From contig NC_054712.1 in assembly GCF_016097555.1 (NCBI RefSeq), positions 46,589,071 to 46,653,070 on the forward strand: a stretch of 64,000 nt of DNA, in the 5' to 3' direction. The notes below the pieces were generated by a model, which worked only from the letters and a program-made list of their open reading frames with translations, had not been told where the DNA came from and ran no database searches. A program made the position numbers and the translations under genes. The DNA is from Gigantopelta aegis. Taxonomy: Eukaryota > Mollusca > Gastropoda > Neomphalida > Peltospiridae. Each line of letters begins with the position of its first letter. The first letter of the stretch is position 1. Of this stretch, positions 1 to 64,000 are shown in pieces.

Positions 1-2030
1 GTATTTTATTTATAGTATAATGTGGACATTTTATCATTGCACATGCTTTGACCATTTTGGTTGCTATTAACGTCGGTTAGTGTCGACAAGCAACATTAAA
101 CTCAACGTAGTCACATTCTGTGTGGGAAGCCATGGCGTTTCACCAGGTTTCTCACGTTTTAGTGCATCTACCCAGAAGCGGCGTCTGGTCTCATATTTTT
201 GAAATTTATAAAACAATATTTTTTTTTAACATGATGTTATGATCTATGCAGCCAACTGCACAACATTCTGCTGTAAATGTTCGACGAAAGTTGCCTCATT
301 TCACTATCAAACCATAGGTTCACCGCGTCACGTGATAAACAAAGGCGGCCAGGGGTCGAAGTACCCGTATGTTCAGTTCCGAGAATGCGTTAACACACCA
401 AAACGGAAATTGTGTTGAAAAGTTCGATAACAACTTTAGACTTATTCCCCTTTTACTATCGACTAAGATCGGTAATTTCCGCCACTGAATGTTCGACTGA
501 ATTCGTACAAGTAATCGGTTCGATTGTCTTCAAACTTGGAAATAGCGTCCAATACGCTTTACAGGCTATATTAAAATAAAGTATACATGCCTTTGTGTGC
601 AATCAAAATGTTTAATTCTTGCAAACATGGTATATGAGGTGGGATACAGTTTACAATTGTCATATTCAAATTAAATTAGACGTTAACGCGGTTCCGGAAT
701 CTGCTCTTTGCAAATGAACAAGGACGTAAAGCAAGTTTATAATTTCCGATATCTCTTGAACAAAGCATAAATATTATCAACTGTATTCTTATAAAAGTTG
801 CAAGATATTTTAGTTTAGATATAATAACCCTTGTAACAGAACATACTTAATGTGTTTCAGTACTTGTGTACGTTCGTGTAAAATGAACGGATAAGGTGAA
901 GTTAGATTTCATTAGCTCTACGTCATAATCGTGACAAGTTAGATTTCGTTAGCCCTACGCCTTAATCGTGATGGTGCGATGCCCTTTAAGCATTCATGAA
1001 TATATTCTTTTTTTCTGCTTTATTAATAGTTTTTAACAAATAAATTATGCTCAATAAATTAAAAATACAAGGTTGCAATCGATGCACACCCCGTCTCCTG
1101 CTGTTACCGAACCTGCACTATTTAAAAACATTTGCAGAGTAACATAGCTCATGTTTACTTTGAGCCCAGCCACGGCTGTTTGATAGATACTTTTCTCAGC
1201 TATGAACAGAATAAAAACATCCCAGAGAAGTGTTTTGGGGCAGATAATGTTAAATAATATACCCACAATAATGGCACATGGACCAAAAAACTTTTTTGAA
1301 CCAATGCCAGCCATAAAAGAATGGCTCACAAGTGGAAAGGGATCTCACCACATCCACCGCCATACAACAAGTGGTCACTAAGACATACATCAACACAATC
1401 ATTATATTTAGATGAACAAGTGAACACTACCAAACAAATAACAAAGTTTAAACCAACAAATGGACATTATTTTTAAAATAAAGTTTAAATCAACGAATAG
1501 AGAACACAGTGGATACCGCTGTACAGACATATACATTTAATACTTCTTGGTAAGTGTTGTAACCTATTGGCAAAATTCTTTATTTGTGCCAATTACTTTC
1601 AAGATTATTACATTATTAAGCACTGTATTAAATTAAATAGGAGTAACACAATTGGTTACCTTAAGAAGTATGGGCAAGTGGAAACATATATGGGGCAAGT
1701 GAATATCTGATTGGCACTTGCCCTGTGGCAAGTATTTTTTTTTGAACATTTTTGAACCCTTGTTATGTTCGTCACAACATATTGATAATTCATGTTCGTC
1801 ACAACAAATTGGTGATATCAATATTATCATGTACTTCACAAATAAAATAATAATAATAATTAATTTTAAAAAACATAATAAAATAAAACAAAATAAGGAA
1901 ACAAAACAGAAACTTGTAACAACCTGTTTTTATCGGTTGCGCTGTAACCTTCATTATGTGAGTATGAAATTATAACATGTCTAACAAAGGGAAACAATAA
2001 TATTGTATTGCGTGCAACAAATGGGACGTC
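1..2030. other. Gene-free AT-rich intergenic DNA
   Basis: I see no exon, RNA gene or recognisable mobile element here. The open frames are short and lack family signatures. One 92-codon minus-strand frame (1051-1329) is mildly hydrophobic but matches no family I recognise. Confidence 0.5.
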
Positions 2031-2045
2031 TGACATTTCGAGTGT

Positions 2046-2085
2046 GGTTGGGGGGGGTGGGGGGTGGGGGGGGGTGGGAGGGGGC
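2046..2085 (+). repeat. G-rich low-complexity tract
   Basis: Forty bases that are nearly all G with a few T and A interruptions, giving several runs of five or more G. The tract could fold into a G-quadruplex. It produces a proline-rich spurious frame on the minus strand. Confidence 0.8.
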
Positions 2086-2491
2086 CACAGTTCATATATT
2101 TTTGTATGAGTTCTTAACATGAGGTGGCGTCATGTAACAATGTATTCCAGCAAGCTATTGACATCTGGCTATCATGAACCTACAGACGCCTTTGTTACAA
2201 TGGCTGTGCATACACATAATACTAGTTCTAAAACGTTGTAATTTCTTATTTTATATACTGACCAAAGACGTGCACTGGAGCAAGTACAATTGAGGTTAAT
2301 TATAGATGTATTAGAATGATTTCGTTCCTACCTGTTCCAATGGCGGTGTTAGGTTCTATTCGATACATCACTGGGCAATGGAGAACTATACAAAGTTCAT
2401 ATGTTCATATTATGTCAACACACACATGCACGCACGCACACTAAGAGGGATTGCGTGTTATTTTACCCTTATTTACTCTTTATGTATATTA

Positions 2492-2508
2492 TCGCGCGCG
2501 CGCGCGTG

Positions 2509-2541
<33 letters not shown>

Positions 2542-2565
2542 ACATACATGCATACATGCATACAC

Positions 2566-2618
<53 letters not shown>

Positions 2619-2662
2619 TATACACACATATACATATACACACGTGTATACATGTATATATC

Positions 2663-2740
<78 letters not shown>

Positions 2741-2766
2741 TGTGTGTGTGCGTGTGTGTGTGTGTC
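2492..2766. repeat. Compound microsatellite (CG, TG, TA, CATA, TG)
   Basis: A mosaic of simple repeats in order: a CG run, a TG run, a TATG/CATA stretch, a TA run, an ACATAT stretch, a second TA run and a TG run of about 80 bases. The alternating purine-pyrimidine TG and CG runs can adopt Z-DNA. All long open frames across this block, on both strands, are artefacts of the repeat. Confidence 0.95.
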
Positions 2767-2789
2767 TTACCCATAAATATTTGATTTTA

Positions 2790-4740
2790 TATTTACATGT
2801 TATATATTTATACTCGTATAGAATATGTTATACATATATATTGTAATTCCCGTATTATTATACCTGTAAATATACACTATGTTTTATACCCATATTTTTA
2901 TAATGCCCATATACACCGTTTATGCCATACCGTCGTATTATACCAGTTATGTTATACAGTGCTACTGGTAGTACTATACCAAATAACTTACGACTGGGTC
3001 AAAGTTCGAGCTGCATCCAACTTCTGACAAGTCCTGTGATTGGTGATAAATGTGAGAGTGTTGATTGTAACAAAAATTTGTTTCATCTGGGCAAAACATG
3101 TATGCAATTTTATTTCATCTAGTACCACTGTGTCCAGTAGCCTTGTGCTTGAAATATGTATGGGGTACCTGTAAAAAAAACGTAGTCAAATGTTGTGCGA
3201 AACTAGAGTTGTTGTAAAAACACCAAAAATGAGCCACGAAAGTTACCATTTTCTTTAGTTAATACTTTGAGGTAAGGGTTATGGTACTGATATTTATGGG
3301 TCATAGTTTGGTTGGTATATTGTATAGATTGTATTTGCTATAGTACAACCTACTACACCTTTGTGAATACTCACTCTGGGCCGATACCATTGCATTGAAA
3401 CACGTGCAGATAATCCCCAGCTTTACTGCAAACATATTGTTCGTTCGTCCGAATAGCGACCCGATGAATGCTATCGGTGTGGTGTGCACTTTAGTATGCT
3501 GCTCAACTTTCTCCGTACAGCTTTCCTAGCTGGCTAATGGATCATTCCATGTCATTCGTCTTGTAAAATCTGCCAGAATCCATATATTCGTCAAATCTGG
3601 GTCTTCCAGGCCGATGTTCCATATCCATATTGATAACCATGTAAAATCATAGTTTGTTTTACAGCTGTATTTCAGTTTGTGACATGGTAACCAATATATT
3701 ATGTTTTATATCTGGCTCGTTTCATTCTTCAACGCATACGTCAGCCATTGTTTTATACTTCTAAATCTGTGATTTTCTCTTATGCTGTCAGTGACATTGA
3801 AATGAAACTGTTTTCATTATTCAAAAAAGTATCCAAACACACATTTTTACTATTTGCATTGTGTTTGTTTATTTAGTTAGTTTTATTATCCAAATGAATC
3901 CAAGCATATGTTTTGTTAAAAGTTGTTTTTCTTTATTCAGCACAATGAAGAATAAAGCTGTTTCGTTATATTATTCAACACAGAAAACGGTCACACATTT
4001 CGAACATTGATAAGTACGCTGTGTCATATATTAGCTGGTTCCATTATTACTCAAGCCAAATAGATTATGATTAATCACAGCGAATAAGCACATGGTTTTA
4101 AGACTTATTAAATATCATTGAGCACGATAGCCAAACACGTCTAGTCTTCAAATGTTTTATCTTACCAGCAAGGCGATCCGGTCACAGATAATTAAACTCT
4201 TTACGTTCCGTTTGGTTTTGGTGTCGACATTAGAGTAAAACTTTTAAAAACTTTGTACACGCCATGGTGTCCGTTATACGGTAGGTATAACTTTCGACGA
4301 CTCATGGCGGAAACACAGCAGCAAATACCACGAAGACTGGGTGCTAATTAAAAAAAACCGTATTGTCAGTGTCTGGGTCACCCAACGAAGTTTACAACAA
4401 AACACGAGTTGTGGTCTTTTCTCAGCGTGTATTGGGACGCCATTGTTACTCAATGAACCGTTAAGTATTGAATCCCTTCGCGTACAAACCGCATTCAGAC
4501 TTACTTAGTAACGGTGAAAACGTCCACGAACGACAGGACCTACCCGATAAACAAACTGAATAACAGTTGTTTGTCAGTGGGAAACAGTCATTAATTGTTT
4601 CCCGTATAACTAGCAATACAGTCTATGGGAATGCCAAATACCCCCTCCCCACCCTTTCCTCCGCCCCAAATAATAAATACATTTTTATCAACACCCCAGC
4701 ACCTTTAAAACCAAGAATATTTGGCGGACACTTTGGGGGT
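2790..4740. other. Intergenic DNA with no recognised feature
   Basis: AT-rich sequence with no recognisable exon, RNA gene or repeat family member. A few short frames (for example 3301-3489 minus) look random. Confidence 0.45.
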
Positions 4741-4744
4741 TATC

Positions 4745-4940
4745 CAGTCCAAATTAGTGCCCACCATTGGTATATTAAATACCGTGGTATGTGTTATCCT
4801 GTATCTATGTATGGCTGTATTTGGGGAAAGTGCATATAAAAAGAGTCCTTGCTGATAATGGGGGGGAAAATGTAGCGGGTTTGTTCTGAAGACTACGTGT
4901 CAGATTTAGGTACACGTGTTTGGCATTCAGTAGTTGATTA
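4745..4940 (+). mobile_element. SINE, family B (3' half, diverged)
   Basis: It carries the SINE body in order: ACCATTGGTATATTAAATAC, the CCGTGGTATGTG block, GTGCATATAAAA, CCTTGCTG, then the family B ending (AGCGGGTTT, ACATCCAATAG-like, GATTA). It is cut short at a TTAA, where sequence like the end of another element begins. Family B shares the tRNA-headed front and middle of family A but ends in a CTCTAGTGGTGTCGTTAAACAA-type tail. Confidence 0.7.
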
Positions 4941-4944
4941 TTAA

Positions 4945-5120
4945 AGGGACTGTACTAAGTTTGTGCCATCGTTAACATTTTGCTGACTAACACAGATTTT
5001 TTGTCGACTGTAAACAAAATTTTCTGAATAAAATACTAAATGTGTTTCAGGTCGTCCTAATATTTGTACCAGGTCAAACTTGCTAATATATTTGTTTTCG
5101 TACGTACGAAATGATTGGAA
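4945..5120 (+). mobile_element. One end of a TTAA-targeting element
   Basis: TTAA at 4941-4944 is followed by AGGGACTGTACTAAGTTTG, resembling the terminus of the element at 6704-8139. The inner part (CAGGTCGTCCTAATAT, then TTCGTACGTACGAAA) also parallels bases about 130-190 of that element. I could not find a matching right end, so this is a truncated copy. TTAA targeting is typical of piggyBac-type transposons, but no transposase is present. Confidence 0.5.
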
Positions 5121-5133
5121 TATACAGCAAGTC

Positions 5134-5275
5134 AGTACATACCACAGTCGATGATATAACAGTCAGGGGTCACTGGTTGGGGTGCGGTGGGAACTATATT
5201 CTTTTCAGGGTGGCCGAATTATCGCACATCAGGCGAAAGCTCTGTCAATGAGCTAAATTGCGCCCGGCACACAGC
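5134..5275 (-). mobile_element. Old SINE family A head, minus strand
   Basis: A strongly diverged antisense copy of the SINE front half: a GTACATACCACAG block, a GATATAACAGTCA block, a TGGGAAC remnant and a final CGCATCAGGCGAAAGC-like stretch corresponding to the tRNA-like head. It is recognisable only by comparison with the better copies in this window. Confidence 0.45.
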
Positions 5276-5514
5276 TGAAGCGTTTAATATCGTTTTCCAT
5301 TTTGTAAGCAACTATTTAATTTCATTCCAGTGACCCAAGACAAATGGGGAAGTTCATGCGAAGAACTTCCTTAATGTGGTATAGAGCATTTTATGTTCTC
5401 AGAGTTTTATTAAACGTGCGCATTTTAAACTGTATATGAACAACCAACATGACAACAACAACAACAACAAAAACACAGATTGATACACACGCACACAGAT
5501 CTATACAGATAGAT

Positions 5515-5630
<116 letters not shown>

Positions 5631-5695
5631 TGAGAGAGAAGGACTAAAGAGACAGACAGTGGATCAGAGAAAGACTAAAGAGACAGAGAGAGGGC

Positions 5696-5733
<38 letters not shown>

Positions 5734-5749
5734 TACAAACGGTGGTAGA

Positions 5750-6445
5750 GAATCCTAAACACCACTTCGGGAGTACATATCAGGGGTCAGGGGATAATAA
5801 ATTGTGAGCACTCTCCTGAGGTACAATGGATCATAAGTTCTACTACCCTTGGTGGACCAGTCGGATTGTTTTCCATCTCAATCAATGTCACACGATTGAT
5901 CCCTTGCTGCCATTTGGTAGGAGTAGCATATAATATGACGGCAGCGGCTTTTTCTTTCTTTTTCTTTTTCTTCTTCTTTGTTGTATCTCACGCTCTAAGC
6001 GAAATATCAAAATGACCATATGTTAGACATCACACAGCTGTAGTTTAGAAATGTACTGTTTAAGGTGTCGTCAAAAATTATTAATTTTCTTCCCTTTGTT
6101 TGTGAAGACATGTTTATAATGATCAAACGTGGAAAGACAAATGTGGTTGGATATTTTAAATGGTTATGTAATGAATCTGTACTCGACACTGCAGCTGTAA
6201 AATTAATACAGGTATGTACCAAAAAATATAACACCAACGTGTGAATAAAATGTTCCTTCGTCGTCTTTCTTGTATTAAAATACATTTTAAACGAACTAGC
6301 TAATTTATCATTTCAGTTACGATTTAGGGAATGTGAAAACAAATATATAAGTCTGTTCAACGTATATCTTTATATTCCCTTAAAGAACGGGAGTACATAG
6401 ATTGTACATTTGTAGTGAGGTGGATAAATGAAAACTGAAGGTCAT
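5750..6445. other. Intergenic DNA with no recognised feature
   Basis: I find no gene and no clear repeat family member. A pyrimidine tract (TTTCTTTTTC type) lies near 5950-5980. Confidence 0.4.
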
Positions 6446-6449
6446 TATT

Positions 6450-6578
6450 AAACGATCACTTGCTACTAGTGGAAAAATGTAGCAGGGTTCCTCAAAGACT
6501 ATATGTCAAAATTACCAAATGTTTGACATCCAATAGTCGATAATTAATATGTCAGTGTTCTAGTGGTGTCGTTAAACA
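6450..6578 (+). mobile_element. SINE family B, 3' fragment
   Basis: It begins at CACTTGCTACTAGTGGAAAA and runs through AATGTAGCAGGG, the TTTGACATCCAATAG block and the GTTCTAGTGGTGTCGTTAAA ending. Only the last third of the family is present. Confidence 0.7.
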
Positions 6579-6579
6579 A

Positions 6580-6675
6580 TGAATGGATATTTAACGACAC
6601 CCCAGCACAAAAATGTATCGGCTATTGGGTGTTACACAATGGTAAACATAAAAATGAATTGATGATTAACATAAT
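6580..6675 (-). mobile_element. SINE-like tail, family E, minus strand
   Basis: It starts GAATGGATATTTAACGACAC, then CCCAGCACAAAAATG, CGGCTATTGGGTGTTAC and ACAATGGTAAAC. The same block recurs at 15421-15500, which identifies it as a dispersed repeat. It looks like the reverse complement of a SINE end related to family B. Confidence 0.55.
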
Positions 6676-7045
6676 ACAAAAAATTCTAAAATCACGTTTT
6701 TAAAGGGACATTCCCGAGTTTGCTGTTGTAAGATATTTCCTACTAAATAAAATATTTCTACGATTAAACTTACATATTAAATATATTTCTTGTTTAGAAT
6801 ATCAGTGTCTGTATATTCCATATGTTTCTGGTCGTCTTAATATGTGTAAGAAGCCCAAACTGAATTTTGTGTTCAAATAATTTCGTACATACGAAAAAAC
6901 ATATTTTGGGAAATAAAATGAAATTTAAACTAGTACAAATATTAGAACGATCAGAAACAGGTTTAATATATAGCAACTAATATCGTATGCAGAAAAATAT
7001 ATTTCATATGTAATTACAATCGTTAAAAACTCTCTGTTAGTAAGA

Positions 7046-8083
7046 AAGAAAGAAACAAAGAAAGAAAGAAATGTTTTATTTAACGACGCACTCAACACAT
7101 TTTATTTACGGTTATATGGCGTCAGACATATGGTTAAAGCCGCACACCCTAGTTCCATCCAGCGAAAATAAATTATAATTTGGTTAATCTACAAACCTGT
7201 AACACACTTAGATCACGTTTTTATCAAATGGAGTGAAAAAGCAGGTTTTATATCGATAAATACCATGGGAATCCCCATGTCCCAATTGCTTGAAATAATT
7301 TTGAAAGTTAGTATTCTGATGTCACCAGTAGATGTCGCTCGAAGCACAACAATGCCTACGTCACGACAAATTTCACAGACTTGGGGTGCGTTCGTTTCAC
7401 CTCTCCTGGACATGTTCCAACTGTTCTGTCCTGGTTGTATCCCCTCTCCAGATATCGTAAGACTTAGCAAAATTATTGGTTTTAAGGATTTGTAACGTTT
7501 TGTATTGAGACACTTACTTGTCTGAACTTTATTGTTACTGAAAATGTTCATGAACTGTGAAGAAAAATCTCACAAATGAACAACAACAAATCGGATGTTG
7601 ATTGCGCGAACCGTGTACGAGAAAACAAACCGAACCAAAATGATAACGGTCACGTGATATACCAACGTCTGTGACATTGAAATGGAAATATTCCCTCTAA
7701 AAATAGATTGGACCTCGCTTGCTTAACGGTTTTGGAAATGGAAATGTGTATTCTAAATAATAAAATGTAAGTAAAGTGCACTATTTATTTGTGAAAATTG
7801 GGGTTTAATAGCAAAAAACAACGCCGTAATGGTTAACAAATAAACGTAACTAAGGTGTGTCCCTTTAAGGACCACACAGATATTGGGCTACTTTTTTATT
7901 AGCAGCAAGGGATATTTTACATGCACCATCCCACAGACAGGGTAGTACATACCACGGCCTTTGATATACCAGTCGTGGTGCACTGGCTATAACGAGAAAT
8001 AGCCCAATGGGCTCACCGACGGGGATCGATCCCATACCGACCGCGCATCGAGCGAGCGCTGTACCACTAGGCTATGTCCCGCC
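7046..8083 (-). mobile_element. SINE family A, minus strand, split by a second insertion
   Basis: Read on the minus strand, the tRNA-like head lies at about 8083-7990 (GGGGCGGGACATAGCC, then GGGATCGATCCC). The body runs down to 7869 and resumes at 7137, ending in the AAATAAAACATTTCTTTC tail with a TTTC run. Joining 7137 to 7869 restores the family sequence exactly (GGTTAAGGACC), which proves a clean insertion of 7138-7864 plus one TTAA copy. Confidence 0.85.
7138..7864. mobile_element. TTAA-flanked element nested inside the SINE
   Basis: The 727-bp insert is flanked by TTAA at 7134-7137 and 7865-7868. Its left end AGCCGCACACCCTAGTT and the reverse complement of its right end AGGGACACACCTTAGTT are imperfect inverted repeats. 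It carries overlapping open frames of 112 codons (minus, 7213-7551) and 76 codons (plus, 7265-7495), neither resembling a transposase. I infer a non-autonomous piggyBac-type element. Confidence 0.7.
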
Positions 8084-8284
8084 CCTTCTCTATTAGTCGA
8101 TAACATCTTAAAAATTGCAGCAAACTCAGGACTGTCCCTTTAAACACCGTATAAAGAGCTTTGCAAGTATTACAGGTAAGTATATTAAAATTTCAAATAA
8201 AAATCAGTAGGCCCCCTATCTCGTAAAAACTTGAAGGTAAGTTCAGGTTGGAATCGAAATGATTCCATGACATTTTGTCTAACA

Positions 8285-8665
8285 AATATATCTTTTCTCG
8301 TCGGTCCAAGATGATTACACTTGGTGAACCGTCAGTGTACACTGACATTGTTCACACTCAGGTGGAGGGTCCTTCTTTATAAAAAATGAATGCGTCAAGT
8401 ACATGTATGACCGATGTGAGCACGACACAAGACCATTTCACTCTTCCTGCTCCGCCTGTAGGAGGACCGCTTGTTCGCAACCACACCGTTCCAATCATCT
8501 TGCCAAGTAGAAAAGATATACTGGTTAATTTTATGTTTGAGATGAGTGTAAAGCACACCAACCCTGGACTGAGTCAAATCCAAAGCAGACTTGGCAGCTG
8601 TATCTGCTTTTTCATTACCCCTGATACCAGTATGGCTGGGAACCCGAACAAAATACATTATTTTT
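8285..8665 (-). mobile_element. LINE fragment: RNase H-like end of a non-LTR retrotransposon ORF2
   Basis: The minus-strand frame contains VPSHTGIRGNEKADTAA, the C-terminal RNase H motif of non-LTR elements. It is followed by a basic linker and, after a frame change near 8400, LTHSFFIKKDPPPECEQCQC, the cysteine motif that ends such proteins. The fragment is 5'-truncated and frame-broken. The assignment to a Jockey/I/Nimb-type clade with RNase H is by motif only. Confidence 0.75.
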
Positions 8666-8699
8666 ATTAGCAGTGTATAAAAAGACACACTTTCGTATC

Positions 8700-9420
8700 A
8701 ACATCCCAATTAAAGGATGTTCCAACTTCCAGTTTTGTAAAGCTCGAAGACACAAAAGTGAGTCTGTAAAAATTATACTTCTTCAAGACAAACGGGATTT
8801 ACAGAATTATACAAATTATTATGCTACACAACAGCCATTCCAAAGTCTCAATTAAAATATAAAAAATAGAGGTTTTTGTTATTCACCAGCAGAATGGAAT
8901 ATATTTTACAATATAACTTTTAAATGCGTTAGATATACAACTTTACGTTGGTTTCAATATAAAATTCTACACAGATTTCTCGCTACTAACACTTTTCTAT
9001 ATACAATACATTATATTAATTCAAATAAATGTATTTTTTGTAACGGTATGCCAGAGACAATTCAACATTTATTTTATGATTGTTGTTATGTTAAAGAATT
9101 TTGGAAAAATATTACAAACTGGATATTCAGTACTATAGGAGAGTGCATAATTATTGATAAACATATTGCCATTTTGGGTCTGGTTAAGAAAACAAATACA
9201 TAGACAATAAATTGGTTAATTATTAACAAAATATTATATTTATTTCATGAAAATACAAAAACAAAAATTTAATTTATTTGTCTTAAAAACTATAATTAAA
9301 GAAAAGTTGGAAACTGAAAAATGTATCTTATTTAAAAATGGTAATTGTGAAGATTTTTTTTCAAAAATGGGAGCAGTGGTATAATTTATTTCAAACATCA
9401 TAAAAGCTTATTAAATCTAT
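8700..9420 (+). mobile_element. LINE fragment: zf-RVT-like C-terminal part of a reverse transcriptase ORF
   Basis: Frame 8880-9200 is open for 107 codons and reads LRWFQYKILHRFLATNTFLY, then CIFCNGMPETIQHLFYDC and KEFWKNI. This is the cysteine/histidine zf-RVT region that follows the RT domain in L1/Tx1-like LINEs. Downstream to about 9420 the frame continues with stops (KILYLFHENTK, IKEKLETEKCILFKNGN). It is a decayed 5'-truncated copy on the strand opposite to the neighbouring LINE, so the two are separate insertions. Confidence 0.75.
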
Positions 9421-9833
9421 CAAATATTGAGATATATTTATTTCTAAAATACCTTCTTCGCACTTTCTACTCCTTCACACACCTTTTCATAACACTTGTT
9501 TTTATCAATGTTAATTCCGTACATAACATCTTTTCTTTTACTTTCCTTTTGGGACCCAGATAATAATATTTTTATTAGTAAACGTTGACATCATCGGCAG
9601 TAGGAATTGATTTTACAAGTAGGCCCTATATTCTGAAAAGAAGAAAGTGCCCTTATTTGAGAGTTATTTCCCTTGGAGAGAGATTTTACCATAAAGAAAA
9701 CAGAAAAATAGATTAATCAAAACTTTCCCACATGTTTCTTTAAACACCTAAACATTTTATAATTGTCTTCTAATATTTTAGTATATTGATTAATCGGAGT
9801 TTGACGTTATCACAGTGACAGGAGTAAGTAACC

Positions 9834-12800
9834 ATGTTAACGTCTAAGGTGTTTGTGAAGAAGACGAAAAAGGGCAGCGTGATGAAAATAGTCCGGGAAC
9901 ATTACCTCCGTGACGACATCACCTGCGGATCCCAGACCTGCGAATCGTGTGAGCACGACGCAGACGACCAGCCCCTGCAGAGAGACCCGTCCAACGATAG
10001 CAGCGCGTGCCCTGGCGCTCATTATTTACTACCAGACACTAATGTCGTCTTACATCAGGTTAGCCCGAGAGATAACAGACATATTGTGCACGGGTCATAA
10101 ATATTAAAATAACGTCTATGGTCTTTGACTGTCACTCCGAAAAGTCCCCATGTAAAATGTTAATACTAAAATAATGGCAAGACTTCCGAACATTCCAGCA
10201 TTCAGTTCATTTAGGGTTAGTGATAGTATTAGCATTCATAACATTCGGAAGTCTTTACAAAATAATTAATAATATGTTACATTAAAATAAATTATTTTGA
10301 TTATGATGTTGCTTGTCTTTTGTTTTAATCGGACAAAATTGGATTGTTAGGTGTGCAAACATGCATGTTTGTTTATTAAACAGATTATATGATTAATTTG
10401 ATATTAATAAATAAAATAAAACAGAAATCGGTGATTGTAGCGCAGACTTAAACCCAAACCCTAATCACTCGGCTATTTGGAAACATGTAGGCTATCATTG
10501 TGTAGGCTACTAATTACTCACTCAGGTCAGTAACAAATAGATCAGGTCACGGCATAGCGTAGCATTTGTAAGAAGTCGCCAATCAAAATGGTGGTTGTCT
10601 TGTAAAATGACCGAGTCAGAAACATAATCACTGAAAATATTTGCAAATGTCTGAATATGCAGGGCTAGCTCTGGCATTCATCAAATTCACACCGGCCTCG
10701 GTGGCATCATGGTTAGGCCATCAGTCTACAGGCTGGTAGGTAATGGGTTCGGATCCCATTCGAGGCATAGGAGTTTTAATCCAGATACCGACTCCAAACT
10801 CTGAGTAAGTGCTCTGCAAGGCTCAATGGGTAGGTGTAAACCACTTGCACTGACCAGTGATCCATAACTGGTTCAACAAAGGCCATGGTCTGTGCTATCC
10901 TGCCTGTGGGAAGCGCAAATAAAAGATCCTTTGCTGCTAATCGGAAAGAGTAGCCTATGTAGTGGCGACAGCGGGTTTCCTCTCAAAATCTGTGTGGTCC
11001 TTAACCATATGTCTGACGCCATATAACCGTAAATAAAATGTGTTGAGCGCGTCGTTAAATAAAACATTTCTTTCTTTCACCAAATTCGCCAATTGCGAAT
11101 TTTCAAAGCAGTTGGCGAATTTCATTTCAATTTGGCGAACTAATTTTATGTAATAATTGACTTTTTGGGGAAAATAACTTGATTTCTGCAATTTTTTAAG
11201 TTTAATAGACAATTTGATGAAATTTTTTGCTCACCCAGAGCTAGCCCTGATACACTATTAGTTTTATTTTAGTAATCCGCAGAATAGTTAAAAGTATCTA
11301 AAATCACAGATTAGCAATTTAGTTTACAGTAAATTGTTGTACTTAGGTGGTGGACATATTCTATAACCGTTCCCAAAACTAAAAAGTAGAAAAGCAAAGT
11401 GTGTATAATTATTGAAAAAGACATTATAGTGACTACAATGTCTATTTACACATGTATATTATATAATTAATTTACATACTTTATATGTATTTAAAATTTA
11501 CTGTTATTAAACACACAATAGATATTCTACCTTGGTGAGAACATTTTGACCTGAGAATGTTTTGACTCCTGGACGATTTTGATTGGATATGAGCCCAAGT
11601 ACTTTTCTGTTTGCGAGCTGGACAGTCATTTGGACGTTTATATCTTTAATACCTTTCAGCCGTCAGTGATACATTTTGTGTTATATTGAAAACACAGGAA
11701 TATTGCCTCCTACAGAGTAGCACCAAGTAGCCATGTAGGAAATACTCCAACTCCATTACATCAATAATTCTATGTTTGATGTTAAATACCTCATTTTCAA
11801 AGACACCAATAACTAACTTTTTCACATATTAATTACAAATACACACACTACAGGAAGAAACCCGTCAGCTTACCCTTTCCACAATGTTTTTTTTTAAATA
11901 TGTAGGTGCTAATGGGGTTTCTTCTTGTAGTGTGTCTTTGCCTCCTCAGTGTAAGGCAAATATCCTGTCTTTTCATTATAGAGTTATCTTTGATGGCAAA
12001 GAGCAATTGTATCTGTCCAAATGTCTACATCTTGTTAGACAATAAGGGGAGGACATAAACCAGTTGTAAAGCACTCGCCTGTTGCACGGTCGGCTTGGGA
12101 TCGATCCCCATAGGTGGACCCATTGGTTCCAGCCAGTGCACTACGGCTGGTATATGAGTACAGCTCAGATCATGGGTACAGAAACTGTTACACCTAGGTC
12201 AAATATTAAACTTTGCACAAATCATGTGAAATGACACTAATTTACTGACTGATATCTAAACTATGTAGATTTATAACTTGCAGATCAAGAACATAAGAAT
12301 TTTGCTCTTGACGGAGCATTTCATAGCAAGACATGCATATCTTCTGCTCATAACATGGTGTCTTGTGATGCATAGTAACTGACAATAAATAAGGTCATTT
12401 CACAATTAAACCCAAAAACAAACATGAATAAGTGGAAGACTATGTGAAGACACCAAAAAACACAAATTGTGTATAAACTTAAAGTTTAGAAGTGACACTG
12501 TAAAATAGACACCGTTTTGAGCAGCAGATTAAAAAAAAAAAGTTTCCAGGTACAGAAAACTAACACCATTGGACATATACAACAATGAACACAATATGGT
12601 ACATGGAAATAGATTTATTCATCATTTATGATAACCCAAAATCAATAGCACACATTGAAGTAGAAAGACTATTTCAAACCACCTTCTGCGCATAACACAG
12701 ACACTGATTATGCCAAAATACATCATAAAACACTGCAAATCATACAGATGTGACCCCATTTGACAGCATGACTTAATCATTCCTAGGATGTGATAGCTTG

Positions 12801-15800
12801 TCTTGAGTAATAATAAAAAAAAAAATGTACTAGTATATATATGCTATAGACTTGTGACACAGAAAATCGGTAAAATATGTTTTTAAAAACTGAATCTTTG
12901 TAATATTTCGAGTTCACTTTTATAATGAATATAAAAGATTGGAAGTAGAAGCTCTGTAAATATACTCAGCAGGATAATATTGCCTCTCAATTAGTGTTAA
13001 GTTATAACATCTTACTTTAATGATTGGGAAAAAAAAAAAACGAAATATGAGGAAAAAATAGTTGGCAATCACTGGAATAAAACTTGTAATTTGATCATTG
13101 GGATCCAATACTAAACAGAAATCATGTAGGCAATTTGTGTCTTTAAAAGAAATCCTTGGAACAGGCATAATGTCCAGGATCTTAATGAAAAAAAGAAAAA
13201 AACGAGGTGTCCAATACATCAGACATGACATAGTGCTGCCCCATTTTCCTCAGGAAATGCAGCTCTGTTCCATCGTCATCAACAGCTTCAACCTGCAAAA
13301 TATGAAAATGTCACATTATATAACAAGCTTGTACAATGTACTGACAAAATGTAAGGGTCATGCTTTAATGTTGATTTTCAGTATAGATTGTAAACAGAAA
13401 AAACTCCACATTTGTTTCATGTTTGTGCTGTTGCTTCTGTTGTTTATCTTACAAGGTTTGTTGTCAACATCCAAATAAATTTTCATGAGGTTTAAATAAC
13501 TAAGTAATTTAATCCAAAACTTAAATCTGTTTTGTACATTCCATAAAGTTTTTTTTGGCAAAAATGGCAAAAGGGGGTGAGGGGGGTTAGGATCGGTCAG
13601 GTAACCCAAGCCACACATATTATTTAATTTGGTCTAATTGTATTTTACTTCCAGGTTCCTTGTAATAAAGTGTTAAAATGTAAAAACACAAACACTTTAA
13701 ATGGTTAACATAAAATGATACCTAAAAGTTATGTTTATAGATAAAACAACTAAGTCAATATTTTTTGTATAATTTTTTTGTTTTTGTGGTTGCTATGGTT
13801 ATGAAAATGCCTACATAAATAGCCAACGAAAAGATGGATTTTTATTATTTACAGTTTTTTCGGCCATGACTCAAACTAAAATAATCCTCAAAAGACTGTT
13901 CAGACATCTGCTTAAAACTTTTCTGTTCAAAGATTTTGATTACCAAATAGAAGTACATCAAACACAAAATAAAAGAACTTTAACCCTTTTTTGTTTCACC
14001 ATCAAAGACTACAAAGAACAAAGTGGCTAGTCTTGTTAACACACCTTTTAGAACAGGTGGCAATTAGGGGCAATAAAAATTCTAAAGGTAGACACAGGTG
14101 GGCCACACAGGTGGGAGGTGTTACTATACAATACATTCAACCTCACTTTGAATCTGTAGTATCAAAAGGATGTGGATTATCACATTGGTGATAATTAAAA
14201 GTTCAAAAGACAACATAAAAGGCTTTTTTCTAAGCTTTGTACTCTTGTACTTCAACAAATAAATGGAGTCTGTGTTATTGTCTAGCATTAATGGTTATGA
14301 GCGGAATGTAGATTTATCTCCAGTAAAATCATGCAATTTACTTAAATATACATGGAAACAATTTAATGAGAAAATAACAAGAGTATTTATCTTATGTTAG
14401 GTGGTAGTTGTGGTCTCTATATTGCTTTTGTACATGGGGCATTTGTTGATCAAAATTTGTAGTCATCATGATGTACCAAAATGGCCATGGTTTTTACCCA
14501 CTATTACTGTCATTTTAGCTTTTTCTTGAACTTGGTGCAAACCAAACATAGCAAACTTTGCTCCTACTACGTTCTATAAAGTCTTTCCTGGACATAGTTG
14601 TAAAAGCAACTTTGAATTTTTTTACATATCCTTTGAAAATTGATTTTTTGTTCAACATACACTCAGTGTACCCATGATCTGAGCCGTACTCGTATCAAAG
14701 GGCCATGGTATACATGTGCTATCCTGTCTGGGATGGTGCATATAAAAGATTCCTTGCTACATGAGAAAAAATGTAGCAGGTTTCCTCTGATGACTACGAG
14801 TAAGAATTACCAAATGTTTGACATCCAATAGCCAATGATTAATAAATCAATGTGCTCTAGTGGTGTTGTTAAACAAAACAAACTTTTAATTTTGTTAGAC
14901 AATAACATCTGGTGGTACCTATATGAACAGTCCATCTCTTTCTTTTTCAGATTGACGTGTTAGAAGATCCTTCTCTGACAAACGTAGTTATTCTTCAAAC
15001 AGTTCTTGATGAGGTGAGAAATCAGACATTTCATTTCATTGTGTATATATATTGTAACAGTATGTAGTGTTTTCCCTAGCATGTGTTAGGATGGTGCGTT
15101 ACCATACCTCCATCGTCTAGCACCATCTTGCCATATTCAGCGACATGTTGTCTTGAGATTAAAGCCTTTTTCGATCATTAATTCTGAAACTGTCTTTATA
15201 AAACACTCAAAAAATGTATTATTATTAATAATAATAATAATAATAGATTTTGTATTTCAGATCAGTGATCCATAGAACATATTTAAACATCACATGTAAA
15301 ACTGATTACATAATATACACGTACACATTTGTACACCGCAGGTGGCATGTAGGTTGTTTAATTAATAATGCCTATTATATATGTTGCCATTCATTTATTA
15401 ATTCGTTTAATTAATAACAGAATGAATGAATGTTTAATGACACCCCAGCATGAAAAATACATCGGCTATTGGGTGTCAAACTATGGTAATGCAAATAAAT
15501 AAAGCGGTGATCAACATCAATATAAAAATTCAAGATTTAAACAAAAACAGTGTAAAGAACTGTGCAAAGACACAAATATCACAGATAGATACTGATTTTT
15601 ACTCAAAACTTCAGTTTTGTGCTGTATTGGCCATTCTCAAAGAAAATGTTACACCCCTGCACCACGGTGATGTTACAGCACGCGTAGGGGAATTAATAAC
15701 AGATGCCTGTTATATATGTTGCTATTTATTTATTAAAGCAAGCACTTTTAATTATATTTATTTTTATTTCAATTAAATTGTTTTTGCCTTTAATGAAAAA

Positions 15801-15848
15801 AAACAAGTGCTCTGAAAATGGTGAAAATGTCCCAGAAGTAAAAAACAT

Positions 15849-15911
<63 letters not shown>

Positions 15912-18900
15912 TACTCAAAAGAATTTAAGGGTCAGACGATATTTTCGACATTATTTTCTGAATGTTAATTATATTAGCTAGACCATAATGTCGCGCATGG
16001 TATTGTTCCATTTTGACGAAAGTGGGTCTAAGCAACCCATAAATGAATTAAAATCCACTGTCATTGACACTGTCGACTAGTTCTAATGGCGAAAACATGC
16101 TTACATTTGCACGTAAATTAGGGAGAAAGCGAAAGGTCTGCTAAGTGCCCATAACTTGCTTTTTCACAAAGCACTTCATTTGCACACTTTGCATATGTAT
16201 TCCATGTTCCCAATGCTGAATTTCCGTATAATTGGATCTTGCGTTCGTGTATGGTGCACACTCCAAATTCGACAATGGTACGACTTCAACTGACTATCGA
16301 AGATCGAGGAAGGGCTATTGCTTGGCTTCAGGATGGCAATACGCAAAGAAATGTTGCTCTGAGACTTGGTGTCAGTCAGAGTGTCGTTGGCCGACTGTGG
16401 CAACAGTACCAAGCAACGAATTCTGTTCGAAATCGTCCACGTTCGGGAAGACCCCGAAGCACTACAAATAGAGAGGACCCATACATCACCAATATGGCTC
16501 TACGTCAACGCACAACCACTGCACGCCGATTACGTGACAATCTGCGGACTGCGACTGGAACTCGAGTGTCTGATCAAACCATACGCAATCGTCTGAGAGC
16601 CAATAATCTACGCTGCTGTCGCCAGGCTGTTCAACCACCACTCCTACCACGTCACAGAACGGCCAGACGTCACTGGTGCACGCTTCATCTGCGGTGGCAA
16701 CGTGTTCAGTGGGGCAGTTCTGCAGGATGACAATGCCAGACCCCACCGCGCCAGGGTGGTAACGGACTTTCTCAGACAACAAGGTATCGCCAGGATGGAT
16801 TGGCCAGCATATTCGCCTGACTGGGCCCCAATAGAGACGCCTGGGACGAATTAGGCAGGAGAGTTCGGGTTAACCATGCCCCTCCGGCCAACCTTCATGA
16901 TCTGGGTCAACTTCTTATGGCAGAGTGGCAGGCCATTCCCCAAGAGTTCTTCAGACTTCTGATCAACAGCATGAGGCAACGATGTGTCGAGTGTATTCGA
17001 GCCAGGGGTGGATTCACACACTATTAAACGAATGTTCTAATGTGTAAAATCCATGTTTGACAACCTTCAACTTTGACAGCATGCCATGTGACTTTCTTGT
17101 ATACAGTGACGTTTATTTGTGGTTTTTTGTAAATATGGAACAATAAATTAAATTTTTGGTTTAGTTTACATCATCAATCTAATACACTCTGAAACTTATT
17201 TGGTTATAAATTTTTGACCCTTAAATTCTTTTGAGTAGTATATATATATACGGTATATGTTATTTATGTCGGATTTCAAACAAGTTTTATGATTTTAAAG
17301 TAAGCTGCCTGTTCAACAAGACCAGCCCTAACAAATTATAAAAAGAATTCTCATTCATTCATCCTTCATTATGTTCATCCATCTATTCCAACCATCCATC
17401 ATTCCATCTATCCCAATCATCCATCATTCCATCTATTCATCCATTCATTCTTTGCTAAAATTATATAGTCACTTCATTATATACCATATATACATGTAGT
17501 ATCATAATTTTGGTGAGGTCATTTGTAGATAATTTATTTACGGGCATGTAAGCTCCTTAAGGGGGCGGGATGTAGCCCAGTGGTACAGCGCTCGCTTGAT
17601 GTGCGTTCGGTCTGGGATCGATACCCGTCAGTGGGTTCATTAGGCTGTTTCTTGTTCCAGTCTGTGCACCATGACTGGTATTACAAAGGCTGTGGTATGT
17701 GCTATTTTGTCTGTGGGATGATGCATATCAAAGATCCCTTGCTGCTAATTGAAAAGAGTAGCCCATGAAGTGGCGACAGCGGGTTTCCTCTCTTAATATC
17801 TGTGTGGTCCTTAACCATATGTCTAACACCATATAACATGGGTACAATATTTCGAAATCTGAGGTAACTGGAAGTCGGTTCACATGGTTTTTACCTACCG
17901 GTAGGTAACCAATTGTTCGGTTACGTGAATTATATTTGCGTAACCCGTGGGTTACCTGATCGATTACCTGTACCTCAAAATTACGTTGAAATTATATTTT
18001 AAATACATAGTTTTTAGCTCAAACATAAAGTTAAAACAAATACAAAAGAAAACATTTTACAAAAAAAAAAGAAAAAAAAGTCTTTAATGCTTGCTAAAGT
18101 TAACAATATTATAAAAGAACTGAATATCAGCCCCAGTACTGAAACAGAATACAGGGGCATTTTTTAGCATTATGTAGGCCAAAGGTGTGCCCGAGCTGGG
18201 GGATTCGGGAGGCCTCCCCCTGTGACAATTTTGAAACTCAGAACCGCTGTAGATGCATTCTGAGCCTTTACGGAGGCATTTTTTTCTATCTTTTTTCGAG
18301 TCAATTTTAGAGGATATTTTATAGAACAATTACATACAGCCTCGACCACATAATGGGCGCTACGCCTTTGAAATAGATACACAATCATTTGGATGGATTA
18401 ATTTTTTCATTTTGCGGTGGTTATGCTACTTTCACTTTATCAATGGTACTTCTATACTACAGTGACATTCCAAATGTTTCTTTTTAAAGCTCATTATGCA
18501 ATGTTAGTATTTTTCAATTTTTGTGACACTTTTGGATTCCTGTTTATGTTAATACTGGTTTTAACATATGTAAAATTATAGGCAATCCAATATTATGTCT
18601 ACATATATTCCTTTAGAGATAAAATAGCAGTAGATAATTTAGCTGTCCCCACCGGTCTGAGCACATTTCTTTAAAACTTTTGGCTCAACTCTATACTGAA
18701 CATTTACTTTAAACTGGTTGCAAATTACAACTGTTGAAATATAACGTTGTTTACTGATTTGCTGCACATCACACATCTAAAATTCAGCCTAAAACATTTG
18801 TCGAAATACTAGTAGTATGTCTGCGTGAATAAACATCCTGTAATCATGAAGTTTGCAAGTTTTAATTTCTGAACGTTTACAGGTCATGACGTAACCAGTT

Positions 18901-21900
18901 TGCGGTCCGCGTAAATTTAATTTTGCGTAACCGACACATGAACAGAACGGCGGTTCGCATGAAATATTGTGCCCTGTATAACCTTAAATAAAATGTGTTG
19001 AGTGCTTCATTAAATAAAACATGTTTTTCTTTCCTTCATTATGTTTATCCATCCATCCATCTATTCCAACCATCCATCATTCCATCTATCCCAATCATCC
19101 ATTATTGCATCTATCCATCCACTCATTCTTTGCTAAAATTGTATAGTCACTTCATTATATACCAGTTACATGTAGTATCATAATGTGAGGTCATTTGTAG
19201 ATAATTTATTTACGGGCATTTAAGCTCCTTAATGTTTTATTGTTTATATTACACGAGTTTTATTGCATACCTGTTCTTCAGGTGAAGGCACGAAGTATCC
19301 CGTCCTACAAGAGACTGAAAGACATCCTTGGAAACTCCAGTAAACATTTCTATACGTTCTCCAATGAATATAACCGGTGAGCTGATTTTGTTTCTACTTA
19401 CGTTTGAAAATAAACTGATGGTATTCCAGGTTTGTTATGAAATTACACACAGTAACACTATGCATTGTTGTTTATTTTTTGGATCGATCCTCGTCAGTGG
19501 ACCCATTGGGCTATTTCTCACTCCAGCCAGTGCACCACGACTGGCATATCATAGGCTGTGGTATGTGTTATCCTGTCTGTGGGATGATGCATATAAAAGA
19601 TCCCTTTCTGCTGATCGAAAAGAGTAGCCCATGAAGTGGCACAGTGGGTTTTCTCTCTCAATATCATGTTAACAATACACTATATGTTTTAGTCCGCTAT
19701 ATTATTTTATGTTTAACGACACATGTTTTAGTCCGCTATATTATTTTATGTTTAACGACACATATGTTTTAGTCCACTATTATTTTTTGTTTAGTGACAC
19801 ATATGTTTTAGTACACTATATTATTTTGTGTTTAGTGACATGTATGTTTTAGTACACTATATTATTTTGTGTTTTTAGTAGCAGTACATTATATTATTTT
19901 GTGTTTAGTGACATATACATGTATGTTACCAGTACACTGTATTATTTTGTGTTTAGTGATGCCTGTGTTAACAATACACTATATTATTTTGTGTTTAGTG
20001 ACATGTATTTTAGTATCAGTACATTATATTATTTTGTGTTTAGTGACACCTAATATAGGCTATAGTAACGCCTATGTTAACAGTACACTATATATATTAT
20101 TTTGTGTTTAGTGATACCTGTTAACAGTACCCTGTATTATTTCGTGTTTAGTGATGCCTGTGTTAACAGTACACTATATTATTTTGTGTTTAGGGATGCC
20201 TGTGTTAACAGTACACTATATTATTTTGTGTTTAGTGACACGTATGTGGAGAGGAATCCCGGTGAGTCGTCTAATGACAGAAATGACCGTGCAATTCGCG
20301 AGGCGTGTCGGTGGTACGGGAAACACCTACACGACAACGGTAACACCATGCAGGTGGTGCTACTCACCAACGACGCTGACAACAGAAAGAAGGCTCGCGA
20401 TGAGGGAATCACAGTGTTCACGAGTAATCACACAAAGTTTGCATACATTAACCATGAATATTTGATGGTCATGTATATAAAATAGGCTCATTTATACAAA
20501 GTGGCTATACATTTAGTGTTTGACTAATTAATAAGTTGTTTTAAAAATATTTTTCGAAGAAATGTTCTGAATATTCCAACATTGGCTTAAACTGTATATT
20601 CTTTACAACGCAGGAGTGCAAAGATGGAAAATATTTCACTAGCCAGTCGGACTAGTACCAACTAAAATTTACTAGCCCGTCAGAATTTGTACTAGTCTGC
20701 CAGAACTTGATTGACAAATCATTTCTTTTATATAGATTTACAAATTTCAAGTGACATCCCGCAAGTATTTAACAGCACAATCTATTCAAAACCGGCAACA
20801 TAATTTGAACGTAAACTTTTCATTTCTGTGTAGTATTGACCGTAGAACGACTATTTCCTGAATGTTGTGCTTACGCAATTGATTATTTGGAACTCCGACG
20901 TCATCTATTGTCAATGCTGTACATGTATTATGTATTTGGTCATCATTCTGAACAGTTTGTATGAATGGTTTTTAATTCTGGCTGGCCGATGTACTGTCGC
21001 GGATTCGATGGAAAATTACAGTCAAGTCAGAAAACCCCAGATCGCACGTCAGACTGGTTGTTACATTTTGTAACTCATCTATCAGAATTTGTACTCGCAT
21101 TTGGCAAGCGGGCGAGTACTTTCTGCAGTGTGAACTCCTTGACATCATTATGAAACGCTAAGACCAGACAAAAAAAAAATGTTGCTAAGTTATAGTCCGT
21201 CATTAAGAAATGAAATTATCTGTTTTATATTTTCAATAGTCTATTTCAGTTTTTAAATATATTTTTTTAATGTTGTATTAAAAATCCAGCATTTTGTCTA
21301 AAATGAAAAATGACCATGAGTTAACTCCCTTTCATAATGATGTAATTTTCCCTGTCTGTAGCTGTGTAGTGTATGTATTGAAAATGATCAAGAATGACAT
21401 CACATTTGAATAACATTAAGTCATCCTCGTTTTGAAATAAAGTTTGGAACGATTAGTGTAGATATTTTGTGAGACACTTTGCCGTCCGGGGCGGGATGTA
21501 GCTCAGTGGTACAGCGCTCGCTTGATGTGCAGTCTGTCTGGGATCTGGGTCTATTTCTCGATCCAGGCAGTGCACCACGACTGGTATATTAAAGGCCATG
21601 GTATGTACTACCCTGTCTGTGAGATGGTCCATATAAAAGATCCCTTGCGGCTAATCAAAAAGAGTAGCCTATGAAGTGGCGACACCATATAACCGTAAAT
21701 AAAATGTGTTGAGTGCGTCATTAAATAAAAAAAATTCTTCCTTTCTTTGCAGTCCTGACATGACGGCAAAAGTAGGAATAGCACTTTTTACTTGTTAAAT
21801 TGGGAATGAATGTATGTATGTATTTATGTATGTATACATTTATCTACATACATACATTAAAATAGATTTAAACCATAAATCTCCTAGTTGATAACTTTAT

Positions 21901-22508
21901 TTTAAGGGTAACCTTTAAAAGGATACATCTAGGCATTAACACCCCCTTCCGCCACCGCCAGTTTATGTTTTTTGTGCTTGCAAAAAAAGTATGAACTTCC
22001 CCTTAGAATTACATGTATTATGTGTCCTAATTGTTAAGATTGATAATTACTATCATTATAATTGTGATTGGGTGTGTTTTCTCATTGAAGTTGAGAGGCG
22101 GGACGTAGCCCAGTGGTAAAGCACTCGCTCGATGCGCGGTCGGTCTGGGATCGATCCCCGTCGGTGGGCCCATTGGGCTATTTCTCATTCCAGCCAATGC
22201 ACCACGACTGGTATACCAAAAACCGTGGTATGTACTACCCTGTCTGTGGGATGGTGCATATAAAAGATCCCTTGCTGCTAATCGAAAAGAGTAGCCCATG
22301 ACGTGGTGACAGCGGGTTTCTCCTCTCAATATCTGTGTGGTCCTTAACCATATATCTGATGCCATTTAACCATAAATAAAATGTGTTGAGTGTGTTGTTA
22401 AATAAAACATTTCTTTCTTTCTTTCTGATTGCAGTTGAGGAATATGTGAAGAGTTTGAAGAGTAACCCGGGTCTCATTGACAAGTTAGCCAGATCTGATA
22501 AAGGAATG
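9834..22508 (+). CDS. DIS3: DIS3 exons 1-5: CR3 motif and PIN endonuclease domain
   Basis: Residues 1-215. The N-terminal CR3 cysteines are C31, C36 and C39 (C-x4-C-x2-C). The PIN acidic residues are all present: D68 in LLPDTNVV, E96 at the end of exon 2, D145 in NDRNDRAIR and D174 in LLTNDADNR. They correspond to human D69, E97, D146 and D177. In the known complex this region contacts the exosome barrel and cuts RNA internally. The junction between exons 3 and 4 splits an arginine codon (residue 128), where upstream acceptor copies could add in-frame residues. The exon 5 acceptor lies inside a SINE target duplication. Confidence 0.95.
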
Positions 22509-25500
22509 GTGAGGCTTTTTTTAATAGACTGGGGCGGAATTTAGCTCGGTCACTAGAGTGCTCTTTTGAGGTTCTTGGGTCACATAATAGAACCTCCTTA
22601 CAGGACCCTAATTTTTTTCCCCAGCCCAACCAGTGCTTCACATGTGATATATCAAAGACCACAGAATGTGCTGTCCTGTTTGTGGAAGAGTGCATATAAA
22701 ATATACTTTGCTACAAATGGTAAAAACGTCACAGGATGGAACTTCCTCGGCAAACCCACTGGAGTTTTTTTCCCTATCACAACCAGTGCTCAACAGGTGG
22801 AATATAAAAATCATGTATGTGCTGTCTTGACTGTGAGAAAGTGCATATATAAAAGATCCTTTGCTGCTAATGGAAAAGTGTAACGGGTTTCCTCTGAAGA
22901 CTCAGAATTATCCAATGTTTGACATCCAATAGCCGATGATTATATATCAGTGTGCTCTTGTGGTGTCATTAACAAAACAATCTTTAATTGAGCAGACTGG
23001 CAATAAGTAAAAGTACAATATTGCATTGTTAAATATTTTTTAATTTATTTGTTAACATCTTTATAGATTTATAAAGAATATAGTACAGGTACATCTTGAA
23101 AGATTTATTTTGGCACATTTAGTGCATTTGGCAAACTAGATTATAATCGTAAATTAAATAATGAAAAAACTATAAATGTATACTAAATTATATTTATAAA
23201 TGATATTTTATTTTATAAACACATACGTAATTTATGACTTCATATGCTCCCCTAGTGCTTGTTTCAATGTTTTAAATTCTTTCTACAGTCAATAGAGAGT
23301 CATGGAAAGAACCTGTACCCCGAGCACCTAGCCTTGTCGGAACTTCAGCGGGGAATAAAATCAGGGAAGTATTTACAGGGCTCGTTCATGGCCAGTCGCG
23401 AGAACTACTTGGAAGGAAACGTTAGCGTCCATGACCAGGAAGATATGGTAATCTACATCCTTCTAACTTGCCCAGGATTCCTTTCCTCTCTCATCACTGC
23501 ATATGCATGATTGAACTAGCTCATGTGAGAAAGCCATGTGGAATGTGTGTATCTCCGTTACATTTGATAAACTTACCATTCAACTTGTAAGTTCGGAATC
23601 TTTTGTCGCAATGTTTTTTTCTGTATTCCGCTTTCTGACAAGAAGAGTGGGGACAACAAATTTATTCCTCTATTTTAATACATATTTTATATATGTTTGA
23701 ACACTTGAACAGGGCTGCAGAAATGAAAAATATTTAATGATAAAAACATTATTAAGGATACTTGGTAAGATATTAACATGACATGGCAAACAAACGAAAT
23801 CAAACCCCAAACCTTGATTGACAAATCAATACATGTTGAAATCTTCTGATCAAGACTATGTTATTCACATTTCTTTTATATAGATTTACCAAATTCAAGT
23901 GACATCCTGCAAGTATTTTAAAAGAAAACATTGTGTTTTCCAGGTATTTATTCAAGGGCTGGTTAATCTGAACCGCGTTGTCCAGGGCGATATCGTTGCA
24001 ATTCAGATGTTACCCGAGGATGAGTGGAAATGTCCGTCTTCTCTGGTGCTTGACGATGAAGCCAATAAAACACTGGATGAAGAGGAGTTGAACGAGGTGA
24101 ACATTTCTAAATTGATCAACCTCAGGCTGACAAATGACTTGGCAAACTAGTACAGGACCCGTTGGGCTATTTCTCGTTCCAGCCAGTGCACCATGACTTG
24201 TCATATCAAAGGCTGTGGTGTGTACTACCCTGTCTGTGGGATGGTGCATATAAAAGATCCCTTGCTGATAATCCAAAAGAGTAGCCCATAAATTGGCGAC
24301 AGCGGTTTTCCCCTCTCAATGTTTGTGTGGTCCGTAACCATGTCTGATGCCATACAACCGTAAATAAAATGTGTTGAGTGCATCGTTAAATAAAACATTT
24401 CCTTTAAATTTTGAATTGGTGTATTTGGCGAGTGACAGAGCTAGTTCTGGTAACAGAGTGCACACCTGAGGAGTGTTTCTTGTAGGAGTACCCTTTGTGA
24501 TGAAAGCAGGTTTCTTCTCTTGTACTCTAGACAATATGTTAGATACCAAATACAGTGAAACCCCTCTAAACTGGACGCCCTCGGTTTAAAGAGGGATCCA
24601 GTTTAGAGAGGTTAAGTTCTGTCCTGGTTTTCTAAAAGGGACTCTGTAAAAATGTACGGTTTTGAGGGAATACTGGTTTACAGAGGGTCCGGCCTTGAGA
24701 GGTTTTACTGTAGTTCTATTTTAGACTGCCAAGAATTAAGCACCTAAGAACAAAAAATTTGTGGGTTTTTTTTTTCATTTTCATTCTAATTTTCAAATGT
24801 TTGTGTTGAAAATGTATGTGTCTTCTTTTTCCAGGACACCATACTGAATCCATTTAGAAATTTATTCAGTTTTGTTTTTTATGAAAATGTTTGCAGGAGT
24901 TTGCTCAGTTAAGTTGTGCTGGGTGATTGCCCCTTAAGTCAATTTGGGTTACACACCCCTTACCGCTACCGCCACTTTTCAACCAGTGCTGCTTCGGATC
25001 CCAGTCGAGGCATGGGATTTTTAATCCAGATACCGACTCCAAACCCTGAGTGAGTGCTCCGCAAGGCTCAATGGGTAGGTGTAAACCACTTGCACCGACC
25101 AGTGTTCCATAACTGGTTCAACAAAGGCCATGGTTTGTGCTATCCTGCCTGTGGGAAGTGCAAATAAAAGACCCTTTGCTGCTAATTGGAAAGAGTAGCC
25201 CATGTAGTGGCGACAGCGGGTTTCCTCTCAAAATCTGTGTGGTCCTTAACCATATGTCTGACACCATATAACTGTAAATAAAATGTGTTGAGTGCGTCGT
25301 TAAATAAAACATTTCTTTCTTTCTTTTGATTGCAGGATGAATTGGTCAAAGGTCGGATTCCAAAGGAACTGCGTCAACCGACTGGAAGAATTGTGGGTAT
25401 TATTCAGAGGAAGTGGCGTCAGTATTGTGGAATTCTGAAACCATCCAGTCTAAAAGAGGTGATTATTATAGAGTGACATATTCCACTTTTAAATACACTG

Positions 25501-28500
25501 TGCACTATTTCTGTTATTTGTTGTAAACTCCTGGTGTGATATTCTTCCTACTAAGTTATCTGTTTCAAATATCATTTACAAATACCCCTGTCTAACATCA
25601 TTAAATCATCGTTTTAGGTGAATGTTTTAGTTCATATTGTAGTGTTGGTATAAAGTGCTCCTCGTGGCAGTAACTCAGTCTGTAGAGCACAGCACTCTTA
25701 CTGAGAGTCGGTGGTTCAAATCCGCTCAGTGGAGGGTGATTTTTTTGTTACATATCATAAATGCTGCAAGTTTACAATCTTTTAAATAGTTTTATTTCCT
25801 TTTTTGCCGGGGGGGGGGGGGGGGGGGGGTGTGTGTGTGGAATCATTTTGAAAATAATGTTTTTTAATGCACAAGAGCAAGTTATATTTACTAATATTAA
25901 CTAATCAGCAAAATATAGACATTTTTAAATCTGTTCATGACTGTTTTTTAAGCACTAAATGTTTTGAAATTAATAGCACTATTACATTTCTCTACCTGTC
26001 TTATTTCTCTGTACGTACTTTTCCTTTCTGTAGCTCACTTTTATGTTAATTATCTACTATGATGTTTTATTATTGCTAGTTATTATAAGTACTTAGTCTG
26101 ACATTTTGTCTCAGCTTGTTCGTAAACAAATGTAAGGAAAGGTCCTAATATAGGTTTGTACCCTTTCGACCAATACCACCAGAAAAAACAAACAAATGAA
26201 ATAAATGTTGTTTAAACTAAGTTATATTTATGATTTATAAACTGCATTTATTTAGCATTAATTTTTATCATTAATGTAAACATTTTATAGCAGATTGGTT
26301 GTGTTTTATTTGATGTCGTATAGCAACACCTGTTTGTTTCAGATTTTTTATTTACCATTTCAACCAGTGCTTCATGACTGGTATATCAAAGGCAGTGATA
26401 GTACATAATAAAAGAGTCCTTGCTGCAAATGGAAAAATGTAGGGGGTTTCCTCTAAAACTTTGTGTACAAAAAATTACCAAGTGTTTGACACCCAATAGC
26501 TGATGATCAGTAATTCAATATGCTTTGGTGGGATCATGAATCAAAACAATCTTTAACTTTATACTTACCATTTGGTCAGTCCCAGCCAAAATCAGTAGTA
26601 GTAAATATTTTAGACACTACTTCAGGATAATTGAATGAATGTGGTGTTTTGTAATTTTTAGAGCAGGAGACATTTATTTATACCAGCAGAAAAGCGCATC
26701 CCAAAGATTCGAATAGAGACACGACAAGCTGCAGACTTAGCCGGTCAACGTATTATTGTTGCCATAGACAACTGGTCACGCAACTCCAGATACCCGCAGG
26801 TGAGTTCAACTCCAGATACCCACAGGTGAGTTCAACTCCAGATACCCACAGGTGAGTTCAACTCCAGATACCCGCAGGTGAGTTCAACTCCAGTTACCCA
26901 CAGGTGAGCTCAACTCCAGACACCCACAGGTGAGTTCAACTCCAGACACCCACAGGTGAGTTCAACTCCAGACACCCACAGGTGAGTCCAACTCCAGTTA
27001 CCCACAGGTGAGTTCAACTCCAGACACCCACAGGTGAGTTCAACTCCAGATACCCACAGGTGAGTTGAACACCAGATACCCACAGGTGAGTTGAACACCA
27101 GATACCCACTGGTCAGTTCAACTCCAGATATCCACAGGTGAGTTGAACACCAGATACCCACAGGTGAGTTGAACACCAGATACCCTCAGGTGAGTTCAAC
27201 TCCAGATACCCACAGGTGAGTTCAACTCCAGATACCCACAGGTGAGTTCAACTCCAGATACCCACAGGTGAGTTCAACTCCAGATACCCACAGGTGAGTA
27301 CAACTCCAGATACCCACTGGTGACTTCAACTCCAGATACCCACAGGTGAGTTGAACTCCAGATATCCATGGGTGAGTTCAACTCCAGATACCCATAGGTA
27401 AGTTGAACTTCAGGTATTTACAGGTTTGTAAACTTCAGGTATCCAAAAGAAAATTTATTTAGAGTTGAACTGAGAAGAAGTTAGAATCAATACAGGTCAC
27501 GGTGGTTGACATATTTAGGGGTCAAAATTAGTTGAAATTTCTGCTTGACATTTGATCTGGCAAGCTACCATTTCTGTCGTCCTGAATCAATACATGTCAG
27601 ACCAAACATGATTATATATTAAAATATCTCCTCGCCCATGGTGAGTGACTGGCAAAAAACCTGTCGGGATGTGAGTATTTCGACCACTGATATTTTATGT
27701 AAATCTATGAGGCTTGTTTTGTATAATTGCCAGGGCCACTTTGTGAAGAAGCTGGGATCGGTTGGTGATAAGGACACGGAGAACGAGGTTCTACTACTGG
27801 AACACGATGTTCCGCATTCAGGTTTCTCCGAGACTGTTCTCAGCTGTCTTCCCAAGATGCCATGGGTCATAACTGATGAGGTAAATACAGAAGATATTGA
27901 TTAGGCTGGCAATAGACAATATAGTCATTAGGCTGTTAAAATCTGTTCTAAAACTGTCGTGTTCGAAACCCTAGTGGTATATGGACACGTTAAACCAGAT
28001 ACTAAGTTAAGTCAAGTCTAAAGCTGTTTAAAATTCTATATCTGCGCAAGACAGTTGATGTGGCTAAACCCATTTCATGACCATAAATAATGACAATGAA
28101 AACTTCAAATGGAATCGCTGTACAAATGCAGTTCATTTGAAATTCAAGATTTACTTTTTCACTATTTAGTTCAAGTTGCTAGATAAGCATGTATCAGACA
28201 CCTAAGTCGCCATGTGTTAAAATGTGCAGTGCCATCATTAGACAAATAATAATATATTTTTCCCTACCTTTGTGAAAGGTGTGCAAATGCATGCGTGTAA
28301 AAAAATATTTTGTCATATAATGCTCACATATTTTACTAACAGTAAAAGATATAATAGGAAGGGGGAGAAAACATTGCACCTGTAATGAATGTCTCAATCT
28401 CCGTCTTTCTGTGTTTACGTTCAGGATATGAAACGTCGTCAGGACTTGCGACACATCACAGTATGCAGTGTGGACCCGCCCGGCTGCACGGATATTGACG

Positions 28501-31500
28501 ACGCATTACACTGTCGAGAATTAGATAATGGCAATCTTGAGGTTTGCACAGTTAACATTAGTTTAAAGTATTATGTTCAGATGGTTGAAAAGAAGCTAAG
28601 AGTCAGTTCTACGCCGGTTAACCAAGTTTAAAACTTGATGTTTTTTTAGAATAATTACATGAAGAGAAAGATAGAAAGTCTTCAACTGCATGTAGCTTAG
28701 TGTTAGAGTCCTCGTCTGAGGTGCATCCAAACAGAGCACCACAGCTTGTAAATCAAAGGTTGTGGTATGTACTGCCCTGTATATGAATTTGAATATAAAA
28801 GATTCTTGCTGTTTTTCATCAGGAGTAGTCTTTGTGGAAGCAGCAGGTGTCCTCTTTCTCAAACAAGTGTCAACATAGCTACAGTGAAACCTTTCAAAAC
28901 CGGACCCTCTGTAAACCAGAATTCCCGGTGTCCGGTTTAGAGGGGTTTTGCTGTATTTGTTAGACATAAATAACCGTAGTTTACAACATATGAGTTGTTA
29001 TTAAACAGGTGTTCATATAACTGCTATTTATTGACTGTTAAGCAGTTGACTAAATTCTTTACTTTGTTTATCTTGGACAAAAGTCCTAGTTCCAGTCACC
29101 ACTGGTGGCCATGTTACTCTGATGATCAAGTTATCTTTATTGTAATATTGTTCTAGCTATCTTGATGTATAACATGTATATTTGTTAAATGTAGGGAGAG
29201 GCCTTAATATAGGCACTTGGCTGTTGGCCAATCCCAAATTTGATCTGCAAATAAATATTGTTTAAACCAAGTAAAAATTTATAATGAGAGTTGTCTTTCT
29301 GCAGGTTGGTGTTCACATAGCCGACGTGTCTCACTTCATCCGCCCGGGAACGGCTATAGACAAGGAGGCTGCGAGTCGCGGGACCACAGTGTACCTCACG
29401 GACATGGTAATAAACTGATAGAGCTTATTACTGTAATTCTGGAAATGAATACAAACAGGACATTATTGCGAAAATTGCATCTAGATGTAGCTCTCAATAA
29501 TATATTGTGAATATTAAGTTGTACGGTGTGGTACATTCAACAGCACTTATTTCAAACCATGCAGTGGCATAGCGTGGGTTGCCAGCGCCCCCTAACCAGT
29601 GGACCTAGTCCCTTCCACCAGTCCAGAATTTTGCACCCAGGGCAACAACCCCGGTGGCCTGCCAATGCTATGCCACTGATACCATGAACATATTAAATTT
29701 GACTTGCACCACTCTGGTCCATCTACAGACTTCACTAGATACTTTACTTTATCTACAGACTTCAGAAGTTAATAGCTGTATTATTGTTATTCATTTTATC
29801 ATTTGGCTAAATATTTTTTCCTAAAATTATCCATTTGTATATTCATTATCAGGTTCTGAAGTTACATCTTACATTGATGCATATAAAAAATGTCTGTAAC
29901 GTTTGGAATGTAACAAGTAACATGGTCATATATATATGTTATACAGATGACATCCCATTTAATTTCATGTAACAGTTCTCTTCTCTTTTTTTTCTTTATT
30001 ATTTTACTGATCTAAGATTTTAACAGCTAGCTCTAAATGAAATCTTTGAGGGTTTTTTCAGAGAATTGACATGGTGCCAGACTTGCTGAGCTCGAACCTG
30101 TGTTCACTGCGGAGTAATGTGGATAGGTAACAATAATTTGCTGACATTTTGCTTTTATCTCTTTGTCACTGATACGGGTTTTTTCATTAATTCAAAATTC
30201 ACAAATAACATAGGAAAAATACTATAATAATTATACAATTAAAAAAATTTAAACTGATACAAACTTTTATTATTACCGTACCTCAAATGTTTTTGCCAAA
30301 TTAAAATAAAAATTTGCCAATTGTTTTTAAAATTTGCAGTTGCCAAATTTGGCACATGGCTGAACTAGCCCTGCTTTAAGCAGATGTCATAATGTTTCTA
30401 AAAATTTTAATAGAATTTCACAACTATGTAAAATAGAATTTCACAACTATATGTATATGAAACATGCTTTAAAATTAACTCCTCACACAATGTGTTTTGT
30501 AACCACGGGTGAGTTCTGTTTTGTAACCATGGGTGATTTCTGTTTTGTAACCACAGGTCATTTCTGTTTTGTAACCACGAGTCATTTCTGTTTTAGGCTT
30601 GCCTTCACAGTAATCTGGGAAATGACAAAGGAAGCTGAAATTTTGAAGTCTACATTTACAAAGAGTGTTATTTGTTCAAAGGTTCGTTATGGATGGACTG
30701 TTTGAGAGAGAAATTGTAGTACAATTTTTTAGTGGCAGAAAGTTGCTTTGTTGTAAGATGCTTATTTGCAGTGGAATTTGTCACATGATCAGGCCTGACC
30801 CATCTGCCACGTTCCAACCTGTTGTATATTAAAAGCTGTTGTATATATTGTCCTGTCTGTAGGAAAGTACATTCTATTCAGTAGTAGATGTAGTACGAGT
30901 GGGTTACATTTCACAATCATTTTATATTATAGTCATGGGTTGGAAATTTGTTGAAGTGTCATTAAACTGACATTCCTTACCTTCAGACATTCCATGCTTG
31001 GAAGAGTAGTCAAGTGTTATAAGATAAAGCTGAAGTTTATGTGTGCTGTGTTATATTAATTTTATATTTAACACTTGTAATGATTTACTTGTCCAGGCAT
31101 CGCTGACATACGCAGAGGCCCAGATGAGGATCGATGATCCCAAGTCGAATGACGACATCACTAAAAGTCTGAGGTGGCTTAACAAACTGGCAAAAATTCT
31201 CAAGAAAAAACGAATTGATAATGGGTAGGCAGATTCTTTTTAAAATTATTTTTTAATTGAAATTTACATGTTTGATTGTATAATGTCCAGATGTAGAAAT
31301 ATTGTCATTAATATTGATTAGTATATAGAACTTTGTTCAGTATTGAATTTAGGAAAATATTTAGATTTGAATTTTATGAATAATTGAACTGAATATTTTA
31401 ATTTTATGAATGCTTGAATCATATGATTACTTGAATTAAGTATGCATTAGACAAGTTGCATATTCATTTCATATATATTATACATAATTTGGAGCTATGG

Positions 31501-34500
31501 TAATAATCTTTATCAGTATTGAATAATGAAGAGGAATGTACTATGTACTGTGAGTTAGATTTGTCCTTCTATGCTATACATATGTTCATCTGATGTCAAG
31601 GTGTTTTTTTTTACCAACAGTAAACATTAATCATGTATTTTATTCTTCAGAGCTTTATGTCTGGCATCTTCTGAAGTTCGTTTCCATGTGGACAGTGAGA
31701 CACACGACCCAATTGACGTACAGACAAAGGAAATCAGGTTTGTTCTCTTACTGAATCATAATTTTTAATGCCTAGAACTTACACAGTTAATCTAGTAAGA
31801 GTATTACCCTTATTTCCTACATTGTTCAGTGCAATAAAGGAACAGAGCTGAAATCTGGTTCATTAAATGGATATTGTAAGGTGCAATATTTCACACAAAC
31901 CAAAAATCTGTTCGCTTCTCAGATGTGGAACTTTAAATTACACAAACTGCCACTTGGTTGCACAGTGAATCATTATACATTCTGAAATTGAAAATAACTT
32001 ATTTTAATATATGATTGAGGTAACTGATTAGGTTGTGCAAATATAAATGATGAAACCATGCAAGTATAAATCACGAGAATTGACTTTTGGTAACTTATGA
32101 TTATTACATATTGTCCCCATTTTTCAGATTCTTCATAGATTCCATTCTAAACTTTAAATAATCTACTTTAATAGCTATGATTTTGAAATATTACCCCTTG
32201 GTATTACTGAGTACACATACTGTAATTATTTCTTTGGTTTTTCTCCACTGAATCTGTTCAAGACATTGTAAAATCTTCTACTTTCATACCTCAGAGACAC
32301 AAACTCGATGGTGGAGGAATTCATGTTGCTTGCTAATATTTCTGTTGCTAAGAAGACGTTGGAGGAATTTCCCGACTGTGCCTGTCTGAGACGGCATCCC
32401 TCTCCACCCCCTTCGAATTTCGAACCTCTCCTTAAGGCAGCCAGTTCCAAGGTATGTGATTTACTGCAGTGGATTAAAAACACTGTCAGTTTGGGAGGGG
32501 GATATTCAGCAGATACTGTATATAGAAATGTCAAGTGGAGAGAGGAGCTATAGAATGTGTTATGTGTGTATTGAAAGTGCATGTTAGAAAGCATTATGGT
32601 GGAGGAGGATGGGTGGGTACAAAACTTCATGATTTTGCATTATGTAATTGGTGACCTCTTAAAAAAATATTTACATTATAGGTTTTGTTCGGATTCAATT
32701 TATTTTTATTTTGCCACATTGCCATGATTGTATACAATTATGGTTGAATCATTCTGCCGTGGGTTCATACCGTATGCTCAGCTATCTGTCCAGGGGCTAC
32801 CGGTAAGGGTTAGTTGTAAATGAGAGAGAAGTCCGTGTAGTGGTCATTAACCTTCCAATTGAACCACTGGAACTCACTCAGGTGGGAAGTGGTACCAGGA
32901 TGTGAACTCAGTACCTACCAGTCTTACAATATATGGCTTAAAAACTACACCATTAACGCTGGTGGTTGTCATGGTGATTGAGGCCGATTTTCAGTGACAA
33001 TTACTTCCCTTTAGTGTTCATAGTTTTATAATTATTCTTCGTCATATTTGGGGATGGTGCAAATAAAAGATCAGTTACTACAAGCAACTACACCTCTTGT
33101 TAACTGACATGAGCTTCCAGATCAGGATGCGTGTCCCTGGATATAAACACAAATTAATTTCTAGCATACAAACAAGCATTGTTTTTACCTCATACTGGAA
33201 ACCTAGTGTCAAATTAACGAAGACTTTTTTTCTCTTACATGTGTGTAACTTCATATTAATTATATCTGTCTTTAAGGAAAAAGTCTTCATAAATATTCTT
33301 CTTGAGTATTCTGTTAATTAACCAGTCTGCTGGGGTGTCCTTAAAAATGTATTCTTTATTTTTAATTTCCAATGATTAAAACATGTGCTGGGGTGTTATT
33401 AAACGAGCATTCCTTACCTTTTTTGTGTCATTTATTTATAATATTTGCCAAAGTGCTGTGATTACCAGGCCTGGACCTGGGGAGGGGTGGTCTTTAAACC
33501 TGCCAAAAAATATGGTGGCCCAAAAAATAATAAAGGATATTAGCAAATTATAGTAAGCGAATCACAAACCATGAGCAAGATTTTGACATGGAATAAATCA
33601 ATGCAATACAAATATTAATAGTGGCTTATATGTTATAGCTCTAAAGAAGATCAACCCAATAATATTATTTGGCCAACTAACACCATTATTTTATATTTAA
33701 GTCACCCAAACAGGACATTGGTCGCATTTGGCGACCTGGCCACAGGCCGTTTCGAGGACTGTTGAATATAAACCTAACAAAGCCTTTTGTCCACATTTTC
33801 CCTGGACACCCATATGAATAGCCAAATATTGCCTACATATTGTGATTACCATATGCTAGACGTCTAACAGCTTGTGTTCTCATGTGTTGTGCCAGGGTTT
33901 GCACATTGACGTGTCGTGTGGGAAGCGCCTGGCAGACAGTCTGGATGAGGCGGTGTTTGCTGACAACCCATACTTCAATACGATGTTGCGCATCATGACG
34001 ACGCGCTGCATGATGCAGGCCGTCTACTTCAGCAGCGGGACCCTGCCCCCCGACGAATTCAACCACTACGGGCTGGCCGCGCCCATCTACACACACTTCA
34101 CATCGCCCATCAGGAGGTGAGTCTACAGACACAGTTTGGTTTATTAAGTACTAGATATTACACACACTTCACATCGCCCACCAGGAGACGAGTCTACAGA
34201 CACAGTTTGGTTTATTAAGTACTAGATATTACACATACTTCACATCGCCCACCAGGAGGTGAGTCTACAGACACAGTTTGGTTTGTTAAGTACTAGATAT
34301 TACACACACTTCACCTCGCCCACCAGGAGGTGAGTCTACAGACACAGTTTGGTTTATTAAGTACTAGATATTACACACACTTCACATCGCCCACCAGGAG
34401 GCGAGTCTACAGACACAGTTTGGTTTATTAAGTACTAGATATTACACATACTTCACATCGCCCACCAGGAGGTGAGTCTACAGACACAGTTTGGTTTATT

Positions 34501-37500
34501 AAGTACTAGATATTACACACACTTCACCTCGCCCACCAGGAGGTGAGTCTACAGACACAGTTTGGTTTATTAAGTACTAGATATTACACACACTTCACAT
34601 CGCCCATCAGGAGGTGAGTCTACAGATAGAGTTTGGTTTATTAAGTACTAGATATTACACACACTTTACCTCTCCCACCAGGAGGTGAGTCTACAGACAC
34701 AGTTTGTTTTATTAAGTACTAGATATTACACACACTTCACCTCGCCCAACAGGAGGTGAGTTTACAGACACAGTTTGGTTTATTAAGTACTAGATATTAC
34801 ACACACTTCACGTTGCCCACCAGGAGGTGAGTCTACAGACACAGTTTGGTTTATTAAGTACTAGATATTACACACACTTCACGTTGCCCATCAGGAGGTG
34901 AGTCTTTGTCATAATTAAGATTTCATTCCGTTTTCAACAGTTCTATGCAATTTCCTTTAAAGCATGATAATTAAATTTCTGTTAGATTCATTACAATATA
35001 ACATCATCTCATTGGTCCAGCCGTAACAACGGAAGTTTGTTCAATTCTCGATGAATGAAAAAATTAAGTCTTCAGGGAACGTCATATCTGATGACGTTAT
35101 TTTATATGGGCAAGTTGTCTTATTATTAAGCGTTATTGTTTATGGACCAAAAATATTTCAAAATAAAGTATGAAGTTTTAGTGTTATTATTACCAAGTAT
35201 GATTCAAATTTAATTATAAGTATTGTCTGTTATTTCTTTTATTTTCATCTGGGTATGAACAAAAAAAAAATCATCTGCAAACTTATTTGAGAATGGGTTT
35301 TTTCTTCATAGATAGATGAATGTAAAAGAAGTAACAGACAATCCTTAATTAAACATTGTTATTTAATGAAAGTTTAAGATGTTTTAAAGGATATGGTCAC
35401 CATCAATAATCCTGATTAAACAAACTTTGAAGACAATGATGATTTAGATCACTCATCTTTGATCGGAAACATATGGAAACATTGTAATTTAAAAATGCAT
35501 ATTTCACTTTGGAAACGTCGTCTGTGGAGATATTTTCTGATTGTAAATCCGAATTCAAAAGACTTAAAAAATACAACTAATTGGTTTTATTTCTTGTTAC
35601 TACCAAAGTCTTAAAAAATAACAATTGATTGGTTATATGTTATTGTTTAGATATTCTGACATCATCGTACATCGTCTGCTGGCCGTGTGTATAGGAGCCG
35701 ACGCATCGTATCCTGATCTCCTTGACAAACATAAAACACAGGTATAGTGAATATTATATAGCCTAGTTTATATTAGTAAACATAAAACACAGGTATAGTA
35801 AATATTATATAGCCTAGTTTATATTAGTAAACATAAAACACAGGTAATGTGTATATTACATAGAATGTATTTATATCAATAAACATAAAACTCTGGTAAA
35901 GTAAATATTATATAGTCTACATTTATATCAGTAAACATAAAACACAGGTAAATTAAATATGGAGTATGTCTTTTCACAAAGTCTACCAACACACAACAAT
36001 ATGGTAACCAAACTACCCCCACCCCTTTTTTTTTGCTTTTCGTTTATTGGTGTGGGTTTTTTGAAGGGTGTGGTGCCGAGCGGCCGCCCTTCTTTAATTT
36101 TCACCCAGCGAGAACACTAATATATATATATATATAAATATATCATTTTACGGTGTCATTAAGCAGTTATTCCCTTCTTATCTGTGTAAACCATGTGTCA
36201 CAATTACCATACACATGTATGCTAGACATATAGTAACCACTGATTAAACAATGTGCTGAGGTGTCATTAAACTAACATTCCCTTCCCTTTATAGTTCAAG
36301 TATTATAATTATCATATTTTAAACATACCGTAGCCACTGATTAAACAATGTGCTGAGGTGTCATTAAACTAACATTCCCTTCTCTTTATAGTTCAAGTAT
36401 TATAATTATCATATTTTAGACATACCGTAGCCACTGATCAAACAATGTGCTGAGGTGTCATTGAACTAACATTCCCTTCTCTTTATAGTTCAAGTATTAT
36501 AATTATCATATTTTAGACATACAGTAGCCACTGATTAAACAATGTGCTGAGGTGTCATTGAACTAACATTCGCTTCTCTTTATAGTTCAAGTATTATAAT
36601 TATCATATTTTAGACATACAGTAGCCACTGATCAAACAATGTGCTGAGGTGTCAAAGAACTAACATTCGCTTCCCTTTATAGTTCAAGTATTATAATTAT
36701 CATATTTTAGACATACAGTAGCCACTGATCAAACAATGTGCTGAGGTGTCAAAGAACTAACATTCGCTACCCTTTATAGTTCAAGTATTATAATTATCAT
36801 ATTTTAGACATACCGTAGCCACTGATCAAACAATGTGCTGAGGTGTCATTGAACTAACATTCGCTTCCCTTTATAGTTCAAGTATTATAATTATCATATT
36901 TTAGACATACCGTAGCCACTGATCAAACAATGTGCTGAGGTGTCATTGAACTAACATTAGTTTTCTTTGTTTTGTAGTCGGTGTGTAACAACCTTAATTA
37001 TCGACACAAAATGGCGCAGTATGCGGGGAGAGCTTCTGTTAACCTTCACACTCAGGTGAGTATATATACACTGTTTAACAACAAGACCTGTCTCAGTGGT
37101 AAACAGAGGTTTTGCTATCCTGTCCCAAGATTCAGTTCAATGAGAATTACCAACTTTCATGGTCTCCCAGTGGCGGATCTAGAAAATAATAATAGGGGGT
37201 GGCTGGATTGGGATGGAGTGAACTGGTGGGGGCTGAACCATGGTGAAGGTTCCGGGGACAAAGCCCCCTGAAGTTTCAGCATTCTGGACATTTTAGAGCC
37301 TTATTTCACTGATTTCTGAGGATCTAATTCCTAATTAATAATTTCGTAAAGTTGATACATTTTTTGCCGTTTTCCCGATTCACACCAAAATATATAGAAA
37401 ACGATTAAATTTTGTCTTTACCGATGCAAGCCATTATCAGTTCAATTGTACACCTGATTGACAACCAGGCGATGCATATTATTTTAGCCAATGGAATGGG

Positions 37501-40500
37501 TTTATTTGCATCTTCCTGAACAAAACTTTGGAGTAACAGTATATGTTTGGAACGAACATAAACAAAAAAATTGCCCAGGATGGGAGGGGGTGGCTACCCA
37601 CCCTATTCACCCCCCTGGATCCGCTACAGTCTCCATCAACAGTTAGCACATTCTGGTTTCTGTTCTTAAAGTCGGCTTACAGCAATCATTATCTGTGCCT
37701 CAGCATTTTATTGTGACTAGTGCTGTAACAATACATTAAACTATCGATATGTTGCGATAATCAGTGTCTCAATAGTGATGCATCGATAGTTAATTCATCG
37801 ATAGTTTCGATAGTATGCATAGTGAAATATGGTCTATGTCCAATGCACCCCATGATGGTGCTCCAAAGGAATGGAGGAAATTCTATACAGATTACACTGC
37901 AAAAAGTAAATGGCATTATGGCAAACACGAATTTTAAAATTATATCTGACTCAAAAGGCAACATTTTGGATTTCTAAAAGAAAATGATAATCCAGTAGAT
38001 TATATTAAAGTAGCATGCAAACTGTGTAGGTTTGTGCTAAAATATAGCAGAAATACGACTAATCTGACTGATCACATGTGATAAAAGCGTGCCACACAAT
38101 TGCGACAGCCAGCTTTTGATGTGTCAACAACATTAAAATTAATTTTGGAATCTATTGCTGCAGAAAATCCCACTCTGTAATCTAGTCAGCAGTCTCTTTT
38201 AGCCCTATTTGGGACAAAACTACAGCATAGTTCAACCAGGGATACTGTCATATCTGAAGCTATTCTTCAGTGTAAAGATCTGCACCCTTTCAGCGTTGTT
38301 GAAAATTCAAGATTAAAAAACCTCTTCTCCATGCTTGAACCCAGATACAAAATAACGTCAGGACAACACCTTTCTGATAAAGCTTTGCCTAAAGCTTCAC
38401 ACTCAGTAACCGATACATTATTCCTGTTGGGTTATCGATAACCATTAATTCATCATATGTTAGGTTATCTCATATATCAAAATAAAAACAGTTGTCCAAG
38501 TTACCAAGAGGTTACTACATGTCAGTAAAGTATGTTAAACGAAAATAAAACCCTAACACACTTTAATCATTTGGTTTTATTCACATAACAATATAACTAA
38601 TATGAATTTTAAACTTGCTAAATGTGCCGTAACCAATAGGGTTACAAGGTCTGTATTTTGTGATAACCTGTACATGTTACCAGACAATAATATTATGCTT
38701 ATCTCTACATGTATGTCTGTGATCTTTTTCCTACAATCCTCCTTACTGTTTTGTTTGTTTTCTTCAGCTGTTTTTCAAGAATCGTATCCAGGATGAGGAA
38801 GGATACATACTGTTTGTGAGGAAGAACGCCTTACAGGTGTTGATCCCCAGATACGGGCTGGAGGGGACGGTGTTCCTCAACACGGACTCCGGGAAGAATC
38901 TCTTTGTTTACGATGATGAGGTGAGTACAAATACACAGTCAGATTGTCTCCATACCATGGAGGGCGGGACGTAGCCCATTGGTAAAGTGTTTGCTTGATG
39001 CGCGGTCGGTCTGGGATCGATCCCCGTCGGTGGGCCCATTGGGCTATTTCTCGCCGGTGCACCACGACTGGTATATCAAATGCTGTGGTATGTATCATCC
39101 TGTCTGGGATGGTGCATATAAAAGATGCCTTGCTGCTGATGGAAAAGAGTAGCTCATGAAGTGGTGACAGCGGGTTTCCTCTCAATATATGTGTGGTCCT
39201 TAACCTTATGTCTGACACCATATAACCGTAAATACAATGTGTAGAGTAAATTAAATAAAACATTTCCTTCCTTCCTTCCATGCTATGGTTCAAGTGATCT
39301 TTTTGTAAGCACTTTTCCTCCCTTAGAAGTGACTGCCCTTCCTCAGTATTGGATACAAAATAATACGTCCAAAATATTAGTTAAAAAATTAATGAAAATT
39401 TATGTCGGGTTATTTTGTTGTTGTAATTTTTGCACTTTTCATTTAACTTTTTGTTACTGCAGTAATCATATAAATATAGGAAAGTTCTGAATTAAGAATT
39501 TCAGATTTAGTTTGTTGTCTTCAACAAGTGATTATGAAAGTATTGTCATGGTTACCTTGTTGTTGTTTATATTTCAGGAAAACACACAGTCAGCAGGAGA
39601 TGTCGTTCTGCACGTGTTTGACCGAGTGATTATTCAGATGAGTATCGACAGGTCAAATGTTCAGCACATGAAACTCTCCCTCAAACTCGTTCACCCACAG
39701 GTAAACAATGCTAGACATTAAAATTCTTCAGTTGGTTAGTTTATGATAATTTATTTCAGAAAGTTACGAGTCAGATTTACCAAATTTTAATGTGATAATA
39801 GTACCTTTATTAGTCCTCATCTCCATCCTTCAGTCTGTGTGTCTGTCTGTCTATCTGTCTATCTTTTCATAGTTTCCAGACTTTTTTTTTTGGAATGCCT
39901 CAAGACTTTGAGCTGATATTTTGTGTATACCTTGACCATGTACTGTTACAGATCAAGTTTGACTTTCATGTTGAGTTTTCTATTTTTGACAGAGTTATGG
40001 CCCTTGAACTTAGGAGATAAGAAAATTGTTGGGCCTGGTAGGGGACATGTACTGTTGACCACCATTGGATCGTTAGTTTGAGTTCGGTTTTTGGTATTGA
40101 CATTTATGGTAATAAAGTTTACTTCCGGTTACTGTTCCGCCAGTGTTATTTTAGATTGGGTATTTGTGTAAAACTTAACTGGCACAGAATGCTTGTTTTA
40201 GCTGTCTTTAATGTGGTCAAAATAAGAGCTGTGTGGTCATGGTAACCATTTAAGATTTCCAGGGTTTTAGTTCCACCCAAAAGCTATTTCTACCATTCGT
40301 AGCCCAGTGGTAAAATATTTGCCTGATGTATGATCAATTTAGGATCGATCCCCATCTGTCGGACCATTGGGCTTTTTCTCTTTCTATCCAGTGGTCAACA
40401 ACTGGTGTTACAGGACATGGTATCCTTTCTGTGGCATGATGCATATAATGGATGCCTTGCTGCTAATCGAAAAGAGTAGCCAATAGTAGTGTCTCCGTGA

Positions 40501-41144
40501 GTACTCGAGTACTCGGGCACAGGCCGAGTCTTGTAAGACTCCCAATCTGTTCACAGGACTTGAGTACCCATGCAAGGATGAGCAATCTCATTTAATTATA
40601 TTTGTTTACATCATTTTGCCATATGCTTGTTGCCTGTTATATTATAGGGCTATGAGACATGGAGAAAAAACAAAAGTTGAATGTGTGGGATGCAATACGA
40701 TGGCATGACTTTGCATCCATGTTCAGCGTTATAATTAAGATGCATAACGCTGTTTTACTGGTGTCTGGTACTCGGGTACTTGAGTCCAATATTTCAGACT
40801 CGTAGAAGCCTTGGCCAATAGTGTGGCGGCAGCAGTTTTCTCTTTCATTATCTGTGTTGTCTTTAACCATACGTCTTAACACCATATAACTTAAGTAAAA
40901 ATATGACGAGTCTGTAATTAAATAAAACATTTCTTCTTTTCTTCTTGATAAAAAGCTCAGTTAAACTCCCTGCTTTTCAAAACAATCTCAAGATTTCCAG
41001 AATTTATTTTACTAGTCATTTTTCATCTCTGAATTAATTCAATATATTTTTTTTTTTCTCTTTCAGATTCCTGGTTTCTCCATTCCACCAACACCAGAGA
41101 AATGTGACCCAGACGAACCACCAACAAAAAAAGTTAAAAATTGA
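9834..41144 (+). CDS. DIS3: DIS3/RRP44, exosome complex exonuclease, complete, 23 coding exons
   Basis: Catalytic subunit of the RNA exosome: a processive 3'-5' exoribonuclease (RNB) with an additional PIN endonuclease, acting in nucleus and cytoplasm. Coding exons: 9834-10058, 14951-15013, 19282-19376, 20236-20423, 22435-22508, 23289-23447, 23944-24096, 25336-25458, 26662-26799, 27734-27880, 28425-28541, 29305-29406, 30062-30126, 30597-30681, 31097-31224, 31651-31737, 32295-32451, 33896-34116, 35651-35741, 36978-37055, 38768-38920, 39578-39700, 41067-41144. All introns are GT-AG and all phases agree; the sum is 949 codons plus stop, against 958 for human DIS3 from memory. The start ATG follows a stop-rich leader and gives [20 protein letters not shown], colinear with the human N-terminus. 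No frameshift or missing catalytic residue is seen, so the gene looks functional. Confidence 0.97.
10660..11249. mobile_element. MITE-like element with CAGGGCTAGCTCTGG inverted ends, carrying a SINE
   Basis: The left end CAGGGCTAGCTCTGG and the right end CCAGAGCTAGCCCTG are perfect 15-bp inverted repeats. The CAGGG terminus suggests a hAT-type non-autonomous element, but I see no 8-bp target duplication. A family C SINE (10691-11076) sits inside. A fragment of the same family (CCAAATTTGGC, then CTAGCCCTG) lies at 30290-30373. Confidence 0.65.
10691..11076 (+). mobile_element. SINE family C, full-length
   Basis: The head differs from family A (GGCCTCGGTGGCATCATGG, then TTAGGCCATCAGTC and GGGTTCGGATCCCATTCG). 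From ACAAAGGCCATGG onward the body and the AAATAAAACATTTCTTTC tail are those of family A. Flanking 13-bp duplications: TCATCAAATTCAC (10678-10690) and TCACCAAATTCGC (11077-11089), 11 of 13 identical. Confidence 0.85.
11851..11937. repeat. Inverted repeat, about 20-bp arms
   Basis: CACACTACAGGAAGAAACCC on the left and its near-perfect reverse complement (GGGTTTCTTCTTGTAGTGTG) on the right, separated by about 45 bases. It can form a hairpin and may be a very short MITE. Confidence 0.6.
12047..12172 (+). mobile_element. SINE family A head fragment
   Basis: Diverged tRNA-like front: CCAGTTGTAAAGCACTCGCC, GGGATCGATCCCC, GGACCCATTGG, CCAGTGCACTACGGCTGG. The 3' two-thirds are missing. Confidence 0.65.
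12180..14650. other. DIS3 intron 1, unremarkable part
   Basis: AT-rich intron sequence with no recognised repeat family member or exon. Short frames here have no family features. Confidence 0.4.
14655..14888 (+). mobile_element. SINE family B
   Basis: A body-to-tail copy: GGGCCATGGTATACATGTGC, GGGATGGTGCATATAAAAGA, TTCCTTGCT, AATGTAGCAGGTTTCC, TTTGACATCCAATAGCC, CTCTAGTGGTGTTGTTAAAC. It ends about 60 bases before the exon 2 acceptor of DIS3. Confidence 0.8.
15421..15500 (-). mobile_element. SINE-like tail, family E, minus strand
   Basis: Shares TTTAATGACACCCCAGCA, then CGGCTATTGGGTGTCA and CTATGGTAATG with the copy at 6580-6675. It is the only SINE-like piece in DIS3 introns that I read as antisense. 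Confidence 0.5.
15911..17238 (+). mobile_element. Tc1-like DNA transposon, internally deleted
   Basis: Perfect 24-bp terminal inverted repeats starting CTACTCAAAAGAATTTAAGG, flanked by TA on both sides and set in a TA microsatellite (15858-15910). The transposase frame opens at 16275 ([20 protein letters not shown]) with a helix-turn-helix ([17 protein letters not shown]) and the SGRPRSTT linker. The catalytic core is shortened: sequence jumps from the region before the first aspartate (ARRHWC) to [11 protein letters not shown] second break follows the SPDWAPIE region; the C-terminal part (WDELGRRVR, then [13 protein letters not shown]) survives in another frame. The element is dead but its ends are intact. 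Well-preserved termini suggest a fairly recent insertion. Confidence 0.93.
16275..16730 (+). pseudogene. Tc1 transposase, N-terminal part (defective)
   Basis: 152 codons from [10 protein letters not shown] to a premature stop. The paired-like DNA-binding domains (two helix-turn-helix units and a GRPR AT-hook-like motif) are intact, but the DDE catalytic domain is lost through an internal deletion of roughly 300 bp judged against the usual family length. It could bind the inverted repeats but not catalyse transposition. Confidence 0.85.
17363..17560. repeat. Left copy of an approximately 200-bp direct repeat flanking a SINE
   Basis: It runs from CCTTCATTATGTTCATCC through CCATCCATCATTCC repeats to GGGCATGTAAGCTCCTTAA, ending on the base before the SINE starts. 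The right copy is 19033-19232, and the two are nearly identical apart from small differences. Confidence 0.85.
17561..19032 (+). mobile_element. SINE family A, full-length, split by a hAT-like insertion
   Basis: Head at 17561 (GGGGGCGGGATGTAGCCCAG, GGGATCGATACCC), body to CACCATATAAC at 17837, resuming at about 18977 (TATAACCTTAAATAAAATG) and ending ACATGTTTTTCTTT at 19032. It carries the pol III A-box-like TAGCCCAGTGG and a B-box-like GGGATCGATACC. It is bounded by the long direct repeats rather than by the usual 10-15 bp duplication. Confidence 0.85.
17838..18976. mobile_element. Non-autonomous element with ACAATATTTC inverted ends (hAT-like)
   Basis: The left end ATGGGTACAATATTTC and the reverse complement of the right end CAGGGCACAATATTTC are inverted repeats. 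TATAAC flanks both ends (17832-17837, 18977-18982). About 1.14 kb; no transposase frame. CAGGG-type ends point to hAT, but the duplication is shorter than the usual 8 bp, so the class is tentative. Confidence 0.6.
19033..19232. repeat. Right copy of the approximately 200-bp direct repeat
   Basis: It matches 17363-17560 from CCTTCATTATGTT to AAGCTCCTTAA and ends 49 bases before DIS3 exon 3. Being joined to exon 3, it is likely the original copy. Confidence 0.85.
19478..19670 (+). mobile_element. SINE family A, truncated both ends
   Basis: It starts inside the head (GGATCGATCCTCGTCAGTGG), runs through GTGCACCACGACTGGCATAT, GATGCATATAAAAGATCCC and GAAAAGAGTAGCCCATGAAG, and stops at CTCTCTCAATATCATG, where the tandem array upstream of exon 4 begins. 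Confidence 0.85.
19676..20241 (+). repeat. Tandem array of the DIS3 exon 4 acceptor, about 12 units
   Basis: Units of about 38-45 bp (one longer) each carry ATTATTTTGTGTTTAG followed by TGAYRC, i.e. the pyrimidine-rich acceptor of exon 4 plus its first bases (TGACAC). The last unit is the real acceptor (AG at 20234-20235). The two units before it are exactly 42 bp and stay open in the exon 4 frame. Confidence 0.9.
20635..20795 (+). repeat. Dispersed repeat (first of two copies)
   Basis: Contains GAAAATATTTCACTAGCC, then CTTGATTGACAAATCA, TTTCTTTTATATAGATTTAC and TTCAAGTGACATCCCGCAAG. The second half is shared with 23815-23920, upstream of DIS3 exon 7. The family is unknown to me. Confidence 0.6.
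21487..21749 (+). mobile_element. SINE family A with internal deletions
   Basis: The head GGGGCGGGATGTAGCTCAG is good. The stretch with the second half of the B-box region is deleted (GGGATCTGGG joins CTATTTCTCG), and another deletion joins GTGGCGACA directly to CCATATAACCG. It ends AAATAAAAAAAATTCTTCC. Confidence 0.85.
22097..22427 (+). mobile_element. SINE family A, full-length, inserted across the DIS3 exon 5 acceptor
   Basis: Head GGCGGGACGTAGCCCAGTGG, GGGATCGATCCCC, body, AAATAAAACATTTCTTTC tail with a TTTC run. Target-site duplication: ATTGAAGTTGAGA (22084-22096) and ATTGCAGTTGAGG (22428-22440). The right copy contains the exon 5 acceptor (AG at 22433-22434) and the first exon bases. 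The pyrimidine tract now used is therefore the SINE tail. Confidence 0.9.
22527..22993 (+). mobile_element. SINE family B, diverged, with a partly duplicated middle
   Basis: A head remnant (GGGGCGGAATTTAGCTCGG) is followed by CCAACCAGTGCTTCACATG and GTGCATATAAAATA. The middle then repeats (CAACCAGTGCTCAACAGG, GTGCATATATAAAAGATCC), and the copy ends with the family B finish (TTTGACATCCAATAGCCG, GTGTGCTCTTGTGGTGTCAT). It could be two fused family B copies. Confidence 0.7.
23289..26799 (+). CDS. DIS3: DIS3 exons 6-9: cold-shock (OB-fold) domains
   Basis: Residues 216-406. Exons 6-7 encode CSD1 ([15 protein letters not shown], then [13 protein letters not shown] and [20 protein letters not shown]). 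An acidic linker follows (exon 7 end, DEEELNE). Exons 8-9 encode CSD2 ([18 protein letters not shown], then [18 protein letters not shown] and [16 protein letters not shown]). These OB folds guide RNA to the RNB site. Exon 8 is entered from a SINE tail, and the end of exon 9 is the template of a 26-bp tandem array. Confidence 0.95.
23820..23920 (+). repeat. Dispersed repeat (second copy), next to DIS3 exon 7
   Basis: Shares TTGATTGACAAATCA, TTTCTTTTATATAGATTTAC and TTCAAGTGACATCC with 20708-20775 and stops about 25 bases before the exon 7 acceptor. Confidence 0.6.
24150..24408 (+). mobile_element. SINE family A, 5'-truncated
   Basis: It starts at GGACCCGTTGGGCTATTTC and carries the rest of the body and tail (GAGTAGCCCATAAATTGGCG, AAATAAAACATTTCC). 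It lies in DIS3 intron 7. Confidence 0.85.
24553..24710. mobile_element. Palindromic MITE flanked by TA
   Basis: CAGTGAAACCCCTCTAAAC on the left and the inverted counterpart (TTGAGAGGTTTTACTG) on the right, flanked by TA on both sides. Internal GTTTAGAGAGG and GGTTTACAGAGG stretches add self-complementarity. The TA duplication suggests the Tc1/mariner superfamily. A shorter relative lies at 28882-28953. Confidence 0.75.
24986..25326 (+). mobile_element. SINE family C, head-truncated, directly upstream of DIS3 exon 8
   Basis: It starts within the family C head (CTTCGGATCCCAGTCGAGGC), continues through the CCAGATACCGACTCCAAAC and TTGCACCGACCAG blocks and the common body, and ends in a TTTC run at about 25326. 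Only GATTGCAG separates it from exon 8, so its tail is the exon 8 pyrimidine tract. Confidence 0.88.
25660..25735 (+). pseudogene. tRNA-like sequence (pol III boxes), not a foldable tRNA
   Basis: An A-box-like TAACTCAGTCTGTAGAGC and a perfect B-box-like GGTTCAAATCC lie at tRNA spacing. The T arm can pair, but the acceptor arms do not pair and the anticodon arm is irregular. Most likely a tRNA pseudogene or the head of a SINE whose body is gone. Confidence 0.45.
25808..25840 (+). repeat. Poly-G run followed by GT repeat
   Basis: An uninterrupted run of more than 20 G is followed by a short GT run, in the sense strand of DIS3 intron 8. Length in such a run is error-prone in sequencing. Confidence 0.9.
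26350..26566 (+). mobile_element. SINE family B
   Basis: Body to tail: CAACCAGTGCTTCATGACTGG, ATAAAAGAGTCCTTGCTGC, AAAATGTAGGGGGTTTCC, TTTGACACCCAATAGC, ATCTTTAACTTT. It ends about 95 bases before exon 9. Confidence 0.75.
26782..27430 (+). repeat. 26-bp tandem array copying the DIS3 exon 9 / intron 9 donor, about 24 units
   Basis: Unit AACTCCAGATACCCACAG followed by GTGAGTTC. The first unit is the real end of exon 9 (residues NSRYPQ) plus the first eight intron bases, so the array begins inside the exon. Nearly all units keep a strong CAG/GTGAG donor; the last ones degrade (CATAGGTAAG, then ACAGGTTTGT). Confidence 0.95.
27734..37055 (+). CDS. DIS3: DIS3 exons 10-20: RNB exonuclease domain
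   Basis: Residues 407-832. The magnesium-binding signature in exon 11 reads [10 protein letters not shown] with D478, D480 and D481, the cluster that contains the catalytic aspartate of the RNase II/RNB family. Exon 12 gives [15 protein letters not shown], exon 15 [13 protein letters not shown], exon 17 [15 protein letters not shown], and exons 18-19 the family hallmark [13 protein letters not shown] (vertebrates have YAD). Exon 20 is [12 protein letters not shown]. Exons 18 and 19 are each followed by tandem copies of their own donor region. Confidence 0.96.
28683..28870 (+). mobile_element. Diverged SINE (A/B type)
   Basis: A head-like CATGTAGCTTAGTGTTAGAG, then AGAGCACCACAGCTTGTAAA, AAAGGTTGTGGTATGTACTG, ATATAAAAGATTCTTGCTG and AAGCAGCAGGTGTCCTC. 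The tail is missing; a TA-flanked MITE follows immediately. Confidence 0.6.
28882..28953. mobile_element. 72-bp palindromic MITE flanked by TA
   Basis: CAGTGAAACCTTTCAAAACC on the left; CCGGTTTAGAGGGGTTTTGC near the right end, closing CTG/TA. A short relative of the element at 24553-24710. Confidence 0.75.
29562..29678. mobile_element. hAT-like MITE, 117 bp
   Basis: Inverted ends CAGTGGCATAGC / GCTATGCCACTG and an 8-bp target duplication, AAACCATG (29554-29561) against ATACCATG (29679-29686), 7 of 8 identical. CAGTG ends and 8-bp duplications are typical of hAT elements. Confidence 0.8.
30290..30373 (+). mobile_element. Right-end fragment of the CAGGGCTAGC MITE family
   Basis: Repeats of TTTGCCAA followed by GAACTAGCCCTG, as at the right end of 10660-11249. 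Confidence 0.5.
30493..30598 (+). repeat. 24-bp tandem array ending on the DIS3 exon 14 acceptor
   Basis: About four units of TCTGTTTTGTAACCACRGGT-CATT type. The final partial unit reads TCTGTTTTAG and is the actual acceptor (AG at 30595-30596); in the upstream units the AG position reads GT, so they are not acceptors. Confidence 0.85.
31225..33895 (+). other. DIS3 introns 15-17, little recognisable content
   Basis: Apart from exons 16 and 17, I see only two short SINE-tail-like pieces near 33330 and 33380 (GTGCTGGGGTGTTATTAAAC) and an unassigned block at 33470-33740 containing CAGGCCTGGACCTGG. Confidence 0.4.
34088..34905 (+). repeat. 71-bp tandem array copying the DIS3 exon 18 / intron 18 donor, 12 donor copies
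   Basis: Donor positions start at 34117 and recur at a 71-base period to 34898 (781 = 11 x 71). Each unit holds about 29 bases of exon end (CACACTTCACATCGCCCA, then CAGGAG; encoding [10 protein letters not shown] in the real exon) and 42 intron bases (GTGAGTCTACAGACACAG, GTTTATTAAGTACTAGATAT). Two units have lost the GT (GAGACGAG, GAGGCGAG). Confidence 0.95.
35553..35650 (+). repeat. Two-copy tandem duplication ending on the DIS3 exon 19 acceptor
   Basis: GACTTAAAAAATACAACTAA, TTGGTTTTATTTCTTGTTAC is followed by GTCTTAAAAAATAACAATTG, ATTGGTTATATGTTATTG, TTTAG. The second copy supplies the acceptor. Confidence 0.7.
35727..35960 (+). repeat. 51-bp tandem array copying the DIS3 exon 19 / intron 19 donor, five units
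   Basis: AAACATAAAACACAG/GTATAG is the true junction (donor at 35742). Copies have GT at 35793, 35844, 35896 and 35948, spacing 51, 51, 52, 52. Each repeats the last 15 exon bases (residues KHKTQ) and about 36 intron bases. Confidence 0.92.
36230..36965 (+). repeat. About 98-bp tandem array upstream of DIS3 exon 20, eight units
   Basis: Each unit carries AACAATGTGCTGAGGTGTCA, a TTAAACTAACATTCCCTTC-type stretch, CTCTTTATAG, TTCAAGTATTATAATTATCA and AGACATACAGTAGCC. The first part resembles the 3' end of the SINE-related repeats (GTGCTGGGGTGTCATTAAAC). The CCCTTCTCTTTATAG in each unit looks like a splice acceptor. The array stops 17 bases before the real exon 20 AG. Confidence 0.9.
37168..37628. 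mobile_element. hAT-like non-autonomous element, about 460 bp
   Basis: Left CAGTGGCGGATCTAG; right CTGGATCCGCTACA, imperfect inverted ends. GTCTCC flanks both sides (37162-37167, 37629-37634). The interior is G-rich near both ends. No transposase. Confidence 0.65.
37719..38450 (+). pseudogene. hAT transposon remnant with BED zinc finger
   Basis: It begins with TAGTGCTGTAACAATACAT and ATCGATAG repeats typical of such ends. The plus frame then gives [15 protein letters not shown] and [13 protein letters not shown], a BED-type zinc finger (C-x2-C and a final H). It continues with [18 protein letters not shown] and [20 protein letters not shown], conserved in ZBED/hAT transposases. Several stops and the absence of the catalytic core show a dead, internally deleted copy. 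Confidence 0.75.
38768..41144 (+). CDS. DIS3: DIS3 exons 21-23: S1 RNA-binding domain and basic tail
   Basis: Residues 833-949. [20 protein letters not shown] leads into the S1 barrel ([13 protein letters not shown]), followed by [20 protein letters not shown] and the C-terminal [12 protein letters not shown] with a lysine-rich end (KKVKN, then TGA at 41142-41144). The region binds RNA in the family. No AATAAA occurs on the plus strand until 41955-41960, inside a downstream SINE; the closest weak variant is TATAAA near 41520. Confidence 0.94.
38961..39278 (+). mobile_element. SINE family A, full-length
   Basis: AGGGCGGGACGTAGCCCATT head, GGGATCGATCCCC, body, AAATAAAACATTTCC tail. Candidate duplication CATACCATGG (38951-38960) / CATGCTATGG (39279-39288), 8 of 10 identical. 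Confidence 0.88.
39800..40065. repeat. Dispersed repeat family G (copy 1)
   Basis: Shared with 55185-55430: AATGCCTCAAGA(C/T)(T/A)TTGAG, ACAGATCAAGTTTGA, ACAGAGTTATGGCC, TTGTTGGGCCTGGTAGG. The ends at 55185 suggest inverted termini (GACCGGTCGAACC / GGACCCGGTAGG), so it may be a DNA element. Confidence 0.55.
40297..40945 (+). mobile_element. SINE family A, split by a hAT-like element
   Basis: The head TCGTAGCCCAGTGGTAAAA, GGATCGATCCCC and body run to GAGTAGCCAATAGT (40487) and resume at 40823 (GTGGCGGCAG) through the AAATAAAACATTTCTTC tail. Confidence 0.82.
40488..40814. mobile_element. hAT-like MITE inside a SINE
   Basis: The 327-bp insert is flanked by a perfect 8-bp duplication CCAATAGT (40480-40487 and 40815-40822). 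Subterminal GAGTACTCGAGTACTCGG motifs recur in inverted form near the right end (GGTACTCGGGTACTTGAG). No transposase. Confidence 0.75.
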
Positions 41145-41689
41145 TGACTAACACATTGATTTTAGGCTGTAGTCACAAGAAACACGCTTAATTACAAAAA
41201 CGTGTAACCTTTGAGAAAGCCTGACCCATTGAATTCTGCTTGAATGAAAAGGAAAATCACAATGCATGCTAATTTAATGTGCAATGAAATAACATGTTAA
41301 GAGATAATCAGACCTACACGACCGATTCATATGGAACTGAATGTGCTGGTCTTCCATCTCTTCAGCATCCTTCAAGACATGTTTTAATTGTAATTGTTAT
41401 ATTGATGTGATTTTTAATTTACTGTTGTTTGACATCCCAACAGATGGGTTATCGTTTGTGCTGGGATTCTGTTAAACATTTGTTCATTCCTTGAAGTCAT
41501 TTACATATCATGCTTACAATATAAATCTTGTACAGTAAATATGTAGTTTGGTTTGTGTGTTTTTTTTAGCTCTGCTAGGACATTTGTCACTAGAGCTTTT
41601 TTTAGTAATGATTTTACTGGCGTCTGCCATCCAATACTTGACTTCTTCTTCTTTTTTAAGTCTGTCTTCTTATAGTTTTCAAGCGGTAA

Positions 41690-42012
41690 CGTGTTCAACT
41701 GTGAAGCGGTTGGTTATTGGATCGATCCTTCTCAGTAGACCCATTTTCAGTTTGGGCTATTTTTCGTTCCAACCAGTGGTCCACAGCTGGTTCATCGAAG
41801 GCTGTGGTATGTGCTGTCCTGTCTGTGGGAAAGTGCATATAAAAGACCCCTTGCTGCTTATCTGAAAGAGTAGCTTATGTGGCGGCAGCGGGTTTCCTCT
41901 TAAAAAAAATATGTTAGAATGACCATATGTTTGACGTTCAATAGCCGATGATAAAATAAAAATCAATGTGCTCTAGAGGCGTTGTTAAATAAAAACAAAC
42001 TTTACTTTCTTA
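41690..42012 (+). mobile_element. SINE family B, near full-length, downstream of DIS3
   Basis: GTAACGTGTTCAACTGTGAA head region, GGATCGATCC, CCAACCAGTGGTCCACAGC, GTGCATATAAAAGACCCC, GGCAGCGGGTTTCC, TTTGACGTTCAATAGCCG, GTGCTCTAGAGGCGTTGTTA. It holds the first two AATAAA hexamers on the plus strand after the DIS3 stop (41955-41960, 41988-41993). Confidence 0.82.
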
Positions 42013-44230
42013 GTTTTCAATAGATTGTTCTGAAACTTGGTACAATGATCATCTGGGGCAGTCTCAACAAAGAGATATTTTTCTTTTTAATTAAATTTAA
42101 TATTGAAAGTTTTGATCATATTGCTATAAAACTTGGTACAATGATACTCTGAAGCAGTCTCCACAAACTGTTAGACAGGTATTACATACCTGCTATTTAT
42201 GTATTTGCCTGTCGTCTCATATCATGACATGTCAACAGTGTGGGTGGCACCCAGTATAAAATCCTGAGTGCATGTGCGCACTCTACCACATCGCTACATC
42301 CCACCCCCAGATATCCTCTAAGATCTGTCCGTGAGTGTTAGTTTGGAGGCAAACATTGTGCATGCGTCTGTGCACAGTGTGAAGGGAAACGAACAACCCA
42401 ACAAATTACAATAACAAATGATTTTTATTAAAAATTTAAACAGATTACATGTACATTAAATATATGACCAGAGTCAAGTAGCACTATGTACATTAAAAAC
42501 ACCACATACAGAGTTATATTATTCACAACTGTACAGTGTAAGGCTTATGTTGATAAATACAGTACGATGCCAGATCATTCTGACAATGCTGTGGAGATCC
42601 AGATAATTGCAGACTCTAACTCTATATTTCTTAGCTGACCCTATTAGACCGTGATGCCTAAATAAAATACGAATGAACTTGACTGGCTGTATTCCATTAA
42701 ATTAGTGTACAACACAATCTTTTCCTACATTTAACTAAAATATGGTCGAATGATAAAAACATTTTGACGTATGTTGATAAAATATGGATAAACACCATGT
42801 AAAGTCTGACGAGTATTTATTGTAAACTTGCTGCATTTTAAAATTATTTGTGGTCTTATGAGCACCTTACAGATAGATGGAAGGTTTGACATTCAAAAAT
42901 AATATGCTGTATTATGCTGTAATCCACTATTATTACAAAGACCTCTCCTACATTGTTTTACCTTTTAATGACTTTCTAACAATATACATACTGTTGCAGT
43001 TTCATTTTTGAACAAAACACAAAAAAACAGGACGTCAAGGAAGGGATAATCACTACTAAACAAGATAACAAGTCTCTCAACTTGTAGTAATTTATAATTT
43101 ATATTAATTTTAATCGGTAATTTCTTACATTAAAGTGCAAGTATGTGATTTTATTTGTCTAACAATAATCTTAAATTCATGTAGGCCTACAATGACAAAA
43201 TGTTTACACATAACTAAACACATGCATGAACACTAGTTCAGTGTGTCCGGGTTTCTATTATTAAAATCTAGTTTCATCTGATGCAGACACAAGTACAAGA
43301 TGAGTTTGTTATTAATTTTTAAAATATCTTTCAATTTTTACAGGGAATGATATGATATATACTAGGAATTCTTCAATGTCATTGTCTGGAATCTTGTGAC
43401 AAACATTTATTTCCACTGAAAAAAATTCATGCCAAAATAGTGAAGAATTTCTTGACATTGTGATCTTTAGTGATCTTCCCTGCTATGAACGGATATTCCT
43501 AATATAATAAATAAAGATTTTAAAAGTACTTTAGCCCTTAGAATGAATGTCTTTTCTAAAAGAAAATTGATTGTAAATTGCTCACTGGTGGAGCTCTGCC
43601 TAATCATACCATCTTTTTCTTTTTTTACCACCACCGTTTATATTTATCCATCACCCCATAACATGATCAGCCCCCCCCCCCAACAATTTTTTTTTTAATA
43701 ATAATAAAAATTCAATCCTGGTTAAATCGATGATGAATATGCCTTTATCCACTCGCCAGTTATAAATAAAAATACTATACAATTTTAAAGAAGTGATGAC
43801 AGAGCCATTGGTTTGCAGCCATGACTTACTTGTCAGGTGCTTAGTCTAGAGAAGAGCTCATCTTGACTACGATATATGGTTCCAACTCTGTCTGTAGGAC
43901 TGCCAATTTACAGCATATACCTACACAGGAGCCAAAAACCTTTCTACAACTAAACCAAGGAATGCCCAATTGTGCACGTGGGTGTGCCTAGAACAAAAGT
44001 ATTTTTACAAAACGTATTGCTCAAATTATTTTGATGGCAAAGTACCTTTAACAATTATTGAAACAAAAGTTCACAACAGGTGACCCAATACCACACATAC
44101 TGCTTGGTGTGCATCTTACTGTATGACCAACTTTCAAACACTGAAAAATTCTTCAAATATACACAAAACATACCACATTCATGTGACACGTCAGTTCATA
44201 TTTCAATGGGTAGATGTAAGGCCTCTAAAC
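42013..44230. other. Convergent intergenic spacer, no recognised feature
   Basis: AT-rich sequence between the 3' ends of DIS3 and CHMP1A. A TTTATT (AATAAA on minus) at 42424 is a possible but unsupported distal polyadenylation signal for CHMP1A. Confidence 0.35.
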
Positions 44231-44236
44231 CAACTT

Positions 44237-44386
44237 CAGGGCTCGTGCTTATAAAACCTTTAAGAGTCCTGACTCAATCTCTAACGGCATCTCACACATA
44301 CAATTTGTATGGCGTTGCCATGACGTTCACGTCTCAGACTTGATAGTTTTGAGTCTAGACTAAAATTTTTATAAGCACCAGGCCTG
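44237..44386. mobile_element. Palindromic MITE, CAGGGCTCGTGCTTATAAAA ends
   Basis: Left CAGGGCTCGTGCTTATAAAA; the right end reversed reads CAGGCCTGGTGCTTATAAAA. AGAGTC and GAGTCTAGAC motifs add internal pairing. Looks hAT-like; no clear 8-bp duplication. Confidence 0.6.
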
Positions 44387-44629
44387 TTTCACTAACCACT
44401 AATAACTAAACATTAACAGGACACAGATTGTCGAAGCTATCTTAGTGGTTTGATACCATAAATCTGTTTTAAGTTATGTTACAATGCATGCCATAGCCTA
44501 CAACAGTTTTACGATATTGTAGCACTAAGATGGCTTTAATAATCTGGACCCTAGACAGAAATGACAGATGCATGGCAATGACAGACGTCTCAGATTCATG
44601 TAGAGTAGGACAGGATGTGTTAATCTTAA

Positions 44630-44990
44630 AGCGACAGACCCTAGTTTTTAAACACTATTTTTCACTATTAGAGTCGTTTATGATCACTGAAATCAAACAT
44701 TACTTAAGATTTTATTGATTTTTAATTTCCGTACATCCTAAGTGTTTTTGGTCATCATGGTGTTTTTAATATCACAAAATTCATCTTTCATATTTTAAAA
44801 AATGCATGTGTGTCTGAGAAGTAAGGGTTATAGAGCTGAGTTTTAGTCTTATTTTTTAAAGGGTATTTCACCATTTCAACATCACAAACTCATGTTCCAC
44901 TATATTGTAACTTTATACAAATGTGTTACAAGTTTGTAAATTAACTAAACTTCGTGTCCATTTTTCGGAAAGAAACTAGGGTCTGTGACT
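44630..44990. mobile_element. TTAA-flanked MITE inserted in a family D SINE tail
   Basis: TTAA at 44626-44629 and 44991-44994. Inverted ends AGCGACAGACCCTAGTTT / AGTCACAGACCCTAGTTT. The right flank TTAATTGGATATAAGCACAC is the exact end of the family D SINE seen at 63757-63996, and the left flank resembles the sequence that precedes TTAA there. The ends are related to the nested element at 7138-7864 (CACACCCTAGTT). Confidence 0.75.
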
Positions 44991-45285
44991 TTAATTGGAT
45001 ATAAGCACACACAAAAAATTGAAATGAAAATGTCCATGTCACACATGGAAAAAGTAAACAATAACGTTTTAAAACGATATGCTTCAAAATAAGCATGTTA
45101 GTACATGTATATACATTGTATGTCAAGCAGGTCAAATCTATTAGATGTGCTAACGTGTTGAAGCAGTTTTTAACCGTATAATCATTATAATAATGCTGTA
45201 ATGAACGTATATTAATCCACGCTATTTGACTTGGCACTGTCATTACTCGGTTACACTAAACAACATTCTATTTGGTCAGATTGAC

Positions 45286-45439
45286 AGGTTCGAGGGGCCC
45301 CTCAACATAGAAATTAAATTACACGACAAATAAAAAAAATGAACTAATTTTATAATTATTACATTTTCTTATAAAGGAAGTCTTTATTCTGGTGGGGCCC
45401 TGGGCAATTGTCCCCTTTGCCCGCTTATAAAGCCGGCAC
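45286..45439. mobile_element. hAT-like element end (single end recognised)
   Basis: GGGGCCCTGGGCAATTG and CCCGCTTATAAAGCCGGCACTG; reversed, this starts CAGTGCCGGCTTTATAAGCG, the style of a hAT terminus. The other end is only suggested by GGTTCGAGGGGCCCCTC at 45287. Confidence 0.4.
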
Positions 45440-46274
45440 TGTTCTGGGGTATTGTAAAACATTCATTAATTCATTTTTGTTTGTGTAAGATGTGTGTTTG
45501 GCTGCTATTAACTATCAATCCTTTGTATCAGGTATCATAAAAATTCATTCTTCTTTGTACCTAGTATCTGAACATCTTCATGATCACCGAGGGGGAAAAA
45601 ATACTACACGATTTATATACACACATTATACGCACATTCTAATTTAATACATTTGCTGCAGTGAATTTGCCCATAGTAATGGCATAAAAGTGTGACCATA
45701 TCTAAACAATGACATAGGCTACTGGATTAAATCAATCTTATGTCATTACAACCAAAATAGAATATTTCAAATTCAATGCTCACACTGAAAGTAAATCTAT
45801 TTTTAAATTAGTCAATTTGATTACTGGCTAGAAAGGAATTGCAGTTCTATTTACGGCGAACATTCTTGTCCCAGTAGGCAAAGATGAACCCATTTTCTTT
45901 AGTTCTCTCTCCCCATTCTCCTGGTCTCTTTTTAGACCCATCCTCTTTTTTTTCTTTCCTGTTAACAGTATTTTATCTTCCATCTACCTCCACATCCCAG
46001 TTCTTGTCTTTACAAACACACCAGATGCTGGTTTCTTGTATGGCTATCAAAGTAACACATCTGTCATCTGGGTTTAGTTCCACCACTTCCAAGAGGGCTC
46101 GATGGTAATTTCAGTCATTGCTAAATGAAGATGCACTTGTAACCATCAAGTACAGGTACCCAAACCTGTTTGTGGTTTTACCACCAGAAGACAATGAAAC
46201 CAGGTGGGTGCTGGGAAATGGACTGCGGAAGTCGAGACAGGTAGGTGGCAGAGTGGTCAGATTGGAAGGTAAAA

Positions 46275-46468
46275 GTTAAAGTGTGTTTTGTTTAACAACA
46301 CCACTAGAGCACAATGATTATTGACTATTGGATGTCAAACATTTGGTAATTCTGACATACAAGTCCTAGAGAGGAAACCTTTAAAAAAAAATGTATTAGT
46401 AGCAAGGGATCTTTTATATGCACCATCCCACAGACAGGATAGCACATATCATGGCCTTTGATTAATTT
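46275..46468 (-). mobile_element. SINE family B, minus strand
   Basis: Antisense copy starting TTTGTTTAACAACACCACTAG, then AGAGCACAATG, TATTGGATGTCAAACATTTG, AAGGGATCTTTTATATGCAC, ACAGACAGGATAGCAC. The head is absent. Its orientation is sense with respect to CHMP1A. Confidence 0.82.
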
Positions 46469-46469
46469 T

Positions 46470-47590
46470 TAAAATATTAAATAATATGCAGACTGTGAAA
46501 GATGGGGAAAGTTTACTTCAAACATAAGCCAACCTATGGACGATTTCAACCACCAACTTCCTCAGCTTCATAGTTTCATGTCCTCACCACTAGACTACTG
46601 AATGCATTTTGGATCAATCGTTTAATTCACATTTTATAAAAATGTTGCACTGAATGATGACTGCTTTAATATGTTATAAATATATTTAACAAAATGATGA
46701 CGAATGTTGTAATGAGAGTTATTCACAAATATACATTAGTGTTCTGGTCTCGTAATAAATACAAAATCACACAAATCAAAGTAATGTTTTAAAAATAAAT
46801 GTGGCAAAACTTTGGTCTGTATGAAGTTTCAACAGATCAAATAATTTCATGTTTCTTTTGAATTTAGTAATTTACCTTTCACTGTGGAAAAATTTCAGGA
46901 CTTATTTTACTCTAAACACAAATACATAATAGTTTGTCGTCCAAATTAGTCATAAAACAATAAATTTATTTTACTTACCAGTTTAGGTATTTGAGACTAT
47001 TTTTGTTTTATCTAATACAGAATATTAATCTTCATTTGAGTAAAGAAGGTGTATATATTTTTATACCCAAGAAATGTTTTACAGCTGAATAAAAAAGGTC
47101 TACGGTTTCAAAAATTAAACAAAAGGCAAACAAATGTTTTGTTTAAGTTTTGGAGAATGTTTTGAATACAGAATATTGTGAATTTTATTTTTATTTTGTT
47201 GAATGTTGCACAATTCTGTTCCCATAGCAACTATAACATACCTAATGAAATAGTTTTATATTGACAGTTCAAAAATATTATGCATCAACATAATGACTGT
47301 AAAGGTGTGTAAGCCAGGATTATACAGAATAACGGTTAATTAATTTATAAATTTTGGTACGTTTCTTTTCCCCATACTATAAAGCAAAAATAATTGAAAA
47401 CAGACATGTCTGAAAAACTGCCACATAAAAATATTTCCACCAATGGTAGCCAACAAACTAGTCAGCTTGAAAATTTCTCCTTTTACATAGGAGCACTGAC
47501 AGGAATATCGCTTGTCGTATGTGAGAAGTCTGTACACACTGTCATCTGTACACACTGCTGAGTTGTAGAATAATTAAAAGATATGCACAT
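46470..47590. other. AT-rich region downstream of CHMP1A, possible 3' UTR
   Basis: No exon or repeat recognised. On the minus strand the nearest AATAAA hexamers below the CHMP1A stop lie around 47184-47197, about 400 bases away, which would fit a short 3' UTR. Confidence 0.35.
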
Positions 47591-47596
47591 TCATGT

Positions 47597-47618
47597 TCAG
47601 TTCCGTAACGCTTGCAAT
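47597..47618 (-). CDS. CHMP1A: CHMP1A terminal micro-exon, MIM1 motif
   Basis: After a TTTCAG acceptor the exon reads A TTG CAA GCG TTA CGG AAC TGA. With the two bases carried from the previous exon this gives R-L-Q-A-L-R-N-stop, matching the human end RRLAALRN. These residues carry the leucines and arginine of the MIT-interacting motif. Without this exon the frame from the previous exon would read into unrelated residues ([10 protein letters not shown]). Confidence 0.88.
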
Positions 47619-50600
47619 CTGAAAGACAAACAGAAAAGATGTCTTCATCTAAACAAAAAGCAAAGGATTCATGCTGAAAATATGCTAAGAATGGGGCAAG
47701 ATATTAATTAATTATGGACGATTTTTGTACAAAACAACCGCACATAGGTTTGTATTATTATTTATTTCCGGGTGAGAGGGAGCAGTGGAAGTATAATACA
47801 GTAGAATCTCATTGGCTCGAACACTGTCGGTGCATCAAAATCTGTTCGACCCATCGGGTAGTTCGAACCATGCATTCGGCCACGGTCGGGTGCTTCTGTA
47901 ACACAAAAAGCAATCAGACAACTTCGCATATTTCCATAAAACCGGCTTGGGTAAGATGATCCAATTGACTCATGAGTAACGAAGTCGCCGTCAAATGTTG
48001 GATAAACAAATACGATTGACAAAATTTATATAATGGAGAATATATAAAACTCCATTCATAGTCGTGCCATCATTAGAGCTGGAAACAAACTTGGCGTGAC
48101 GGAAACAATTGGCTATTGTTTTGTGTGTCACCTGCATCAAATACATTGCATCCAGTACCGTAATTAGCATGTCTATGTTTCTGTCTGTTGTATGGAGCTG
48201 CTTCATGATAGCAAGTTGTTTGTAGGGGATTTTCAGGTTGTTTATCATGCCTTGGTCCATGGGCTGTGCTTGACTGGTTGTGTTAGGTGCCAAAAAGATC
48301 AGCTCAATAACTTTCAGACGTTTTTTCTACCGTTAGGCTGCATCCAGGTCGATGAAAAATTCCTACATAAATTTTTATATATATATATATTCTTTGCATA
48401 GACTTAGCTGTTCGAGCTAAATATATTTAATTTTACAGTTCGGACCAATAAATCGGTTCGAGAGAAAGCTTCTGTTCAACCCTAGGGGTATTCGACCAAT
48501 CAGCACCAAAATAAAAGGGTTTAATAGAGAGAAAAATCGGGACTTTGTTCTTGGTTTCGAGAATACCGGTAGGTTCGACCATTGGGCGTTCGAGCCAATG
48601 GAATTCTACTGTACTTATATACTATGTTTCATTTATGGAATGTAATAAGAGGATATGTCATGAGTATTTTTTAATATGGGAAGTATTAACTGATACTCTG
48701 TTATTCTGTATTTGTCAAGTCTCTGGCAAGACAAAAACAGATGACCAAGCCAATGGCAATATTTCTCAAAGTGAAAATACAATTGACAAATTCTATTTAT
48801 TTTACATAATGGTCAAATGTTTTTGTTTTGTTCTGTTTTTTCAGTGGAAACGAAGGAGGGAGAGTCAAAAGCAAAGAGAGACTGGAGGGGAAAAGGTGCA
48901 AGAGTCAACTAAAAGGAGGAGATTCAACAGAAAGGAGGATAATTAACAAAAAGGAGGGGAATCAACAGAAAGGAGTGTGATTCAACATAGAGGGGTGAAT
49001 CAACATAGTGGAGGGTGAATCAACATAGTGGAGGGTGAATCAACAGAAAGAAGGGTGAATCAACAGAAAAGAGGAGGATTCAATAGAAAGGCAGGGAGTG
49101 TTGGGTAAAAAAAGGAGACAATTGCCAGTAAACTAAAGCACACCTTCTCGTGAGGTCGTCTTCCTTGGCGTGTTCTGGTGTCGTGGACTGCCGGATGGAG
49201 GTGGTCGCAGGGTTCAACTCTTTGAGCTGGTCCATGACCTCGAGGCCATTCTCCTCAGCCACCTGCTGAATCAGCGACTCCACCTGGTCCTGGGGCGTCG
49301 ACAGTGTCGTCGCGGTGCCCATCGCACTCTCTAGAGTCTAAACAAACATAGCATGATTTTAACACTCCACATCACATTGGCCAGTCTAAACAAATGTAAC
49401 ATGATTTTAACACTCCATGTCACACTGGCCACAGTCTGTGCTGATATAACATCATATATTTTATAGTTTTTTTCTAGAAATTTGGCAAGACATGGTAGAT
49501 TAAACACTTTGGAGGCATTTTCAGGACACTTTTGTTTTCCATTAAAGAAAAAAAAAAATTAAAGAAAAATAAATGTAATTAATGTGCTTGCTTTAATAAA
49601 AGAATGGTAAAATATATATATATATTTTATTATGGTAATTAATAATAATTTTTTTTAGTGTTTTATAAAAGCAATTTTACAATTAATTATTGAAAATGGC
49701 TCGTTTAATCTCGGGGCAGCATGGTGCTGATTAAGGCAATATGGCCCTATATTACTGAGGCATGGTGCTGCACAAGCTAGGAAAAACACTATTTTAAAGC
49801 TTTAATCTTAACTGTCCAGTGCGAAATAAACATAACTGTAACACATTCAAATTACACAAAATATTTTAGAACAATCGTAGTTCCTTGCAAACATGTAAAT
49901 TCTTTCAAATCTGCATTTATTGCACAACAAAAAGCATATATACTGATGGAAAGAAATAAGGAAACCCATCAAATTGTAGACCAAATTTAATTCACAACTA
50001 GCGAAGTAATGTCTGTATTTCATACCAAGTTGTAATGTGGGATTGAATGTCTGTAGTGTTGAATGTGCTGCCTATATGTTCCCAGTCAACTTCTGACAAT
50101 ATGAACTGATTTTTGATGCAGTCATTATTTCTTGTTGCTATCTGTGTGATCCTTTATTTCTTTCCATCAGTATATATAAAGTCAAAAAAGTGCTGTCGCT
50201 GATGCTCTCAATGATAGCAATTGCTGTCAGTGCCATTGTTATGTTTGAGCATGTGACTGTAGAATTAATCACCCTCATTGTACTTGGGGGCATTTTCCTG
50301 TCCCAGCCAATGCTCCTCTGTTCAATAAAAATGTTGTTTTCTTAAATATTTTTGTCTTAAAAACCATCCACTTTAAGAGACACAATAAATTTTTAAAAAG
50401 ATAAAACTCAACATTCCGTCTGTACTGCATCCTGCAGTAGCTTAATATTAAATGTATAAAACATGTACAACAGTAGGTACATATCACAAACAATATTAAA
50501 ACTTACAGATGTTCTAACATCAAGATCTTCAAACTGTCTTTCAAACTTTTCCATAATCTGGTCAACCTGTCAAAAAAAAAAACAATAACTGGGTGAGTAA

Positions 50601-53600
50601 AAAAAAAAAAAAAAAAAAAAAAAATAACTGGGTGAGTAAAAAAAAAAAGAATAACATCTTCTCACACTTAAAATTATAAAGAGCATGTGATATTGTGTAT
50701 TATTCTTTTTTTTTCAAATGTTCAGAGAGATGGGTACTAAATCTTTCAAAAGAAATGGCATCAAACACTTTACAAATAATTAGTTAAAAATAAAAATATA
50801 AATATTAACATACTGTAATAACATCAGACAATTTATAAATAACAATATTTGTTGTCTTGTTATATTTCATTGAACAATTTTTTATTTATGTTTATCTTGA
50901 TTTTAACATCCACTCTGCACATCAAGTTTATATTTTCACATACTGATTTTTAGGTTCTTACCTTTTGTAGATCCATGGATGCCATGGCCTTGTCCAAAGC
51001 CTTTGTGACACCAGCAATATTCTTTGTCACCTGTAAAATAGGAATATATTTTGCTGCAGACATGTGTATATATAGATTATATATATATATATTAATAACA
51101 TATTGACTATTAAGTAAAATTATTAAACCAAATTAAAAGCTAATCTGTTCTCTCTTTGGAAACGACCATTAGCTACATACTTTACAGGTGTTATAACTGA
51201 TGTACATGTATGCATGTCGCAAAAACATATGAATTGAGCCATACACCTTTTAGGGTCATGGCAGTCTAAATTTTACCTATAAACTGTGTAGGTATTTTAA
51301 CTAATGTATGTCACACATTCTAAAACAATCACATACTGAATAACATAGCCAGTGTACCAAATTAAACTCATACCCCTTTCATGGTCATCGCGGTCTGCAC
51401 TTTGGACTGGACAGCGTCCACTCTGGCAGCGAATCTGAGATAATTCAAACCTTCGTTCTTCTTCCTGATCGCATTCTCTGCATAGATCTGAGCTCCTTCT
51501 ATATTCTTCTGAGCGATGGCCTACAACAGAGCAATGTCTAATTTTACCTCAATCTAAGAGACAGGTTAAAAAAAAGACACCAAAAACACAAGATTTACAA
51601 ACTAATGTGACACAATTAACTCCATTCTGGGGTGGGCTGCATGTCAGTGGTAGTATGTTCACCTGAGGCAAGTCATTAACCTTCTGACTACTGCAGGCGA
51701 GATATCTCGCTCGACATCATGCCAGTCGACATACTGTACACTGTATACAGTGCATATATTCCCCAATTCATATTTTCTGCCATTTTGAACATGACACTCA
51801 CCTGAAACATTTTTTCTTAACAGGAAACAGTTTATTTTACAGCATGGTAGCTTTTGTTTCTTGTTTTTCAATTGAAAATACATTGGAATTTTGAGTTCAA
51901 AAAGTGGGTTTTTTGGCAAGTATTTTTGCTTGACAACAATGGCAGCACGTCGCAGTCATTTTCAGGGATCAATAGCTGATTGTGACAGCTAATTTGATAA
52001 TATATTTGATCATTTTACCAACAACGAAAATCACCAAATATTGGGATACGAATCGTAGTTAGTTTAAAAAAAAGATACTGGACATCTGACCACAAATGCC
52101 CCCGTAAGCAAACGCGACTTACTTTTTTTTTGCAAAATTTTAATCACCATTAACTGATCTAAAATACCATAAAAATTAACAAAAACCCACGAAAATAATA
52201 CTTCCTAATTCATATATGAACTTTATTTTATGTATTTATAAAACATTTAAGTGAATATATGTGAGTAAAATATATAAAGTTGTACCCACTCGACGTGGTT
52301 TTTGTCAAAAATTAATCCAGTAGTCTAAAGGTTAAATGCAAAAGTGAAAACCTGATCACTGTGATACATGTATATACATGTAGATTATACTTGGAGTCCA
52401 TTTCATGACATTTACATGACCTTTATAATAAACATTGACAGCATTTGTTGCTCATCGGGCAAACCTTACAAACATACGTGTGCTCAAACTTAACTGTTAA
52501 ATTTACTGTATTTTTCTTTTTAGAGGTAATTTCCCCCCCCCCCCCCCCCACTTTATGAACAGTCAACAGCATTCAATGACCTATTATATAGTTGGTACTC
52601 ACTTAATACTGGTAATTTACATGTATTTTCGATCATGTCCGATGGCGCCAAGATTCAGATACTAATAACGGTGCAGTTACTGTTTTAATATTTACTTTTA
52701 ATCTATTTTCAGTTGTCAAAGTATATTTTATTTTTAACAATAGGAAAAAAAACAACGTTGAACATTTTTTCAATATAGTCCACAGCAAAACAAATGTCGC
52801 AGAGAATGAAAACCTCTGCAGCAGTCTCCACAGCATTCCCCAATTGCCGCGTGCAATTGCAGGGGTTGCATGTAGCTCTAAGATCACTTTGTATCATAAA
52901 ACTGTGTTAGGGTGTAAAACAAAAAAGAGAGTAGTGTAATAAATGGATGGTGTATTATGTTTTCTTTTCTGTCTGCTATTTTTACCTTTTTCACTTTGTT
53001 GAGCTGAGCCTTTTGCTCTTTCTCTGCCTTCGCTGCCATCCGCTCCAGCTGCTTCATCGTGAACTGTCAAACAAATCTCACAGAATTAATACACAGCAGT
53101 ACACAGTTACACTATTAATGTGTGAATGATTGCAAACATGTATGTGGCAGTAATGAGTTTCGGTCTTTGTGGTCAGCAAAATCAAGGAAAGCTGAAGGTG
53201 GAAGATACATGCATGTAATTCTCCTGAAATGATGCTTGATGAACAATCACATGAAGTTTCAAATAAAATGTGTTTATCTGTTGTAAGGTGAGCAATATGC
53301 CATTATATTTGCCACTCTCTTAAAACATTTCAGGTACGAGTGGTGGGGAGTTGTGTGATTATTTGCCTTAAAATTGTGTGAAAACTCTACAATATGTGTA
53401 ATTATCAAATACAAAACAGATAAAATAGAAACTAATAATATACTTTTGCACAATTTACAAAATGTACATATAGCCTTAATGTGGAACCAATATTTTGAAT
53501 GTATTTTTAGGGCAGCAAAAGAGAAACAAATAGTGGGTTATTTGTTTTCAGGTTACGAAAGTTTACTAACAAGTTTAACCAATTAATTAATCAACCTGTG

Positions 53601-53744
53601 TGGTGTGGTATCATGTATGTGTGTGTGTGTGTGTGTGTGCGCGTGTGTATGTGTATGTATGCACTTGTGTGTTTGTGTGTGTTTTTGTGCATGATTGATT
53701 TGCAGAGGTTTTTATATTACTTACCCTTAACTGAAATATCATAT
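47597..53744 (-). CDS. CHMP1A: CHMP1A, ESCRT-III subunit, seven exons recognised (first codons uncertain)
   Basis: Charged multivesicular body protein 1: a cytosolic coiled-coil protein that polymerises on endosomal membranes and recruits VPS4 and other MIT-domain partners. Minus-strand exons, in coding order: 53744-53725 (ATATGATATTTCAGTTAAGG), 53063-52986, 51520-51374, 51030-50962, 50566-50507, 49337-49144, 47618-47597. All introns are GT-AG and in phase. Reading from the ATG at 53742-53740 gives 195 codons (human CHMP1A: 196, from memory). It shows [91 protein letters not shown] and the C-terminal MIM1-like DDLTRRLQALRN. It is closer to CHMP1A than CHMP1B in the last third. An acceptor (TTTTCAG) lies just before the ATG triplet, so an upstream exon giving a few more codons is likely; I could not find it. 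Confidence 0.93.
47799..48611 (-). mobile_element. Tigger/pogo-like DNA transposon in CHMP1A intron 6, internally deleted
   Basis: Inverted ends CAGTAGAATCTCATTGGCTC / CAGTAGAATTCCATTGGCTC (right end reversed), each flanked by TA. The minus-strand frame 48293-47991 contains [19 protein letters not shown], the conserved C-terminal part of the pogo/Tigger DDE domain. The N-terminal DNA-binding domains and most of the catalytic core are missing (813 bp in total). Non-autonomous relic. Confidence 0.88.
48845..49097. repeat. About 20-bp purine-rich tandem array in CHMP1A intron 6
   Basis: Degenerate units of the type GGAGGGTGAATCAACATAGT / AAAGGAGGGGAATCAACAG, about 11-12 copies. It lies 46 bases beyond the exon 6 donor but does not include the splice site. 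Confidence 0.85.
49943..50170. mobile_element. MITE with CTGATGGAAAGAAATAA ends, TA-flanked
   Basis: Left CTGATGGAAAGAAATAAGG; the right end reversed reads CTGATGGAAAGAAATAAAGG; TA on both sides. 228 bp, no coding content. Mariner-type by its TA target. Lies in CHMP1A intron 5. Confidence 0.75.
50570..50650. repeat. Poly-A tracts with a duplicated ATAACTGGGTGAGT
   Basis: Two copies of ATAACTGGGTGAGTAAAA separated by and followed by A runs; on the coding (minus) strand these are T runs next to the acceptor of the exon at 50507-50566, as in a duplicated pyrimidine tract. Confidence 0.7.
51560..52980. other. CHMP1A intron 2, no recognised element
   Basis: AT-rich intron with a C run of about 18 bases at 52530-52549. 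A stretch at 51628-51662 (GGGGTGGGCTGCATGTCAGT) resembles a degraded SINE head. Nothing else recognised. Confidence 0.4.
53620..53690 (+). repeat. (TG)n microsatellite
   Basis: TG dinucleotides with GCGCG and TATG interruptions, about 70 bases, just beyond the donor of the first recognised CHMP1A exon. Confidence 0.85.
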
Positions 53745-54527
53745 CTGAAAAATAACAATGAAAATCATTAGTTTGTTGCCAATAAACATTTAACATGTTT
53801 CAAACATTGCGCGGTATCGTTTGCAGCGCAAACTCATTGCCATTTTTACTTGGTGAAAATGAGTCAGGGCTCACACTGGAACAACGTAGCCAATTTTCAG
53901 AAAAGTAGAGTATTTCTTTGAAAATCATTAAAATGTGGTTAATTTGAGGAATATTTTATTAGCCAAAGTCTAAATTTTGTAGCCATTTTGTATAAAAATT
54001 AGCATTTGGCAATGTACAAGGCAAGCCCTGTGAATTCAAGTAAAACAGATCCCACTGGTCTACGACTGAACTTAATATTTATTTGATCGTGCCGCGTCCA
54101 AGTGACCTTTTCTTATATGTGTGTATGACTTCTACAAAGTCACCCATTTTATTATTTTTTTGATTTCTGAATCGTACAAAACCAAACACATATATATAGC
54201 AGACACTAGGAACACTGCACTGACGTTAGATTTTTAATAAGTGTCATGACCCTTGATTTGTACTCGTACTTCGGTATTCAGAAACATATTCCAAGTGAGT
54301 TTTATAATCTCTGCTCTTTTAGTAAATTTCGGAAAGAAAATTGTACATGTACATTTGATTTAGTTAGCACCTCGACTGAAAAGTGGTGTTTTTGCTATCG
54401 AAAGGAGAGTTAAGATTTGTCCAATGAATTGTTTGTTAATGTTAAACAGGTTACTAAGGAACACAATTGCCATGCTGTTGTAAGTGGTGAAATTACTGGA
54501 GCCTTTCCAGTACTGACCCATTTGGAA

Positions 54528-54847
54528 GAAGGAAATGTTTTATTTAACAACGCACTCAACACATTTTATTTATGGTTATATGGCACCGGACATATGGTTA
54601 AGGACCACACAGATATTGAGGGAGGAAACCCGCTGTCGCCAATTCATGGGCTACTCTTTTCGATTAGCAGCAAGGGATATTTTATATGCACCATCCCATA
54701 GACTGGATAGCACATACCACGGCCTTTAATGTACCAGTTGTGGTGCACTGGCTAGAGCGAGAAATGACCCAATGGGCCCACTGATGGAAAACGATCCGAA
54801 ACTGACCGTGCATCAAGCGAGTGCTTTACCACTGGGCCTCGCCATAA
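54528..54847 (-). mobile_element. SINE family A, full-length, minus strand
   Basis: Antisense copy from the tail (GAAATGTTTTATTTAACAACG) to the head (TTTACCACTGGGCCTCGCC). A perfect 12-bp target duplication ACCCATTTGGAA flanks it (54516-54527, 54848-54859), so it is the cleanest reference copy for length (about 320 bp). Confidence 0.92.
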
Positions 54848-55184
54848 ACCCATTTGGAACACCTCGGCCATCTGTAATTTGATTCGTACTCATACTTCAG
54901 CCAGGGTATTCCAAGTGGGCTTCTTTCTCACTACATGTACAGTTTTTGTTATTTACTCAACTTTTTTTTCTTTTTGTTGCAAAATGAAACCATGCTGACA
55001 AAAATTTGTTTTACATTTTGGAAAAAAGTTTAAATAATATTTGAGGGGAGGACTCTTAGGCTAGTGATATCTGCAGGCTAGTGGATTTTTATATGTATTA
55101 GTCGGCTGACCAGTAAAGGTTTGTTTTTTATGGCTCCACAGGCTTGGAACGTGATTGTTTCATATGCTGTTCCTTTTCAGTCCC

Positions 55185-55430
55185 CGACCGGTCGAACCAG
55201 AGAAGAGTATAGATCTTGTCTCCGTCCTTCTGTCTGTCCCTCATATAATTTTTCAACTTATTCTTCACAATGCCTCAAGATATTGAGTTGAACATTTGTG
55301 TATCTATAGAGCTTTTATCATATTACAGATTAAGTTTGATTTTCGTGGTTAATTAATCATTTTTCACAGAGTTATGGCCACTGAACAAACTCTAGATACA
55401 AACTTTTGTTGGACCCGGTAGGTGATATTT
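55185..55430. repeat. Dispersed repeat family G (copy 2)
   Basis: Matches 39800-40065 in several blocks (AATGCCTCAAGATATTGAG, ACAGATTAAGTTTGA, ACAGAGTTATGGCC, TTGTTGGACCCGGTAGG). Confidence 0.55.
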
Positions 55431-55455
55431 ATTGCTTAAATAGCAGTAGAATCCA

Positions 55456-55718
55456 GTGTTTTCGCCAAAAAGAATTTTTTGGGGTCTGACCCTATGGAAT
55501 TGAATGCAATCATAGTCTACATGGGGGATGGGGGAGGCCTCAACAAGAAAGAAAATGGGTTACATTTAGGGTTACTAAGGGTTAAGAAAATCATACATTA
55601 ATCATTTTAATGATAAGAATAATTAATTTATCAAAAGGTTAACTTAAAAAAATAAAATTCTTCAAAACAATTAGGGTATGGTGCCATACCCGTTTTACTC
55701 TCTGGCAGAAACCCCAGT
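55456..55718. mobile_element. MITE-like family F (copy 1)
   Basis: Ends TTTTCGCCAAAAAGAA and ACTCTCTGGCAGAAACC are inverted. Shares CCTATGGAATTGAATGCAA, GAAAGAAAATGGGTTAC and GGTATGGTGCCATACCCG with the copy at 61607-61848. Confidence 0.65.
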
Positions 55719-56879
55719 CTCAGAATGTTTGTTGTTCATGTTTTATGTTAAGAAACAGAAATAGTATTTAACCTCTGCAAAATGTTCTTATTTCCATACT
55801 AAATTTCATTAAAATGTGAATAAAAACCAAAATTAAAACAGAAACTGCTCTTTTGTTAAACCTGAAACTCGAAAACTAAACCAATGCCATATTTTATAAC
55901 TGCATCACACTAAATTGTGACTAATTATGATTTATCCCTGCACCCTTTCCTTTCCTTTTGTTTGGGGTTCCATTTAATTTAATTCTGTCCACCTTGACAT
56001 TCTGGTACTTGTTTTACCGCATACCTGTAATTTCCAATCAGCTTATATATTGGTGGAATATACTTATTTATTTTTGTATTTATTTCTTGTATTTTTGTTT
56101 TTGGTTTAACTTATTCTCAAACTTTGTTCATATCGAGTGGAAATTGTGCTCCTGTTTAGGTTTTAACCAAATTATATGATATATTATGGATGAACCCAAA
56201 ATTAAGGTGTCAAAATGTCTTGTCATTAACCGTAATGGTCCAAAACAAGTTATATATTTTTAAATCCTATTTTGTTTACATTGTCACATGATGATGATTG
56301 TGGGATTATTATCAAAATCCTTCAATTTCTCTATTTGAATTGTGGTTTGGTGATAAGACAACATAAGACCTATCATACCATCCATTGTGTCCTCTTTGGT
56401 TAAAAACGGTACAGATATATTTCCAATTTTGTTTCTTTTTTTGAACAACACAAATTATCAAACAGTTATTTCCTTCTTTCACTTCTGTGAGTAACAACCA
56501 CAGGTTATGACATAAAATCAGGAAGTAGCAATGAGTTGTCGTTCCTAGTCTAGACTGGTCTACACTGCTGGATTAAATTAATATAAAGAACCAAGCTACG
56601 ATTTCTACAGTTGATAGCCATAAATATCTTAAAATGTGTAGGTTTGTCTAGTCTGAGAGTAGCAGTTTTCTTACAGTCAATGTAGGAAGGATATATCATT
56701 ATGGGATGTGACGACTCCTCCTAATGGCAAAACAGTTGGTCATGGAAGCAGTCATGACCGTGTCAAAACATCCCTTTTACTCTGCCTTATGCAGAGATAC
56801 GATTTTAAAGTGATAAAAAGTCACCATTTTCAGTGTGATAAATATGTCACTTAATGTGAACAAAAAAGTATATGCTGTA

Positions 56880-57142
<263 letters not shown>

Positions 57143-57353
57143 CTACTTCTCTTTTTCTACCTCCTTCTCTCCTTCTTTTCCCACCTTCCTCCCTCTCTTG
57201 CGTAAAAAAATAAAATAAAAAAATAATAAAATAAAAACATTTAAAAAATCCCCGTTGTATCAAAATGTTGTGTTGCGAACGTGCTTTGTGAACTGGACAT
57301 GCGCTGAACCACATATCAAAGTAGGAGGAAAATATTGGCAAAGAACAGTAACG

Positions 57354-60300
57354 ATGGCTGCACATTTTAAGCATGTGCGAGTTTGCATCAGATATCTCAA
57401 TCAAACCTCTCGAGTAAGATGCCCATCATTTTGGACAAAACGCGTTTGAATGTGATGTGAAAAATCATTTCATATTTTTATTTCATAACCAATTACAATA
57501 TCAGTTACAAACAGTGAAGGTCATTTTGTAGTAGTCGGGTTCGAACCTGCGTTACCTGGTCACTTGTACCATGATTTCAACTAAAGTGTAATGTCGTCTT
57601 TCGGATTGGTGGGAGGGGGGTGGTAACATTGTCATATGGCATTTAGTTACTCATTGCAAACGATGTCTGTTTTTAATATTGTCATAGTGCAAAAAACCTT
57701 AGATACACATACATTACAGCATCCCCACCCCCCCCCCTTAAAAAATGTCATAACTAAATGAACTAAATATGATATAATGAAATATCATGTTAACACAGTT
57801 TTTGTTGAAATAACAAAATAAACTTTGATAGTTTTCAATGGGGATGGCATTGATAGTTTAGGATACAATGTATATTTGTTTCAGTGACAAAATTACAATT
57901 GTAACAATGTAGCAGAATTAATAGTACTTTTGACAATAAGCCTACACATTTTGGTAACAGCGACTAGTTTATTTGTCATCATTTATGCTCATTTAATTAA
58001 CTGTTAAATAAAGTTACCACTTTAATAAATATGTGCAATCTACTAGTTTTTAAGCATATTGTTAATTAATTATAATACGAAACATATTTGTGATTAATAT
58101 TTTGTGTAACATGTTTTTTGTTTTGTCTTTTTTAAGTTATCCAGTCGATGTTTACATCAACATGTATTTACAAAGCAATGCCTTCGAACAACAGGTTTTC
58201 AAAATCGACAGTTTTTGGTTTCACGTGTTCAGAATGCAGCCGTTATATGCAGTGTTGGCCCAATCAGACATGAAAGCAGTGCTCCAAAGGTAAGGATTGT
58301 GAACTGGGGTTGGGACGTAGCCCAGTGGTAAAGTGCTCGCTTTGACATTCAGTAGCCGATGATTAATAAATCAATGTCAGGGGTTTCCCTAGAGCGATAA
58401 GCCGACACGGCCCGTGCTCCCTTAGCCAGCCAAGTAAGCACCTTTATGTCTGGTAAGCGCCTTAACTGCAGGACTGTGTCGGCTTAATTTGTAACATGTA
58501 TACAAAACAATGGAGCTGTGATCCGTAACGTCATTCACCACACATTATCACACTTCCATTTGGTATCTCTTCAATTCTTTAGATGTTCACTTTGAGGTCC
58601 ATTGATCGCACCGTTTTAATTGTCGGCGGGCTTGTGCTGGTCACGTGGTACAGGTTATCCCAAGGGCTGAGTTCAGCCAGACCGAGCGTAAAAACAAAAC
58701 GTTCGCTACACTGGTTTGTGTGCTTCACGTTAAACTAAATGGACATGACAGACACCAATCAAATAGTTTGCGAACCTTAGGAAGAACGTTCGTTGGCTGA
58801 ACTGAGGAAAGCTCTTGGCGTAATATACGTCACGCTTCAGAGTCAGCTGACACCCACGTGTCAAGAGACATCGTTGCGGACATTAAACAGTACAGTTACA
58901 CAGAAGTAAATCTTCATGTAAATTTGTAGAAAAGCAATAGTTGTTTGCATCAATGAATACCTAACTGCAGTTTCGGTTATTTCCTTTGTCTTTGTTAATT
59001 TTGTACCTATGGTCGTGAGCACGCATGCAGATCGTGATCGCGGGAAATGAACATGCAGTATTTATACAAATTGCAGTTACACGTACACTGAATTAGTTTA
59101 CAATAATCATATTTGTTAGATAATGCTTGATATATATTTGTAAAACTGTGAGGTGACATTTAATAAGTTGGTTGGATTTTAAAAAGACCGTAAAATGTTA
59201 TTTTATTACCTTTTTTTTCTTTTTTTATAAATGAATATACTGTGACATCAGCATTCTTAGCTTAGGTATTTTACAAGCAGAAATCACAAGCATTTAACAT
59301 GACACTGAAATCAACAGCAACAACATGGCCCAAATTATGAAATTGTTGGGGGTGGGGAATTGATGGGGTTTTTTTTTTTTTAAAGTTTTTTAAAGGAATT
59401 CCCCACCCAAACCATAACAGACCCTCCCCAACATCTGTTGTTTTCCTCAACTCACAAGTGAATATCGCTGACCTTGACCTGTAAAGCGAGAACCGAGACT
59501 CGTCGGTGAATAACCCACGTTTCCAATGGGCCAGCCAGAATTGCCGTCTCTGTAGCCATCTATCAGTTACAGAGGTGTGAAAGACGTATGCCTCTATCTT
59601 GACGTGGCAACGTAACGCGTGGACATCCTCTCCTGGGACAGTTAGCTAATCTTCCTGTGGCTTTGAGACGCCCAACTAAATGAGTTATTATTGACTCATA
59701 TACCCCAAATTGCTGGGTGATGCAACGTTGCAATTGCCCCTGCATAATTAGAACAATAGCCCAAACACTATGAACTTGTAACATTTGCTGCATTTAGCTT
59801 TTCAATCGTGTTGAATTGAAATGTTGTGCACTCGAAGTGTACTGTTCAAAACTTTGGTTTGGTATGGTGTTCAAGTCCATAGCACACGGTAGTGGCCCAA
59901 ATGCACGCTTTCTTGACAAATCGGTAAAAAGCTTGCAGCTTTTACATGCTAATGGTAGACCCAATTTAACCAAAGATTGTTTAGACAGTACAATGAGGTA
60001 GCTATGTGTCAAATGACTGAAATGTTACTACATGTGGTATACGGATCAAAAAGTTATATTACCAAAACTGAACTTGAATTTGTTTTTTTCGTCTGTATAA
60101 AAATAAAAAAAAACCTAGAAGAGAAACAATTTGCATAAAACATTTGGTAATATTTGGTGTTTTAAAAAAAATTAGTCTTTTTAAAAGATGCTTGAACATA
60201 GCAGTTTTGTTATCTTGACAACTTTTCCATATTTTGTCATAATTTGACATATTTCTCTTTTGTTTGCTCAGGAAGGACTTGACCTGGCGCCACCAACAGA

Positions 60301-63300
60301 CTACATTCCCGAGCCGCCCCCACTCCCCGAGATTCCCGAAATTGTGCAGACCCTGAACGCGCTCGGGGAGCCCACTCTTCAGAGTGTAGGACTGGGCAAT
60401 TACTGGCCGTCCGGGTTGTTACAGCAAGCCTTGGAATTTCTACACGTCAACATGGACTTGCCTTGGTGGGGAGCCATTATCGCAGGTGATGGTCACGTTT
60501 GACAGGCATCCAAATCAGCAATGGTTAACCACAAAATACAGGCCTGGTAACGGGCCTCACTACCATTTCGTATCATGTTTATGTCCCTCATGAAATCATT
60601 TTCATTGTTGCTCACAAAGGCTCGTTTAATATCCTATAAATGTTGCCGTCACTGATGATCAGTAAGTGATGAAGGTGTATGTAGTAGGCCTTTTTAAAAA
60701 AGAAAATAAAAAATTGATATTTTTCTGTTTGGTTTTTGGGGACAGATAAACATGCTTCAAAAATTTGCATTTGAAGGGCAAGGCTTTGTTAGTAAATTTG
60801 TATGCAAACCAGGGAAAAGTTTGTTAGTCAGTTGAAAATTGATGAGCATCTACTGTTTAATGTTTTAAAATAGTGTAGCGATCTCTAAAACTTGGGGGCG
60901 GGATGTAGCCCAGTGGTAAAGCATTTGCTTGATGCGCGGTCGGTCTGGGATCGATCCCCATCGGTGGGCCCATTAGGCTATTTCTCGTTGTAGCCAGTGC
61001 ACCACGACTGGTATATCAAAGGCCGTGGTATGTACTACCCTGTCTGTGGGATGGTGCATATAAAAGAACCTTTTCTGCTGATCGAAAAGAGTAGCCCATG
61101 AAGTGGCAACAGCAGGTTTCCTTTCTCTATCTGTGTGGTCCTTAACCATATATCTGATGCCATATAACCGTAAATAAAATGTGTTGAGTGCATCGTTAAA
61201 TAAAACATTTCTTTCTTTTTCTTTCTTTCTAAAACTTGTGTAGCGAATAGTGACTCGATACTGAACAAAATGTTTCTTGCAAACACATAGATAGTTGCAG
61301 TGGTTGCTGCTGGGGAGCTTCAAAACCCGTACACATACAACACTATATGTGTGCACTGTTCTATTGTTGACAGTAATTCTTATAATCTGTTATTGTGAAA
61401 CACTCTGAAATTGTTTCCTTTTACAGCAACCATCACATTGCGAATTTTGATGTTTCCACTGGTTATAAAGTCTCAGAGAAATGCTGCAAATATGGCAAAC
61501 CACATGCCAATAATAACTCGCATGCAAGAGCGTTTTTCGCAAGCCAGAATGAGTGGAGATCACATAGAAGGTATGTAATTCACGGCTTTAGATTTCACTA
61601 ATCAGTGTTTCTGCCAGAAAGAAAGTGTTGGGTATGGTGCTATGGAATTGAATGCAACCACAGTCAGCAGGGGGTATGAGAGGCCTCCCCCAGAAAGAAA
61701 ATGGGTTACGGGGTTAGGGTTAAAAAAATCATACAGTAATGATTAGAGTACTGAATTTTGTCCAACGGTCAACTTTAAAAAATATATATACAAAATAATT
61801 TTGGTATGGCACCATACCCATTTTACCTTCTGGCAAAAACCCTGCTAATTTGAGTACAATGGGGACTTTTGTCTTTTTGAGTGCAGGTAGGTCGTTTTAG
61901 TTCAGTACTGTCATTAACAGCTGCTGGAGAATTGTCAATATTCAGAAATGTATTTCAAGTTATTTTAATGTAATTACACTTAACATTTGAGTGGTTTTGA
62001 GGTGAAATATTTTGAGGTCAGCATGTTTGTACTTAAGTGGGGCATGATTATTTTTTTGAGGTCAGCATGTTTGTACTTAAGTGGGGCATGATTATTTTGG
62101 GCACAATGTTTATCACCTCGACTTTGACGCAATCTAAAGCCCTCAAAATACTGAATTCATTAAAGTTTATTACAAGGTAAATGCCAAGTACAAAATGTTA
62201 CAAAATTGTATTTTTTTCTCATTGGAATTGTTTCTACAGCTACCCAACATGTTATGATTTGCATGCTCTTCAGTTGAACTTTTCATATTTCATTAAGTGT
62301 AAAATACATTATATTTCTGGTTTTAATGGAACTAATGAAGCAGGACGACAACACCTCAGCACATAGTTCAGTCAGGTGTCATCATATAATGACTGTTCTG
62401 TTCAGTAGGTACTGGGTTTGCACAGAAATAAATTGAAATGAAATGAGGAAAAGTTAGTTTGTTTTGTTTAACAACACCACTAGAGCACATTCATTGCTTA
62501 ATCATCGTCTATTGGATGTCAAACATTTGAGAGTTCGCATTGAGACATAACGGTCCTCGGTAGACCTATTAATTTTTTTTTTATCCCATTCCAACCAATG
62601 GTATATTGTAAGCCACAGTATGTACTATCCGTCTATCATTTTTTGTTAATCAAAATATGGCGAGTTGCAGTTTTCTCTCTTACTGAGTAAATGTGCTGGA
62701 ATGTTGTTAACTAGATAATAATTATTATATTATTACTGTCCTTTTTCATTGCCAGCTAGGGATCATTTATATTCAATTCTCCACAGAAAGGACAGCACAT
62801 ACCACAAACTTTGTTTTAACATTGATGCAGTGCTAGATAGAAATGATTTATCACTGAGAATGAATGAGGCAGGCATTTACCAGAGAGTGGCATTCCACTG
62901 TGCCAGACGGGGCGGGATGTAGCCCATTGGTACAGCGCTCACTCGATGCACGGTCGGTGTGGGATCGATCCCAGTCAGTGGTCCCATTGGGCTATTTCTC
63001 GTTCTAGCCATTGCACCACGATTGGTGTAACAAAGGCTGTGGTATGTGCTATCCTGTCTATGGGATGGTGCATATAAAAGATCCCTTGCTGCTAATCGAA
63101 AAGAGTAGCCCATGAAGTGGCGACAGCGGGTTTTCTCTCTCTCAATATCTGTGTGGTCCTTAACCATATGTCTGATGCCATATAACCGTAAATAAAATGT
63201 GTTGAGTGCGTTGTTAAATAAAACATTTCCTTCCTTCCATTACCCACTTAAAATATATTATTAAATCTAGTGCTTGTCAGTTATTTAATTAATTATTCAA

Positions 63301-63618
63301 GTTTGTGTGTTTGCCAGTCAGTTAATTATGCAAATTTGTGTGTTAGCCATTCAATCAATTAATTATTCAACTATGACTGTTAGTCGGTTAATTAATTAAT
63401 TATTCAAGTATGTGTTTTAGTCAGTTATAAGTAATTAATTATTCAACTCTTGTATGTTTGTCAGTAAATTAATTAATAGTGCAAATTTTGTGTGTTAGCC
63501 CATCAATTAATTATACAAATTTGTGTTTTTAGCTGCCAGAACAGGAACAGAGTTGATGACTTACATGCAGAAAAATGATGTCAAAGTGATGAGAAATTTC
63601 CTTGTGCCATTGGCTCAG
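57354..63618 (+). CDS. OXA1L: OXA1L, mitochondrial inner-membrane insertase, N-terminal part (continues past window)
   Basis: Member of the YidC/Oxa1/Alb3 family that inserts mitochondrially made proteins into the inner membrane. Exons: 57354-57413, 58137-58289, 60272-60485, 61427-61570, 63533-63618; all GT-AG and in phase, about 220 codons so far. Residues 1-71 are rich in R, H, S and T with hardly any acidic residue (MAAHFKHVRVCIRYLNQTSR, then the exon 2 arginines), as in a mitochondrial presequence. A proline-rich spacer (PPTDYIPEPPPLPEIPE) is followed by the family region LGNYWPSGLLQQALEFLHV and the first membrane segment (LPWWGAIIAATITLRILMFP). Next come LVIKSQRNAANMANHMP and the loop RMSGDHIEAARTGTELMTYM. 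Human OXA1L has [20 protein letters not shown] at the same place. The next exons lie beyond 64000. Confidence 0.95.
58305..58380 (+). mobile_element. SINE with large internal deletion
   Basis: The head GGGACGTAGCCCAGTGGTAA, then AGTGCTCGCTTTGACATTC, jumps directly to the family B ending (CAGTAGCCGATGATTAATAA). It sits 16 bases after the OXA1L exon 2 donor. Confidence 0.75.
58662..58815. repeat. Inverted repeat, GAGTTCAGCCAGACCGAGCG arms
   Basis: CTGAGTTCAGCCAGACCGAG on the left and CGTTCGTTGGCTGAACTGAG on the right form imperfect arms about 100 bases apart, probably a short MITE in OXA1L intron 2. Confidence 0.5.
59458..59793 (-). pseudogene. Tc1-like transposase fragment, internally deleted
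   Basis: The minus strand gives ITQQFGVYESIITHLVGRLK and GRLANCPRRGCPRVTL (helix-turn-helix and GRPR-like linker). After a deletion it continues in another frame with QFWLAHWKRGLFTDESRFSL, the region of the first catalytic aspartate. It is a different Tc1 lineage from 15911-17238. No inverted ends were found. Confidence 0.75.
60895..61227 (+). mobile_element. SINE family A, full-length
   Basis: Head GGGGCGGGATGTAGCCCAG, GGGATCGATCCCC, body, AAATAAAACATTTCTTTC tail. Perfect 11-bp target duplication TCTAAAACTTG (60884-60894 and 61228-61238). In OXA1L intron 3, sense. Confidence 0.93.
61607..61848. mobile_element. MITE-like family F (copy 2)
   Basis: GTTTCTGCCAGAAAGAAAG on the left and CCTTCTGGCAAAAACC on the right form inverted ends, with internal GCTATGGAATTGAATGCAA, GAAAGAAAATGGGTTAC and GGTATGGCACCATACCC shared with 55456-55718. 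Confidence 0.7.
62020..62100. repeat. Two-copy 39-bp tandem repeat
   Basis: TTTGAGGTCAGCATGTTTGT, ACTTAAGTGGGGCATGATTA appears twice head to tail in OXA1L intron 4. Confidence 0.9.
62457..62560 (-). mobile_element. SINE family B 3' end, minus strand
   Basis: TTTGTTTAACAACACCACTAG, AGAGCACATTC, CGTCTATTGGATGTCAAACA. Followed at 62570-62715 by a short sense fragment with CCTCGGTAGACCTATTAA and CCATTCCAACCAATGG, a degraded second SINE. Confidence 0.75.
62909..63239 (+). mobile_element. SINE family A, full-length
   Basis: GGGGCGGGATGTAGCCCATT head, GGGATCGATCCCA, body, AAATAAAACATTTCC tail. In OXA1L intron 4, sense, about 30 bases before the tandem array that leads to exon 5. Confidence 0.9.
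63268..63536 (+). repeat. About 37-bp tandem array ending on the OXA1L exon 5 acceptor, seven units
   Basis: Units of the form TTAATTAATTATTCAA, TTTGTGTGTTAG, CCAGTCAA. The last unit ends TTTGTGTTTTTAG/CTGCCAG, the real acceptor (AG at 63531-63532) and exon start; the upstream units have TTAG/CCAG at the same place. Confidence 0.85.
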
Positions 63619-63756
63619 GTTTGATTTTATTTTGTTTAGTGTGTGTGTTGTCTTGTTTGCAGGGAAACTGCACATTCAAATCCTTTGTAGCTGTTTGTAG
63701 GTGTAGCGTGTGTGTTTATAATTATCTCCCTTGGTGTCTAGACTAAAGGTTGAAAT

Positions 63757-63996
63757 ATCCTCGGTGGTGTCGTGGTTAGGCCATCAGACATAAGGCTGGT
63801 AGGTACAAGCTTTGCAGCCTGGTACCAGTTCCCACCCAGAGCGCGGTTTATGGACTCTATGGGTAGGTGTAAGACCACTACACCCTCTTCTTGCTCACTA
63901 ACCACAAACAACTAACCCACTGTCCTGGACACATAGCTGAGATGTGTGCTCATGACAGCGTGCTTGAACCTTAATTGGATATAAGCACACACAAAA
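63757..63996 (+). mobile_element. SINE family D
   Basis: The head CCTCGGTGGTGTCGTGGTTA, GGCCATCAG is shared with family C; the body is different (CTGGTACCAGTTCCCACCC, GACTCTATGGGTAGGTGTAA, ACCACAAACAACTAACCC). It ends TTAATTGGATATAAGCACAC plus an A run at the window edge. The same ending occurs at 44991-45014. Confidence 0.8.
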
Positions 63997-64000
63997 AAAT

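Follow-up and report, generated by a model that had tools for sequence, protein, structure and literature searches.

Tandem arrays at exon-intron junctions of several genes in the gastropod Gigantopelta aegis

Main finding

In the deep-sea gastropod Gigantopelta aegis, tandem arrays cross or adjoin splice junctions in several genes on several contigs, and are not confined to one gene. We consider these arrays very probably minisatellites of the "mirage" type, that is, junction duplications that were tolerated as the exon-proximal splice site stayed intact, and that then expanded. The new elements are the occurrence of mirage-type arrays in a mollusc, their presence on several large contigs, copy numbers of up to 25, and a tally of their positions against chance. 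The window analyzed here is a stretch of 64,000 nucleotides of contig NC_054712.1 (positions 46,589,071 to 46,653,070), in which tandem repeats were called by TRF, with the main counts made at scores of at least 100. Our own 22-exon model of DIS3 was identical to the annotated G. aegis DIS3 protein at 924/924 residues with 0 gaps, and in this protein-level comparison the annotated product agreed, without gaps, with use of the exon-proximal sites from exon 1 to exon 22.

Arrays at DIS3 junctions

Six arrays were found in DIS3, at exons 4, 9, 14, 18, 19, and 20. The features concerned, all on the plus strand, are as follows.

19677..20238, plus strand: exon 4 array, units of about 38-45 bp, ending across the exon 4 acceptor
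20236..20423, plus strand: exon 4 (gene model, protein identity)
26662..26799, plus strand: exon 9, its final 19 nt forming the start of the array
26781..27413, plus strand: exon 9 array, 26-bp units across the donor, 24 decoy donors
27884..27935, plus strand: duplication near exon 10, 27 bp x1.9, 3 bp past the donor (TRF score of 69, hence outside the statistics at scores of at least 100)
30493..30594, plus strand: exon 14 array, 24 bp x4.2, abutting the acceptor
33896..34116, plus strand: exon 18 (gene model, protein identity)
34088..34905, plus strand: exon 18 array, 71 bp x11.5, across the donor
35727..35960, plus strand: exon 19 array, 51 bp x4.5, across the donor (5′ site), 15 exon nt per unit
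36223..36958, plus strand: exon 20 array, 97 bp x7.6, ending 19 bp before the acceptor
36978..37055, plus strand: exon 20 (gene model, protein identity)

TRF and direct reading both confirmed the arrays that an earlier note had placed at DIS3 exons 4, 9, 14, and 18, at the 5′ site of exon 19, before exon 20, and before the OXA1L exon at 63533. Its description of the arrays as lying exactly on the junctions was imprecise. At exons 4, 9, 18, and 19, the exon end and the splice site lie inside the repeat unit: units start 19, 29, and 15 nt inside exons 9, 18, and 19, respectively, and the exon 4 array crosses the acceptor by 3 nt according to TRF or by about 12 nt as judged by eye. At exons 14 and 20 and in OXA1L, the array merely lies beside the 3′ splice site without taking in the full junction, ending 2, 19, and 6 bp before the exon. 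The same note had described arrays on both sides of exon 19; this held for the 5′ site, whereas on the 3′-site side, upstream of the exon, a degenerate two-copy repeat was visible by eye that TRF did not list at a score of 40.

The exon 18 unit consists of 29 exon nt and 42 intron nt. That of exon 14 extends over the pyrimidine tract and leaves out the AG. Each of the 7 units of the exon 20 array carries its own ..ctttatag; the likeness of this 3′-site stretch to the real site was not significant, as 227/500 shuffles scored as high, and the unit was therefore rejected as a recognizable copy of the acceptor.

Where the junction lies inside the unit, the copies form series of decoy splice sites. 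Exon 4 is preceded by 9 decoy acceptors (..gtttag|(T/G)GA), and use of those at -42 and -84 nt would keep the frame, stop-free over the translated stretch. The decoy donors of exon 9 retain GT in 24/24 cases and GTRAGT in 20/24, and those of exon 18 retain GT in 9/11, with its loss in the other two. At exons 9, 18, and 19, read-through beyond the donor meets a stop within 9 codons.

Other arrays in the window

Further arrays were located in OXA1L and in a gene named CHMP1 here from its peptide.

49335..49431, minus strand: CHMP1 duplication, 48 bp x2, across (3 nt) the acceptor of exon 49144-49337
50572..50648, minus strand: A/T-rich CHMP1 repeat, 39 bp x2, beside the acceptor of exon 50507-50566 (low complexity, excluded from the statistics)
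48905..49096, minus strand: CHMP1 intron array off the junction, 47 bp from the donor
63287..63526, plus strand: OXA1L array, about 37 bp x6.6, ending 6 bp before the exon at 63533, with ..gtgtgttag|CC in two units
62010..62098, plus strand: OXA1L intron duplication off the junction, 44 bp x2, identical copies, nearest junction 439 bp away

The earlier note had missed the CHMP1 duplication at 49335..49431. Repeat units of the window arrays differ in length (about 40, 26, 24, 71, 51, 97, and 37 bp), and their consensus sequences are unlike by eye, in agreement with the claim that the units are unrelated. That they represent independent events sharing one geometry was likewise borne out by units that look unrelated, by occurrence on both strands, and by the several genes involved. 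Derivation of the arrays from copies of one mobile element was rejected, given that the consensus units look unrelated by eye.

Arrays outside the window

Outside the window, junction-proximal arrays (at most 10 bp away) were found three times in TTC5, three times at myosin exons, and twice at one SLC25A42-like exon; confinement to a single gene was thus contradicted both here and by the CHMP1 repeats. In TTC5 (minus strand), arrays of 89 bp x20, 45 bp x11, and 76 bp x2 cross three donors. Our TTC5 model aligned with abalone TTC5 over 306/306 residues without gaps; the G. aegis TTC5 protein was not found among the 45 relatives listed. An 80-bp array crosses the donor of one myosin exon (L033, contig C8), and arrays lie 5 and 10 bp before the acceptors of two others (L037 on C8 and L047 on C4). 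At the SLC25A42-like exon (L026, contig C5), the acceptor is crossed by a 76-bp array, and an 87-bp x1.9 array lies 10 bp past the donor. In an SLC25A42-like last exon (L026:2341-2446), a 54-bp x1.9 repeat crosses the stop codon with the one-sided geometry seen at junctions. Donor arrays were also present at contig C1 exons in L050 and L051, which are examples and not part of a sample, having been found through a search for duplicated donors.

Within 10 bp of a junction, none of 3 arrays was found in a DIS3L-like gene, none of 2 in the rest of OXA1L, and none of 2 in L011; in L017, where four exons were recognized by eye, no array reached a score of 100.

Counts against chance

In the window, 7 of the 11 intron arrays with scores of at least 100 are no more than 10 bp from a junction. 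The number expected under uniform placement is 0.94 when any intron is allowed (P = 7.8e-6), 1.58 within the array's own intron (P = 1.0e-4), and 1.81 when an exon overlap of one period is permitted (P = 2.7e-4). For junction-spanning arrays alone the count was 5/11 (P = 3.3e-3 for the own intron, or 7.3e-3 with the one-period overlap). These in-window P values are flattered, because the window was reported for showing the pattern. Counted per junction, the window gave no excess: 7/60 junctions have a tandem duplication no more than 10 bp away, against 7.5 expected, an expectation that reflects the 12.5% of intron bases near a tandem duplication, a background itself made up mostly of these arrays. 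The earlier statement that chance placement is unlikely therefore held when arrays were counted (0.94-1.81 expected) but not when junctions were.

In a sample beyond the window, we observed a moderate excess near junctions: 8/24 arrays lie within 10 bp, against 3.0 expected (P = 0.0044). Junction-spanning arrays alone did not reach significance there (5/24, 2.5 expected, P = 0.095). Pooling both sets gave 15/35 arrays at most 10 bp from a junction, with 4.8 expected (P = 7.7e-6).

The sample has the following scope. The myosin part comprises 20 stretches (21 matches) from the upper part of at least 80 matches listed, on contigs C1-C15, with long open frames omitted. Twenty random regions were scanned for exons by codon usage, and exons were placed in five (L011, L012, L017, L022, and L026). 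For L007, L012, and the myosin stretches, we fixed the exon boundaries by inspection or with simple splice-site scoring. The count of 35 leaves out low-complexity arrays (near-periodic at 1-6 bp), arrays scoring below 100, those of the 15 random regions where no exon was placed, and arrays outside definable introns (five in L012, two in L022, and four in L026, including the stop-codon repeat). It also leaves out the array at 71685-72045 (flank coordinates), past the last TTC5 exon, other flank arrays without a defined intron, and the coding 84-bp repeat of L024, and it treats the two adjoining arrays of L047 as one.

Donor motifs within arrays

Donor consensus was also retained in arrays outside the window, with GTGAGT in 7/7 copies at the L033 myosin exon and GTAAGT in 19/20 copies of the 89-bp TTC5 array, both counts including the real site and only regular-expression matches. 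Across array units of the window and its right flank, GTRAGT occurred in 5/21, against 1.3 for permuted motifs. No such enrichment was seen in 64 random-sample arrays taken without annotation (2 arrays, against 5.0 for permuted motifs), and a strict donor expression run over the arrays of 27 loci matched only the exon 9 array of the window. The CAGGTGAGT donor motif repeated at a spacing of 17-39 bp gave 722 matches in the genome, against 114 for the reversed pattern; these are matches and not separate loci, and 76 of the 100 places listed belong to one 3-kb array. Of seven places read for the duplicated-donor pattern, two lay on an evident coding exon as judged by eye.

Proposed origin and alternatives

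Array anatomy, the exon sequence within units, and the decoys that keep the consensus are all read directly from the genome. As an explanation we favor junction duplications that are tolerated and then expand. The seed would be a short duplication that spans or adjoins an exon-intron junction; minisatellites are abundant in this genome (approximately 15% of a random genome sample). As the exon would remain complete and its splice site functional in the exon-proximal copy, the gene product would not change, and surplus copies would be treated as intron. The copies would then multiply on the intron side only, probably by slippage or unequal exchange, and the spliceosome would presumably ignore the decoys in vivo. 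Tolerance through the exon-proximal copy had been suggested before, and it agrees with the DIS3 protein match, the ungapped TTC5 alignment with abalone, and the early stops past the donors; tolerance alone, however, predicts no excess at junctions.

A neutral account would have minisatellites arise everywhere, with exonic ones removed and junction-crossing ones surviving through the intact exon-side copy, so that junctions are one edge of constraint among others and the window is a lucky cluster. We place this somewhat short of an even chance. Arrays are indeed frequent in this genome (3.3 per 10 kb of random sample vs 2.0 in the window). Outside the window, spanning arrays are only twofold above expectation, and within it junctions are covered to the same degree as introns in general. 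The stop-codon repeat in L026, with its one-sided geometry at an edge of constraint unrelated to splicing, points the same way and weakly favors the edge of constrained sequence over splicing itself. The excess outside the window and in all 35 arrays argues against the neutral account, as does the surplus of spaced CAGGTGAGT matches over the reversed pattern, in which one array accounts for most places listed.

Junctions might instead be mutational hotspots, at which R-loops, stalled polymerase, breaks, or the step in composition between exon and intron lead to template switching that seeds duplications; we regard this as possible but doubtful. It would fit the excess above uniform placement within the array's own intron, and the involvement of donor and acceptor sides, both strands, and unrelated units. 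As the units hold both exon and intron sequence, spliced RNA and lariats are excluded as template, and DNA or unspliced RNA would be possible. The stop-codon repeat speaks against such a hotspot, having the same geometry with no splice site, and DIS3, CHMP1, OXA1L, and TTC5 are neighbors, so a regional effect is possible.

Selection for duplicated splice sites, for example for added U1 or U2AF binding and sturdier splicing, appears improbable: decoy donors mostly keep the consensus in exons 9 and 18, L033, and TTC5, but the copies are alike, so that their conservation requires no selection, GT has been lost in two exon 18 decoys, and extra donors, if used, would be costly through frameshifts or stops. 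An assembly artefact of a long-read genome is very improbable, since units, copy numbers, and divergences differ by locus, copies vary by point changes, flanks are ordinary exons, and a published G. aegis host genome, possibly another assembly, is described as built from PacBio Sequel and Illumina reads (PMC7895826), even though one amphioxus globin mirage was apparently misassembled in a genome draft, according to the account available (PMC3087553).

Beyond the arrays counted here, tolerated junction duplication may extend to a wider pattern in which junctions are the preferred birthplace of minisatellites throughout the G. aegis genome, consensus-keeping decoy arrays that arose independently of the amphioxus mirages occupy a few per cent of exon ends, amounting to thousands of sites, and the exon-proximal site is routinely picked among up to 25 near-equal ones; we put this forward tentatively, as somewhat more probably wrong than right. 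Dozens of near-identical donors in series constitute a natural test of exon-end choice. The arrays also offer material from which new introns and, as at exon 4, in-frame exon extensions could arise. Should the junction excess persist under full annotation, it would link gene structure with the mutagenesis that produces duplications.

Comparison with known systems

The closest precedent is the amphioxus "mirages", described in the available part of the report for Adh3, the globins BflGb6 and BflGb9, TnC, and, in imperfect form, PGBD5, with RT-PCR suggesting regular splicing (PMC3087553). The earlier note made no mention of them. A unit that crosses the exon-intron boundary and includes exon sequence, as in mirages, was found at DIS3 exons 4, 9, 18, and 19 and at CHMP1 exon 49144-49337, but not at DIS3 exons 14 and 20 or in OXA1L, where the array stops 6 bp short. 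As in amphioxus, both donors (exons 9, 18, and 19) and acceptors (exon 4 and CHMP1) are affected, and AG or GT persists in many but not all copies (GT in every exon 9 decoy, but not in every one of exon 18). In contrast to the amphioxus cases, the G. aegis arrays occur in several genes and contigs, reach up to 25 copies, and include acceptor-side arrays that only abut the junction; they are known from a single genome assembly, whereas RT-PCR is available for amphioxus, and length instability between haplotypes or in somatic tissue is a feature of mirages. A curiosity of a few amphioxus genes is thereby extended to a mollusc, in which it can be counted.

Minisatellites near alternative exons in C. 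elegans (PMC4039745) were set aside as a different phenomenon, as far as the accessible text describes them, and the available part of a report on an abalone intron minisatellite (PMC6905558) describes no tie to a junction. Human segmental duplications contain internal tandem repeats at exon-intron boundaries; according to the sections available, these are variable and, in young paralogs, alter exons or give rise to new introns (PMC2812944), whereas the DIS3 protein and exon ends of G. aegis look unchanged. In the Rogers model of intron gain by tandem genomic duplication (cited in PMC3087553; PMC4974935), as outlined in those excerpts, stretches with splice signals are duplicated as in the G. 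aegis arrays, but the new intron forms inside coding sequence, whereas the arrays described here lie at mapped exon edges.

Tandem arrays at splice junctions

The window corresponded to G000:C14:46589071-46653070 in an assembly of 1.149 Gb and 5216 contigs, and the DIS3 model built from it (22 exons, 924 residues) matched the 949-residue exosome complex exonuclease RRP44-like of Gigantopelta aegis at 924/924 residues without a gap. Its other features are:

48633-53063, minus strand: CHMP1, a name that we take to fit its peptides
From 60272, plus strand: OXA1L
16155-17027, within DIS3 intron 2: transposase remnant, presumably Tc1/mariner-like

That arrays lie at junctions is firmly established: TRF listed six arrays in DIS3 and one in OXA1L that the earlier note had described, with details in need of correction. 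Aligned on the splice site, the DIS3 arrays of exons 9, 18 and 19 comprise 25 copies of CAACTCCAGATACCC(A/G)CAG followed by intronic gtgagtt at exon 9, with point changes among them and the exon end itself as the first copy; 12 copies of a 71-bp unit, of which 29 nt are exon, at exon 18; and five copies with 15 exon nt each at exon 19. This last array, said to flank both sides of its exon, was found at the 5′ site; the acceptor side holds a degenerate two-copy repeat absent from TRF. At exon 4, the real acceptor was preceded by nine decoy acceptors, that is, extra copies within the array on the intron side. The exon 14 array stopped 2 bp short of its exon and has a unit without AG, and that of exon 20 stopped 19 bp short. 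Each of the 7 units of the latter contains an acceptor-like ctttatag, and the likeness of this unit to the real 3′ site was not above that of shuffles (227/500). Overlooked previously were a 48-bp duplication crossing a CHMP1 acceptor and small repeats next to two further sites, the donor of DIS3 exon 10 and a second acceptor in CHMP1.

Chance expectation in the window

Among 11 intron arrays with a score of at least 100, a period of at least 12 and no low complexity, 7 lay within 10 bp of a junction (0, 0, 2, 0, 0, 0 and 6 bp), the remaining four being 19, 47, 439 and 1843 bp away. Uniform placement in which arrays could reach 35 bp into an exon predicted 0.94 such arrays in any intron (P 7.8e-6) and 1.58 in the array's own intron (P 1.0e-4), and 1.81 were expected with full-period overlap (P 2.7e-4). 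For spanning arrays only, whose unit holds exon end and splice site (5/11), P was 4.3e-4, 3.3e-3 and 7.3e-3, respectively. Counted per junction, the window showed no excess, with 7/60 junctions near a duplication against 7.5 expected from intron coverage; we count this result as contrary even though its background is made mostly of these same arrays.

Junction arrays outside the window

Since the window had been chosen for its pattern, we examined other regions. The 20 kb to its right contain the remainder of OXA1L, where neither of two arrays was near a junction, and minus-strand TTC5, whose best relative was abalone TTC5 (306/306 residues aligned, ungapped); no G. aegis TTC5 protein was among the 45 relatives listed. 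Three TTC5 donors were crossed by arrays (89 bp x20, 45 bp x11 and 76 bp x2.1), and two more arrays scoring at least 100 lay elsewhere in its introns.

In a random sample of twenty 10-kb regions, exons could be placed in five. An SLC25A42-like exon (L026) had its acceptor crossed by a 76-bp array and an 87-bp array starting 10 bp past its donor, with another array of that intron away from junctions. Arrays in L011, L012 and L022 were away from placeable exons, and four SARM1-like exons (L017) had no array scoring at least 100. Separately, a 54-bp x1.9 repeat (L026:2341-2446) crosses the stop codon of the last SLC25A42-like exon and leaves its coding side in one copy; this non-splice boundary shows the geometry seen at the junctions. 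An 84-bp repeat array lies within coding-like sequence at L024:6779-10000; an open frame through its first part would encode a cysteine-rich repeat of 28 residues.

Among at least 80 myosin-head matches, we examined 20 stretches with 21 matches. One donor was crossed by an 80-bp array (L033, C8), acceptors were abutted at 5 bp (L037, C8) and 10 bp (L047, C4), and four other arrays were 135-280 bp away. At DIS3L-like exons (L007), 0/3 arrays were near a junction. An apparently intronless DIS3-type coding stretch on a 66-kb contig (L006, C1234:9500-19400), parts of which share 28-73% identity with DIS3 proteins of animals, possibly derives from a contaminant or associated eukaryote.

Outside the window, 8/24 arrays lay within 10 bp of a junction (2.96 expected, P 0.0044), or 5/24 for spanning arrays only (2.54 expected, P 0.095), in a small set partly of neighbouring genes with exon edges placed by eye. 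Pooled with the window, the count was 15/35 (4.77 expected, P 7.7e-6). An excess of arrays at junctions is likely, and the pattern is not confined to one gene, since it also occurs in CHMP1 and OXA1L and, outside the window, at TTC5, SLC25A42-like and myosin exons.

Donor motif across the genome

Exact pairs of CAGGTGAGT 8 to 30 bases apart occurred 722 times in the genome (348 + 374), against 114 (12 + 102) for the backward-read control. Among 100 places listed, 76 were one 3-kb array on C1 and the others fell in six more, on C1 and C2; of seven listed places read by eye, 2 were on evident coding exons (L050, L051) and 5 were not. The L051 array (L051:1-440) lies upstream of an amine-oxidase-like exon, and each unit holds a donor (CGGATG followed by gtaagt) and an acceptor (tttccag followed by GTTTGTCTG), as if a short intron plus both flanks had been repeated. 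GTRAGT was present in 5/21 arrays of the window and flank (permuted-motif mean 1.3) and in 2/64 arrays of the random sample, where permuted motifs averaged 5.0 and there was no enrichment; minisatellites made up ~15% of that sample, or 19% counting one satellite region. Given the motif-pair and GTRAGT counts, donor-bearing arrays occur in many places, yet are a small part of random-sample minisatellites.

Proposed origin and splice-site choice

A duplication crossing a donor would leave the order whole exon, donor, some intron, exon-end repeat and second donor. Splicing from the first of the two donors would yield the old mRNA, with acceptor duplication as the mirror case. Junction-crossing duplications would then be no more harmful than intron duplications, and later growth would add copies to the intron and leave the exon single. 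Because the units hold exon and intron together, we infer that spliced RNA and lariats are excluded as template.

The proposal that the exon-proximal copy is used agrees, at the sequence level, with the annotated DIS3 protein and homology, which support it. Read-through past the real donors of DIS3 exons 9, 18 and 19 hits a stop within 9 codons, and splicing at the closest decoy of exon 9, 26 nt downstream, would cause a frameshift. For exon 4, the acceptors 42 and 84 nt upstream would preserve the reading frame. GT was kept in 24/24 decoys at exon 9 and 9/11 at exon 18. Among regex-matched copies, real site included, GTGAGT was found in 7/7 in the L033 array; of the TTC5 arrays, the 89-bp one had GTAAGT in 19/20 and the 45-bp one GTRAGT in 8/8. 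Judged by their motifs, decoys mostly appear to be good sites still.

Two tails (TAAATAAAACATTTCTTTCTTTC..), presumably of SINEs, at 22412-22434 and 25314-25335 form the pyrimidine tracts of the acceptors of DIS3 exons 5 and 8, stopping 22-23 bp short of them, and are both followed by TGATTGCAG; they are 2/8 plus-strand tails found in the window.

Comparison with known arrays

Among the open-licence papers listed for tandem repeats, minisatellites and mirages at splice sites and exon–intron boundaries, we saw no earlier report of mollusc junction arrays. The G. aegis junction arrays are real, occur in more than one gene and place a known kind of array in a phylum lacking an earlier report in that search: the mirages of amphioxus are minisatellites crossing exon–intron boundaries, to whose cases PMC3902484 adds TnC and PGBD5.
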